Below are positions 1 to 64,000 of a stretch of 64,000 nucleotides of DNA, piece by piece. The notes under the pieces were generated by a model. The model saw nothing but the letters and a program-made list of their open reading frames with translations, ran no database searches and had not been told where the DNA came from. Source of the stretch: Limnomonas spitsbergensis (lineage: Eukaryota > Chlorophyta > Chlorophyceae > Chlamydomonadales); assembly GCA_037349105.1 (NCBI GenBank), contig JAYJMM010000039.1, positions 5,486,501 through 5,550,500 on the forward strand. Reading direction: 5' to 3'. The first letter of the stretch is position 1. Each line of letters begins with the position of its first letter. A program made the position numbers and the translations under genes.

Positions 1-77
1 TCCTTCTTTCCTCCCTTCTGAACATTTGGGCACCCACGCGGCCGAGCTTTGAGCGGGCCCAGAGGTGTAACGTTATA
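1..77 (+). mobile_element. LINE 3' tail fragment
   Basis: The stretch from about base 28, reading GGGCACCCACGCGGCCGAGC and ending in GCCCAGAGGTGTAA, closely matches two later segments at 57,747-57,816 and 58,346-58,415. The copy at 57.8 kb directly follows a decayed LINE reverse transcriptase region, so this is read as the 3' untranslated end of the same non-LTR family. It carries a TGTAA motif, the usual green-algal polyadenylation signal. Only the terminus lies in the window. Confidence 0.55.
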
Positions 78-688
78 GACATGCTGGCCAGACCAGGGTC
101 ATTTTAACGCCAGCCCGAGGCGGCAGCAGAGGTTAAGGTTCGAAGGCCGTGCTTGACTTGACTCCTCTGTATCCACGTCATGGTTTGTGCTAGGGTGTTC
201 ACATCTGCACAATGGGTTCCGTCATTCCCTCGCCACATACCTGATAGCTTGACCACGAGGTCACTATTGTCTCGCTCGCTGTCGTAGTTTAACTTGTGCT
301 CGTGCCGGTTTTATAGGGGCCTAGGGTTTATATGCCAAGGGTTTATAGGGTGTAGGGGCTAGTTCAGGGTTATAGGTTTTATTAGGCCAGGAGTTGATGG
401 ACCCGACGCCATGTTGCTGCAGCAAGAGCTACCAAACTCAAGTGGCAGCGAGGCACCTGTCCAAATTGCAGTGTGTTCCATCAAATCCACACTTCTTATT
501 TACTGGTATGGGTTCTGCCGTCCAGTTCATTAATACCTCGCTGGTGCCTTGCTGTCGACATGTTCAATTCCGGGACGAGTCACAAGGGCAAACACAAATT
601 TTATCGACAAATACTAGGACACGAAAAATATTTTCCTAACATCTACTACTATCGTCATCGCGCTGCTTGTTCTGTTCAGACGCTACCG
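78..688. other. Intergenic, no gene seen
   Basis: No ORF here has splice context or a recognisable motif. Degenerate telomere-like TTTATAGGG/TTTAGGG words occur at about 308-385. The short plus-strand ORFs have no coding character that I can support. Confidence 0.5.
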
Positions 689-693
689 TTACA
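689..693 (-). terminator. TGTAA polyadenylation signal
   Basis: The minus strand reads TGTAA about 19 nt after the stop codon of the minus-strand gene at 712. TGTAA is the standard polyadenylation signal of chlorophyte nuclear genes, and the close spacing supports this stop as the real gene end. Confidence 0.55.
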
Positions 694-711
694 AATACAC
701 CCTGCGGGCTG

Positions 712-3700
712 TCATAGGCCCAAGTTCCGCCTCATTTTCGCCACCTTCTTGCTAGCCGGAAAGTGTGGCTGTTGGGTCACGGCCAAGGTGCCATATTGCG
801 CATAATCGCCTGCGACTCCGTCCGTGCAGAAATCCATGCCCCATTGCCCTCCAGAAGCCGCTGCGCCACGGCCGCCCCCGCGCTTCCCGCTGCCACCGCC
901 CCTCCCCGTCCCCCTCTGTTGCAAGCTTCCGTGTTGTTGTTGCTGCTCCAGCGGATCGTCCGTCTCCCCTACCTCCTCGACCAGATCCAGCTGTGTGGGA
1001 AGGCCAGGCGCCTCGAGCAAGCTTCCGTGCAGATCCGTCGGGCAGGGCGACATGCCCGGAGGCGCGCGGGCCGCCGCCGCCGACTGCCACGATTGCGGAA
1101 CCGAATTTAACGCGGCCAGCTGCGCGCACGGCCGCTTCCTGCCAACGTGCTCCTCAAAGCTCCTTTGAGCCGCATGCCCTGGCGCTTTGGCAGCCCGGTT
1201 CCCTAGCATTCCCATGACTGCCGCTTGCAAGCTGTCCACGGCAGTAGCAGCGCAGGTATCGTGCTCGGCAGTTGACGCGACTGGGGGCCGCTCTGCAGGC
1301 TCAACGACACCTCCGGCAACCACCCCCACATCTTCCACGGCCTGCTTGGATCTTTGTAGCAGGACTGCCTCCTCTAGCAGGTCCAGCATGCCAGCCGGGT
1401 CACGCACGCTGAACGGTAGGTCGTCCAAGTATGAGCTCCCCGCCCCAGCCAGGGGATGGTGCTCCGAGACCACGTGGCGGAGGCAAGCGAGGAGGCAAGC
1501 GACGCCGGTGGTCTCAAACTGCGTCAGCGTGGGCGCAGGCTGCACAAGCGCCGGCACCGCATGGGAGGGGAGAACTGGCTGTTGCGTGGAGGAGCTGGGA
1601 GCAGCTGGGGGCGGTAAGTTGGAGGGAGCGTGAGGCTCCGGGATCTGCTGTTGCTGTAGCAAGGCGTCGCCAATGAGAGAGACGGGATGCACACTTGCCG
1701 CTGTCACGCCAGGGTGGGGCGATGCTCCAGCGGCTGCCTCGGCTGCATTGAGGCTACCTGAGGCGAAGGCACCGCTGCCGCCCGGCACCGGCGCCTCGGG
1801 ATGTGTTAAGGCGGCGCCAGCCTGAGAGATCCTTCTTGGCTCCACCTTGGACCGTTGTGGCGAGTTCAGCCAACCGGCAACGGCGGGCGGCGCTGCTGCC
1901 GTCACCGCCGCCGTTGCCGTTGCTGCAGGAAGGGCAACCCTGATTGACAAAGGTTCAGCCGGCGCCTCCGCAGAGTACAATGCGCCCTGAGCGAGGGCAC
2001 CGCCCACCAGTGAGGCAGACATGCCCTGCCGGCCAGTTGCGGTGTCGTCTGCGCGGAAGGGACCGAACGCGAACGCTGCGCCGCTGGCCCCCCCGGGCGT
2101 GGGCATGGGTGACGGCTCGTGTATCGACGTCGCCCCAGGGGTTGAGGGTTGTTGTTGTTGTTGCAAGTTGCTAGGTGAAGGTAAGCCAACCATGGGCTTG
2201 GCCCTGAGGCTCTTCAAGCTGGGAGGTTGCTTGGAGCGATTTCGGTTGGCACCTGCAAGGGGGCGTGATGTCAAGTGGTTATTCCGTATTGTACTCACCT
2301 TGGGGTGCAGGTGATGTACACTCGAAAAGCTAATGCACACTGCGATGCGAGTCGATGACATCTCTCGTCGGCCACCCATCCCACCCCATGTACCAATAAA
2401 TCACAAATGCCGTACGCATAACGGTGCGATGCGCCGTCGAGACGGGTCTGCTGACACAGCTCACCAGTTCAACACATGCCGATGGCTGGTTATGGCTGGT
2501 AAGGCGCAACAAAGATAATTGTGTCGTAAGTAGCAACCGGCACAAGGTGATACCGGTAACCGAAATCCGGAGAGCGGCAGCTTGGTGTCCAGTTGCGTAG
2601 AAACAACACGAGAGTACCGGTAGTGACACGATAGTTGTGACAGGCGAGATTTTGGAAGTGCAAGGTGTGAAGTGAGTTATTGAAAGGAACATCAAATCGT
2701 AAACTAGTACATGACAGTCGGAAGTTACTTGGACAAGCTGATCGCTAGGGGGCATGTTGTGGCAAGCCCTATGAGTTCGGCGGAAAGAAGACCCGACGCT
2801 GGTCACGGTTTGGTCCTAGAGGGCCGGTGGTGTCCGGGTAAATGCTAAAACATGAAGTTACCGTCACTATCTTTGCGCTGTCGGGCTGACTGCTACAGCC
2901 ACTCACCGAGCGCCACCAGCTCCAGCGTGGCCGCCTGCGGTGCCGCGACATCGGATGGAAGCTTCTTGACGGGCTGCGAGCGTGGCGTGCGGGAGCCACC
3001 GCCCGCACCGGCAGCCGCCGCTGCCGGCGGGGCCGCCACAGCGGCGGCAAGGGCAAGGTGCGGTTGAGGCGACGGCGGTAGGGGTGGCGGCGGGGGCAGC
3101 GGGATAGGCGGTGGGGGCGGGAAGCTAGCGGCCGAGGCGGATGCAGCGTGCTGATGCGGCACCTGCTGCTGTGCGGTGACCGGTACATCCTGGGAGTGGA
3201 GAAGGCCTGTTGTAGTGCCTATTGTAGTACCTGCTAAAGCGCCTGCTGAATCAACAATGGCGGGGTCCAGAGGCCCCGAAGACACACGGCCGTTGGCCAG
3301 CGCATAGTTGGCGGCAGTGGCAGCAGCAGGAGCATCAGCAACCGGACCGGAAATGCTATCACCCCCGGGACCCCAAGCGGGCTGAGACAGAACCCCGTCG
3401 GACCTTCTACGCAGCCGGCTGGAAGGGTACATCGCTGGGATGCCGAGGCGCTCCAGCAAGCCGCGGGGCGGCGGGACGGCGACAGCAGTGGCGACCACAG
3501 GTACGCAACTGAGCGCTGCAGCCAGCTCCGGCACCGTCTCGGCGCGGGCGCCTGCTGCGCCCGCTTTAGGGCGCATGCGGCTATCCGCAGGACCCCCAGG
3601 TGCAGAAGCGGCCCTGTCGGGCCAGGCGCTGGCGCCCCCGGCGGCCGCGTGGGCTGAGGTGGTCCCGATGGGGGTGTCAGCAGCATCCGCTGAGCCAGGC

Positions 3701-6700
3701 ATCGGCGGCAGCTCTTCCCGTTCCGACGTCTGTGCCTGCTGCTGCTGACTCCGGGCGGATGACAAGAATGCTGCCGGGGCAGGTATAGTCAGGGCAGCCA
3801 AGGAATCTAGATACTGCAGCTCGAAAGAGGAAGCTGCTGCCGGCCTTGCTCGGTCCGTCACTTCTATCCCCTCTGTTCTTGCTCTTCCAGATATCCCTAG
3901 TGTTGCTGTTATTGTTGCCGTCCCAGCTGTTGCAGTTGTTGTTGTTCCTGCAGCCTGCGGGAAGCCGTGGAAAGAGGGAAATCCCTCCATGGACCCGTCG
4001 CTGCCGAAAGGGCCGCCCAAAGCCTTCAAGAATGGGAGGTCAAATGAGAAGGAGGGACCGGTGCGCAAACAGCCCACAGCATTCGGCCGGTCCAGTTCTG
4101 GAGCGGGGCTCGACGCCAGTCTGTCCACTGCTGTTTCCTGAGGGCCTGCTCCCGGCCCTGCTGCTGCTGCGGCGGCGGCGGCGGATGCCGCCACGGCTGC
4201 CAGGGCAGCTCCCGCCGCCACAGCCGCCAAGCCTGCTCCGGGGCCCGATTCTATTTCCGCTCTTGCTGCGGCGGCAGCAGCCGCCGCGGCTGCAGGGTTG
4301 GCTCCCAGCCCCGATTCTTCTACTGCTGCTGCTGTCACCGCGGCTGCAGGGTCTGATCCCAGCCCCGCTTCTACTGTTCCAGCTGCTGTGGCGGCCGTTG
4401 CTCCGGGGTCTTTCCGCCGCTCCCCTGCTGCGGTCACTGCTGCTGCTTCTGCTGCTGCCAAGGCAGGTGAGCCCCCTTCCAAGACAGAGCAAGACGCTCC
4501 AAATGGTGCTGCTTCTCCTCCTAGGGCAATTTCTGTACCCAGCCCTTCTGAGCCACCTCCTCCTCCATGGACAGTCCTTGCACCCGGCCCAGCTTCATCT
4601 TCTCCTGATCTTCCTGCTGCTGCCCTTCCCAGGCTAGTCCCTCCGCCCAGCCCAGCAGCTGCTCTTCCCAGAGGCGGCCCTACAGCTTTCTCTGCTGCTG
4701 CTGTCCCCAGGGCAGTCCCTTCGTCCAGCCCAGCTGCTCCTCCCAGAGGAGGCCCTACACCCAGCCCTGCTTCTGCTGCTGCCCCCAGGGTAGTCCCTTC
4801 GCCCAGCGCAGCTGCTCCTCTGGGAGGAGATCCAGCACCCAGCCCGTCATCTGCCGCTCCGTCTGACTGAGGAATGCAAAAGCCACCCGACGCCGCGACT
4901 CCGCGCTCTGCAGCACCACCACCGGCGAGGCAGGCCAGGAGACGTCTCCTCTCCCCAGCACCACCGCGCGACACGACCGAGCCGCTGTTACTGCTGCTAC
5001 TGGCGCCGCCCGTGCATGCACGACTCCGCTGCAGCCTCCTCCAATTAGCCCACGCAGCGCAGTCCTCGCCGGGGCCTGAGTCCTCGTCCGCGGCGCCGTC
5101 ATGTTGAGGCACGGCCGGCGCTGCGGGCAGGCGGATCTTGATCTTTGTGACAGGGGCGCTGTCGCGCGGTGGCCCCGCCTCGGCAGCGCGAGGCGTACCG
5201 CCGCGCTGTAGATCCGGATTTGGATTGGGGAGATCTACACACGGATCCGAGACAGCGGCAGGGTGCATGCCCGCCTGCGAGTCAGTGGCTTCTGTGTCGA
5301 AAGTCTTTAGGTCCTCCCATGCTCGGAGAGCCGACGCGTCGTGCATTCTTGGCGGCGCCGTGGCCTTGAGGCGTATTCGGATGGGGGCGGTTGCGCCACC
5401 GGCAGGGCAGGCCCTTGCTGCTGCATCAGCTGCCTGGACCGGGGCGGGCTCGACAGGCTCGGCTCCGGCAGCTGGATCCGAAACCACCTTGGGGACCCCC
5501 TTAACCACGACCTTTATCTTGGTTGACGGTCCGGCCTCGCGGTGCGCGGCGGCTTCGAGCGCAACCGGTGAGGCAGCGGCTGCGGCGGCGGCGTAGCGCG
5601 GATTCAGTTGAGGCGCTCCGCCGGCCCTCGGCGCCTCGCTGCCCCCGTCGCTGTCTATTTCAGAGCTGCCCGCTCCCACCCCGTCGCCCTCTGCGCCGCT
5701 ACCCACAGAGCTCATCGAGAGGTCGTCCTCGTCAGTGTCCGGCTGCACCGCCGAGCGCACGCGCGCTCGCGCGGGCGCACGGCGGCGGCTGGCCGCCGCC
5801 GCCGCCGTCCGTCCGGCGGGCGCTGCGGCTTGCCGCTGCCGCTGCTGCTGCGGTGCAACGCCCGAGTACACGCCCTCGGCCTCCGCCACCGCCGCCGCCA
5901 GCGCAGCGGCTGCCGAGCGCGGGTTCCCATCCTCGTCCTCGTTGTCCGACCCGTCGTCCTCGACGATGAAGTCGTCCATCTCCCGCCGGTGGCGCGTCGG
6001 GCGGCGCGGCCGCAGCCTGGCCCCCTTGCCAGCCGCGCCCTTTGCAGGCAACGAGGAGCTCCCACCCACTTTCTTCCTCCTAGCCGAAGTCCGTCCGAGC
6101 AGGCCAACCACTTCCTCCTCCTCGTCTCCATCCTGGAAAGATGCATGGGAGCCCTCCTCGCTGGATGCCTCCTCGGCAGCCCGCAGCCCGAGAGGATCTG
6201 AATCCTCCTCCTCATCCCCATCGAGCGCTAAACTGCGCGCAGCGTGTCGTCGAGGGCGGGTCGGCGCCCGACCGGCTAGGCTGGGCCTGGGCTGCCGCCG
6301 CCCCGCTTCAACTGCCTTCCCTGGCTGGACAGCAGCGCCCAGATCTAGATCCAGATCCAGATCCATGGGATCGGCTTCGGGGCCGTGTGACGCCGCCTGG
6401 TCCTCTCCACTGCCATCGTCGTCCTCGTCAATGACGGCCCGCCGCCTGCGCGCCCTCGGCGCCCCGCTCCGCCGCACGCTAAGAACGGCCACCTCCTCGT
6501 CGTCAACGTCCTCCTCTCCTTCATGATCTAGATCCTGGAGAAGGCCAGCCATGGGATCGAGATTTAGATCCACATCCATGTCGTCCTGAGCAGCAATCTC
6601 GGCGTCGGGAGCCTCCCTGACCCTGCCGAGTGCCGGGGGCGTGCGGCCGGAGGGCGGCGGGGGCGGCATGACATCTACAGATCGGATCCGCGCCAGCTTC

Positions 6701-7082
6701 GGCCTAGATCCGTACAGCCAGATCTGGTCCCTGTCGAGTTGCCTCTCCTTGTCAGCAGCAGGCAGCCCGAGGCAGAACACCAAGGGAGACTCGCCATGCT
6801 CATCCGGCTGCCGGCGCTTGCGGCTGAGCGCCACACCGCCGCCGCTGGCTCCGGAACCCGCGGCGCTGTCCTCGCCCCGGGCCAACGCCAGCGGCTGACA
6901 GGGCTGCCTTACCCGGGGCAGCCCATGGCCGGCTGTGCCGGCCGCAGCCGCAGCGGTGCCGGCTGCGGGTTGGGTGGGGCCGCCGGCGAGGTGCTGAGAG
7001 GCGTTGCGGGAGCAGGTCAGGCCGCCGCCCGTGTGCTGATCGCGGCTGTGGGCGGCCCTCTGCTTCATGAGCTTCATCAAAC
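712..7082 (-). CDS. Long low-complexity acidic C-terminal exons, probably of the JmjC gene
   Basis: Two exons: 7,082-2,907 (donor GTGAGT at 2,906) and 2,339-712 (acceptor CGCAG), phase 1 at the junction, together about 1,934 codons ending at TGA 714-712. I recognise no domain. The protein is mostly disordered: acidic runs such as DDFIVEDDGSDNEDE, Arg/Lys clusters fit for nuclear localisation (RARRRRA), poly-Ala, poly-Pro and poly-Gln tracts, and a more ordered helical patch with LLACLRHVVSEHHPL. The first in-frame ATG is at 7,077. However, a TAG acceptor at 7,084-7,083 lets this frame continue exactly from the last JmjC exon (phase 1, ending 8,637), so I infer one gene with the JmjC domain. 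The alternative is a separate nuclear low-complexity protein starting at 7,077. A 46-nt GTGAGT...TTGCAG stretch (2,298-2,253) looks like an intron, but removing it would break the frame. Confidence 0.6.
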
Positions 7083-7272
7083 CTATGCAGCATGAGGAGG
7101 GAGAGGGGGAAAAGGGGGGGGCAAAGGTTACGGTTTAGGACCTTAGGGTTAAGGGCCTAGGACCGTAGGGGTTTAGGGTTTAGGGTTTGAACAGCCACTG
7201 CTACCTTGTTTCTGATGGAGGCAACAGCCTCCTACTAAGTTACGTAGAGGACATTCGCATAGCCACGGCTGC

Positions 7273-7705
7273 CTAGTTTCGGGTTAGGGACCTTTTGCCT
7301 AGTTTCGGGTTAGGGACATTTTTTCCTAGTTTCGGGTTAGGGACCTTTTTTCCTAGTTTCGGGTAAGGGACCTTTTTTCCTAGTTTCAGGTTAGGGACAT
7401 TTTTTCCTAGTTTCGGGTAAGGGACCTTTTTTCCTAGTTTCGGGTTAGGGACCTTTTTGCCTAGTTTCGGGTTGGGGACATTTTTTCCTAGTTTCGGGTA
7501 AGGGACCTTTTTTCCTAGTTTCGGGTTAGGGACCTTTTTTCCTAGTTTCGGGTTAGGGACCTTTTTGCCTAGTTTCGGGTAAGGGACCTTTTTGCCTAGT
7601 TTCGGGTTAGGGACATTTTTTCCTAGTTTCGGGTTAGGGACCTTTTTTCCTAGTTTCGGGTTAGGGACCTTTTTTCCTAGTTTCGGGTTAGGGACCTTTT
7701 TGCCT
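7273..7705. repeat. 27-bp minisatellite
   Basis: About 16 copies of a 26-27 bp unit containing CCTAGTTTCGGGTTAGGGAC. Because the unit is nearly a multiple of three, the minus strand stays open as a PNPKLGKKV-type 9-residue repeat, but nothing else suggests coding. It lies in the putative intron (7,083-8,636) between the JmjC exons and the low-complexity exons. The rest of that interval shows no gene. Confidence 0.85.
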
Positions 7706-8636
7706 AGTTTCGGTTTGAGGGACTGCCACGCTTCGAGATGAGGAACCATATTGCCACATGGGCAGGACAAACACACACATTGTTTAGCGCGAGCCGGCCC
7801 CCAGCGTGTGTCGCCAAACGATGAGCAACGGAATGCATCATGCTGCCTCGCAGGATGCGCTGCCACCATTTAATTGGTTATACTGGGCAGCAACAGCTGC
7901 TCAGGTCAGGTCAGGTTGGGCTGCAACAGCTCAGCCTAGCTGCTCATTTCATCTCATCTCATCTCAGATCAAGTCAACTCAGGTTGGGCTACAACTTCTG
8001 GTCAGAGTCTACAGTTCACAAAGCACGGGAAGCAACAGCTGCCACAGCTACGCCTGTGAGCGGTGCGCTATCTGCATGCGAGCGCTGACCATCCCAGTGC
8101 ACAACGTGCCTTTATTTATACTGGAGATTTGAATTGCCTCCCCTCCAGGGTCCCTTCCAGAGTGAGCAACACCATTTGCCACACAACCTCCCCCCCAATT
8201 TCGTCTCCTCTCCTCTCCTACCAGCTTGAGCAGTTACCAGGGTGAGTATGGAAGCGCCTTTTGCGGCGTCCCTTCCCCCCCATTTACGCCCCCCCTCCCC
8301 CACCTAAACCCTCAACCCTAAACCCCAGGTTCAAATTTGCGTTCCCGGTGTGTACGTTTCAATATCGGTCATAGCTGATGCCCACTATGATAAACAACAT
8401 CTAGTACTCATGCTGATCATGGAGTTGGAGCAGCGGTTGAAGCAGTTGGAGCAGTTGCAGCAGTTGCAGCAGCGGTTGTTCATGACTGCTGTATTGGATT
8501 CTGTGCTGGGTGTGGCCTTCTGCCAGCTTCCACCCCGTATTAATACTAACCTACTTTACTACTTTCATACTGCTTCCCTACTTCACTACTCCCACCCTCC
8601 ATTCATACTTCCACCCCGTATTTATACCCATCGCAC

Positions 8637-11600
8637 CTGCCGGCCTCAGGAGCTTGAGTGTGTGCAGTGCCGTCTGCCACATGACATGTCTGAAGGAGGG
8701 GAACCTCTGGCTGGGCTTGATGTGGAGGAGCTCCTCAGCCTCCCAGGTCAACAGCTGAGAGGCAGTGGAGGGGGGAGGGGGGGGGCAGGAAGGGGCAAGA
8801 CGTGAGGCAGAGGGGGGAGGGGGCAGGAAGGGGCAAGACGTGAAGCAGAGGGGGGAAGGGGGGGGCAGGAAGGGGCAAGACGTGAGGCAGAGGGGGGAGG
8901 GGGGGGGGCAGGAAGGGGCAAGACGTGAAGCAGAGGGGGGGGGGAGAGGAGTGGGCAAGCTGAGAGGCAGAGGGGGGGGAGAGGGGGGGGGGGGGGAGGA
9001 CAGGAATGGGAAAGGCGTGAGGCAGGGGGGGGAAGTGGGGGGGGGCAGGAAGGGGAAAGGCGTGAGGCAGGGGGGGGAAGTGGGGGGGGGCAGGAAGGGG
9101 AAAGGCGTGAGGCAGGGGGGGGAAGTGGGGGGGGGCAGGAAGGGGAAAGGCGTGAGGCAGGGGGGGGGGAAAGGAAGGAGGGGGCAAGCTGAGAGGCAGG
9201 GGGGGGAAGTGGGGGGGGGCAGGAAGGAGAAAGACGTGAGGCAGGGGGGGGGGAAGTGGGGGGGGGCAGGAAGGGGAAAGACGTGAGGCAGGGGGGGGGG
9301 AAGGGGGCAGGAAGGGGCAAGACGTGAAGCAGAGGGGGGGGGGAGAGGAGTGGGCAAGCTGAGAGGCAGAGGGGGGGGAGAGGGGGGGGGGGGAGGACAG
9401 GAATGGGAAAGGCGTGAGGCAGGGGGGGGAAGTGGGGGGGGGCAGGAAGGGGAAAGGCGTGAGGCAGGGGGGGGGGAAGGGGGCAGGAAGGGGCAAGACG
9501 TGAAGCAGAGGGGGGGGGGAGAGGAGTGGGCAAGCTGAGAGGCAGAGGGGGGGGAGAGGGGGGGGGGGGGGAGGATAGGAATGGGAAAGGCGTGAGGCAG
9601 GGGGGGGAAGTGGGGGGGGGGCAGGAATGGGAAAGGCGTGAGGCAGGGGGGGGAAGTGGGGGGGGGCAGGAAGGGGAAAGACGTGAGGCAGGGGGGGGGG
9701 AAGGGGGCAGGAAGGGGCAAGACGTGAAGCAGAAAGGGGGGGGGGGAGAGGAGGGGGCAAGCTGAGAGGCAGAGGGGGGGAGATGGGGGGGAGGGGGGAC
9801 AGGAAGGGGAAAGACGTGAGGCAAGGGGGGGAAAGGGAAGGAGGGGGGGGGGGCAGACGTGAGGCAATTAGGGAAGGGGAGAGGGCGGGGAGAGGGAACA
9901 GGAAGGGGCAAGGCGTGAGGCAAGGAGGGGGGGGGGTAGGGGTTAGGGGGGCAGGAAGGGGAATGACGTGAGGCAAGGATGGGGGGAGGGGGGGGCAGGA
10001 AGGGGGCAAGACGAGAGGCAAGGAGGGGGAGGAGTGAAGGGAGGAAGAGGGTGGCAAGCTGAGAGGCAGAGGGTAGGAGGGGGGCGGGCACCAGACTGCA
10101 CAAATACTGAAAGCAACAGCATCCCTGCTGCACATGGTCATCAGCCGTTGAGGGCAATGGGCAAACCACACGGACAGCTGGATCTTTGAAGGTTCGCTAA
10201 GATTGTTAAGTTTTACAGTCCAACGGAGCTTCACGATGGATTTATGGGACATGCGCCCGTGAACCCGGTAGGGTTTAGGGTTCAGGTTTTGCATTATCAA
10301 ACTGTCACTGGGGAACCCAGGCGCCACCTGGGAGGAAGGCGGACGGGGTAAGAATGGAGTGGGTACAACAGGGGGGGTAACAAGGGGATGCACAGCGGGG
10401 TGGGCAAACGGAAAATACGTAGGGGGCAATCCGGGCATCAACTGCCAAGGGGGGGCAAAGGGAGGGGGGGGGGCTAAACCCTACACCCTATCCTGGGGGC
10501 AACCGGGGCATCAGCTGCCAGGGGGGGGTGCAAGGGGAGGGGGGACTAAACCTTACACCCTATCCTGGGCAACCAGGGCATCAGCTGAGAGGGGGTCCAA
10601 GGGGGAGCTTTACCCGAAACCCTAACCATGGGGGCGACCGGGGCTTCAGCTTAGAGGGGGGCCAAGGGAGAGCTAAGCCCTACACCCTAACCTGGGGGCA
10701 GCCAGGGCATCAGCTGAGAGGGGGGCAAAGGGGGAGCTAAAACCTACACCCTAACCTGGGGCCAGCCGGGGCATCAGCTGAGAGGGGGGCAAAGGGGGAG
10801 CTAAACCCTACACCCTAACCTGGGGCCAGCCGGGGCAACAGCTGTGAGGGGGGCAAAGGGGGAGCCAAATCCTTAACCCTACACCCTTCATCAGGGGACA
10901 AGCGGAGCAAGGTGTGAACCTTTCATGCCCGATGGGGTTGTGCAAGCATCCTAGCAATCTATCTGATCCTTTTCCCAACACGTTCCGTCCCCGTCCCTGT
11001 CAAGTCCCCGGCACTTTCCGTCCCCGAACCCGTCCCTGTCCCCGTCCCGTCCCCGACTCGCACCTGCAGCTCCAGGTTATGGCAGTGCAGCAGCATTACA
11101 CCCGTCAGCAGCGAGTCCGTGGGTGCCAGCTGGGCGTACGGCCACCCCCCGGGGACCAGCAGAGAATCTCCCGCATGAAGCTGGGAAGGGCAGTGCGACG
11201 AGTCGGGGTTTAGGGTTTAGGGTTCACGGTTCAGGATTCAGGGAATGTGAATGTAGCTGGCATCAGGAGAGCGGGGATCAGGGGTCAGGGGTCAGGTTGC
11301 AAGTTTGCAGCTGGCACCTGATGAATGGCAGGTAAGGGTTCAGGGTATACGAATTTAGGGTTAATGAATACAGCTGGCAGTGGAGGGGAGGGGGTTCAGG
11401 GTCCAGGTTGTATATTAGCAACTGGCAGCGACAAAGTGGGGATTCAGGGTTAAAGGATTAAGGGCTTAGGGTCCAGAATCCAGAGTTAAGAGTACATGTA
11501 TGAAGTTGGCGGCGGGAGAGCGGGGGGTCGGGGCTAAGCTTGGTTCAGGGAATAGGGCAAGGTCTCAGCCGCAATCCAGGATCTAGATCCAGGATCCAGA

Positions 11601-14600
11601 TCCGACCAGCAAGGCTCCGGCCCTCACCTTGACCCTGATGGCGCCCTCGCAGGCCTCCAGCAGGAGCAGGCCGCAATCGGGATCTAGATCCAGGATCCGC
11701 CCAGATCCGGCCCTCACCTCTACCCTGATGGCGCCCTCGCAGGCCTCCAGCAGGAGCAGGCCGCGCTCCCTCGCTCCGCACTGCACCCAGCGGCAGAAGA
11801 CTTGGAAGTTGCGCTCCGTCGGGGGCACGAGCGCAAACACCTGTGTGTTAGGGTTTAGGGTTTAGGGATGAGAAATGTTTCAAATCCGTCATGAGAACAA
11901 GGGCAGAACCCTGGGAGCAGCAATGGGGACAGTGGTGAGGGGGGGAGGGAGAGGGGCACGAGCACTGCACCCAGCGGCAGAAGACTTGGAAGTTGCGCTC
12001 CATCTGGGGCACGAGCGTAAACACCTGGGATTAGGGTTATAGGGTAAAGGGTCAATGGTTTAGGGCTAAGGTTGTCGTGCGCTCCGTTGGGGGGCATTGG
12101 CACAACACCTTGTGGGGTTCAGAAGTATAGGTTGGAAACATTAAGGGTGTAGGGCTATGGTTTTAAGGTCAACGTATACCTGCGCGGGCAAAGCACCAAG
12201 AGGCAACAACTCAAAAGTTGCGCTCGGCTGGAGTCCAAGGTTTAGGGTTTATAGTTTAGGGTTGAAAGTTACAAGTTTAGGGTTAAGGGTTACGAGTTTA
12301 GGGTTTAGAGTTTATAATACAAGTCGAGGGTTAAGGGTTGCGAGCTTAGGGTTTAAAGTTACAAGTAGAGGGTTAAGGGTTATGAGTTTAGGGTTTAGAG
12401 TTACAAGTCGAGGGTAAAGGGTAAGAGTTTAGGGTTTAGAGTTACAAGTTAAGGGTAAAGGATTACGAGTTTATGGTTCAGGGTTTAGAGTTACAGGTTG
12501 AGGGTTAAGGGTTACGAGTTTAGGGTTTAGAGTTACAAGTTGAGGGTTAAGGGTTATGAGTTTAGGTTTTAGAGTTACAAGTCGAGGGTTAAGGGTTACA
12601 AGTTTAGGTTTTAGAGTTACAAGTTGAGGGTTAAGGGTTACGAGTTACGGTTTAGAGTTAAGGGCTTTAGGGTTGGAGGCCCAAGCGCAGAAGTCTCGAT
12701 TAAGCCTTTTATGCTGAATAGCACATGCAAGCGGCGTCTCCTCTGCGGGTGACATCTTTCCCCTCTGTACCTCCTAAGTATTGGCCATGCATAAATTCCC
12801 AATCTGATTTCAACGTACCTTCAAAGTGACTTCAAAGTGCCTCTTGAGTAACTGCACGTACCTTCTGACTCAGAAGTTCTGAGTAACTTCACATTTGTAC
12901 ATAACGTACGAGTAACTTCACCGTACCTTACAAGCAACTACACCTTCCTTCTGAGTAACTTCAACATAACTCCCATAACAACATAACAACATAACTGACA
13001 TAACAACACAACTTCCATAACTCCCATACCAATATAACTCCTATAACAACATAACTTCCATAACTCCCATGACAACATAACTTCCATAAGTCCCATGACA
13101 ACATAACTTCCATAACTCCCATAACAATATAACTCCCATGACAACATAACTGCCATAACTGCCATAAAACATAAGTTCCATAACTCCCATAACAATGCTC
13201 CCCTCTCACTCAGCGTGGCAGCAGCCTTACCATGGAGACCTGCAGAAGCCTAACCCTCAACATGGCCCTGAAGTTACGATGAGTAACTTACAAGTAACTT
13301 CGGATTAACTTCACTTAGAGTAACTTGGACACTCTCCTACCACACATCCTGGAAGCAGCATCCCTACCATGGACCCTTGCAGCAGCCTAAACCACGATGT
13401 GGCGCCACCGGGGTTTATGTGGAAGTTGATGACGCTGCCAGCCGGGTGTACCGCCAGGTAGTGCCGCTGAGGCAGCTGCTGAGCAACTGCCGGCAGGCCC
13501 AGCTGCCGCAGCAAGTCCGCAGCCAGCAGCGGCGCCGGCGGCAACAGCGCCTTGAGGAGAGCAGGCGGGGGCCCCCCCGCCCCCTTCACCCGGCCATCCG
13601 CTTCGCCACCGCCACCACCGCCGGCGGCAGCGATGACAGTGGCCCCAGCGGCTTCTCTTGCACTGGCTCCCCCAATGCCAGGCGCCCCTCCAGCAGCTGA
13701 TGGGAGTAGTGTGCCAAGCGGGCGCTCCAACGTCGCCGGCTCGGCGGGGGCCCCGTCGCCGGTGGCGGGGTGGCCGCCTGCATCGGCGGCGGCCGCGTTG
13801 GCGTCCGCGGCTGCGGCGGGGTCGGGTTGGAGGCTGACAGAGGAGATGTTGAGGCAGGCGAGGGTCATCAGGCGCAGCTTGCTGGCCTCGCGTATGCCCT
13901 TCCTAGGAGCAGCCTCCGCCAGGAACTGGTCCACGGCGCTGGGCGAAAGAATGGACAAAAGAGGGCAACAGGGGATAAATTAAGGCCTTCGAGACACTTG
14001 GGCGTTGACGCATTTTGACATTGGAGCATTTCACTAGTACTGGTAGCCCCTATCGGTACCTGAGAGTTCAGGCATTGGAGCATTTCACTACTATTGGTAG
14101 ACCCTATCGGTACCTGAGAGTTCAGGCATTGGAGCATTTCACTACTATTGGTAGCCCCTATCGGTACCTGAGAGTTCAGGCATTGGAGCATTTCACTACT
14201 ACTGGTAGCCCCTATCGGTACCTGAGAGTTCAGGCATTGGAGCATTTCACTACTACTGGTAGCCCCTATCGGTACCTGAGAGTTCAGGCATTGGAGCATT
14301 TCACTACTACTGGTAGCCCCTATCGGTACCTGAGAGTTCAGGCATTGGAGCATTTCACTACTATTGGTAGCCCCTATCGGTACCTGAGAGTTCAGGCATT
14401 GGAGCATTTCACTACTACTGGTAGCCCCTATCGGTACCTGAGAGTTCAGGCATTGGAGCATTTCACTACTACTGGTAGCCCCTATCGGTACCTGAGAGTT
14501 CAGGCATTGGAGCATTTCACTACTACTGGTAGCCCCTATCGGTACCTGAGAGTTCAGGCATTGGAGCATTTCACTACTATTGGTAGCCCCTATCGGTACC

Positions 14601-16477
14601 TGAGAGAAATGCCTTTACCCGGCATTGGAGCATTTCGGCGATGTAGAATTACACCACTGCCAGTAGCCCCTAGTTTATGGCTGGGGTTAGGGTTCTGGGT
14701 TAGGCCTAGGAGCATTCCCGCCTTAGGGTTTGGGTTAGGCGAAGGAGCATTCTGGCAAAAGAGCATTTCCCCACTAGCATCTGTTCATCCAGGACCGCAA
14801 CCACTGCCTATAAATACCCTTTCGGCCTTTCCCCTCCTCACTCCCCCCCCTCCCCCCCCCCCCCCTCCTCACTCCCCCCCCCGCCCCCCCTCCTCCCTCT
14901 CCCCCTCCCCCCCTCCTCCCTCTCTCCCTCCCCCCTCCTCCCTCCTCCCTCTCCCCCTCCTACCCCCTCCGGCTCACCCCTGATGCACCCAAGCGCTGTC
15001 CGCCTCATCATCCATCTCCCCACCCGCAGCCTCCCCGTGGGAGCTGGAGATGCCCCGTGCCGCGCCCGCCTCTGACGCAGCGTGCTGCGCGATGGCAGTG
15101 TGGCAGCCCGGCGCGGTCCCTGCTGCGCCCGCGCCCGCCGCGGCCAGCTGGTCCCGGTCCGTCGGTGCCACCACCCTGCGGTCGCGCCACCACAGACAGA
15201 ACTGACGAGTGTTCCACTTTGGTCCCGGCGCCTGCTTGCCCACGTCCAGAGTCAGAACTTCAGTGTCTAGCAGTCCCAGCACCGCTGCGAGGCGTTCCAG
15301 GTCCTGGAGCCCAACGGGAAGCGGCGGCGGGGCCGCCTCTGGGGCCTCGGAGGGGCCCGCGTCAGGCTTCGGAGCTGCTACCTCGGGGAGGAACCTGACG
15401 GGAAGCTGCATGCCGGTAGCAGCCACCCAAGTGGAGGTGAACGCGTCCTCCCGCAGGGACTGCGCATGGTCGGGGGAGAATTGTTGGGTGCACTGCTTAT
15501 CTTGGCCAGGTGCTGAAGCTACCCTTCAGCAACCATATATTTGCTATGCCTTCCCTCATAACTAACGTTGTCTGGGGTTGAGGGATCCATGAAGTTACTA
15601 TTTAATAGAGTCGACGCCAGTTTCAGTCGGAAATTTTCAGTGTTTGTCGACAGTTTGCCCTGAGGGCAGCATTACAACATTTTTTTTGATGCCGGAGGGA
15701 AGACAAATCAAATTTATGGTGCACTTTGGCTATGCTTCAGGTACACTTCAGCTACAGCCCTGGCTATATAGCTGGCAGGAATCAGTGCAGCAAGCCCTGC
15801 CGCTGCGGCCTGGTTTTTGTCCTAATCGACCCAGTGATGGCTGCCGGGTAACCCGGGGGGGGTTACCCGGCAGGGGGGTAGGTGCGCCTTAACTCACGTT
15901 TCGGGCGGGGAACTGTTGAGGGGCATGGCTAGGTGAGCATGTTTGAATGAGCATGGCTTGGGAATGACTGCCTACATGTGCAGAGGGTATGGTTGGGCTT
16001 TGCATGGTCGGGGGAGATTTGTGGACATGCGCGGAGTGGCGGGGCATGATTGGGTGGGCATGGTTTAGGGAGGTTGGCGGTCATGTGCTGTGTGGCGGGG
16101 CATGGCCTGAGCATGGTGTGCAACTTGAGGGCATCTTCAGACTGGGACTGAGCAGGGGCATGAGCAGGGGTGATGGGTGCCCTGAGATCGGGCATGGAGT
16201 GGTTGAAGTGGGGGCACTTAGCCGATGCCCGCACCTGACATTCGGTGGATGCGTAGCCAGAGAACGACAGCAGTTGGTAGTACAGCTGCTGGAAGTCAAC
16301 GAAATCTGCAGTAGCAGCGACAGCAGTGGCACTTGCCCAGGGGTTTCGGGGAGTTCCAAGGGCGAAAGTCTCGGCGGGCTGGTGGCTGTGTTTACCGTCT
16401 GGAATGTTATTGGCATGCTGTCTAGGAGCAGCAGCAGCAGCAGCAGCGACAGCGAGCAGCTGTGGCAAGGGATCCAT
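8637..16477 (-). CDS. JmjC-domain protein, KDM2/PHF8 class, six N-terminal exons
   Basis: Exons on the minus strand are 16,477-16,235, 15,492-14,978, 13,938-13,368, 11,840-11,718, 11,180-11,064 and 8,754-8,637. All phases close (0, 2, 0, 0, 0, 1) with GT-AG borders. The product (about 562 aa here) begins with an Ala/Gln-rich segment, then a region like the lead-in of KDM2/PHF8 demethylases (LGLLDTEVLTLDVG), then the JmjC core: NFHINPGGATSWFRLLQG (residues 424-441), VFALVPPTERNF (444-455), GDSLLVPGGWPYAQL (488-502) and a post-core helix RFPSFRHVMW. KDM2-type enzymes remove methyl groups from histone H3 lysines using Fe(II) and 2-oxoglutarate. Here the H-x-D...H triad reads H426-x-N428...Y499 and the 2-oxoglutarate lysine position is Met443, so catalysis is doubtful. 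The chosen start is the first real ATG in frame. It is divergent from ILP1 and probably continues into the exons at 7,082-712. Confidence 0.75.
8760..10085. repeat. Extreme G-rich (plus strand) minisatellite
   Basis: About 1.3 kb of nearly pure purine on the plus strand, built from variants of GGCAGGAAGGGGAAAGGCGTG followed by G-runs of 7-14. It lies in the JmjC intron between exons 5 and 6, so the transcript carries the C-rich complement. Long Pro/Ser/Leu ORFs on the minus strand are by-products of composition. The many G-runs have strong G-quadruplex potential. Confidence 0.9.
10340..10900. repeat. About 70-bp tandem repeats with telomere-like segments
   Basis: Seven or so imperfect copies of a unit built from CCGGGGCATCAGCTGAGAGG, GGGGGCAAAGGGGGAGCTAA and ACCCTACACCCTAACCTGGG, within the same JmjC intron. 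The flank (10,086-10,340) and 10,900-11,063 hold no recognisable gene sequence. Confidence 0.8.
11205..11715. repeat. Telomere-like repeats and a copy of an exon edge
   Basis: The JmjC intron between exons 4 and 5 holds scattered GGGTTTAGGG words (plus strand). At about 11,628-11,674 it also holds a near-identical copy of the 3' end of exon 4 (11,722-11,764), reading ACCCTGATGGCGCCCTCGCA on the plus strand. The copy includes the donor-side sequence, so it is a decoy 5' splice site. Confidence 0.75.
11845..12700. repeat. TTTAGGG-like array with decoy copies of JmjC exon 4 start
   Basis: Upstream of exon 4 (minus strand) the exon's first part is repeated with decay at about 11,963-12,026, 12,078-12,112 and 12,181-12,230. 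The nearest copy still encodes an ERNFQVFCRWVQC-like stretch behind a CAG. From about 12,235 to 12,680 there is an irregular array of GGGTTTAGAGTTACAAGT-type units of about 36 bp. Confidence 0.75.
12950..13250. repeat. CATAACTCC/ACAACATAAC repeats and decoy donor
   Basis: A short-unit array built on CCATAACTCCCATGACAACA fills 12,955-13,195. At about 13,213-13,250 lies a decayed copy of the end of JmjC exon 3 with its donor: on the minus strand CTCCATGGTAAGG, against the real TCCATGGTAGGG at 13,372-13,361. Confidence 0.7.
14015..14615. repeat. 51-bp tandem repeat
   Basis: About 11.5 highly uniform copies of a 51-bp unit containing CCCCTATCGGTACCTGAGAG and TTCAGGCATTGGAGCATTTC, in the JmjC intron between exons 2 and 3. 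The period is a multiple of three, so both strands stay open as 17-residue repeats. I regard those ORFs as artefacts. Confidence 0.92.
14820..14970. repeat. C/T-rich tract
   Basis: Near-pure pyrimidine on the plus strand directly beside the donor of JmjC exon 2, so the nascent RNA is an A/G-rich tract immediately after the 5' splice site. Confidence 0.85.
15841..15873. repeat. Perfect 13-bp inverted repeat
   Basis: CTGCCGGGTAACC (15,841-15,853) and its exact reverse complement (15,861-15,873) are separated by seven bases. It lies in the first JmjC intron (15,493-16,234). The rest of that intron shows no recognised feature beyond CTTCAGCTACA-type words. Function unknown; it may be the remains of a small palindromic element. 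Confidence 0.6.
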
Positions 16478-16687
16478 TCCCAAGTCGATTCTATGCCAGT
16501 GACGTGCTCCCTCCAAACCCTAAGACGAAGCTATCTAGTCGGTTGACCTACATGCGTCCCTGAATTTACTGCCTCGTGACATGGCGATAAAAAGACGTGC
16601 ATGCAAGCGAGCATTCCCACACAAGTGTGGAATTATGTCACTGGGAGGAAAGTGATGGAAACGAACCTACAATTCAACGATAAAAAC
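16478..16687. promoter_or_regulatory. Divergent promoter region between the JmjC gene and ILP1
   Basis: About 210 bp separate the two head-to-head start codons, so regulatory signals must be shared or overlap with 5' UTRs. The stretch holds a near-perfect palindrome, ATTCCCACACAAGTGTGGAAT (16,612-16,632), and a GATAAAAAG A/T-rich word. Upstream ATGs at 16,601 and 16,653 are in frame with the ILP1 start. No defined promoter element can be assigned. Confidence 0.4.
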
Positions 16688-19600
16688 ATGAGCAGTAAGC
16701 AGCGAAAGTTTCGTGTGAAATCTACTGGCGATGACCCAGGAGATGACGCTCCAACAAAGGCCCCGGGTGCAACAGGTGCAGCAGCTGCAGCAGGGTCAGG
16801 AGCAGCAGCACCTCCTCCTGCGCCCCTCCCTCCAAAGACTAGCGCTGCAGCAAAGCCCTCGCCATTGACGAGCCTCCTCAGCTTTGATGAGGACGTCGAC
16901 GACGGCCCGATGTCGATGGCCGCAGCGAAACACAAGAAAAAGGACAAGACGGATCGGAAGCCCAAGCTCGGTCGCGCGCAAGGGCTGCCAGACCTTCCAT
17001 CGGATGCATTAGCACCGACACAGAGATCTGGGGCAGGTACACCCCCCTGCATGCTGGATTTCCGGAATCGCTGTACAGGAGCATGGGTGTAGCCGATCAA
17101 GCCTGGAGCGAATCTAGCCAGCACCATGCAACCGCTTGGCACGGACTCATGTGTGGGCCCTACGCTTGCCCTTTGCATGGGCCATGCACCTACACATGGG
17201 CCATGCGTGGGCCCTACGCTTTCCCTTTGCATGGGCCATGCACCTACACTTGCGCCATGCACGTGCCCCATGCTTTCCCTTTGCATGGGCCATGCACCTA
17301 CACATGCGCCATGCACGTGCCCCATACCATTAATAATAGTTTTAAAAGCTTGAACATCCCTTTGCAAGGCCATGCACCCACCCATGAGCCATGCATGGGA
17401 CTTCAGCTTTCCCTTGACATGGGTCATGCTCCTAGAGTAGGCCATGCATGGGCCCTGCGCACTTTTTTGCATGGGCAATGCACACGCTCATGAGCCATGC
17501 ATAGGCCCAAGACTTCCCCTTTGCATAGCCCATGCATGGGCCCTACGCATTTTTTTTGCATGGGCCATGTGCCTGCCCAATGGCCATGCATGGGCCCTGG
17601 CGCATGCCTGCACTCCTGCATGCATCTCCATGCCAAGGCGACCTTCCTCGTCACATCCAGGTGAGTACAGCACCGAGCGCCTCAAGGAGATGCAGCGGAG
17701 CGTGCTGTCGTACACCGGCCCCAAGGCCAGCATGTCGGAGGGTGTTGATGTCATCACGGGGGCTTTTGATGCGCCGCTCATCAAGCTGTCGGGGACCTTC
17801 AAGATGGCGACCGCAAAGGACGACCGATACGAGCTGGGTAGCAGCTTTGCGGTGGTGCGAGGGGGGATACTTGTAACTTTCTGTATACATACTTGATGCC
17901 CTGATATTTATTAGATGCTTTCAACATACACAAGACATGCTTGTGAGATGATTACCTGACACTTGTTAGAAGTAGGAACATACTAACATATGACATGCTT
18001 GTTAGATGCTTGCTAGGTACGACACTCATCAGTTGTAAGATATTCCATGCCTGTAAGATGTCCGTGCTTCGTTCATATGTACCATATAGGATGTTTATTC
18101 AGAATATGAGTGAGAATCTCGATCCATGCCAGGGGCCATGCGAGTCCTCCTGCCCAATGGCCGAGGCAGGGCCAGGAGGGCTTGTCTGGCCACCGTTCAT
18201 AGGCTGAGACTTTCCAACTGTGCTAAATTCCCAGGATCCCCGGGCCTAGTAGGCAGCCTGGCATTTGGAACCCTACTACAGCGACTGCCACAAGTGCCAG
18301 ACCTGGTTCATACACACTAGGATACCTGCAAGGCGTCGCAGTACATCCGCGTCCTAGACTGTTGTTTTTAGTTGGTTGTGTTAACTCTGCAGCAACAACA
18401 GCGACTACAACGTCCATTGCTGGAGTTATTTCCACGGGAGGGTGGCTGACATGCCATTGCTCACATTCTCGTGCAACTTGCACAGGTATCAAAGCCGAGC
18501 CGAGCTCTGGAGCCCAAGGCAGCTGCGCCTGCGACCAGCCGGAAGCCGGCCCCCGCGCCGGCCGCGGCGACGGCGGCGGTGCCGACGGCGGTGGCGGCTG
18601 GCGGGGGTGGAGAAAGTGGGGAGGATGAGGACGAGGAGGGTTTCATTCCGGACGATGAGACAATCAGGTCTGCCCGCCTGCGTTGTGCCTGATTTCAAAA
18701 TTTCAGTTTTGCGTTCTGGGGCTGCGGCCAGCGTTGTGCCTGATTTCACCCAAATATCGACTTGCTGTTCCAAAAAGAGCCAACAGTGTGAAAAAGTGAG
18801 AACATGGGCACCCGCCTTCCGTGGGCACCCGCCTTCTGGGCGTGCTGACTTCTTTTGGCTAGTGGCCTGGCCGAAATCGTTAGTCCGACGTACTTTCGAC
18901 TCGCCCTACTGCTCGCCGATGGCCACCATTCGCCTAATTCAGAAGCCCGCCCTGCTTGCCTGCCTGTATGATGCATGCATGCATCCGCTAGGTCAGGGTT
19001 CAGGGTCTGGCAACGGTGCCGTGCGCGCCTAACTCGTGGTATTTTGGGAAGCTTCTGGGAAGCTGTTAGAACGATCGTGCCGACAGCAAATCTTACCGGG
19101 GGCGAAACCGTCACACGGTGAATGTGAAAGTTTACAGATTTGCATTTCCGGGGCTGCGGCCTGCGGGGCAGCATTTGGCGGCGCCCAGTTCCATAATAGT
19201 GTCACAGAGGCCCTACTGCTGCATGCTTGCCAAGGGTCTAGGGTTTAGGGTAGGTAGCAGGCCACCTGCTACATCTTGCCAAGGGTTTAGGGTTAAGGGT
19301 AGCTGACAGGCTGGCATGATATTTTCTAGTTCTAGTTCTGCATATTTGAAAGCATGGCAAGGTTAAGACAGGCCTGCGATCACTGCCCCTGACACAGGCT
19401 GTCTGGCTCTTTTCTTATTAGTTTCTTAGAGGTCTGCTTGTTGAAAGCATGGCAAGGTTTAGACGGGCCTGCGATGACTGCCACCTGACGCAGGCTCGCC
19501 AAGGCTAAGCGTGAGAGACTCAGGCACGCCCACCTGGCGCCCGACTACATCCCCTTGCACGGCATCGGCCGGGCCACGACAACGGCCGGGCGCAAGGCAG

Positions 19601-22600
19601 CGGCGGCGGCGGCGGCCGGCGCCGGTGCCGGCGGGGAGGAAGAGGGCGGGGACCCTGGCAGCGACAGCGGCGACGAGCCCGAGGAGACCATGCGGCTCAA
19701 GTTTACCGCTGAGACTCTCAAGTAGGACGACTGTAGCCATTCCCTTGCATCCATCCACCATGCCCCCATGCAATCTTTAACCCATGCACTCATGCTCCCA
19801 TGCACCCTTTAAGGAATGTTTCCATGCATCCATGCACCCTCTCTGCTGCGTAACCAATCACTCATGCACCCATGCTTCAATGCTCCCATGCCCTCATGTG
19901 CCCATGCGCCCATGCGCCCATGCACCCTTTCTGCCATGCACCCGATCACTCATGCAATCAAGCACTTATGCACCCATGCTCTAAAATATCCATGTGCCAC
20001 ACATGTGCCCATGCCACTATGCAAACACGCACCCAATCGCCCATGCCATTATGTGCCCTCGCTCCACTCAGGCGAGGCACGAAGGGCTACACGACGAGAA
20101 TGCGCCCATGCACACATGCACCCATGCAACCTTCCTGCCATGCACCCGATCACTCAGGCGAGACACCAAGGGCTACACGACGACAATGGGCGGGGATGAG
20201 GACGACGATGAATCCTTTGCCGAGGAGCAGCTCCGCAAGGCGGTGCGGAGGTCGCAGGCGACGATGCAGCCAAGGGCAAACTCAGCTGCGGCGGCCGCGG
20301 CTGCCTATGCGGCGCAGGTGGGTGTGGGGTTGGTCGATCCAAGCGGTACAGATTTGGTGGAGAGGGGGGTTGGGAGGCGTACAGGTTCTCGGCCCTGATC
20401 TCTATACACTTGTAACGGAACATGGGTCAATAGCTAGAGGACGGGAGCAGGGCTGGCTGGGGCAGCGGGCGCCCCTCGATGTCAAGATCAGCAGAAACGT
20501 GCAAGTCTCCAATGGGGTGAAAGCCCCTGTACGCATTGCCATCTTTTAAGCTCATACTGCCTGAGATGGTGACAGCGGATTGCCTTCATCCTTCAGACAC
20601 GTTTCTGATGTGGTTAGCAATGTGGGGGGCGGGAGGGCAAAGGTTGCGCAGCTCTCACCAAGCGGGTGGGCGCAACCATGCGCGGCCATGCGTAGCCATG
20701 CGCAACCATGCGTAGCCTGCAAAGGATTGCCGGGACTGGGCCATCTTGAGTCCATGCCCAGGCTGGGCCATTTTAATGTCATGCCCTCCCCCGTCCCCTC
20801 CCTCCCTTCCAGTCTGGGTGTTCACTGTTCAGGGAGGTCTGAGCTGGGCCATTTTGACACCCTGCCGGCCCCCATCCCCTCCCTCCTTACATTCTGTGTG
20901 TTCAGGGGGGCTACGACTTCACCGCATCCGCGGTTCCTGCCTACCCCTTTGCCGGCGGACCGGCGCCCAACTGGGGACTGGGTGTCGGCGTTGGGGGCGG
21001 ACTAGCGGGCAGCGGCCGTCAGGACCAGATGAGCGCGGCGGCGGCCTCGGTGACTGCCTCGCTGCGACAGGGTGTGGAGCGCCTGCAGCTCTCGCATCAG
21101 GCTACTGAGGTGCGGGAAGGGGGGAGAGGGAGTGCGGAGAAGGGGGAGGGGGAGAGGGGGGATGATAGGGACAGGAGCCGAGAGGGGGGGTTGGTGGGAG
21201 GGGGAGAGGTGGGGAGGATGGGCGGACGGGGAGAGAGGAGGGGCGGAGAAGAAGGAGAGAGGAATAGGGGAGGGGAGGGGGGGAGGGAGGAAGGGGGGAG
21301 GAAGGGGGGAGGTGAAGGGGGGAGGGGGTACCTAAGACCTTTGACCCTAGGCACAAATCCTTGCCTGTTCATGATCGTGCCCCTGACCTCAGCTTTGTAC
21401 ATCCTTATGTGCCGTTGCTTGAGCAGCACCTGTGTGGCCGGCGGCAGGGACACAGGATACGGGCCGTATTGCCCAACAATACTGAAATGTATTGTATTGT
21501 ATCGATACGGTCCACTACGGTGCACCGAGTGGAAATCCACACTTTCACTGGAAATCCACACTACGGTATCGAATCCTGTATCGGGTCAAAGTCCCTTGCA
21601 TTGTAGCGATTCCTGTCGTATCTTATTATTGTATTTTGTATCCTGTGTCTCTGGCCGGCGGCTGCGCATGTGGTTAGCAGCAGAAGGCTACTGTACTGTT
21701 CTGTGCTGTCCTGCCTTCGTATGGGATTAAAATTTTAGTATACTGTTCCTAAACCCCGAAACCTGTCTTCCAAACTCAAGTCTGCGCAAGCTCGATGCTA
21801 AACCTCAGATTTGAACCCTGCAACCTGGACCCTGTAGTCCAACCTCAAGCGTGCCAGTGGCAACCTGGCGGCTAGTCTGAGCAAGATCGAGACGTTCGAC
21901 GCCGACATGAAGCGGGCGTCGGAAAAGTATGTGTTCATGCAGAAGGTATGGGAAGCATGGGTGTGCGTGTGTACCTTGGAGTTCAAAAGGTGTGGAAATC
22001 GTGGATTGTGTTTCGAAATGTGTGGGAGCTGTGTGTGCGTTTGTCCAAGTGCAAACGTGTGGGAAAACGTTGTGCGTGTCCTGCAAGGCGAGCTGCGTGG
22101 AAAGTGTATTTGCCTTGTTTAAAAATGTGTAGAAAGTGTGACTGTTCTTTCATAAGTGCCGGTAGTAATGGAAAGTGTGAGTTCCTGCAACATATTTGGA
22201 AGTCGTTTTTCCTGTGTGCACCCTGTGGAGAGTGAAAGGCCGGGGAGGAGCCGGGCTGCCTGCATCCCTGATCTACCAGACCTACCAGATCTGATGAGGT
22301 TGAAATTCCCAGGTCTGATGAGATTTCAAATTCTGAGATCAGATGAGGCTTATGTTCCGTCCTGTGCATGTGCCAGGCGGCCCTGAGCTCAAAATCTTGG
22401 TTTACATTTTACAATCCAAGTTTCTCTGTTTTCGTTTCACATATAGAACAAGGGGTACTTTGCGGGCCCGTGCCAGTGCCTGGCAGACAAGAGCTTGAGA
22501 GCCAAAACATTATTATTTTGACATCTTACAATCCCATTATTATTTGACATACCGTACTGTCAGTCTCATTTGTTATCTTTTGCTTTTTGTATCATTTCAA

Positions 22601-25600
22601 AAACGTAATTTAAGGTATTGATTGTCACGAGTTGGTTTGCCCAGATTTTTTGTTAACTAACTTTGGTTTCTCACTGAAAACCACTCAAACATGTGGGTTA
22701 AGCTAAAAAGGGCCGGAAGGAAGCACATGCCCTTCCCTTATCAAACATAAACAACCTATTGTATTATCTGAGCATATGGAGCAGAAAATAACACAATAAG
22801 ACATCAGGAGGCGTAAGCGAAGACGCCGATGCTGCGCTTGTGCTTGCTAGAACTGATGGGAGGGACGGCACGCCTCTGCTCGGTGATAATACCGATGTCG
22901 CTGGCAGCCAGATCGGTCACCTCACGGAAACGCTTGCAATATCACCCATAGCAATGTTAATAAGCGATTTGCAAAGCCAAGCAAAGACAGGCTGCAAATG
23001 GCGCGAAACACTTATTTCCACACTCTTCCGTACAAATACGATGTTTTCGATTGTCACGAGTTGGTTCGGCCTGTTGAACGCTTAAATACGATTGTCAGCA
23101 GTGGTTTCAATTTCAGAAACCATAAGTGACACCAAATGAGACTGACAGTACGGTCCCTGATATTACAATCCAATTTTTATTTTGACATATTACAATCCCA
23201 TTATTATTTTGACATATTACAATCCCATTATTATTTTGACATATTACAATCCCCCGGTTTAAGTTACGGTTTTATGTTGATGTTCCTCGCAGGTAAGGCA
23301 TATGTTGCGGACCTGTGCCTGGCAGGCCTGAGCTGCAAGGTCCAGAAAATATTCTTTTTCATTTAGCGATATACCGGTAAATGACCGTTTCTATCTCTTT
23401 CTTTTCACGCAGATCAAGGCATACGTTGCGGACCTGTGCGAGTGCCTGGCGGATAAGAGCCCCATGGTGGAGGCGCTAGAGGACAGCCTGGCAGAACTCA
23501 GGGAGGACCGGGCAGCAGCGGCCAGAGATAGGGTCAAGGTGTGGGAAAGTGTGGGAATGGGGGTAATGTGTGACCGAAGCAGAGGACAGCCTGCCAGAGG
23601 TCAGGGAGGACCGGGCAGCGGCGGCCAGAGACAGGGTCAAGGTCTGGAGAACTGTGTGGGAAATGGGGGTAATGTGTGACCGAAGCAGAGGACAGCCTGC
23701 CAGAGGTCAGGGAGGACCGGGCAGCGGCGGCCAGAGACAGGGTCAAGGTCTGGAGAACTGTGTGGGAAATGGGGGTAATGTGTGACCGAAGCAGAGGACA
23801 GCCTGCCAGAGGTCAGGGAGGACCGGGCAGCGGCGGCCAGAGACAGGGTCAAGGTCTGGAGAACTGTGTGGGAAATGGGGGTAATGTGTGACCGAAGCAG
23901 AGGACAGCCTGCCAGAGGTCAGGGAGGACCGGGCAGCGGCGGCCAGAGACAGGGTCAAGGTATGGAGAACTGTGTGGGAAATGGGGGTAATGTGTGAATG
24001 AAGTCAAGGTCGACCTGATAGAGCTTAAATAGGACCATGCAACAGCGGTCAGAGACAGGGCTTCGGCATGGGAAAGTGTGGGCATGTGTGCCAGAGATAG
24101 GGTTGAGGTGTGGAAAAGTGTGGGGGTCGTGGGCAATGTGTGACCCAAAGCAGAGAATGGCCTTGCAGAATTTGGGGAGGATAGGGCAGCGGCGGCCAGA
24201 TACGGGGCTAGGGATGGGAAAGTGTGGGCATCTGGGGAAGAAGTGTGACCAAAGCGGAGCTGGCATAGGGAGCGACGGAGCGTGCTATGGCGTCAGGGAA
24301 GGTGTGTAGATAGGCCGATACACAGAGCACTCTAAAGCCAGGTTGAGTGTGGACTTCCTAGTTTAGAGTTCAGGGTTAAACGCTAAACGATAGTTCTAAA
24401 GCCAGGTTGAGTGCGAACTTCCTAGTTTAGGGTTCAGGGTTGAACGCTAAACGATAGTTCTAAAGCCAGGTTGAGTGTGGACTTCCTAGTTTAGGGTTCA
24501 GGGTTAAACGCTAAACGATAGTTCTAAAGCCAGGTTGAGTGCGAACTTCCTAGTTTAGGGTTCAGGGTTAAACGCTAAACGATAGTTCTAAAGCCAGGTT
24601 GAGTGCGGACTTCCTAGTTTAGGGTTCAGGGTTAAACGCTAAACGATAGTTCTAAAGCCAGGTTGAGTGCGAACTTCCTAGTTTAGGGTTCAGGGTTAAA
24701 CGCTAAACGATAGTTCTAACGCCAGGTTGAGTGCGAACTTCCTAGTTTAGGGTTCAGGTTTAAACGCTAAACGATAGTTCTAAAGCCAGGTTGAGTGCGA
24801 ACTTCCTAGTTCAGGGTTAAACGCTAAACGATAGTTCTAAAGCCAGGTTGAGTGCGGACTTCCTAGTTTAGGGTTCAGGGTTAAACGCTAAACGATAGTT
24901 CTAAAGCCAGGTTGAGTGCGAACTTCCTAGTTTAGGGTTCAGGGTTAAACGCTAAACGATAGTTCTAAAGCCAGGTTAAGTGCGGACTTCCTAGTTTAGG
25001 GTTCAGGTTTAAACGCTAAACGATAGTTCTAAAGCCAGGTTGAGTGCGAACTTCCTAGTTTAGGGTTCAGGGTTAAAGGCTAAACGATAGTTCTAAAGCC
25101 AGGTTGAGTGCGAACTTCCTAGTTTAGGGTTCAGGGTTAAACGCTAAACGATAGTTCTAAAGCCAGGTTGAGTGCGGACTTCCTAGTTTAGGGTTCAGGG
25201 TTAAACGCTAAACGATAGTTCTAAAGCCAGGTTGAGTGCGAACTTCCTAGTTTAGGGTTCAGGGTTAAGGGTTCAAACCCTCAACCCTAATCCATTTAGC
25301 CAGGTTGAGTGCGCACATCCCCTCAACCTGGCGTCATTGTGTTGTGTATCGACCCATCCGCACATTATCTCAAATATCCCAAACATCTCAAATATCTCAA
25401 GTAACCTAAATATCCCAAATATCTCAAATATCCCAAATATCCCAAATATCCCAAGTATCCCAAATATCCCAAATATCTCATATATCTCAAATATCCCAAA
25501 TATCTCAAATATCCCAAATATCCCAAATATCATTTACCCCCATCCCATCAGGTTTTAAGCGGGACATGCTGGAGCCAGCCTCTTTCCCATGTGTGTTGCA

Positions 25601-28600
25601 TTGGACCGTCACCCCGTCTTGTTTTATCATTTCTTTACTGCTCCGATACCACCATCCCGTCAGTTCCCTGGCCAGGCCATGCTGGAGCCAGTCCTACCCA
25701 CCGTATGTGCGCCCGTTACCGCCCCCCCTTTCATGATTGTCCTGTTACCACCTTCCGGCCATTTTTCTGTGCAGGACATGCTGGAGCCAGCCCTATCTAT
25801 GTGAGCTTCGTTACCCCCCTTCACCTTTTTCCTCATTTTCAAAAGCTCCGTTACTGCCGTCCCGCCTGGTTCTGTAGCGGGACATGCTGTAGCCAGCTCT
25901 ACCTATGTGAGCTCCGTTAACCCCCCCTCCCCTTTTTCGTTACCTATTATTTTCCTATTTGTAATGGACTCGTCGCTGCTCCGGTCCCGCCAGGTTTTGG
26001 AGCGGGAGATGCTGGAACCAGCGGAGGCGTCCGTGTCTGCAGCCCTGGCGGTCCTAGCTAGGGGCGGCGCACCAGCAGGTATGGGCAGGGGAGAGGAAAG
26101 GGAGTCTTAACTTAACTGTACCCTGAAACCTGGATCCTTTAACCTGAACCCTTCACCCTTAAATCTAAGCTAGTAGACATGACATTTAACACTTCACCCT
26201 CAAAGTATTTCGCACAATCTGACCTCTTAAGACTGAACCCTTGAATGTCCATTCTACAACCTCGACACAAAACCCTAAACCCTAAACCCTAGCAGAAACC
26301 CTAACAGGAACCCTTCAGTTTAGACCCTTACCATGAACCTAAACCCTTAAACCCAAAACCTCAAACCCAAACCCTTAAACTGTCACCCTTAAACAGAGAC
26401 CCTTGAACCTGAACCCTCAAGCATGCAATCTTTAACATTAATACTCAAACGTGAACCCTCAAGCCTCACCCTTGAGCCTAAACCCCTAAACCTGAACCCT
26501 TAAACCGAAACCCGTATACCTGAACCCTTAAATCGAAACTCTTAAATCTGAACCCTTCGACATAAACCCTTAATCCAAAACCTTCAGCACTTCCTTCTGA
26601 AAGCTGAACCCAAGCTGAAAGCTGCATTCAAACCCTAACACTTATCACTTGACCCCAAGCCTACACCCTTAAGTTAAAACTCTTTAACCCTGTAATCCTT
26701 TTCCTGCTGTCTTCACCTGACAGCCGCCACTGCCGCCGCCGCGGGCGCCGCTGCCGCTGTTGAGGAGGCGCTCCAAGGCGATGACGGTCCGCCAGAGCTG
26801 GACGAGTTTGGGCGCAACGTCAACATGCAGCGGGAGAGAGAAGCGAAAGGAAGAGGGTGAGGCGGGGGGGGGGCGCATGGGGGGGCATGGGTGAGACGGG
26901 GGGGGGGCGCATGGGTGAGACAGGGGGTGGGGGAGGGGGGGGGGGGCGCATGGGTGAGACGGGGGGGGGGCGCATGGGGGGGGCATGGGTGAGACGGGTG
27001 GGGGCGCATGGGTGGGGGTGGGGGGCGCATGGCTGGCATGGGTGAGACGGGGTGGGGGGGAGGTGGGGTTCGCATGGGTGAGACGAGTGGGGGGGAGGAG
27101 GGGGGGCGCATGTGTGAGACGGGTGGGGGGGAGGGGCTGGGCGTATGAGTGAGACGGGCTTGTGTGGGGAGGGGGCGCATGGGTGAGGGTGTGGGGCGCA
27201 TGGGTGAGACAGGTGGGGGGGTGGGGGGGGGACTGGGGGGCGCATGGGTGAGTGTGTGTGGGTGTGGGTGTGTGCGGGGGGTGAGGGGGCGTATGCCCTT
27301 GATTAGAATCTCCCGCCCTTGGGTATGCATGGCGCAAATATTTCAGTGCCGCTGCCCTTGGGGCCGAAATTCGACCGACACTCGCTCGATTTTTCTAAGA
27401 AAACTGGCGTAGACGATCGGTAGTTTGATCTGGTCATCAGTATGTGCCAGCATGCCTCACCCTTCAACAGCTAACTGAGGTAGCTCTCTGCTACTTCAAG
27501 CTACATGTCGCATCTGCATGTCAGTCCAGATTAGGCTTGACAAGACTATTATAGGAAAGGCAGAGCACATCTACAATTACACAACACCATGTACATTGAA
27601 GTACATTGAAGTACATCAAGATGCATAGGTGACGGAATGTATTTGAGCAGCGCCAGCCGCTCCAGTATTGGGTATGAGCATTGAGATCCACCCACCATGC
27701 AGAGAGTTAAGGGTTCGGGGCTTATCCAAACTCAGGGCAGAGGCCGCCTGATGCCCTACATTTTTTTGTTCAGGGTTTGATTTTTTTTCACATCCTTTCC
27801 TTCAAACCCTGAACCCTGGACCTTGAACCCTGGATGCTGGGCCCTAATCTTTATCCAGGGCATTCCTCACAAAAGATCCCCTGGGGACCCCTTCCATGTT
27901 CCTGCCGTCCTCCTTCTCCTCGCTGTTAACTGTAACTGGAGATTTAACGTGTGCTGTAGAAGTACCAAGTACGTCCCAAGTACGTCCAATCCGACTGGCA
28001 GCCCTCATATCAACCTCGTTTAAAGGGCTGAAGGTTTCCTTAACCCTTAACTAGGAGGTAGGGATTTAGGGCTCCCTAACCCCAAACTAGGGGGTAAGGA
28101 TTTAGGGTTCCCTAACCCTAAACTAGGAGGTAGGGATTTAGGGTTTCTTAACCCTTACGTAGGGGCCAGGATTTAAGATTCCAAACCCTAAACCCCAAAC
28201 AAGGGGTAACGATTTAGGGTTCCTAAACCCTGGACAAGAAGTAAAGGTTAAGGGTTTAGGAACTCCCTAAACCCTTTTCCCCCTTGCCCCTTGTTCAGGG
28301 TTAAGAGTTCTTTATCCCTAAATTCAGCCTGGCAGCGCCCTTCATGACCTCGTTCTCCTTTGACCCAATTGACAGGAAAATGCGGCAGAGGCTGATAGAG
28401 GCCGAGACAAAGCAGCTGATGGCGGTGGTGCGGGGCGAGAGTGGCGTGCCGGTGGATCTGGACAACGGAGAGCAGGAGGAGGAGGCAGAGGTCAGGGTTT
28501 AGGCCTTCCAGGCGGGGTTTGGGCATGCGGGAAGGGCTTAGGGTCTTCAGGCAGGGTTCGGGCTGTCTGGCAGGGTTTAGGCTCTACGGATGGGGTTAAG

Positions 28601-31600
28601 GCCGGACAGTCGTGCGCAGGAGGAGGCAGAGGAAAGGGTTAAGGGTTGAGGGCTGCAAGGCAGGGTCCAGGGCGTTCAGACAAGGTTGCAAGTCAGGGTC
28701 CAAGGCTTTGAGGCCGGGTCAAGGATATGATTGGAAGGGTTTAGGGTTAAGGTCTTCCGGCAGGGGGATAAGAAGCAGCAGGAAGGTGCAGATCTGTGGC
28801 TGAGCACATGCTGTGCGTGTATCCAACCTTGGTAGTACTATTGTGCTACCTTGGTAGTACTATTGTGCTACCTCGGTAGTACTATTGTGCTACCTTGGTA
28901 GTACTATTGTGCTACCTCGGTAGTACTATTGTGCTACCTTGGCAGTACTATTGTGCTACCTTGGTAGTACTATTGTGCTACCTCGGTAGTACTATTGTGC
29001 TACCTTGGTAGTACTATTGTGCTACCTCGGTAGTACTATTGTGCTACCTTGGTAGTACTATTGTGCTACCTCGGTAGTACTATTGTGCTACCTTGGTAGT
29101 ACTATTGTGATACATTGGTAGTACTATTGTGATACATTGGTAGTACTATTGTGCTACCTCAGTAGTTCTATTGTGCTACCTCGGTAGTACTATTGTGCTA
29201 CCTCGGTAGTACTATTGTGCTACATTGGTAGTACTATTGTGATACCTCCGTAGTACTATTGTGCTACCTCGGTAGTACTATTGTGTTACCTTGGTAGTAC
29301 TATTGTGCTACCTCGGTAGTACTATTGTGCTACCTTGGTAGTACTATTGTGCTACCTCGGTAGTACTATTGTGCTACCTTGGTAGTACTATTGTGCTACC
29401 TCGGTAGTACTATTGTGCTACCTTGGTAGTACTATTGTGATACATTGGTAGTACTATTGTGCTACCTCAGTAGTTCTATTGTGCTACCTCGGTAGTACTA
29501 TTGTGCTACCTCGGTAGTACTATTGTGCTAAATTGGTAGTACTATTGTGATACCTCGGTAGTACTATTGTGCTACCTCGGTAGTACTATTGTGCTACCTT
29601 GGTAGTACTATTGTGCTACCTCAGTAGTTCTATTGTGCTACCTTGATAGTACTTTTGTGCTACCTTGGTAGTACTATTGTGCTACCTTGGTAGTACTATT
29701 GTGCTACCTTGGTAGTACTATTGTGCTACATTGGTAGTACTATTGTGCAACCTTGGTAGTACTTTTGTGATACATCGGTAGTACTATTGTGACACATTGG
29801 TAGTACTATTGTGCTACCTTGGTAATACTTTTGTGCTACATTGGTAGTACTTTTGTGATACATTGGTAGTACTATTGTGCTACCTTGGTAGTACTTTTGT
29901 GCTACATTGGTAGTACTAGTGTGCTACATTGGTAGTACTTTTGTGATACATCGGTAGTACTATTATGCTACCTTGGTAGTACTATTGTGCTACCTTGGTA
30001 GTACATTTGTGCTACCTTGGTAATACTTTTGTGCTACCTTGGTAGTACATTTGTGCTACATTGGTAGTACTATTGTGACACATTGGTAGTACTAGTGTGC
30101 TACATTGGTAGTACTAGTGTGCTACATTGGTAGTACTTTTGTGATACATCGGTAGTACTATTGTGCTACCTTGGTAGTACTATTGTGCTACCTTGGTAAT
30201 ACTTTTGTGCTACCTTGGTAGCACTATTGTGCTACATCGGTAGTACTATTGTGCTACCTTGGTAGTACTATTGTGCTACCTCGGTAGTACTATTGTGCTA
30301 CCTTGGCAGTACTTTTGTGCTACATTGGTAGTACTAATGTGATACATTGGTATAACTATTGTGCTACCTTGGTAGTACTTTTGTGCTACATTGGTAGTAC
30401 TATTGTGATACCTCGGTAGTACTGTTGTGCTACCTCGGCAGTACTGTTGTGCTACCTTGGTAGTACAACCCGGCTTATTCTGTTACCAGGCACTAAACAT
30501 TGCCCATCTGTAGCTGCAGAGGTGCTCAACCCTGAAGAATGGGATCTCGGAGATGTCCTGAACCCTATTCCTTAATGCCATTTACCCTTCATCTAAGCCC
30601 TCGTACCAAAACGCTGAACCGTATACCCTCAACCCTAAACCCTGGTCCCTTGATCTCACGCCATTGTCACTGAACCCAAAGCCCTGGTCCCCAACCCTAA
30701 GCCCTTGTCCCTGAACCCTGAACCCTAAGCCCCAAACCTTGAACCATAAGCCCTTGTCCCCAAACCCTGCACCCTGAGCCCTTGTCCCTAAACCCTAGGC
30801 CATTTAACCCTGAACCCTAAGCCCTTGTCCCTAAACTGAACCCTTGTCCCGAAACCTGAACCCTAAGCCTTTGTCCCCAAACCTCGAACCCTGACCATGT
30901 GCCGCATCGGCAGCACTCAACGCAGCACGCTGACGTCCTGGAGACATTGGGAATAGTATATCTTATCCTCTTGGCCCTCGCCTGCCAGTGACTCTTAACC
31001 CTGAGCCCTAAACCCTAACCAGCAATGCCCCTCCTCCGCAGCTGCGGCGCTACTCCACGCGGCACGATGAGATCATGGAGACAGCGAAGACCATCCTCCT
31101 TCCCGAAACCCTAGGCCAGAATCCCTAAAACCTTACCCATGCCCCTCCCCCGCAGCTGCGGCGGTCCTCCACGCGGCATGATGAGATCATGGTGACATTG
31201 GGAATAGTATATCTTGTCCCCTTGCCTGCCGATGACTCTTAACCCTGAGCCATAAACCCTAAACACCCACGCTCCTCCTCCGCAGCTGCAGCGGTATTCC
31301 ACGCGGCACGATGAGATAATGGAAACAGCGTAGACCATCTTCCTTGTTCCTTCCCGAAAGCCTAGGCCATAAACCCTAAACCCTAATCTATGCTCCTCCG
31401 CAGCTGCGGCGGTACGCCACGCGGCACGATGAGATCATGGAGACGGCCGAGACCATCTTCCTGGACGCCGGGGAGGAGTACGCCAGCGTGGGGGCGGTCA
31501 AGGCGGCGCTGGAAGAGTTCAAGCTCAGGTAGGCCATTGCTGATTTAGGCTAAATGGATAGAGTTCAATCTCAGTTAAGCCGTTGCTGATTAAGGGTTTT

Positions 31601-34600
31601 GGGTTTCCGGGTCCAGCTTAGGTAAGTTATTGCCAATTATAAGGTTAAGGATTGAGGGTTAAGGGATTAAGATTCCTAGCTTGGGTAAATTGTTGCCGGG
31701 TCAGGATGAAGGGTTTAAAGTTTATGGTTGAGGGTTAAGTGGAGACTTAAGAGGTCTAGTTCACGTAAGCTGTTGCCGTTTAGGGTCAATGGTGAAGAGA
31801 TCAAGTTTAGGGTAACCGCCGCTGGTTCAGGATTAAGAGTTCAAGCTCCGCTACGCTGTTGCCTATTAAGTGTCAAGTGTCCGGAGTCCAGTCTAATAGG
31901 GTTTAGGGTTGAGTGTCTGGAGTCCAGTCTAATAGGGTTTAGGGTTAAGTGTCTGGAGTCCAGTCTAATAGGGTTTAGGGTTAAGTGTCCGGAGTACAGT
32001 CTAATAGGGTTTAGGGTTAAGTGTCCGGAGTCCAGTCTAATAGGGTTTAGGGTTGAGTGTCCGGAGTCCAGTCTAATAGGGTTTTAAGTTAAGAGTCCGG
32101 AGTCCAGTCTAATAGGGTTTAGGGTTAAGTGTCCGGAGTTCAGTCTCAGGGTTAAGGGTGAACCCTAAACCCTAAACCACAGCAGTTTACCTGAGGTAAC
32201 TCAGATAAACCGCTGCCTGCTTAGAGTGCATCCCTAAACCCTAAACCCTAAACCGTCGTCATACACCCTTGAGGACATCCACTCAGGCTTGTTCTCGATG
32301 GTTAGGGTTTAGGTTATAATCTTTTCCTGAACCCTTCAAGCCGAGACGTTTTCCTGTCGTGTAGGGTTCAGGGTTTACCTTCGTCCCAAAACCTGAATCC
32401 TAAGCCCTAAACCCTTCAAACCGAGGTAAGCTGTTGTTCTCATTCGTTTCAGTGCACACTAGGCCACCTTGAGGGCACGGCAGTGCGGCCACTGCTGTGC
32501 CCTTTTGTTTGGCCGGAACAAACGTCAAATGCTAAATGTCTGACCCCACTGATGACATTATTGTCACAAAACTGTGTGGAATTGTATTGGTGGGCATCAC
32601 ACAGATCAGAGCCTTTACCCACCAGCCCGCCCGTTTTTACCTATGCAGCCATGCTTCGGCAGCACCTAAATGCACCTGAGCGCCAGGGTGTACTGCCCCA
32701 GTATGTACTGACTCATAATGTACTGCCACATCATGTACTGCCTGTCCAACTCTCTCCCCTGCAGCCATGCTAAGGCAGGACCGACATGCACCTGAGCGCC
32801 AGGGTGTACCGCCCCAGGATGCACTGCCTCATAATGTACCGCCACATCATGTACTGCCTGTCCAGCTCTCTCCCTTGCAGCCACGCCAAGGAGTGCGGCA
32901 GCACTTACATGCTCCAGATAGCCCGGATGTACTGCCAAACAATGTACCACCATATGATGTACTGCCTGTCCACCTATCTCCCACGCAGCCGCGCCAAGGA
33001 GCATGGCAGCACCTACATGCACCTGAGCACCCGGATGTATTGCCCCAGGATGTACTGCCTCCCAATGTACCGCCGTATCATGTACTGCCTGCCCACCTCT
33101 CTCCCCCGCAGCCACCCCAAGGAGTACGGCAGCACGTACATGCACCTGAGCACCCCCGCGCTGTTTGCGCCGTACGTGCGGCTGGAGCTGCTCAGATGGG
33201 ACCCGCTCTACGCGGATGGCGAGGCGGCCGAGTCCGTGGCGGTGAGCCGGCAGCGTCAAGGCGTCCACAAGGGCTTTGACAAGCAGGACTGGTGCGGGCC
33301 TGCACTGCATGTCGGCACAATCTGACTTGACTTGCGTTGTGCTGTGCTGTATTGTGCTACCTTGGTGGTACGGTACAATCCGGCTAAACCTGTGCTGTAT
33401 TGTGCTACCTTGGTAGCACAGTACGGATCAACCTGTGCTGTATCATGCCAGATAGTGCTGCCTTGGTAGCACAATCCGGCTAAACATAGTTAGGAGGTTC
33501 AGGTCGGGACTGAGAGGGCTGGGGAGCTGGTTCTGCAAATGGTCCTCCCCCCCCCCTATGTGCACACCTACCAACAAATTGCTTCTCCCCTATTTCCAGG
33601 TAAGGCTTTGTTTGACTATGGTGCCCTAAACACTAAACCCTTAACCCTAAACCCTGACCCTCTTGTGCCAGGTACGATGCCTTGTTTGACTATGGTGCCG
33701 TAAACTCTATACCCTAAACCCTAAACCCTGAACCCTCCTATTCCAGGCATGAGGCCCTGTTTGACTATGGTGCCATAAACCCTAAACCCTGAACCCTGAG
33801 CCCTATTCCAGGTATGAGGCCTTGTTTGACTATGGTGCCGGAGCCAGCGCCGCTCCCTTGGCCGATGATGACCCGGACGGGGAGCTGGTGCCGCAGCTGG
33901 TGCGGAAGTTGGTGCTGCCGGTGGCGCTCAACATGCTGGAGAGGTGCGCAGGGGGACTAAGGAGCTGTGTCAGTTCTTCTGCACACTTTACTCAGACAGC
34001 TGGTGCGGAAGCTGGTGCGGAAGTCTGACTGTTTTGTTTTTCTTGACTCGGCTACATGTCAGCTACACTCCCGCCTCTGGTTAGAGGCCCCAGTTGAGAC
34101 CAGCCAAACTGCCTTGGGCACCAGTCGTAGGCCGGTTATGTTCTGCCCTCGATCAGGCTTTTGGCGGACGCGGGGCGGCCTGCTGAAAGAGGACCCGTAG
34201 CCAAAAAAAGAGCGCTGGTACAAGCCCCTAGCCGCTTGGATCCAGCTCACCTGCCCCCTCACCAAACTACTCAGCTCACTTTATCCAGCTCACTTTATCC
34301 ACACATCCAGTCTTCCCAACCTTCGGATCCAGCCCGCCCAACCCCTTGATCTAGCCCACCTAAAACTTGGTACTTGGCACTTAGATCCAGCCCACTTGAT
34401 CCTTAGATCCAGCCCACTAGATATTTAGATCCAGCCAACTTCATCCTTATATCCAAACCACGTGATCCTTAGATCCAGCCTACTTGATCCTTAGATCCAG
34501 CCTACTTGATCCTTGGAATCAGACCACTTGATCCTTAGATCCAGCCCACTTGATCCTTATATCCAACCCACTTGATCATTAGATCCAGCCTACTTGATCC

Positions 34601-37600
34601 TTAGATCCAGCCCACTTGATATTTAGATCCAGCCTACTTCATCCTTATATCCAAACCACGTGATCCCTAGATCCAAACCTCTTGATCCTTGGATCCAGCC
34701 CACTGGATCCTTATATCCAAACCACCTGATCCTTGGATTCAGACCACTTGATCCTTAGATCCAGCCCACTTGATTCTTCGATCCAACCCACTTGATCCTT
34801 AGATCCAGCCTACTTGATCCTTAGATCCAGCCCACTTGATATTTAGATCCAGCCCACTTGATCCTTACATCCAAACCACTTGATCCTTAGATCCAAACCA
34901 CGTGATCCTTGGATCCAGCCCACTGGATCCTTATATCCAAACCACTTGATCCTTGGATTCAGACCACTTGATCCTTTGATCCAAACCACTTGATCCTTAG
35001 ATCCCAACCCACTTGATCCTTAGATCCAGCCCATCTCACGTCCGCCTGCATCCATCCCGGTGCCCAGGTGCTGGGATCCAACACACCTCACTCAGACCCG
35101 AGCAGCTGTGGCGTTTCTAAGGGGCCTGTCACTTAGGGGGGCGGACAAGTCCCCCCAGACATAAGGTTTCGGCCGGGACGGAGCCTTTCCACCCAAAAAG
35201 TTTGACAGAGGAAGAAAGCGAACTATCCTTCTGTATTAAAAAGCTTTAGTCCCGGACGCCAGTAAAACTTTCTGCGCGGAAAGACACCATCCCAAGGGTC
35301 GACTGCGGTTGTCGGGGGACTCGACCGACCCCCCAAGTGACCGGCCCCTTGCGTCACAGGGCGACTTGCTTTTACGTACTGTGATTACATATTATACGAA
35401 CACGTATACGTATGGCGATCGGGATCCCTAATCACTTGCCTCACCTCCGCCTGCATCCATCCCGGTGATCAGGTGCTGGGATCCAACGCACCTCACTCAG
35501 ACCCGAGCAGCTGCGGCGTTACTGGGCGACTTGTTTGTGTATATTCCGGCGGAGGAGGAGCGCATGCAGGTGGGGCGGAAGGGGGGGGAGATGATGAAAG
35601 GGGCAATTTGGGTATGTCTATTCTGGCTGAAAAGGAGGGCATGCAGGAGGGGTGAGGAGGGGGGAGGGGGCATGTGGGCAGGTTGGCAAAGGGGGGATCG
35701 CATGCGGTTGGGGCAAGGGGGGCGGGAGGGGGGCAGGGTGAGGAGAGGTTGGGTATGGGACTGTGGGAGGAGTTTCAAGTGGACAGGGAGAGAGGACGGG
35801 GAGGAGGGGGGCAGGGTTGGGGCCCCTGAGTCCCCCCAAAAAGCTGTTACTTTTGAAGACAGATGTGGACATGTTGCGGCAACGGGGGAGTTGCTGGTTA
35901 TCATCGCATGCTGCTGCTGCAGGCATGCAACAGGCTGTACAGCAGGCATGCGACAGGCTGTACAGCAGGCATGCAACAGGCCGTACAGCAGGCATGCGAC
36001 AGGCTGTACAGCAGGCATGCAACAGGCCGTACAGCAGGCATGCGACAGATATGCAGTAGGACCTGCAAACCTGGATGTTTGAATTCATGGGATTTTAGAA
36101 TGATCTCGTGCCTGTAAACGTGAACATCTGAAATGTTGGGATTTGGGGATATGATCTTGGACCTGCAAACCCGAATGTTTTGAAATGCTCAGATTCCGGG
36201 ATATGATGGTGGACCTGCAAACCCGAATGTTTTGAAATGCTCAGATTCCGGGATATGATGGTGGACCTGCAAACCCGAATGTTTTGAAATGCTCAGATTC
36301 CGGGATATGATGGTGGACCTGCAAACCCGAATGTTTTGAAATGCTCAGATTCCGGGATATGATGGTGGACCTGCAAACCCGAATGTTTTGAAATGCTCAG
36401 ATTCTGGGATATGGTCGTGGACCTGCAAACCTGAATGTTTTGAGATGCTCAGATTCCGGGATATGGACGTGGACCTGCAAACCTGAATGTTTTGAAATGC
36501 TCAGATTCCGGGATATGGTCGTGGACCTGCAAACCTGAATATTTTGAAATGCTCAGATTCCGGGATATGGTCGTGGACCTGCAAACCTGAATATTTTGAA
36601 ATGCTCAGATTCCGGGATATGGTCGCGGACCTGCAAACCTGAATGTTTTGAAATGCTCAGATTCCGGGATATGGTCGTGGACCTGCAAACCTGAATATTT
36701 TGAAATGCTCAGATTCCGGGATATGGTCGTGGACCTGCAAACCTGAATATTTTGAAATGCTCAGATTCCGGGATATGGCCGCGGACCTGCAAACCTGAAT
36801 GTTTTGAAATGCTCAGATTCCGGGATATGGTCGTGGACCTGCAAACCCGAATGTTTTGAAATGCTCAGATTCCGGGATATGGTCGTGGACCTGCAAACCC
36901 GAATGTTTTGAAATGCTCAGATTCCGGGATATGGTCGTGGACCTGCAAACCTGAATGTTTTGAAATGCTCAGATTCCGGGATATGATGGTGGACCTTCAA
37001 ACCCGAATGTTTTGAAATGCTCAGATTCCGGGATATGGTCGTGGACCTGCAAACCCGAATGTTTTGAAATGCTCAGATTCCAAGATATGATGGTGGACCT
37101 GCAAACCCGGATGTTTTGAAATGCTCAGATTCCGGGATATGGTCGTGGACCTGCAAACCTGAATGTTTTGAAATGCTCAGATTCCGGGATATGGTCGTGG
37201 ACCTGCAAACCCGAATGTTTTGAAATGCTCAGATTCCGGGATATGGTCGTGGACCTGCAAACCTGAAATTTTGAATTGTTCGGATCTCGGGATGATGCTG
37301 TGCGTGCAGGAGGCCATGGCGACTGTGGTGTCCACCCTAGAGAAGGCGGTTTCGGAAGCTTCTGTACCGCCCTGGCCCTCGGCAGTGGTCGCTGTGTCCC
37401 GGCTAGCGGAGGTGGGTGGGCAGGGCAGGTTGGGGTGGGCTGACAGAGATGGGTGGGAAGGGCAGGTTGGGGGGAGGATTCACTTTCTCAGATCGGTCAG
37501 CAGCATGCCCGCATGCCTTTCTTAGTGAGAGCAGGCTGTGTCTCCTCCAGAAGTTGCAGGGGTCAGGGTCCAGTTTGTTTCAACTTTCTACCCGAGACTC

Positions 37601-40007
37601 GTTTCGTTTCGAATGTGCTGGTTGTGCTCTGACCAGTTTTTAGGGTGTAGGTTTCAGTCAAGTTTTGTAACTCTAAACCCTAAAACCTGCCTTGTGGAAG
37701 TGCTGGCTGTGTCCCCACTAGTTTAGGGTTCGTTCGTTCAGTAACCAAGCAGAGGAAGGCTTCAGCATGAATTCGTATTTTTCTTATCCCCTGCCCCCAG
37801 GCAAGGGGTCCCCCCTCTTCCGCCACCACAAGGCCGATGTCGAGCAAAGCTCGACCTGCCTTTGGCCGTAGGCCCAAGCCTAAGGCTCCTGGCTCAAACC
37901 CTACCGGCCGTAAGCTAGATTGTAGCATACGTGTAGCTGAAGTGTAGCTGAAGTGGAGCTGAAGTGGAGCTGAAGTGCCCTGAATAAACAGTCGTCCAGG
38001 ATCCCTCAGGCGACTCTTCCGCCGCTTCGTCTAGGCCTTCCCTACCCTTTGACATACTGGTATCATTTTTAGGGATGTCGATGCTGCATGATGTTTGTAG
38101 TTATCGGTATACCGACCGGTCTCGGTATTATTGATATAAATACCGGTATGTAGGTGTCTCAATAATATTTACCGGTACCGGTATATAATTACGTAGGTGA
38201 TGGCTGCCTCCCCACCAATGCTCCACCCTCAGGGGCGGTTCTGTCCCGCCGCTTCCGCCACCCTTTCCACATGCGGTACCAGTACCGGATATATAATCCT
38301 TGGAATATCAGTGACTGTTACGGTAATGGCGCGGATGTGGCTTCGGCCCAGGCTGCGCTGTTTCCTTTACTCTCACGCCTCGCACGGGGCGTAGCTTTCT
38401 TTCTTTCTTCCATTGAATCTCAGTGATGGCTGTCTATGATCTCAGTGAAGCTGCCTCCCCACCAATTCCCCACCTTCAGGCGGTTTAGTTCCGCCGCCGC
38501 TCTCGCGAGGCCGTCCACCCAAAAAATCACCGGTTATACCGATGTGATATTAATTGTGTGATATTTATTTTATTTCATCATTACCGGTACAATGTTATTA
38601 GTCTAATTTATGATTGTTATGTTATTAATTTATTATTACAATTTTATTAATTTATGTGATGGCTGTGTCCCCACCCACCCACAGGCCATTCAGTTCCGCC
38701 GCTTCCGCCAGGCCGTCCGCCCCCATCACACCGGTAACACAATCTCATTCATTTCAGTTACGGCTGTGTTCCCTCCCTCAGGCAGTCCAGTTCCGCCGCT
38801 TCCGCCAGGCCGTCCGCCTGATGCACTGCCTGGCCTGCTTCGAGGGCCTCATGTCGCGGGCCCTGCTTGTGCGCCTGGCCGTCACGGAGCTCGCAGTACG
38901 ACAGTGCCTACCGTACCTGCGGGCAGCGCTGGCCACGACTGGCGGCGCAGCTTACCTGCTGGCAGTGGTGCGGCTCGAGGCGGTCGCCGCGGCGATGCCG
39001 ACCGAATGGTTCCAAGGTACAGAATTTGACCGTCCGGGCGTTTTGGAGGGGGACAGCACGTGGTGCGGCAGCGGAGTTGGAAAATACGCAGATCATGGCA
39101 GACATGTCGCATGACTAGTGCTCACTCAGTCATAAGAGGCGCCTCGTAACCCTTGTTCACGCTGGTTGATGCCAATGGGGATTTCATCTTGCTTCATGGA
39201 GGTCTCTACTTCATTTTGTCCACATGCCGCATGTCCCTATGCCACATGTCAACAATTAATTTGAGAGGATGCTTGTCAGCCCCTGTTGTCAACAGCCCAG
39301 GTTGACCAATTCCCTCTCCCAAGGGGTATCCACGACTGGCTGGTCCTGCCTTTAGTGCCTCGTGGTTTTCCACCACAAGCCCTCTGGTACTGACCCACTA
39401 CCTCCTTCCCCTCCTCTTCTTCTGACCAGCGGTTGTGTTAGTGCAGTTCAGATACACTTCGGCTACAGTTCAAATACACTTGAGCTACAGTTCAGATACC
39501 CTTCAGCTACATTATGGCCTACGGCCATGAGGGCCTAGTGCAGCAAGGTGCCTGCTGCTCGAGCCACTGACCGTAGGCCGGTCTTAGCTTGCTAGCTTGC
39601 TAGCTTGCTAGCTTGCTAGCTTGCTAGCTTGCTAGCTTGCTAGCTTGCTAGCTTGCTAGCTTGCTAGCTTGCTAGCTTGCTAGCTTGCTAGCTTGGTCCC
39701 CGTCAGCCCAGTGGTGGCCGCAGGCAGGCCCCCCAAGATGGTCTGGCGCATACTTCAATCTGGCGGAGTACTGAATAATATACGGAGAACTGATTAATAT
39801 ATGCTTGTTGAGCCGTGCTCAGGTGGTACTCCTCGGGAAGCCGGGCCTCTGGCGGACCACGTGGCCGCCCTGGCGCGCGCACTCGAGGGGCAGCGCGCCG
39901 ACCGATCGCGGGGGGCCCTCGCGGTACGCGTGTCGGCGGTGGCGGTGAAGATGGGCTGCCAAGATGCGGCAAGCCGACTCGCATCGGCCTACGGATTCAA
40001 ACTGTGA
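16688..40007 (+). CDS. ILP1: ILP1/PAXBP1 (GCFC1) homologue, 18 exons
   Basis: Exons: 16688-17036, 17661-17854, 18486-18667, 19494-19721, 20158-20317, 20906-21109, 21838-21945, 23413-23538, 25994-26078, 26724-26856, 28376-28490, 31404-31528, 33112-33291, 33812-33943, 35473-35569, 37310-37411, 38782-39016, 39823-40007. Phases close throughout (2,940 nt, 979 aa; Arabidopsis ILP1 is of similar length). Family landmarks in order: SSKQRKFRVK N-terminus, YSTERLKEMQRSVLS, FIPDDETIRLAKAKRERLR, EEQLRKAV, the coiled segment ending KYVFMQK, DEFGRNVNMQRE, YMHLSTPALFAPYVRLELL, WYEALFDYG, RCWDPTHLTQTR, and RLASAYGFKL before TGA. The family is nuclear; plant ILP1 is tied to cell-cycle/endoreduplication control and, with NTR1, to lariat-spliceosome disassembly and miRNA processing, while animal PAXBP1 binds PAX3/7. 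The end of exon 2 is the least certain border. Start 16,688 was chosen because the Arg/Lys-rich motif sits at the N-terminus in relatives; ATG 16,601 is an in-frame alternative. Introns are packed with satellites and copied exon edges. Confidence 0.88.
17130..17625. repeat. ATGGGCCATGCAC repeats in ILP1 intron 1
   Basis: Imperfect copies (about 50 bp) of a unit around TTTGCATGGGCCATGCACCT fill most of the intron before exon 2. The unit is rich in self-complementary GGGCCATGC/GCATGGCCC words, so both strands look similar and give mirror-image short ORFs. Confidence 0.85.
17855..18485. other. ILP1 intron 2, no feature seen
   Basis: Unique-looking, moderately AT-rich sequence with loose repeats of CATGCTTGTAAGATG type at 17,900-18,070. 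No exon, RNA gene or element is supported. Confidence 0.4.
18668..19493. other. ILP1 intron 3 with short internal duplications
   Basis: TGCGTTGTGCCTGATTTCA is repeated at about 18,680 and 18,731, and GAAAGCATGGCAAGGTT at about 19,349 and 19,443. TTTAGGG words occur at 19,230-19,300. No gene seen. Confidence 0.45.
19735..20157. repeat. CATGCACC microsatellite and a decoy acceptor of ILP1 exon 5
   Basis: CCCATGCACC-type words fill 19,740-20,060. At 20,066-20,100 CACTCAGGCGAGGCACGAAG repeats the true exon 5 border (20,153-20,175, CACTCAG/GCGAGACACCAAGG) together with the next 15 or so coding bases. This is a second, upstream, decoy 3' splice site. Confidence 0.8.
22350..23340 (+). repeat. Decoy copies of the ILP1 exon 8 start
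   Basis: Three decayed copies of the exon 8 opening lie upstream of the real one (23,413): at about 22,345-22,400, 22,446-22,500 and 23,290-23,330. The last reads CTCGCAGGTAAGGCATATGT, so it keeps an AG border and the AYVADLC-like coding stretch. A TIR element sits between the second and third copies. Confidence 0.65.
22550..23154. mobile_element. 605-bp non-autonomous TIR element
   Basis: ACCGTACTGTCAGTCTCATT (22,550 onward) is matched by its exact reverse complement ending at 23,154; the arms are 22 bp and continue with weaker similarity. The element lies among repeats of ATTACAATCCCATTATTATT on both flanks, so the exact target duplication is blurred. Inside, ATTGTCACGAGTTGGTT occurs twice. 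No transposase is encoded, so this is a MITE-like or deletion derivative inside ILP1 intron 7. Confidence 0.65.
23539..24265 (+). repeat. 106-bp tandem copies of the ILP1 exon 8 end plus donor
   Basis: The last 60 or so bases of exon 8 (encoding EDSLAELREDRAAAARDR) together with the following intron start are repeated at a 106-bp period. Four clear copies begin near 23,581, 23,687, 23,793 and 23,899, and two decayed ones follow at 24,010-24,260. Each keeps a potential AAG/GT donor. The period is not a multiple of three, so the copies cannot simply extend the reading frame. Confidence 0.88.
24325..25285. repeat. 64-bp satellite
   Basis: About 15 copies of a 64-bp unit containing CTAAAGCCAGGTTGAGTGCG and GGTTCAGGGTTAAACGCTAA, very uniform, in ILP1 intron 8. 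The TTTAGGGTTCAGGGTT part is telomere-like. Confidence 0.93.
25370..25535. repeat. ATCCCAAAT short tandem repeat
   Basis: About 16 copies of the 9-10 bp word TATCCCAAA/TATCTCAAA. Confidence 0.9.
25540..25993 (+). repeat. Ladder of four decoy acceptors of ILP1 exon 9
   Basis: Copies of the exon 9 start (true border 25,994, coding EREMLEPAEA) lie at about 25,549, 25,660, 25,767 and 25,866, spaced about 100-115 bp. All contain GACATGCTGGAGCCAG or a close variant (GCCATGCTGGAGCCAG, GACATGCTGTAGCCAG), and most keep a Py-tract and AG before it. Divergence grows after the first 30 or so exon bases. Confidence 0.85.
26105..26700. repeat. Degenerate CCCTAAA/AACCCT repeats
   Basis: The intron between ILP1 exons 9 and 10 is almost wholly AACCCTTAAACC, AACCCTAAACCC and similar telomere-like words on the sense strand. 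Confidence 0.85.
26857..28375. repeat. ILP1 intron 10: G-rich repeats, then unique and telomere-like sequence
   Basis: 26,860-27,290 repeats GGGGGGGCGCATGGGTGAGAC; the word GGGTGAGAC echoes the adjoining donor (AGAGG/GTGAGG). 27,300-27,830 shows no gene. 28,030-28,330 alternates TTTAGGG and CCCTAAA words around AACTAGGAGGTAGG units. Confidence 0.75.
28491..28800. repeat. GCAGGGTTTAGG repeats after ILP1 exon 11
   Basis: Irregular GGCAGGGTTTAGGC-type repeats. At 28,613-28,650 CAGGAGGAGGCAGAG repeats the end of exon 11 (28,476-28,490), a weak donor-side copy. Confidence 0.65.
28825..30470. repeat. 22-bp satellite
   Basis: About 74 copies of CTACCTTGGTAGTACTATTG plus TG (22 bp), nearly pure at the left and more variable to the right. 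The unit contains GGTAGTACTA, which is partly self-complementary. Four related copies recur in ILP1 intron 13 at 33,340-33,480. Confidence 0.95.
30550..31403 (+). repeat. CCCTAAA words and three to four decoy acceptors of ILP1 exon 12
   Basis: 30,560-30,900 is AACCCTAAGCCC-type sequence. The exon 12 start (true border 31,404) is copied behind CCGCAG at 31,043, 31,159 and 31,286, each with a variant of CCACGCGGCACGATGAGAT, spaced 116-127 bp; a fourth, very decayed copy is near 30,912. The decoys carry substitutions (for example a TAG in the third) that would break the protein if used. Confidence 0.88.
31529..32460. repeat. TTTAGGG then CCCTAAA repeats
   Basis: After exon 12 the sense strand is G-type: GGGTTTAGGGTTAAGTGTCC with GGAGTCCAGTCTAATA, a 43-bp unit repeated about seven times at 31,870-32,150. 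From 32,160 to 32,430 it switches to CCCTAAACCCTAAA. Confidence 0.85.
32640..33111 (+). repeat. Ladder of four decoy acceptors of ILP1 exon 13
   Basis: The Py-tract, GCAG and first 45 or so bases of exon 13 are copied at about 32,648, 32,765, 32,881 and 32,991 (period 110-117 bp) before the true border at 33,112. Copies keep GCACCTACATGCACCTGAGC or close variants. The last is nearest in sequence to the real exon. Confidence 0.9.
33292..33811 (+). repeat. Satellite copies and three decoy acceptors of ILP1 exon 14
   Basis: 33,340-33,480 holds TGTGCTACCTTGGTAGCACA units related to the 22-bp satellite of intron 11. The exon 14 start is copied behind CCAG at about 33,600, 33,672 and 33,748; the real one is 33,812. 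All share TTGTTTGACTATGGTGCC or a one-base variant and are separated by CCCTAAACCCTGAACCC words. Confidence 0.9.
34235..35040. repeat. About 21-bp CTTGATCCTTAGATCCAGCC repeat
   Basis: Around 35 imperfect copies in ILP1 intron 14. The part before it (33,944-34,235) shows no feature. Confidence 0.9.
35042..35472 (+). repeat. Decoy copy of ILP1 exon 15 split by a MITE
   Basis: 35,042-35,118 duplicates the sequence leading into and opening exon 15 (35,443-35,520), including CCCAGGTGCTGGGATCCAAC and CTCACTCAGACCCGAGCAGC. The copy continues (GCGACTTG) only after a 232-bp insertion at 35,119-35,350. Confidence 0.85.
35119..35350. mobile_element. 232-bp MITE, possibly hAT-type
   Basis: The ends are inverted: AAGGGGCCTGTCACTTAGGG at the left against AAGGGGCCGGTCACTTGGGG read from the right end, 22 bp with two mismatches. 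Left flank GCGTTTCT (35,111-35,118) and right flank GCGTCACA (35,351-35,358) both resemble GCGTTACT of the uninterrupted exon copy, which suggests an 8-bp target duplication that has since diverged. No coding capacity. Confidence 0.75.
35570..36062. repeat. G-rich tract and 26-bp GCAGGCATGCRACAGGCYGTACA repeat
   Basis: 35,575-35,830 is G-rich and partly repeats the donor neighbourhood of exon 15 (GCATGCAGG). 35,915-36,056 has about six 26-bp copies. No gene. Confidence 0.8.
36063..37305. repeat. 52-bp satellite running into the acceptor of ILP1 exon 16
   Basis: About 23 copies of a 52-bp unit with GGACCTGCAAACCCGAATGT and TTTTGAAATGCTCAGATTCC. The last, diverged copy supplies the sequence just before the real acceptor at 37,309, so the array appears to have grown from the intron end. 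Confidence 0.92.
37412..38200. other. ILP1 intron 16, left part
   Basis: No gene. It contains AGTGTAGCTGAAGTGGAGCT tandem words (37,925-37,980), two CCCTAAA/TTTAGGG words, and TACCGGTA-rich AT-containing sequence from 38,095. Confidence 0.45.
38195..38781 (+). repeat. Ladder of three decoy acceptors of ILP1 exon 17
   Basis: Copies of the exon 17 opening with its Py-tract lie at about 38,233, 38,480 and 38,691, before the true border 38,782. They share TTCCGCCGCTTCCGCCAGGC or decayed forms and a preceding GGCTGTGTCCCCACC-type tract. Confidence 0.85.
39017..39822. repeat. Last ILP1 intron with (GCTTGCTA)n
   Basis: 39,585-39,693 is about 13 copies of the 8-bp word GCTTGCTA. Before it are loose repeats of CAGTTCAGATACACTTCAGCTA (39,435-39,510). 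No gene. Confidence 0.85.
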
Positions 40008-40795
40008 AGCAGCTGTTGGTTTATGTTGGAAAGGATAAGGCAGGGCCGTACGATTTTTGTGCTCGGACCGATTTGTGGGCGTCAGATGCAATCTCCGCTG
40101 GACTCGAACATCGAAAATCACAGGCAAAGCGTTTTTCCGTCATGTCGGCGGTGGCGATTACTTTGACAAGATGCTCCCCACAATAAACCCGAACCTGCTC
40201 TTGGTACCAGGGAAGGCTGGGCTTTGCATTTTGTTTAGAACGGTGCATACACGTTGGGCCCTGCTGAGGAAACCAATTACCCCGAGTCTGCGTGTTCATG
40301 ACATAACACCTTTGGGCCATGCTGAGATGAGGCTCGGCCACGTCGGCAAACAAAAAGACAGCTAGTATAATCAAGGGAGAAGGCACAAGAGGAAAGAAAG
40401 GATAGCAAGTTCACCAACCAAACAAGAATAACACAGGTCGGGCAAACCGTGTTCCCTGCCCCTGAAGAGACTGTTCTTCAAAAAGCTCAGCTTTAAGTAC
40501 GAAATTCAGGTCCTCCCACCCCTGCATGCAGCTTCTCCGACGTCCTGTCTGGTTGGTGGGAAAATGAAAGGAAGCAAAGGCAAGAAGAAAGACAGAGAGG
40601 CGCACAAAGGGCGAAGAAAACACCCCTCCAGAGAACGGAAAGACAGATCGAAGGATCCCTGCCTCTGAAAGCAAGAGAGAGACAAAAAGGGAAAGAGCCA
40701 GTCCCCAGGTCGGCAAAAACAAGACAGCAGACTAGCCCTCAACAAAGATTCTGCGTTTCGGGCAGTGCATATAGGTTAACGAGCCTGCAGGCAGT
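40008..40795. other. Region between the ILP1 stop and the retroelement ORFs
   Basis: It should contain the ILP1 3' UTR and the 5' end of the retroelement. No TGTAA follows the stop within this stretch. I found no convincing match to the sequence downstream of pol, so no LTR pair can be drawn. Purine-rich from 40,370 on. Confidence 0.4.
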
Positions 40796-42538
40796 GTGCG
40801 CAGCAGTGGACCAAGAAGGCATGAAACCAGAGGGGAAACGCAATCTGATTCCTTCGCCAGGAATTACACAGGAGGGACGCAGCCAGGAAGACAGAACCAA
40901 GGGCAGCCCAGGGGGCAAGCAAGCAGTGAAGAACAGCAGTACTGGCAAAGCCAGGAGATGCCCAGAGAGCAGGAATACAACAGAGAACAACCCAGCTGGT
41001 ACAGCCAAGAGCCGCCCAGGGAGCGGGCAGACAGCAGGGAACAGCCAAACCAGCAAGGCCAGGAGCCGCCCAGGGGGCAGGCAGACAGCTGGGAACAGCC
41101 AAGGCAGCAATGCCAGGAGCCACCCAGGGGAACCGATGAATGCAGCAGGGGAGCACAGCAGGATCGGCAAGGCCAGGAGCCGCCCAGGGGGCAGGCAGAC
41201 AGCTGGGAACAGCCAAGGCAGCAAAGCCAGGAGCCACCCAGGGGAACCAATGAATGCAGCAGGGGAGCACAGCAGGATCGGCAAAGCCAGGAGCCGCCCA
41301 GGGGGCAGGCAGGACCAGGCAGAGCACATCCTTGGAGACCCGGGTCGGGCGACAGACCAGGCAGAAGTGAGACCGGGAGGCAGCCGCGCGACGGGAGTAG
41401 AAGCTCCGCAGGAAGAGCAGGCAGACAGCCGTCACGGGATGATCAGGAGGACAATGACAACAGATTCGACAGATACCGTCCAGGACGCAGCCCGTCAGGA
41501 GGCAGCGGAGGTGGATATGGATCGCGCTCAGAATCAGCGAATTCAGAGCCAAGGGGAGCGGACAGGCGCAGGCCAAGAACCAGGCAGGAGTCCAGCGACC
41601 AAGAAATGAAGAGAATCGACAGGGAGCAGGCGAAATTGACCCTGCAGCTGCAGCAACAGATGGTCCTGCAGCTGACGGGGGTGGCCAAGGTCACCAAGAT
41701 CCCAGCCATCCAAGGCAACGTGCCAGTCCTGGATATGTCGCACCCAGGCGCAGTTGCAGCCAGGAAATATTGCCAGGCGTGTGGATACTGGGGATCGCAC
41801 AACAGGCTGGCAATGTCAGATGACCAGCCAGCGCTGGCTGTGGTGGCCGGTGAAATAGCTGGATCATGCCAGTCGCCGTCAGCTATGACGTTGCTGATCA
41901 AGTCGCTGGTCAAGCTGTGGGACAGCAAGCCGGCCAGCATGGGGCCGCTGATGGCAGCCATCAGGGCGGCGCCCCATGCAGGAAACAGAATTGCCAGAGA
42001 AGTGGAACGGATCGGGCAGCAGTGGATCGCCCCAGCAGAGGAGCAGTGTTGCGAGGCCTCGCTGCTCACTTTGTGGATCAGGGTGGTCCAGGCGGAAGTG
42101 GGAAAACCAACTTCAGAGGAGAGGACAGCCATCACCAACCTCAGGCTAGGAGTAAAGACTACTCTAGACCCGGACGTCAAGCCAGAGGAGACGGTGGAAG
42201 CATTTGCTCACAGAGTGCTGACAACGGCAGAGTTGCTGCAGATCTCAAGGGATGCAGTAGATCACTTCGGCAGAAGCCACTCTGTCTCGCGCATGTTCCA
42301 TGACGGACTCCCAGCTGTTGCTAGAGCCAAGCTGAGCAAGTTCGTTATGACGGTGCCAGGGTACCTCAGCATGACTGATGAAGACCAGATCGCAGTACTC
42401 ACACAGCAGGTGGTGCTGTGGGAGAGGTTTGCCCTGGAAATGGGTGACCTGGGAGGAACCAGCTTCAGGCAGGTGACCAACAGCGGGCCTAGCCAGGGAG
42501 ATGCACAGCCCAACAGGGGCAGAAAAGAGAGAACATGA
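40796..42538 (+). CDS. gag segment 1: repeat-rich N-terminus and capsid-like domain
   Basis: The open frame runs from 40,796 (no ATG there; first in-frame ATG 40,958) to TGA 42,536-42,538. The first 250 residues are Gln/Arg/Glu/Pro-rich, with an imperfect tandem repeat of about 110 bp (near 41,058 and 41,168; motif QEPPRGQADSWEQPRQQ). From about residue 280 a helical region without low complexity (KLWDSKPASMGPLMAAIRAA, LRLGVKTTLDPDVKPEETVE) fits the capsid domain of retrotransposon gag. The next ORF continues in the same frame after a single stop and carries the zinc knuckle expected after a capsid. So the TGA interrupts one protein, by recent mutation or programmed readthrough. Confidence 0.7.
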   Translation: MRSSGPRRHETRGETQSDSFARNYTGGTQPGRQNQGQPRGQASSEEQQYWQSQEMPREQEYNREQPSWYSQEPPRERADSREQPNQQGQEPPRGQADSWEQPRQQCQEPPRGTDECSRGAQQDRQGQEPPRGQADSWEQPRQQSQEPPRGTNECSRGAQQDRQSQEPPRGQAGPGRAHPWRPGSGDRPGRSETGRQPRDGSRSSAGRAGRQPSRDDQEDNDNRFDRYRPGRSPSGGSGGGYGSRSESANSEPRGADRRRPRTRQESSDQEMKRIDREQAKLTLQLQQQMVLQLTGVAKVTKIPAIQGNVPVLDMSHPGAVAARKYCQACGYWGSHNRLAMSDDQPALAVVAGEIAGSCQSPSAMTLLIKSLVKLWDSKPASMGPLMAAIRAAPHAGNRIAREVERIGQQWIAPAEEQCCEASLLTLWIRVVQAEVGKPTSEERTAITNLRLGVKTTLDPDVKPEETVEAFAHRVLTTAELLQISRDAVDHFGRSHSVSRMFHDGLPAVARAKLSKFVMTVPGYLSMTDEDQIAVLTQQVVLWERFALEMGDLGGTSFRQVTNSGPSQGDAQPNRGRKERT

Positions 42539-42547
42539 CAGTGGGAG

Positions 42548-44926
42548 ATGCGGACACGCCTTGAAGGGGTAGTGCACCCCGCAGGCTCAGCAGCCGTACC
42601 GCAGCTGCGGGATGATGGTAAACCCAGAGGAGTTACCTGGGCGGACCAAACTGGGACAGAAAATTACAGCGCAGAAGGCGCTCTGGGAGCAGCCAAGGCG
42701 TGCTACCAGTGTGGTAGCACGGCGCGCCTGGCCAGGGACTGCAGGGTGCCCAGGGCCAGGGATGAGCGCAGGCCTATGCCCCTGGTTACAGACATCACAA
42801 CTGGATCGGCCAGACAGCCGCAACAGCAGTATCCGCCGCAACAGCAGTACCCTCTACCGCCAAGGCCGCAGCAGGGACAGGCTGCAGGCAGGCCGTATGA
42901 ACGGAATCAGAACAATAAGCAGTACCCAAGGCCTGGGCCTAGCCAGGGGGGTCAGGCGCAGCAGGCGACCCACGTGTCGCACTTCAGCAGTGCAACGGTG
43001 CAGGCTGAGCCAGAAGGCTGGCACCGGACCATGGCAGAGATGCTCAGCGAGTCCGTGGCACTCATGACGCAGGTTGGGCTGGCACCCAAGCCTGCGGGTT
43101 TCAAACAGGCGGTTCATAACGCCCGTCCTACGTCGTTTAGGCCGGAACCTTTTCAGGAGGAGGAACCAGTGCCAGGATGCCTGGAACCTGCCTCCAGGAA
43201 GGGGGCAAAGAGGCTGGTATTGAGTAAATTAGCTGATGATCTGTCTGACATCCGCCTACAGGTGTTCAAGCTGAACGAGAGACTCTCGGCGCTGTCTTTC
43301 ACCACAATGCCAATGGGAGGAGACAACTACACGGGTGAGACCAGTAACACCAGGCCAGAGAGTAGAACGATGACAGCTGCACCCCAGCTGCAGTATTTCA
43401 AAAATGACAGAAGCAACCTGGAGCATTGCGTGGGACTTATGGTCAAAGGGAAGGTCCTGGTGGCTCAGAAAGCCCTCATGGACTCAGCATGCACGTGCCA
43501 TGTCATCACTGTCAATATTGCAGAGCAATTAGTTGCCATGGGGGCGGAGCTGGTGCGTACGGATGAGAAGATCCGTACCACAGACAATGCAGGGGCAGAT
43601 CTGTATGGAGTGCTGTTCATTTATGTGGTGTACGGATATGGCGGGCCCAATGCCATTATGGAGCCCACGGTGGTCAGGGTCGTTAAGACGCCACCAGACG
43701 CATATGAGCACTTGGTAGGGAACCCGGAGTTCCTCAAGTATAACGGGGTATTAGAGGCAGCAGGAAGACTGACCTTACGCCCCAGAGAGGGTTCACAGAG
43801 GGCGCAAGGGGTCAGGGACCTTACGCTGCCACTAATGCGGGCATCTCCAGCAGGGGGGTACCAGGCAGCAGCAGTGGCATGGGCAGGAATCCAGTGTGGA
43901 TTCGCAGAAAGAGAGGGGTGGCCCGCTGCAACAGTTGAGGCAGAGCACGAGCCGCTCTTACAGCATGCCATGGCCACACGCGCAGGTGCCGCTACGAGGG
44001 CTGGACAGGACGCAGGACCAAGCAACACGGTACACCCCAGGCTCCAAAGGCAAAGGCTGGTGCCGATCGAGGAAGCACAGGCAGAGGCCGGCGCAGCAGC
44101 CTCAGAGGAGGTGACCAGAGCGCGCAGAGCCGCGGGCATTTCTGCCAAGGATAGAGAATTCATCAGGAGCTGCTTGCCAGCATGCTCCAGCCACCCGTGC
44201 GCCTTGTGCGGGAAGCCAGCCAAGCACTCGCCAGAGGAGTGTGAGAGGAGGATTCAGGATCTCTCGCAGATCCCAGGGACAGCGCCCGCGGCGCAGGCGG
44301 CACCGCCTGTTGCAAGGCAGAGGGAGGCATACGGCTCGGCTGCAACTAGCAGAGCTGCACGCGCGGGATCAGCGTACGGCGCAGGGGTACAAGTACCCAG
44401 CAGGGGCGAGCGGGCTCAGGTGGAGCAGCCGCAAGGGCCGCCAGAGAAGGCAGGACCCAGCCCAAAAGAGGCAAGCAGCAGCGAAGGCGAGGAGGAAGAA
44501 GCAAAGGAGAGCAGTGAGGAAAAGGTCCCGGAGCCAGGGTCCAGCCAACAGGACAAGCACCTGGAAAGGCTGTGCGGCCGGATTGGCGGGCTGAAAAAAG
44601 CTCTCAAGTGGAGAGAAAAACAGATGTGGAGCCAAGCGGCAGGGATTGTCGACTACTTGGGAGGACAGCTGGGCAGGTGGAGGAGCATCCAGGATGCCAC
44701 CCAAGTCCTGGCAGAAGTTCATCAGCAGTACATCCTGCGTGCGGATGACCTGACCAAGCTGCGAGACGCCCTTGGAACACAGCAGCTGGGGGGGCCGCCA
44801 AACCTCGGGCAGCAGCTGACCCATGGAGACCCGGAGATGGCAAGGGAGTTTCAACAAATAATGGCTAACATACGGCCAATGTCGTCTGGGAGCAAGCTTA
44901 GCGACGAGGATGAGGAAGCTCAGTAG
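42548..44926 (+). CDS. gag segment 2: zinc knuckle and aspartic protease
   Basis: Same frame as segment 1, opened by ATG 42,548 three codons after the TGA. CYQCGSTARLARDC (residues about 52-65) is a CCHC knuckle in which the His is Arg. A retropepsin-like domain follows around residues 300-415: ALMDSACTCHVI has the catalytic Asp at residue 312 (DSA in place of the usual DTG/DSG), with a later hydrophobic beta region. A second Cys/His cluster, CALCGKPAKHSPEEC, lies near residue 556. The C-terminal part is acidic and coiled. It ends at TAG 44,924-44,926, again followed by the same open frame. The likely role is nucleic-acid binding and polyprotein processing. Confidence 0.7.
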   Translation: MRTRLEGVVHPAGSAAVPQLRDDGKPRGVTWADQTGTENYSAEGALGAAKACYQCGSTARLARDCRVPRARDERRPMPLVTDITTGSARQPQQQYPPQQQYPLPPRPQQGQAAGRPYERNQNNKQYPRPGPSQGGQAQQATHVSHFSSATVQAEPEGWHRTMAEMLSESVALMTQVGLAPKPAGFKQAVHNARPTSFRPEPFQEEEPVPGCLEPASRKGAKRLVLSKLADDLSDIRLQVFKLNERLSALSFTTMPMGGDNYTGETSNTRPESRTMTAAPQLQYFKNDRSNLEHCVGLMVKGKVLVAQKALMDSACTCHVITVNIAEQLVAMGAELVRTDEKIRTTDNAGADLYGVLFIYVVYGYGGPNAIMEPTVVRVVKTPPDAYEHLVGNPEFLKYNGVLEAAGRLTLRPREGSQRAQGVRDLTLPLMRASPAGGYQAAAVAWAGIQCGFAEREGWPAATVEAEHEPLLQHAMATRAGAATRAGQDAGPSNTVHPRLQRQRLVPIEEAQAEAGAAASEEVTRARRAAGISAKDREFIRSCLPACSSHPCALCGKPAKHSPEECERRIQDLSQIPGTAPAAQAAPPVARQREAYGSAATSRAARAGSAYGAGVQVPSRGERAQVEQPQGPPEKAGPSPKEASSSEGEEEEAKESSEEKVPEPGSSQQDKHLERLCGRIGGLKKALKWREKQMWSQAAGIVDYLGGQLGRWRSIQDATQVLAEVHQQYILRADDLTKLRDALGTQQLGGPPNLGQQLTHGDPEMAREFQQIMANIRPMSSGSKLSDEDEEAQ

Positions 44927-47254
44927 GAGCAGAAGGAATCTGAGAGCAACGACACCAGCAACTCAGGGAGCCGACGACTCCGACAGCGCAGCAGAAGCGC
45001 GCACAGGGCCTCCAGTGGGGAGCGCCACAGGGTGGTGCCCACGCCGGAAGCCAGGACCCAGCGGCAAGGCGCGGCGCAGCGCAGCACCAGTGAGGAGCGG
45101 GGCAGGGACCGCAGGCAGCAGTCTCCCGGCAGGGACCGCAAGCAGCATTCACCCAGTATGGGCCGCAGGCAGCAGTCTCCCGGCAGGGACCGCAGGCAGC
45201 GGTCGCCCAGCAGGGACCAGCCCAGGGGCAGGTCCAGGGATCGCCAGCCAGAGGGATTTGCCAGGCCATACAGGCAGGGGCCAGGGTATCAGAGAGGCCC
45301 AGGCCTGAGTCCGCCGGGCAGGGCCCAGGCAGGAGGCAGTGGGGTGGCAGAGCCAAAGCGCAACCTAGGACCCCGCCATGGTGGAGCCTGCTTCAGGTGC
45401 GGCCAGCCAGGGCATTTTGCAAATGAATGCACCAACCCTGAGCAGGCCGTACAAACAGGCGACAGGCCAGGAGCACCTGCAGGCCCAGCACGGGGCTATG
45501 GAGCCAGAGGGCCTGGCAGGAGTCAGGATGTCCCCGAGGGGAACCGGCGCCGGACCTTCGAGACTGCTATGGGGACGCCCCGCGAAGGGGACTGCCAGCA
45601 GGCGGCAGCGGGCCCAAGCGCGTGGCCAGGACCGCCGGAGCGACAAGAACCGCCAGGCCAGGGCGAGCAACCAAGGTGGGGTGAGACAGGAAGCCACACG
45701 TGCTTCATGACCAGCCACATGGGGTTTAGCCAGGACAGGGGTGCCAACCAGGCTGAGGTCAACCAGGCAGCACCAGTTCAGGTGACTTTCCAGAGGGTGC
45801 CAGAAGGGCAGGTAGCCAGGCAGGTAAACCACTGGACAATGGCAGTAGAGGCGTTGGCCATGAACCATTATGGGACCATGCCAGCGGGGTCGGCCAGATC
45901 TGTGACACATGCGATGGGATTCTTGGGGGACCTCCAGCGGAGGGTGTGCCCAGCCCCGTGTGAAGGTTGGCCGGGTATGTTGCAGAGGGTCCTAGACATG
46001 GAATGGGACAAGTATGATGCACAGTGGGATGAGTTTGAGAGACGCGAGAGGGAGGCAGTGCCCCAGCACAGCGTAGACGGGTGGGAGACCGGTTCCAGTT
46101 GGGACGGCTCCAACCTTTCAGAAGAAAGATACGAGCCTCAGGAACCATCACCATTGCGTGAAGAAGAGTTTGCCGTGATATGTCCAGGTACCCCGGAGGG
46201 CAACCACGACACAGGCGAAGGGGTAGCGGGAGCAGCCGCCGGGACCAGGGATCCGACCAGCGCGAGGGTTCGCTGCCCAGGGGCCAGGGGGCCCGCAGCA
46301 AGGAGCCAGCGGGACGATCTGGCGGGGCCCGTTAGGACCCATAAAAGCACCACCTCCCAGTACAATTCGGGGGGAGGGGGAGACGAGGCCGAAGAGTCGC
46401 AGCACGGCCGTGGCAGAGGCTGGTGGTCCACCGCAGGGAGCGAGGACAGCCAGTTCGGTCAAGCAGGCGGGGTCATTCGCGACAGATCTTACAGCAGAGA
46501 GCGTGTCCACATAGAGCCATATCCGCCGACACCGCCAGAAAGCGAGCCCTTTGTGCAGTATTACCGCCTGGGGGAAGAGATGCCAGAGGCGTCCACCTCC
46601 ATGGCCATGCTGACCTTGCCAGGAGGGAACAAGGACGGGCTGTGTCGGTTGCAAAATCACAGGCTCCAGGAAGGCGGCGTGCAGATGTGCGTGAACAGGT
46701 TGGCAGCCAGTCAGGCAGTGGCCAGGATGATCTTCCCGGGGGACGCAGTGACTGCGGTGTTACTGCAAGCAGCGCTCCACGGGTACATTCAGCCCAGTAC
46801 AAATATGCCTAGTTTCATGGCGCGCGGGTGGGGGCGGCACCCCATCTACGTAGCCTGCGCGACTGAAATGGTGAATTTGGCAGTCACAGAGGGCATCACA
46901 GCGGTAGAGGCAGCAGCCAGGGCGCACCCGGATGTGCCCAACAGCGTGCGCACAGAGGGGCTGTGGCGGGGGGCGTCGCCCAGGTTCATGCGCTCACAAT
47001 GGGCGGAGGACTGTGTCCGTCAGCTTATGGGGCACACAGCTCTCAGAGACCGCGCATTTTATGTGCCAGTACAAGCCATGGGCGAGTACGAGGGGTTTGA
47101 GGGAACAACAGAGCAGGCCCCAGCCGGGGCAGGACTGTGCCATCCGGGCAGGCCAAGGCGGTGTGAGGCGACCATTGAGGCGTCCATCGTCATCCCCAGG
47201 ATGGTCGCAGGACAGGCAGTGCCATGGGGACGGCACCAGGGGAGGCCAGGGTAG
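44927..47254 (+). CDS. gag segment 3: RS-like domain and canonical CCHC knuckle
   Basis: The frame of segments 1-2 stays open from the codon after TAG 44,926 to 47,254; the first GTG is at 45,032 and no early ATG is evident, which argues for continuation and not for a separate gene. It opens with Arg/Ser/Asp/Gln repeats (GRDRRQQSPGRD type), then a perfect CX2CX4HX4C knuckle CFRCGQPGHFANEC (near residue 120 counted from 45,032). The remainder is unrecognised, with helical segments after 46,600. Its last 31 nt overlap the start of pol, which lies one base back in frame. Confidence 0.65.
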   Translation, partial: EQKESESNDTSNSGSRRLRQRSRSAHRASSGERHRVVPTPEARTQRQGAAQRSTSEERGRDRRQQSPGRDRKQHSPSMGRRQQSPGRDRRQRSPSRDQPRGRSRDRQPEGFARPYRQGPGYQRGPGLSPPGRAQAGGSGVAEPKRNLGPRHGGACFRCGQPGHFANECTNPEQAVQTGDRPGAPAGPARGYGARGPGRSQDVPEGNRRRTFETAMGTPREGDCQQAAAGPSAWPGPPERQEPPGQGEQPRWGETGSHTCFMTSHMGFSQDRGANQAEVNQAAPVQVTFQRVPEGQVARQVNHWTMAVEALAMNHYGTMPAGSARSVTHAMGFLGDLQRRVCPAPCEGWPGMLQRVLDMEWDKYDAQWDEFERREREAVPQHSVDGWETGSSWDGSNLSEERYEPQEPSPLREEEFAVICPGTPEGNHDTGEGVAGAAAGTRDPTSARVRCPGARGPAARSQRDDLAGPVRTHKSTTSQYNSGGGGDEAEESQHGRGRGWWSTAGSEDSQFGQAGGVIRDRSYSRERVHIEPYPPTPPESEPFVQYYRLGEEMPEASTSMAMLTLPGGNKDGLCRLQNHRLQEGGVQMCVNRLAASQAVARMIFPGDAVTAVLLQAALHGYIQPSTNMPSFMARGWGRHPIYVACATEMVNLAVTEGITAVEAAARAHPDVPNSVRTEGLWRGASPRFMRSQWAEDCVRQLMGHTALRDRAFYVPVQAMGEYEGFEGTTEQAPAGAGLCHPGRPRRCEATIEASIVIPRMVAGQAVPWGRHQGRPG

Positions 47255-50200
47255 CCATCCCGGTCCAGCAGCTAGTAACTTACTACTATGAGGAGGTGGA
47301 AGATGGGGAATTACCTGTTTCAGCAGCATGGATCCACATGCACGCAACTCAGGATGACATGCCCGTCTACCTGTTTGCACGGCACCAAGGAGACGTGGCA
47401 ATCACTAAATGCGCGTCAGTAGACGAGGCGGAGTTCCATGCCTACACCTACGCCAGGGGAGCAGACCCGACAGCGTGGACGGTCATGCTTATGGCGCTGC
47501 AGAGGGTCCTGCTCCCAGGACAGCTGTCAGCGGCCATGCGGCATGTGTGGGGCGTAGAGGATCAGTGGGCACCTTCGGAGGTAACAGCCTGTCCCGCATG
47601 GCCTTACGGGCCCCAGAGGACGCCAGCATCGGGAGCCATGTGGGAAGGAGAGGAGGAGCTGGCGCGCTCGCCGTTCGCAGTAGAACGACTGGAAGCATGC
47701 GTGCACCAGTGGGTGCGTCAAGAGAGGAGAGCGTGGCACAACAACAGGGCCAGCAGCGTGCTGCCCTATTGGCAGGCAGACGTCATAACAACGCAGTTGT
47801 GGAGACAGGCGCACCCGGCAGGGGTGCGCACGCTGCACCCCCTGTTCAGAGGAACAGGGGAGGTCGCCATTGAGGAGGAGTTGGAGGCCCTGAGGAACCA
47901 GCCGAGGATAGGACACTGGCTGGTGGGCAGGCGCGGTGCCTACTCGGAGGAACCAGCGGCCGCCACCGACGGTCCTATCCCGGAAGAGGAGCCAGAATGG
48001 ACCCAGGCAGCATTCGTCACCACATTCGGGGCAGCTGCATCCTCATGGGAATGGCTGGAGCCCGCAGAAGAGATGGGAGTGTCAGCACTGGAATCTGAGC
48101 CTAGGGGACGGGCAGAGCCCCAGTCACCCCAAGACAGTACCAGCGCTCCGCTTGCAGAGGACCTGGACAGCAGGAACCCAGGGTACAGCGACGACCTTTC
48201 GGAGGGGCCGCCACCACTGGTGGAGATAACGGGGTCAGAAGAGGAGTGGTACGAGGGAGGAGCCATGCCCCCGGACCAGGATAGCGTCGCCAGAGCAGAG
48301 GCTCGGGATGCAGAAGGAAATGATATGCCATCCGACAGAGGCCCAGGACCAGGGAGTCCGGGGCACGACCTCGAGGAAGAGCTGACACAGCTGCGGCGCG
48401 AGTGGATGCGCAGCGTCGTTCAGGAGCAAGCAGCAATGGAGGAGCGCAGAATCAGGAGAGCCGCGATAGAGCGCAGTAACGAGATCACACTGGAAGAGGG
48501 GACGCACCAGGCCGCAGTAAGGGTCAGCCCGCGGCAGGCAGCAGACCAGTGCGCTTTCGATTCAAAGGAGGCAGCAGCCAGCGGGGCTGGCAGCAGGCGC
48601 CCAGGGGACGCCCAGATCAGCCAGCCAGTGCAGGCAGCGGCAAGGGAGCCCTGGGGTGACCCGGCATCATACAGTACGGGGTGCTGGATGGCAGTGCTCA
48701 GGAACTTCGTAGATCAGCTGGACGTGCTGAGAAGGCGGGAAATGGGGCAGCAAGAGGCAGGCCAGGAGGCTAGCCTGCTTTTCCGACTCAGAATGCTGCC
48801 ACAGCCCGATCCTAACCCCAAGATGGGAGGATACAACAGGGTGATCAGAGATCTACAGGAGGAGTTGACGGAGAGGATATCAGCCCTTGGGGCGACAAGG
48901 GCCGGTGCAAGTGCTGCACAGCAGACCGCAGGCAGTCACAGCAGCCAGGCCCCAGGTGTGCAGCAGTCGCGGCCAGCGGATAGGGTCGGTGGAGCAGCTA
49001 CTGCAGAAAACAGCCACAGCAGCAGCTGGTCGGCAGGCCGAGCAAGACAAGTGGCCAATGACAGGAGAGGCATGAGGCAGTACGGAGGACCAGCAAGGGC
49101 CGCGCGCGCAGGAGTCAGCGAGGCTGCGCAGCACACCACCCGCGGGCAGGAGCAACAGGCGCAAGACAGCAAGGGACACGCCCCAGAAGCACGGCCAGAG
49201 AGGCCCGGTGCAGCTTGGGCTGACACAGCCAAGTTACAAGGCAAGAAGTCCAAAAAGGCTAGGCGACGCGTAGGAGCGGCGCAGAGGAAAGCCGCGGAAA
49301 GGGACCGCGGTATCAGGCCAGGCATGGACTGCCCAGGCCAACCTTCCAGGATCTGCCAGGTGGACTTGGAGATAACATGGGAAGCGGAACAGCAGAGGCC
49401 AGAGCAGAGTGCAGGGCCACGCGAACAGCCTGCAGCGCACCAGCCGCAGGAGCCTGCAAGACGGCTGCCATCCTGCAGGGGGCTCCTCACTAGTACGGCT
49501 TTTAAGGGGTTCCTTATGGGGACGCTCCAGCTGGTGTTGGTATGGCTCCTGCTGTCCGTATGCATCCCGGGTGCGCGAGCCACCGGGCAGGGAGTGAGAG
49601 GAGGAGGATTTACAGCAGGCCAAGGAGCTTTTGTGTCCAGCCAGGAAGCCGCAGCAAAGCTCACGTCAGGCTGGCTGCGCCCGCCAGCAGTCAGCCCTAT
49701 GGGGGGCGCCAGCAGGACAAGGGGCGAGTACAGCCAGCAGGAAGACTGGCAGCGCGGCAACAGCACAGGCGAGGAAGCGCCGCCCGCGGAGGACAACCCG
49801 CAGGCGGCGGAGATGATTGACATGTTCCAACCGGGGGGAGTAGTCGAACCACCCTCGGAGTACGTCAAGACTAAGGAGGGGTGGCTGCTGGGCCAGCACC
49901 CTGACTTCACGGCGGACCAGCAGGAGACCCTCGAGCAGAGCCTCAGGGATCGCCAAGGAGCGTTCGCTTACTCCATGGAGGACTTACCCGGCTACTGTGG
50001 CACGCAGGGTGAGTTTACACTGGCGTTGGAAGACGAGGTCAGTTCGTGCTTTCAGAAGTCCAGGGATATGCCACCGCCTAAGGCGGCCATTTTTAAGGAA
50101 AAGTGTCAGCCGATGATTGAGGCAGGCATCATAGTCAAGGTGCCCCAGGGAGGGCCCATTAAGTTTGCAGCCAACTCAGTGGTAGCGGCTAAGAAGAGTG

Positions 50201-53200
50201 CTGAGACGGGGGAGTGGACAGACCACCGTATAGCGCACGATATGCGCAGGTTAAACCTGCGAACGGCTAAGCAGGAATTTGCCATCCCCAGGATGGAGAC
50301 TATTTTTCAGAATCTGGGAACTGCCAAGATATTCAGCAAGGTTGATCTCCGGTCGGGGTTCATGCAGATCCCTATAAAGGTCGAGGACCAGCCTAAGACA
50401 GCTTTCTGGATGGGTCCTGAGCTTTGGATGTACACAAATCTCAATTTCGGGCTGCGCAATGGACCGCCTTTTTTCCAGCGTATGATGGAAGAGGAGATTG
50501 CCAGGGCAGGATTGAGTGCTTTTTGCGTTGCATTTATTGACGATCTGCTAGTGTACAGCGATACACCGGCAGACCACATCAGGCATGTGGAGCTGATGCT
50601 GGACATGCTCCACAGTGTAGGGTTGAGGGCGCACCCCGACAAATCGCTGTTTGGGTGTGCAACAGTTGAGTACTTGGGGCACAATGTGTCTGCCCAGGGG
50701 CTCACGCCGCATGCGGCTAAGATTGCAGCGGTTATGGCGTTGCCAGAGCCCGCGTCGGTGAAAAACATCCAGGAGGTCATGGGGTTCCTGAACTTCTACC
50801 GGTGCTACATCCCGGATTTCTCGAAAAAGGCGGCATGCATCAACGCATTGCTGGTCAAGGGGATCCCGTTTGTGTGGGGGCCAGAGCAGTCGCAGGCGTT
50901 CCAGTTGATCAAAACAGAGATGTGCGAGGGCGGAAGAGTCCTGCGCAGACCAGATTACAGTGGGACAGGGCCAGACGGCAAGGGGCCGCCAAGGCCGTTC
51001 TTATTGTACACAGATTTCTCTAAGCAGGGCATAGGCGCCGTGCTAGGGCAGTGTGATGACAGCGGGCGGGAGTATATGGTGGCATGCACGTCCAGATCCC
51101 TGAACAAGAGCGAGAGGAACTATTCCTCGTTCCAGGGGGAGATGCTGGCCGCAGTGTATGCGGCACGCACATACCGCCACATGCTCTTTGGGTGCAAGGT
51201 GCATCTCATCACTGACCATGAGCCGCTCACTTACCTCATGGACAATCAGACGTTGGTGGGCCAGCACGCTAGGTGGGCTCTCATGCTCCAGGAGCTGGAC
51301 ATTACCATTGTCCACCGCTCAGGATCATGCCACCAGAATGCAGACATCCCGTCCAGGTTACCTCTCGTTTCCTCAGCCGACCGCACGGGGGCCAGGCTTG
51401 ATACAGCTGCCCCCGAACCAGCAGTCCAGGGGGAGGCAAGTGGGAAGCAGGTAGCTTTGCTCACAGGGTTGAGCAGAGTCAATCAGTGGCATGCAGACCA
51501 GGTGGTGCGCATGGCGCAGGAGGGAAGAAGGAGAGTACAGATGTTGCGGGCTGCAGAGGCAGCTTGCGTGACAGCGCCGGTGGGGCAAGAGATATCCTCT
51601 GCCGCCACTGACGATGATGAGCAGGCGCAGCCTGTCAGTACGGCAGAACAGGCGTTCAGCAACAGGGAGCGGGCCAGGACAATGATCAGTGATGTACTTG
51701 CTGACCTGCCTCGGGTGACGCCCCCTCATTTACATGCAGGCCTGGACACAGCTTGCCTGTCGAGTGGGGCTGTGCGGGCCATGGAGACCGAGGGAGTCGT
51801 CCTTTTCGAGCCCTTTGGAGGTATGTGCTCAGGGTTGGAAATGGTGCTCAGGGCGGGTATCCCAGTGGTGCAGTACTTGTATGCGGATATCAGTGAGGAA
51901 GTCAGAGAGATCGCAGGGGGTCGCCTGGTGCAGTTGCACAGGAGATACCCTCACTTGCTTCCGGTCAAAGCGTTTGATAAGGCTTTCAGAGCGTTGCCCC
52001 AAGATGTGTATGCCATTACGGCGGAGCACCTCCAGGAGGCGGGCGCCCAGGAAGGGCGCCAGTGGTTCATGGTAGCAGGCTGGGAGTGTCAGGACCTCTC
52101 GTCAGCAGGCAAGGGGCGTGGGCTCGCGGGAGAGAGAAGCAAGTCTTTCTTCCCGTTAGTCAAGCTGTTGGGTACACTGCAGATCCTGCAGGGGCCTAGG
52201 CCGCCAGCGTACCTGATTGAGAATGTGGCAATGCAATTGAATCAGAGAAGTGTGAAGGCCAGTGTTGATGCCTTTCAGGAGGTGTGCAGGATTCTGGGAA
52301 CACCGGCGTTGTTTGACGCAGCGCAGGTGGGGTCTTACGCCCACCGCACTCGCAACTATTGGGGGAATATCGCCCCTGCAGCAGATATCGAGTTTGTGAT
52401 TCGTGCGTCGACCAGACCCCACGGGGGGATAGTAGACGACATTCTGGACAAGGGCAGCAAGGCCCAGATAGTCTCATGCCCTGACAATGGGGGGTACCGC
52501 ATCAACGTAACAGGACAGCCCAGGAGGGTGCTGCCGTGTTTGATGGCCACGCCCTCATCATATTCTTTTCGGAACGGGCAAAATGGGATGGTGTACAGAA
52601 CCATGGGGGACTTGCAGGAGCCCAATGCAAACGAACGTGAACGAGCCATGGGGTACGCTGTGGGGTCCACATTGCCGCGCCCAGACTTCCCAGAGGCGGC
52701 CAGGAGGGCAGCCTTGGGCAGGTGCATGGATTCGTGGGCACTAGGAGCATGGCTCAATGTGGCACTTGAGTGTGCTAAAATCATACCAGAGGAATTGAAA
52801 CGCAGAGCAAAGCTGCCAGGCCCGGACATGGATCCAGTGCTTGGTGCAACTTTAATGTCCAGCCACTACGCCCTTGCTACTGCAGGAAACGCGTGCTCTG
52901 GCAGCGGAGAAGCGGCAGCGTCATACAGGCAGTGCCTGGGAGAATCCGCTGCGGCAGATTGGGCCGACGCGGCACAGGAACCAGGTGGGAACACACCTGA
53001 GGAAAAAGTTGATGTTGAAATCGAGGTGACCAGGGACACAGAGGGTGAGAAGGACCCGCCAGGATGTCCTGCAGGACCATCGGCCAGGGTTGATGTGTGG
53101 GCAGATGAACCTGTATTGAGATTTCTCCGCGAGACAACATATGTTCAGGGAACAGAGCTAGGAGAGCAGACCAGAATACAGCGCAGAGCGGCTCCATTCC

Positions 53201-54894
53201 AGTGGGAATCAGAGAGGGGAGGAGTACTGATGAGACTCATGCCTGATGGTAGGCGTTGTGTGGTGCCCAGGCCAGAGGACAGGCTTGCAGTAATCCAGAC
53301 AGCCCATGCAGGTACGGGCCATTTTGGCAGCCACCGCACGGCTTTCATGGTCATGCAGCAGCATTGGTGGCGGGGGCTTAGAGCAGCAGTCAAGAAGGCG
53401 GTGCAGGAATGCGGGGTGTGTGACAGGGCCAGGGCGTCCACGTTCAACATACAGCCCGACCTGCACCCGCTACCCATTGAGGGGTTGTTTTTCCGGTGGG
53501 GAGTGGACCTGTGTGGGCCATTCACGACCACTTCCAGGGGCAATCGATTTGTGATGGTGTGTGTGGAGCATTACTCCAAATGGGTGGAGTTGATCCCCAT
53601 TCCAAGCAAGGCGTCTGATGTGACGGCCTTGGCATGCTTTCAAAATGTTGTTGCAAGATTCGGAGGATGCGCAGAAGTGGTGACAGACCAGGGAACAGAG
53701 TTCCAGGGTGAATTTCAGGACATGTTGTTGGACTGCTTCATTGATCACCGCACCACTTCTGCCAACCATCCCCAGGCAGACGGGCTATCAGAGAGGGCTG
53801 TCCAGACCCTCAAGGCAGGCCTGCGCAAGTGCTGCGAGGAGGGCAGCAGCGACGAGTCCTGGGACAAGATGGTGCCCTGGGTGGCCCTAGGCTTCCGGTG
53901 CTCGCCGCAGCAGGCCACGCGCATGGCGCCGTACGAGGTGCTGTTCGGGCAGAGACCCACCTTTCCCTCCAGAGTGGGGGCGGACCTCTGGAACACAGCC
54001 AAGGTGGCAACAGCAGAAGAGGCAGCAGACCTGCTCTTGGCCAGAGTGGCCAGGATCAAAGAGGCGCTGCCAGTCGCGGGTGAGCATCTGAAAATTGCGC
54101 AGCACCGCGACAAGCTGCGATATGCACGCATTCGTGGGGGAGGGTATGTCCCCCAGGTCAGGCGTTTTGCAGAGGGAGATTACGTGTATGTGAAGTATTC
54201 ATCAGAACGACGCAGCCTCGATCCCAAGGCCAGGCCTGAGATCCTAAGGGTGAAGACACTGGGGGTGACGGGAACCTTGGTTTTGGAGGGGGCAGATGGC
54301 CTCACAGTAACAGAGAATGCTGTCAATTGTTCTCCATGCCACTTACCCAACCTCAGGGGAGTGGTTGATTTCAGTGGAACCAGACCCAATAACAGCCTGT
54401 CATGCGAGGTGTGCCAGCTGCCTGATCGCGGAGAGGTGATGCTTTTGTGTGATGCCTGCAATACAGGTTGGCACATGGATTGCTTGGTGCCAGTACTCGA
54501 GAAGGTGCCTGAGGGCGAGTGGTTGTGCCCAAAATGCACACCGGATGACAAGGGAGCTGGGCCCGCTGAAATAGCAGGGCCCGCTACAGAAGATCGCAGT
54601 TTGAAGGCCCAGGGGCGGCCGAGCCCAGCAGCCAGAGCGGCTGCCAGAACAGCCCAGGAGGCCAGTGTCATGGACAGGCCTGAGGTGGAAGTCATGGCCA
54701 CCAACCCAGCAACAAGACAAATGGAGCGGGGCATCGCAAGACCAATGGCGAACGGATTGTACGACATCTCGTACACCACTGGCCGGGGAGAGGCCAATGT
54801 CACCCCGAGAGCAGTTACAAGAAGGGCTAAGGTGGCCAAAGAAGCAGCAAGGGAAGAAGAGGAGTCAGCCCTTGAGGAGCTTACCGAGACCTGA
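47224..54894 (+). CDS. Pol polyprotein: RT, RNase H, C5-methyltransferase, integrase, PHD
   Basis: 2,556 aa from ATG 47,224. Residues 1-900 are acidic, Gln/Ala-rich and unrecognised, with a strongly hydrophobic segment FLMGTLQLVLVWLLLSVCIP near 764-783. RT about 940-1160 with FIDD at 1104-1107. RNase H about 1259-1380 (YTDFSKQGIGAVL, HQNADIPSRL). Methyltransferase about 1528-1850. Integrase: zinc region about 2025-2070, catalytic D2095, D2155, E2190 (34 residues between the last two, one short of the usual 35). PHD finger about 2390-2440. It copies, methylates and integrates DNA if active. The frame is intact over 7.7 kb, which suggests recent activity. Protease is upstream in the gag frame and not at the pol N-terminus. 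Confidence 0.9.
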   Translation: MGTAPGEARVAIPVQQLVTYYYEEVEDGELPVSAAWIHMHATQDDMPVYLFARHQGDVAITKCASVDEAEFHAYTYARGADPTAWTVMLMALQRVLLPGQLSAAMRHVWGVEDQWAPSEVTACPAWPYGPQRTPASGAMWEGEEELARSPFAVERLEACVHQWVRQERRAWHNNRASSVLPYWQADVITTQLWRQAHPAGVRTLHPLFRGTGEVAIEEELEALRNQPRIGHWLVGRRGAYSEEPAAATDGPIPEEEPEWTQAAFVTTFGAAASSWEWLEPAEEMGVSALESEPRGRAEPQSPQDSTSAPLAEDLDSRNPGYSDDLSEGPPPLVEITGSEEEWYEGGAMPPDQDSVARAEARDAEGNDMPSDRGPGPGSPGHDLEEELTQLRREWMRSVVQEQAAMEERRIRRAAIERSNEITLEEGTHQAAVRVSPRQAADQCAFDSKEAAASGAGSRRPGDAQISQPVQAAAREPWGDPASYSTGCWMAVLRNFVDQLDVLRRREMGQQEAGQEASLLFRLRMLPQPDPNPKMGGYNRVIRDLQEELTERISALGATRAGASAAQQTAGSHSSQAPGVQQSRPADRVGGAATAENSHSSSWSAGRARQVANDRRGMRQYGGPARAARAGVSEAAQHTTRGQEQQAQDSKGHAPEARPERPGAAWADTAKLQGKKSKKARRRVGAAQRKAAERDRGIRPGMDCPGQPSRICQVDLEITWEAEQQRPEQSAGPREQPAAHQPQEPARRLPSCRGLLTSTAFKGFLMGTLQLVLVWLLLSVCIPGARATGQGVRGGGFTAGQGAFVSSQEAAAKLTSGWLRPPAVSPMGGASRTRGEYSQQEDWQRGNSTGEEAPPAEDNPQAAEMIDMFQPGGVVEPPSEYVKTKEGWLLGQHPDFTADQQETLEQSLRDRQGAFAYSMEDLPGYCGTQGEFTLALEDEVSSCFQKSRDMPPPKAAIFKEKCQPMIEAGIIVKVPQGGPIKFAANSVVAAKKSAETGEWTDHRIAHDMRRLNLRTAKQEFAIPRMETIFQNLGTAKIFSKVDLRSGFMQIPIKVEDQPKTAFWMGPELWMYTNLNFGLRNGPPFFQRMMEEEIARAGLSAFCVAFIDDLLVYSDTPADHIRHVELMLDMLHSVGLRAHPDKSLFGCATVEYLGHNVSAQGLTPHAAKIAAVMALPEPASVKNIQEVMGFLNFYRCYIPDFSKKAACINALLVKGIPFVWGPEQSQAFQLIKTEMCEGGRVLRRPDYSGTGPDGKGPPRPFLLYTDFSKQGIGAVLGQCDDSGREYMVACTSRSLNKSERNYSSFQGEMLAAVYAARTYRHMLFGCKVHLITDHEPLTYLMDNQTLVGQHARWALMLQELDITIVHRSGSCHQNADIPSRLPLVSSADRTGARLDTAAPEPAVQGEASGKQVALLTGLSRVNQWHADQVVRMAQEGRRRVQMLRAAEAACVTAPVGQEISSAATDDDEQAQPVSTAEQAFSNRERARTMISDVLADLPRVTPPHLHAGLDTACLSSGAVRAMETEGVVLFEPFGGMCSGLEMVLRAGIPVVQYLYADISEEVREIAGGRLVQLHRRYPHLLPVKAFDKAFRALPQDVYAITAEHLQEAGAQEGRQWFMVAGWECQDLSSAGKGRGLAGERSKSFFPLVKLLGTLQILQGPRPPAYLIENVAMQLNQRSVKASVDAFQEVCRILGTPALFDAAQVGSYAHRTRNYWGNIAPAADIEFVIRASTRPHGGIVDDILDKGSKAQIVSCPDNGGYRINVTGQPRRVLPCLMATPSSYSFRNGQNGMVYRTMGDLQEPNANERERAMGYAVGSTLPRPDFPEAARRAALGRCMDSWALGAWLNVALECAKIIPEELKRRAKLPGPDMDPVLGATLMSSHYALATAGNACSGSGEAAASYRQCLGESAAADWADAAQEPGGNTPEEKVDVEIEVTRDTEGEKDPPGCPAGPSARVDVWADEPVLRFLRETTYVQGTELGEQTRIQRRAAPFQWESERGGVLMRLMPDGRRCVVPRPEDRLAVIQTAHAGTGHFGSHRTAFMVMQQHWWRGLRAAVKKAVQECGVCDRARASTFNIQPDLHPLPIEGLFFRWGVDLCGPFTTTSRGNRFVMVCVEHYSKWVELIPIPSKASDVTALACFQNVVARFGGCAEVVTDQGTEFQGEFQDMLLDCFIDHRTTSANHPQADGLSERAVQTLKAGLRKCCEEGSSDESWDKMVPWVALGFRCSPQQATRMAPYEVLFGQRPTFPSRVGADLWNTAKVATAEEAADLLLARVARIKEALPVAGEHLKIAQHRDKLRYARIRGGGYVPQVRRFAEGDYVYVKYSSERRSLDPKARPEILRVKTLGVTGTLVLEGADGLTVTENAVNCSPCHLPNLRGVVDFSGTRPNNSLSCEVCQLPDRGEVMLLCDACNTGWHMDCLVPVLEKVPEGEWLCPKCTPDDKGAGPAEIAGPATEDRSLKAQGRPSPAARAAARTAQEASVMDRPEVEVMATNPATRQMERGIARPMANGLYDISYTTGRGEANVTPRAVTRRAKVAKEAAREEEESALEELTET
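50060..51365 (+). other. RT and RNase H domains
   Basis: RT landmarks: FSKVDLRSGFMQIPI (palm motif A), LNFGLRNGPPFFQRMM (motif B), FIDDLLVYS (motif C, catalytic Asp pair at residues 1106-1107), VEYLGHNVSAQGL. The connection GFLNFYRCYIPDFS leads to RNase H with YTDFS, SRSLNKSERNYSSFQGEMLA (which holds the catalytic Glu), TDHEPLTYL and HQNADIPSRL. All are typical of Ty3/gypsy elements. Confidence 0.93.
51805..52790 (+). other. DNMT3-like cytosine-5 DNA methyltransferase domain
   Basis: Motif I FEPFGGMCSGLE (residues 1528-1539, SAM binding); motif IV GWECQDLSSAGKG with the catalytic Cys at residue 1622; motif VI LIENVAM (Glu about 1666); motif VIII AHRTRNYWGN, close to the AHRARYFWGN form of DNMT3; motif IX/X region ERERAMGYAVG and LGRCMDSWALGAWL. 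The order and spacing fit a complete C5-methyltransferase fold. The Pro before the catalytic Cys, near invariant as PCN/PCQ, is Glu here. It sits between RNase H and integrase in frame with both, so it is part of the polyprotein and not a nested gene. Confidence 0.88.
53300..54000 (+). other. Integrase zinc-binding and catalytic core
   Basis: HAGTGHFGSHRT...CGVC forms the HHCC zinc motif. The core has GVDLCGPF (D2095), VVTDQGTEF (D2155) and NHPQADGLSERAVQ (E2190). The region after the core (54,120-54,340) has the small beta-rich character of the C-terminal integrase domain. Confidence 0.92.
54397..54540 (+). other. C-terminal PHD finger
   Basis: A C4-H-C3 pattern: CEVC, CDAC, WHMDC and CPKC, with the Trp two residues before the last Cys pair (EWLCPKC) typical of PHD fingers. 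PHD fingers read histone tails, often H3K4 methylation state. It occupies the place where chromoviruses carry a chromodomain, so targeting of integration is a reasonable inference. Confidence 0.88.
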
Positions 54895-55558
54895 GGCCGA
54901 GCCCAGAGCGGCAAGGTCGCTGAGCACGTGACGTTACCCACGCCGTAACTGGCAAGGAGCGGGCAGGCGCCTACAGAGCAGAAGTGCAGACGCAGCCCGG
55001 CTTGTCCTAGTACCCGGCAGGCAGTGGGCCGGCAGCCAGCGGACCGAAGACGGAAGATGCAGGATTGGAGTTAAAAGCTATCGCAGCAACATAGTGAAAA
55101 TTTGTTTCTCAAACATCGTAGCAGCAAAGCTGCGGTAGTACATATGTTATGAAGATGATGAGCGAGGAGAATTAGTCAACTCGGGCGATGATAACACAGC
55201 CAGGGGCGGATCACGCTGCTACGGCGCACATTTCCTGTGGCCATTGAAGACCAGGCGGCTATGGCGCAGTGGGGCGAGAGCAGCGGTTGTTCTTTGCTTG
55301 ACCTGATAACTTTGAAGATTTTTCTGTTTGCTAGCCAGTAGTGGGCTGAACAGCTTGGATTTGTAGGATTCCGCGCATTGCGCTTCAGCTGAGACTTGGT
55401 GGATTTTTTTTAGTTCTGATTGAAGAAGGCCTGAACCAGGCAGATTTGCTGAGACGATTTGAGCTTCTACGTACATATTTTTCCAGAAGTTTCTTTCAGT
55501 ACCACCCCTTTTCCGGCTCCCCGCGCACGCCTTAAGGCTTAACGCTGGGGAGCGGGGG
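54895..55558. other. Retroelement 3' region, no ORF
   Basis: Non-coding sequence after the pol stop, ending in a purine/G-rich stretch (GGGGAGCGGGGGGCGAG at 55,547-55,563) directly before the direct repeat at 55,559. That is where a polypurine tract would sit if the repeat were the element's 3' LTR. No matching 5' LTR was found. Confidence 0.4.
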
Positions 55559-56691
55559 GCGAGTAAAGTAGTAGGGGCGGTACCCACGAGACGGAGACTT
55601 CCAGGCAGAGACAGCCAGTCAGAGACATCCAGTTAGGGACTTCCAGTTACAGTCATCTTGTTAACAAGCTCTTGTATGTAGTACAAGGAGCATGAGTGTA
55701 CGGTGATGTACCGTATTTGTGAGTAGAGGACACCTTTCTAAGGTGTCCTGACCGGAGTTTACGGTATTTACCATAGTATTGCAGTTACTGCTTTATGGTG
55801 CGACAGCTGTCACAGTATATTACCGTATACGTGACAGAACCGTTTGAGCCGCCACTAGCGGCCACGGAGCCTCCGCAGCTTCTCTGCGGAGTCTCCGGAT
55901 TTGAACTGAGACCTAGAAACCCGCTTACGCAGGGTGATTTGACAGATTCTACCGTACTCTGAATTGGGCCTGCCGGGTCCCTGTATCCCGGCAATTGCCT
56001 AAACTAGTTACTTCGTCCCTTTCTAAAGGACAGACCTCTATTTGTAACAAGCACCGGCCGTCATCCGTGTATGAGACCTCCTACGTTCACATAAGTCAGT
56101 ACCCTAACTCAAGTCAAGACTAGCTCAGCCTCCGCTGAGATAGCTGGAGACAAGTACCTAGTAAGAGGACCGAGACCCTGCCGAAGAAGAAGTACGCAGT
56201 CCACGTCCCGTCATCCTCACCGCGTGACGCGCGGTAAGTGCCCTTAACATAGCCCAGCTGGATCGCGCCCAGACGGCCAGAAGGCCTACACTACCTTAGT
56301 CAATTGCTAGACATACAAATATCCTGCTCTGCCGCTTAACTCGCTGAGCACTCGCAGCCAGTGTGTAGTCACTGAGCCTGCCCGTAGGCGTCCGTCACTG
56401 CCGTGAGGAAAGAAGTCCGCCACGGACCTGAAGCGCACATCGCGAGTAAAGTAGTAGGGGCGGTACCCACGAGACGGAGACTTCCAGGCAGAAACAGCCA
56501 GTCAGAGACATCCAGTTAGGGACTTCCAGTTACAGTCATCTTGTTAACAAGCTCTTGTATGTAGTACAAGGAGCATGAGTGTACGGTGATGTACCGTATT
56601 TGTGAGTAGAGGACACCTTTCTAAGGTGTCCTGACCGGAGTTTACGGTATTTACCATAGTATTGCAGTTACTGCTTTATGGTGCGACAGCT
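55559..56691. mobile_element. Terminal direct repeat element (TRIM-like or tandem LTRs)
   Basis: A 250-bp sequence at 55,559-55,808 recurs at 56,442-56,691 with one difference (GAGACAG/GAAACAG). It starts GCGAGTAAAGTAGTAGGGGC and ends GGTGCGACAGCT. The 633 bp between have no coding capacity. Near-identity means a recent event. Either a small non-autonomous LTR element, or the 3' LTR of the neighbouring gypsy element duplicated by recombination. No TG...CA ends or clear target duplication are visible. Confidence 0.6.
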
Positions 56692-56699
56692 ATGACAGC

Positions 56700-57816
56700 A
56701 CCTGTCTGAACGGCTTCACATGCCTTCATGCCTGTTACGCGCTCTGCAAGCGCTCTACAAAGGTGCAGTCTACACGCTCACGGCGCAGTCTACACGCAGA
56801 CGGCCATAAAAGCACTGGCCCTGTGCCTTGCACCCGAGTTATCAAGCAAGGCTGCCCATTCAGCCCCCTCCTCTTCAGTCTCTATATCAGCGATCTGCCG
56901 GGCAAGATCGCAGCCCAGTGCCCAGCAGAGGGCATTGTACCGACATGCAGCTCGCGCTTCGGCAGAACACCGGAGGGCGCACCTGGTGCGGTGAGCTGAT
57001 GCAGGCGTTGAAGGAGCTAGAGCATGGAGCAGCTGTCCCTAAACTGTGTGAGGCTGTCTCTGACCTGCTGCCGCTCCCCGTCCCAGAGGTGCTACACTTA
57101 GTGGACACAGGCTACCAGCAGGTGCAGCTTCAGGCGATTGGCAGAGGAGACCCCAGGGACCCCGCCACCGAGCACAGGTCTGCGGCCGCCTACCGCGCTT
57201 GGGTCCAGTCTTCGGCGGGCGCCGTGTTGGCGCAAGCAAGGAGCTGCACCAGCAATAGGGCGTGTGCTTGTGTGCGCACAAACTTACGGCTGCGGCTCTG
57301 TGCAGTTAGCACGGCTGACACGAGAGGACGGCTGATCGGTCAACAACGTCAGACACGCTGTTGCCAGCGGTGTAGGGCAAGGAGATGGCGATCATGTGGA
57401 GGATTTGCTGCATGTCTGATTCATTGCCCTAGCGTGAAGGAGAGGCTTAGGGAGAAAGGTTGGACAGGCCCCCTTGAAGGCGCCACGGACTTTCAACAGT
57501 TGTACCGGGGCAGGCTTGGGTGGGAGTGTCGGACTTTTGCTGAGGACGTGGTAGGCATTGTTGAGGCCTAGTTTGTTGCTTTTCTTTGCCTTCATGGGGA
57601 CTAGGTTTTCCTACCCCTTTTTTTGTTTCACTCTTGTTGAGGCTTGAGAGGGGCGGGAATACTTCGGGTTGCCTCCTCCTTTTTGGGGGGGGTACGTCTT
57701 TCTTCATTTTCTGCGTTCTTCTCCTTAAGTTCCTTTTGTGTCTCCCAGCGGGACAGTTGGGCGCTCACGCGGCCGAGCCTGTCGAGCAGGGCCCAGAGGT
57801 GTAATGTCATTGACTT
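56700..57816 (+). pseudogene. Decayed LINE: RT fragment, C-terminal Cys/His region and 3' UTR
   Basis: KQGCPFSPLLFSLYISDLP (about 56,845-56,901) is a non-LTR reverse transcriptase motif. Shifted to other frames, the sequence goes on to a CQRC...HCPS cluster near 57,365-57,430, as at the C-terminus of algal LINEs, so there are several frameshifts. A T-rich 3' part follows and ends in GAGCAGGGCCCAGAGGTGTAA at 57,784-57,804. The 5' portion is missing, probably by 5' truncation. Confidence 0.65.
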
Positions 57817-58345
57817 CAGGGACAGAAAGCTCATGAAGTGCTGAGGTTGCCACACCGGTGTATATAATACCTCTTTTGCTTGGACTCTACAATGTGTGAG
57901 GCTAGCATAATGCTGGATCCTGGAGGGTCACTTTGAGTGGCAGAAGTGTGAACAAGGTAACGGTTCCAGTCAACGCAACGACCCAGAACACGAGACAGAA
58001 CCACATGGGCCTCTCTCAGGTCGTGTACCCGTTGCATGGAACCATATAGCTTCCACTCGCTGGTTTTCCTGTGCCGAAACCAGTCTGGTGTCCCATGCAG
58101 CATGTCAATCCCCATTGGCCTTCGATTTATCCTTCATCACCCGCCAATTACATTACGATGACACAAGGAACATAATCAGGAGCACATCGAATGCAACTCC
58201 TACAAATAACAAAATCACTGTACAGCTAAATGTCAAGTAGGAAACTAATAGGAGGAGGGACTCCGTCTTATTATTATACGCATAGCGTCTCTTTAAGCTC
58301 TAGCCACACTGCTGAATAGCCAAATTCAGTTCCTCTTCTTTTCTC
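57817..58345. other. Intergenic, no gene seen
   Basis: Unique sequence with no supported ORF. A minus-strand TGTAA lies near 58,150 and might end a long 3' UTR of the FAS1 gene. Confidence 0.4.
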
Positions 58346-58415
58346 CCAACGGGACAGCTGGGCGCCCGCGTGGCTGGGCCTTTTTGAGCAGGGCCCAGAG
58401 ATGTAATGGACTACT
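58346..58415 (+). mobile_element. LINE 3' tail fragment
   Basis: CCCAACGGGACAGCTGGGCG through GCCCAGAGATGTAATG matches the 3' end of the LINE at 57,747-57,816. A solitary, severely 5'-truncated copy, or a local duplicate, close to the 3' end of the FAS1 gene. Confidence 0.6.
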
Positions 58416-58651
58416 GAATAGCACCGCTCCAATATTCCAAGCACTAAATCGTGTGAGCTACAAGGACAAGTGTGTAGAACTCCAGGCTTTCTTGCATGCT
58501 TCCTTCAGCCCTCCCCAAGGCCGGGCCACCTGTCTCGTCAGCCCTCAATGCCTGGTGCAATACAACCTCTCCCCCAACCCCGATGTGTGCCACAGACTTG
58601 GCTATTGGCTGATCAAGGAACTGCTTGCGGCTTCAAGCAAGCTTCCCTCCT

Positions 58652-60928
58652 CTATGCAGATGAGATAGGGGGCATGATGGGGTCTTCGATGACTGTCACA
58701 AAGCCGCCACCCTGCGATTCGGGAGGAGGCAGAACATCAGAGCTGTGAGCTGGAGTCTCACCAGTTACGAGCTTTGCAAAAACGAAATACCTCGGGCCAA
58801 ACAGCACAGATCTGTTGTTTTGGTTGGGCACCCCCTTGATCCGCCATGGCACCTCACTTTACCCCTACAAAGAGAAGTGCGATGGCGGATCCAAGGCCCT
58901 CCAGCCACCCTCCCTTCGGAACTATACAAGCTTCTCTCTCCCCCCATCCTTCCCTTCAGCCCTAAAAAGGCCCATCTATAACCACCAAACCTAGCACCCT
59001 GGAGCACTGCCTGTCACAAGCCCATCTCTCTACCCCCCCTCCTTCCCTTCGGCCCTACAAAGGCCCATATCTCTGACCGCTTCACCCAGCACCCTAACAG
59101 CTTAACCCAGCCCAGCAGGCCCATCTCTCTATCCACTTAGCCCAGGACTCTAACCATAAATTAATGACCCTGGAGCACTGACCGTGCCTCCGATGAGGTT
59201 GTACCGGCTCTGGAAGCCAGCGCGCACAATGTTGACGGGGCCGCTGAGGAAGAAGGCGCGTGTAGTGCCGGGGGCGACATTGCGGCCTTGCCTGCAGGGT
59301 GAGTGAGCATGGGGTGAGCAGGAGAATGCGACGAAGAGGGGCGGGAGCGGGAGCGGGCAGGGGCAGGAGGTGAGCAGGAGAATGCGACGAAGAGAGAGCG
59401 AGCAGGGGCAGGGCAAGAGTGAGCAGGACAAAGTGGCTGGGGGGTGGGGGCAAGGCAGGAGGTGTTGAGGTGAGCAGGTGGATGGGGCGGGGGCGGGCAA
59501 GGCAGGAGGTGAGCAGGTGGGTGCGGCTGGGGGGTGGGGGCAAGGCAGGAGGTGTTGAGGTGAGCAGGTGGATGGGGCGGGGGCGGGCAAGGCAGGAGGT
59601 GAGCAGGTGGGTGCGGCTGGGGGGTGGGGGCAAGGCAGGAGGTGTTGAGGTGAGCAGGTGGATGGGGCGGGGGCGGGCAAGGCAGGAGGTGAGCAGATGG
59701 GTGCGGCTGGGGGCAGGCTCGAAGTGAGCTGGCGGATGCAGCGGAACAAGGGAGAAAGTGATGCCTTGGACAGGTCATCAAAGTCTCATAAGTAGGTATG
59801 GACTATGGAGGCGGGGCTTGAGGCGTGTTGCCTACTATTATAAATTGTTAATCTGTCGGCCATACACAACCCCCCTACAGCCCCCCTCCCTGTAGCTATC
59901 CGTCCTGCTGCTGCTTAGGGACTCAAAGCAGTTTTTATTTGGCCCTCTCCTGGGGGATACGGGGATTCCTATCCCCTCAGAGGCATTTTTACTATTCTGG
60001 GACATTGGGTGTACAGAGGTTCTGTAGTAGGTGTGCCACATATGAACTCTTGCTGCAGACGTCATGAGTGGCATTGCCATACCCTAAAATCCCCAACAGC
60101 CAGCCCAGTGCCTAGATATTTTCCTCTGCGTCGTTTATTGATGAAGGTTAAGTCCAAGTTTTATTGTTTCATCTGGCTCACCCCTCCACAACAGTCAGTG
60201 CCTGCTGGGGCACCAGAGCGTTGTAGAAGATCTGGCCGTTGCGCCACGTGCGGAAGTCAGGCGCGCTGTCCATCATCAGGTTGGAGCGGACGAACTTGGA
60301 GGCAAGCGTGGGGCTGCTGGCCACTTGGGCTAGGGTTGCGCCCATCCATCTCAGGGTCAGGGCACGTGTGTGGTTGATGCCCTGGTGGAAAGAGTGGGAG
60401 GGTGTAAGGAGTGGGTGGGAGATGGGATGGAGGGCGGGCTGGTATTAATAGCTTTTACAAATGTGACAGCTGCGTGGAGAAGGAAACAGGAGGGGAATTG
60501 GGGAGTTGGACTCACTCGAGTTGTGGGCGCAAATACGATGGCTAGGGTGGCGGGGTCGAACAACTTGGCGACGACGGGGTCGCTTTTTGCCAGGTTGATG
60601 AGGCCACAGAAGAAGTCAAGGTCGGGCTGCAGGCAGACCACAGTGGCCAGGTTCTCAGTTTCAGTTGCGCTTACGATTGCTGAGTCCTCGGGGTGAACGT
60701 CGACAATCGATTCGCTCATGGTGCCTGCAACCGACACAGGAATTTCAGCAAGGGAGAGCATGCTTGAAACATCGCATGGATGTTCTGGTTGAAGCTCTCT
60801 GCTGCTTATGTCTTTGATCAAGCGCTGATGTGTTGGCATCATGCAAAAGGCTGGCGACATAAAAACAGCTGAGGGTACCTACCTCGATAGGAGACTGTGA
60901 GCAAGAATGCAAGGAAAGCGATGTTCAT
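58652..60928 (-). CDS. Secreted FAS1 (fasciclin)-domain protein, five exons
   Basis: Exons on the minus strand: 60,928-60,883, 60,724-60,516, 60,381-60,182, 59,291-59,169, 58,811-58,652; phases close to 245 aa ending TAG. ATG 60,928 opens MNIAFLAFLLTVSYRG, a short signal peptide. Then one FAS1-like domain: VVCLQPDLDFFCGLINLAK, TLAIVFAPTTR (H1-type motif), MGATLAQVASSPTLASKFV, FYNALVPQQALTVV, and GGFVTVIEDPIMPP as the H2-type end. FAS1 proteins are extracellular or wall/membrane-associated adhesion proteins; a GPI or TM tail is not seen. The border of exon 4 (donor GTCATT) is the weakest; the alternative donor GTCAGT breaks phase. The gene is divergent from the H-NOX gene, 436 bp away. Confidence 0.68.
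59420..59735. repeat. 90-bp minisatellite in the FAS1 intron
   Basis: Three copies of a 90-bp G-rich unit containing GAGCAGGTGGATGGGGCGGG and GGGGGCAAGGCAGGAGGTGT (plus strand). ORFs on both strands reflect the multiple-of-three period only. Confidence 0.88.
59736..60181. other. Rest of FAS1 intron 3
   Basis: No exon, RNA gene or element recognised. Confidence 0.4.
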
Positions 60929-61364
60929 TCTGGGGGACATAGCTAGAGTGGTGCTTCGGTGAAGTCTGCAGATGTTGAACGCTTCGTGTATGTGTTGTTG
61001 AAGTTGAATGCGCACCTCTCAGAATGATGTAATATAAGAAAACTAATACTGCGAGGCTTGACCAAGTGACCACGCCAGAACATGCAGTTACATTTGAGGA
61101 CGAGTCGGTTTCGGAGCTGTCCAAGCTCTCTCGTACGGCATCCCACCCCGATAGCGACAGCGACAGTTGCGTCCCCTGGTTGCATCCGACTCTCAACTCC
61201 GACAGCAGGCTCTGATCTTAGCCTGATTTGCCGGTGGTATCTGGCCACCAAGGCTATTCTATTTGCCATGTTGTAGATGTCATGTCTTGCGGGTTTTCCT
61301 CAAATTCTGTACAAGCCTTGTAACAATAATTATGAAAATCTGAGAATTCCTGGAAGATGCTCTG
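60929..61364. promoter_or_regulatory. Divergent intergenic region, FAS1 and H-NOX genes
   Basis: 436 bp between the two start codons must hold both promoters. No TATA box can be assigned with confidence. Confidence 0.35.
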
Positions 61365-63134
61365 ATGGCACAACCCGGTTTCTTGTGCGGCTGCTTCCTC
61401 GATTTCATAGCTCAGCAATTTGGTGCCGATGTTGCCGATAGCGTGGAGCACAACGCTGTGCCTGTCAGTCGCTTCAACGTCCTCACATCCAGCGAAGATC
61501 AATTACTCCAAAGGCACGATATATAAGGCCTTGGCATCGTCAATCATTCCTGTCTTAGCCCACCCAGTTTCAAACTCCTGCTAATAAATCACATCCGCAG
61601 TGTCTTCTACGCAAGCTCTGCTGCTCTGCATGTTCCCGTGGATCAGCTGTCTCTCGGATTTGGGAGGTACTGCGTCTCCCTTTTCCACATGCAAGGCCTT
61701 GACAAGGTAATGCCCCGCCTTTTGCCTGGGGGCACAGCAGCAGTCAGCTGGCATTGGCATATTCAGGCACTGACTAGGCAGGCTTGACTGCCAATCTTTT
61801 GGACGTCCCCATGACGCAGCTCATGCCCTGGTTGTTTGAACCCTCTGACTTCCTCGTGCCATGCTCATGCATGCAGCTCCTACACTGCCTCGGGGGTAGC
61901 TTTATCGAATTCCTCGGGTAAGTCCCACTGCATATTTAGGGTGCTTAGGCTTAAATTCAGGTGCACCTCGGCCTGTGCCCATGGGGGCCTAGTCCTGCAA
62001 GCCCTGCTGTCATAGGCTGGTCAAGCATTCCTTCGGTATGTTCCACCGAGCTGCGGACGCTGCTCTGATCATCCACTGCATGCTCTCCCTCTCTTCCTCT
62101 CACTTTCACTTTTCCACCCCCCTGCATGCCCATGCGCACATGGGCATGGCATTGGGCGTGCAAGGCACAGCACCTGCTGACGGTGCCTGGCTCACCTCCG
62201 ACAGCTCACAAGCAGGCCTGAAACTGCTTTCTTGTTCATTTACAGTCCATGCGGCACATATCAGCGCATGGGGCCGTTATTCTCAGGTCTTCATGCATGT
62301 GCATGCATACGCAGGTCCCTTAACTTGTTGGAGCACCACATGGGCCTGTCGGCGCTCATGCCTCAGAGCACGCAGCTGGCGGAGGTGCGAGGACAAGCCT
62401 AGATGACAGCGTCTGACTACAGAGGGGAGCCAGTAACAACATTGTTGGAATTTTGGGTGGCTCGGCTACTACTCAGCCACATAACTACCGCCCAAACCGC
62501 CCGTTGCGCCTTAGCCCTGAATTCTATGAACCCCACACCCTATTCACCCTTACCCTTGAAAGCTTAAACCCTATAAACCCTATGGACCCTAAATATGCAG
62601 GTGATGCCCTGCTCCTTGGTCATGCACTGCTCCAGCCAATACTCCGGCATGTGGGGCAGCTGGCTGGAGGGCTTCGTGACCGAGGCGGCAACACAGGTGC
62701 AGTATCCTTTTTGTTGGCTTATAAAAGCGTTCTTAGCTTACCGTAGTCACTGTTAGTAACCGCCGCCTTGGCATAATAACCCTTCAGCCACACTCTAGCT
62801 CCTGGCCTCCGTTCGTAGGCCTCCTGTGCGGCCTGCCATGCTGCACGAGCCCTAGGCTGGCTCAGGTTTGATCTCAATCAGGCTTTTCCTGGCCGGTGCT
62901 GCAACGGGCCTCTTCGCTGAAAAAAACAAAGCATTACGCAGGTGTATGGCATCGACGTAAAGATGGAGCGGCTTGTGGGTGGGGGGGATGGACAGCTGCT
63001 GCACCACCACTCGTGGCGGGTGCACTACCCTGAGCAGGAGCTGCCGCCGGACGCTTCAGAGGCTCTGCGGGAGGAGGTGGCGTGCAGCGTGGTGGGCCTG
63101 TCGCCAGAGGTGTTCTACCCGCTCTTTCCCTTCC
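61365..63134 (+). CDS. H-NOX (HNOB) domain, probable soluble guanylyl cyclase, N-terminal exons
   Basis: Exons: 61,365-61,513, 61,601-61,706, 61,877-61,917, 62,315-62,384, 62,601-62,696, 62,942-63,134 (phase 1, continuing beyond the window or in an exon I cannot place). The product begins MAQPGFLCGCFLDFIAQQFG and follows the sGC beta H-NOX domain nearly column by column: AALHVPVDQLSLGFGRYCV, LLHCLGGSFIEFLGSLNLLE, and WLEGFVTEAATQVYGIDVKM. H-NOX domains bind heme and sense NO, and in eukaryotes usually drive a C-terminal cyclase. Position 105, the proximal heme His in sGC beta1, is Glu here, followed by His-His, and the YxSxR motif reads CSSQY (132-136). The first intron seems to use a GC donor (AAAG/GCACGA). 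The catalytic half is not in view. Confidence 0.7.
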
Positions 63135-63550
63135 GTGAGTCAGCTGGGGTGGGTCGGGTAACAGTGGGGCTGTGAGGCGCGTGACAAGGCTGGGTGAGGG
63201 GCAGGACGCGGCGGTGTTCAGCGTTGGTGGATCAGCGGGCTGATGTGTTCTACCCTCTTTTTCTCTTCAGTGGGTCATCAAGCCGTCATTGGGCAGGACG
63301 GGCGGGATAGTGTGGGGAGTGTGGACAGGGCGGGGTGTGTGCAGCGTTGTGGGCCTGCCGCAAGAAGTTTTCCACCCGCTCTTTCCCTTCCGTGGGTCTG
63401 CCGGGGTGGGCCGGGGCGGGGAAGGGCGGGGAGGGGTGTGACAAGGCTGGTGGCGGGACAGGATGGGGTGGTGTGCAGCGTGGTGGGTCTGCCGCAAGAG
63501 GTTTTCCACCCTATATTTCCCTTCTGTGGATCAGCCGGTGTGGGGCGGGG
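63135..63550 (+). repeat. Three donor-side copies of H-NOX exon 6
   Basis: The last 60 or so bases of exon 6 and its donor (63,075-63,140; VACSVVGLSPEVFYPLFPF) are repeated at about 63,209-63,270, 63,335-63,395 and 63,470-63,533 within the intron. Copies share GTGCAGCG, GTGGGCCTG and CCCTTCCGTGRGTC-type endings; the first is the most decayed. Each offers a possible decoy 5' splice site. Confidence 0.82.
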
Positions 63551-64000
63551 CGGGACAGGTTGGTGACGGGGTGGGACAGGGGGGGTCAACCGCCAACCGG
63601 GCAGCCACTACTGGGCCGATGAGATGCGAACCTGCGTACTGCCGTTCAATCAAGCACCAGGGCATGCTGCACCAAGAAATCCCTGCCGTTGTTTGACTGG
63701 GTTGAAGCCTCTGAGTGTAGCTGAGCTGCTTCAGCACTTCAGAGGAAGCTGTGGAATGCAAGCGGCCTCTCAGTCGGAGGCTGTACATTTAAGGCAGACC
63801 ATGTGTGTGTATCTGGAGGCCTGTACAATACCTCAACTTGGTAACATAAAGCCCATGAAAACGGCATCTCTGTCGGAGGCTGTAAACCCTAAACCCATAG
63901 CACACCATGTGTGTCTGGATCAGTGCTGTGCCGATTACATCCCTTACAGTGGCTGAATTATGTAGCTGAGTTCCAGTCACCGTGAGTTAAGGGCAAAATC
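63551..64000. other. Window end, nothing assigned
   Basis: No exon with supported frame. GTCGGAGGCTGTA occurs twice (63,773 and 63,873) and one CCCTAAACCC word is present. Confidence 0.4.

Follow-up and report, generated by a model that had tools for sequence, protein, structure and literature searches.

The window (the whole stretch of 64,000 nucleotides of Limnomonas spitsbergensis DNA that was analyzed) carries on its plus strand a truncated retrotransposon copy, in which a DNMT3-like cytosine-5 methyltransferase (MT) domain is fused in frame, with RNase H on one side and integrase on the other. An earlier note on this DNA had claimed this arrangement, and it was confirmed in a pol frame of 2571 residues (47179-54894). 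Alignment with another copy, C36, starts at 40779, equivalent to position ~3197 from the start of the A1 terminal repeat of C36, and relative to that copy ~3.2 kb is absent from the 5' end. The full element measures 18,983 bp in the C4 copy (by arithmetic, from the start of A1 to the end of B2). Upstream of pol, the gag-pro frame of the window copy is split into three open pieces of 587, 795 and 775 aa, for which no homologue was found at E 1e-3 among the 49 polyproteins described below. The features are as follows.

40779..56688, plus strand: truncated retrotransposon copy, without the 5' part of the ~19-kb element; right end ...GCGACA at 56688
40775..47254, plus strand: gag-pro frame, interrupted in frame by the stops TGA 42536 and TAG 44924
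43481, plus strand: retropepsin-like DSA in gag-pro (by-eye reading)
45389, plus strand: CCHC knuckle in gag-pro
47179..54894, plus strand: pol frame, 2571 aa
49507..49581, plus strand: hydrophobic, signal-like segment upstream of the reverse transcriptase (by-eye reading)
50224..50688, plus strand: reverse transcriptase (RT), FIDD at 50533
50989..51294, plus strand: RNase H (RT_RNaseH)
51781..52788, plus strand: DNMT3-like C5 methyltransferase (MT) domain
52078..52110, plus strand: MT motif IV GWECQDLSSAG, including the catalytic Cys (invariant, 50/50)
53275..53436, plus strand: integrase (INT) zinc-binding H2C2
53497..53772, plus strand: integrase core (rve)
54403..54537, plus strand: PHD finger
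55545..55561, plus strand: polypurine-like tract ahead of B1
55562..55805, plus strand: terminal repeat B1, ends GCGACA
55802..55811, plus strand: B|A-joint palindrome GACAGCTGTC; other copies have their integrated ends on either side of it
55808..56444, plus strand: terminal repeat A2, starts TGTCAC
56011..56032, plus strand: 22-nt exact complement of the putative primer-binding site (PBS; the site after A1 in other copies)
56445..56688, plus strand: terminal repeat B2

Ordinary LTRs flanking the pol frame were searched for in the window and none was found, because the copy is truncated at its 5' end and its repeats are permuted; nor was an A1 matching A2 found within the window. Both an Rfam scan (gathering threshold) and a tRNA scan of the window were empty. 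What are probably the final exons of a host gene on the plus strand, read by eye at 38800-40008, end ~770 bases upstream of the truncated element, and tandem arrays (52-nt units, 22-nt units and a third array) lie upstream of the element at 36025-37416, 28826-30466 and 24331-25268. As for the hydrophobic segment, one scoring >1.8 (Kyte-Doolittle) occurs in 12 of the 20 relatives having at least 200 aa before RT.

Identity of the methyltransferase domain

Profile comparison matched the MT domain to PF00145, with motifs I, IV (Cys), VI (EN) and VIII (RxR) in an order that is not rearranged as in DRM, and DNMT3 was its best match both by profile and by fold. The DNMT3-like domain with ordered C5-methyltransferase motifs that the earlier note had put forward was thereby confirmed. 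The closest solved relatives of the domain are DNMT3-type DNA methyltransferases. The catalytic Cys, the EN pair and the second Arg of RxR are each present in 50/50 polyproteins and the first Arg in 49/50, while the residue before the catalytic Cys is Glu (ECQ) in 45/50 and Pro (PCQ) in 5/50. IMG/VR scans yielded only distant methyltransferases on viral contigs (21-32%, 27 loci) and none with P0072 as query, NCBIfam matches were all weak (dcm led with 23.8 bits, the cut-off being 100.65), and a DNMT1-RFD search of the genome had no match, its control being likewise silent. DNMT2 and DRM are absent among the 50 profile matches listed for MT, which has no bearing on either family. As judged by profile, predicted fold and catalytic residues, the domain is a DNMT3-type cytosine-5 methyltransferase.

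Copy number, integrity and selection

We searched the genome (260 Mb, 124 contigs) for exact joints of the element and found 422 A1|PBS and 474 B1|A2 joints, with 0 matches to reversed-pattern controls; the element is abundant, with hundreds of copies. An MT query gave 122 scored copies (including that of the window) among 968 candidates, all of at least 95% identity. The MT domain is free of stops in 116 of the 122, and open frames reach 5315 aa. In the C26 copy, the 5315-codon frame that begins shortly after A1 would, by arithmetic, stop at the end of pol, and single-frame gag-pro-pol copies therefore appear to exist.

Pairwise pooled dN/dS (Nei-Gojobori) was calculated for the window and 20 further copies. 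The values were 0.018 for RT (20 sequences used), 0.023 for RNase H (20), 0.046 for INT (18), 0.093 for MT (21) and 0.271 for PHD (20), one row each being left out for RT and RNase H (no match in the fetched piece), and three for INT and one for PHD (gaps). Two copies carry a stop in RNase H and one in INT, and none was observed in MT. Since the MT value is ~5 times that of RT (0.093 vs 0.018), constraint on MT is weaker than on RT, and the MT dN is itself biased downward because the copies had been picked by MT identity. Eight copies were also picked by terminal repeat, and these comprised three with a complete MT, three with a common deletion and two without an MT match in the fetched piece. 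In the three complete ones dN/dS was 0.120, the four motifs were intact (3/3) and MT had no stop; the projected INT carries stops in two of these three. Hence MT is under purifying selection, with a dN/dS of 0.09, and of 0.12 in the three copies not picked by MT.

The copies with the common deletion (L079, L082 and L084) share window breakpoints at 51821 and 53772 and retain 52881-52985, a loss that covers most of MT together with both the zinc finger and the core of the integrase. Because these MT-less copies have one deletion in common, they are probably a non-autonomous derivative mobilised in trans; with 3/8 copies lacking most of the domain, MT is therefore not needed in cis. At third codon positions of copies <4% diverged, CpG transitions affected 6.4% of sites, against 2.8% for CHG and 2.5% for CHH, an excess that fits CpG methylation in a comparison confined to element copies, which does not indicate the methylating enzyme. 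The self-methylation, silencing or stealth suggested by the earlier note would be compatible with this excess.

Related polyproteins and the host lineage

A search of 5.8 billion proteins, restricted to long proteins, gave 7781 candidates and 49 matches at E 1e-3. Precomputed annotation placed RT, RNase H or integrase domains in 48 of the 49, the remaining one (P0015) having a retropepsin-type domain only. The order RT-RNaseH-MT-INT-PHD was found in 45/49; the exceptions were two without RT, one without PHD and one in which MT alone was recognised. Divergence of MT tracks that of RT (r 0.68) and INT (r 0.76), with 0/999 permutations reaching either value, and its conservation (.450) is close to that of RT (.437), the other domains scoring.539 (RNase H),.474 (INT) and.443 (PHD). 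In a tree of 71 MT sequences, which takes in this clade and its nearest MT-only relatives alone, a branch with 100/95 support separates 59 rows (the window sequence, all 49 polyproteins and nine proteins of lesser length) from 12 MT-only proteins. The neighbouring MT-only group (P0067-P0077 and P0083) has PCQ in 12/12 tree members, and some of the wider MT-only set sit on contigs >100 kb.

The matches that carry species names are from Chromochloris zofingiensis and Dunaliella salina, and their gene models, read by eye, extend into integrase-like and from RNase-H-like sequence. A RuBisCO small-subunit exon in the window has 1UW9, 1IR2 and 1GK8 as its best PDB matches (115 bits), structures from Chlamydomonas. 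The named relatives and the exon match together give good support to the chlorophyte host that the earlier note had proposed. No K. nitens sequence was recognised among the homologues found, two of which carry species names. A DPFAGSG motif follows the PHD finger in five of the 49 long relatives (P0013, P0014, P0023, P0028 and P0030), with SPPF next in 4/5; the P0014 tail scored 2.3e-4 and 21.4 bits (cut-off 22) against Pfam MethyltransfD12 (N6-adenine) and did not match significantly within the part of the window that was searched.

Terminal repeats and the route of integration

In eight of nine copies the repeats are laid out as A1-coding-B1-A2-B2, with A1 (~630 nt) as the sole repeat on the 5' side and B1-A2-B2 closing the 3' side; in the ninth, C109, B1-A2-B2 is present and the fetched piece of 6.5 kb showed no A1, and this copy is excluded from the 8/8 counts. 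Across the eight copies, A1 and A2 are 99.4-100% identical and B1 and B2 99.6-100%. The element ends are TGTC...GACA (TG..CA), flanked in 8/8 copies by 4-bp target duplications (TGGT, CACC, ACCG, AGAA, TGCA, CAGT, GTGA and CTCA); these were read by eye, with an adjusted end for C26, C19 and C116, whose printed boundary lies past TG or CA. The one solo A-B examined also has a 4-bp target duplication, GGTA. Directly after A1 stands the exact reverse complement of 22 nt found in A2 in 8/8 copies and in A1 in 7/8, apparently a self-priming primer-binding site, and a purine-rich tract immediately precedes B1 in 8/8.

The pol genes follow the RT-RNaseH-integrase order of Ty3/gypsy elements, with a DDE integrase, whereas the identical complete LTRs at both ends that define LTR elements are replaced by A1 ... 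B1-A2-B2 in 8/9 copies. Of the Gypsy-type assignment in the earlier note, the order of pol held, but this is not an ordinary LTR element, its repeats being permuted. Split direct repeats of this form are shared with DIRS/PAT elements; the tyrosine recombinase and the absence of target duplications that also mark those elements are not, as we found rve, H2C2 and 4-bp duplications (8/8), and no tyrosine recombinase (PF00589) in the subset of frames and copies scanned.

The spacing of joints was taken from contigs C3-C35 (94 B1|A2 and 95 PBS sites, from the first 100 of 474 and 422, C36 rows excluded). A B|A joint lies 0.4-1.2 kb upstream of the PBS at one of the 95 sites, at 1131 nt, which we interpret as a case of nested insertion in C27. 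On the same strand, 54/95 sites are followed by such a joint 1-25 kb downstream, and 32/95 at 16.5-18.5 kb. The A2|B2 joint had no extra base in five of the eight copies with both ends, T in two and TG in one; exact patterns genome-wide gave 224 places with no extra base (163 under a narrower pattern), while an extra T was counted 23 times, TG 9 times and A 20 times. Both T and TG match the start of the PBS, and the extra A served as control for a non-PBS base; as it is about as frequent as T, extra joint bases need not derive from the PBS. The A2|B2 joint is variable, as expected of end-joining.

Because the PBS adjoins A1 and the polypurine tract adjoins B1, the LTR of the cDNA would be B-A. 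Synthesis of the first DNA strand would be self-primed from A, and the resulting cDNA would carry B-A as LTR; the integrated form would then match a pair of these LTRs, fused at their ends and cut at the B|A palindrome GACAGCTGTC, whose central GC is lost. On this model integrase would act at the palindrome, on a circle or a comparable end-joined molecule, to yield A1-coding-B1-A2-B2. Joined LTR ends are regarded as a dead end in standard LTR biology; the permuted end repeats suggest a circular (2-LTR-like) integration precursor, the boldest of our readings, and with the integrase-type target duplications they suggest that integration proceeds from joined LTR ends.

The permuted repeats could instead stem from a templated circular intermediate as in PAT and DIRS, rather than from the 2-LTR circle of ordinary reverse transcription. 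This is the strongest of the competing readings and still an unlikely one. The A1 / B1-A2-B2 order equals that of Ngaro, PAT and VIPER in the available text of PMC6681497, and the A2|B2 joints are mostly alike, with no extra base in 5/8 copies and at 224 genomic places. Against this, a PBS beside A1 and a polypurine tract beside B1 fit ordinary LTR reverse transcription; the TG..CA ends, 4-bp duplications and DDE integrase, the lack of a tyrosine recombinase in the frames scanned and the end-joining-like variation at A2|B2 all point the same way.

Possible roles of the methyltransferase and PHD finger

Our overall reading is of a truncated copy of Ty3/gypsy order whose Pol carries a DNMT3-type MT and a PHD finger, with self-methylation, PHD tethering, self-priming and B|A opening as its inferred activities, and taken together we hold it to be reasonably probable. 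MT would methylate CpG sites in newly made DNA of the element itself, either ahead of integration or during it, and each copy would thereby enter chromatin already methylated; the PHD finger may serve to anchor on nucleosomes the complex that carries out integration or methylation. Among 60 of 100 matches listed, the best PDB matches of the PHD finger are CHD4, Lid, PHF12, WSTF, ATXR5 and BAZ2A; the closest solved relatives are, we presume, mostly readers of unmodified H3 tails. Methylation of the element's own new DNA is the most likely role because MT adjoins the cDNA-handling enzymes, is selected and is of DNMT3 type; on these sequence features its chances, taken alone, may be about even. 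It might serve stealth, protection or self-limitation. The ECQ in place of PCQ in motif IV of 45/50 polyproteins counts against the overall reading, as do the constraint on MT, weaker than that on RT, the broken copies and the three MT-deleted copies of eight.

MT might instead have its main targets in trans (genes of the host, rival elements or incoming viral DNA) and be kept because it favours the survival of host or element. The MT-less copies with one common deletion, probably mobilised in trans, would suit such a role, and an antiviral function for such domains is proposed in the available part of PMC6338049. We consider it improbable, given that MT is fused in the pol frame beside the cDNA-handling enzymes and that its divergence follows theirs. 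Slightly less probable again is that the Glu for Pro exchange in motif IV, seen in 45/50 polyproteins, has abolished or lowered catalysis and left a scaffold that binds DNA or nucleosomes, as the catalytic Cys and EN are kept in 50/50, the RxR arginines in 49/50 (first) and 50/50 (second), and MT dN/dS is 0.09-0.12. That the target is the element's RNA, as discussed for DNMTs of LINE-type retrotransposons in the available text of PMC5890265, is very unlikely against the DNMT3-type DNA methyltransferases that are the nearest solved relatives. A refuting case named in the earlier note, a separate host gene inserted here or an assembly chimera, is contradicted by the hundreds of copies in the genome and the 49 homologous polyproteins from other sources, and can be dismissed.

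Comparison with known systems

Methylation of cDNA has already been proposed as a role of retrotransposon DNMTs, and the SymbioDIRS-Dnmt3 domains carried out de novo CpG methylation in yeast, the result for the Klebsormidium nitens domain being inconclusive (PMC5890265, available text). SymbioDIRS-Dnmt3 and SymbioLINE-Dnmt are, like our element, retrotransposon-borne cytosine methyltransferases, of DNMT3 type in DIRS, but they belong to dinoflagellate tyrosine-recombinase or LINE elements (PMC5890265, same text). The nearest precedent is KnitGypsy-Dnmt3 of K. nitens, with a DNMT3-type domain in the Gypsy Pol ORF, DIRS-like terminal repeats and purifying selection, as described in the available text of de Mendoza 2018 (PMC5890265). 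It differs in coming from a charophyte; the main text of that paper does not contain the term 'PHD' (0 occurrences), and in the part available to us we found no description of target duplications, a self-priming site or a change in motif IV. Since DNMT3 in a Gypsy Pol is thus published for K. nitens, the capture suggested by the earlier note is not new in kind, while its chlorophyte host stands; green algae are mentioned among the hosts of methylase-encoding retrotransposons in a 2019 review (PMC6338049, in part), and the reported cases in a 2025 survey are streptophytes and dinoflagellates (PMC12344493, in part).

Our search of open-licence literature, weak evidence of absence, found neither a chlorophyte RT-RH-DNMT-INT-PHD family nor a Gypsy element that has both split repeats and duplicated target sites. 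What is new is the chlorophyte family, the PHD partner and the termini, which combine A1-coding-B1-A2-B2 repeats, TG..CA ends, 4-bp target duplications, a DDE integrase and apparent self-priming. A wider proposal, in which a green-lineage Gypsy clade uses a circular 2-LTR-like precursor opened by its DDE integrase at the LTR palindrome, the DNMT3-PHD module methylates this precursor so that the copy would arrive pre-silenced, and the Klebsormidium element belongs to the same ancient clade instead of reflecting a separate capture, is a tentative one that we would not expect to hold in full. The retrotransposon-borne DNMT3 is here extended to a large chlorophyte family, and with hundreds of copies in one genome, self-methylation by the element and its selection become testable.

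In its termini, the element resembles the PAT, Ngaro and VIPER tyrosine-recombinase retrotransposons (PMC6681497, available text) in having A1 on the 5' side and B1-A2-B2 on the 3' side, but has its own DDE integrase, TG..CA ends and 4-bp target duplications. The self-complementary PBS is also a feature in common with Tf1-type elements, but here the 22-nt match is to a site inside A. Such self-priming LTR elements of the Tf1 type have a primer-binding site complementary to their own sequence. Chromoviruses carry a chromatin-reader module at the integrase C-terminus, and the present element has a PHD finger in place of their chromodomain. Its polyprotein thereby pairs a methyltransferase with a histone-reader finger, a combination loosely like that of ADD and DNMT3.
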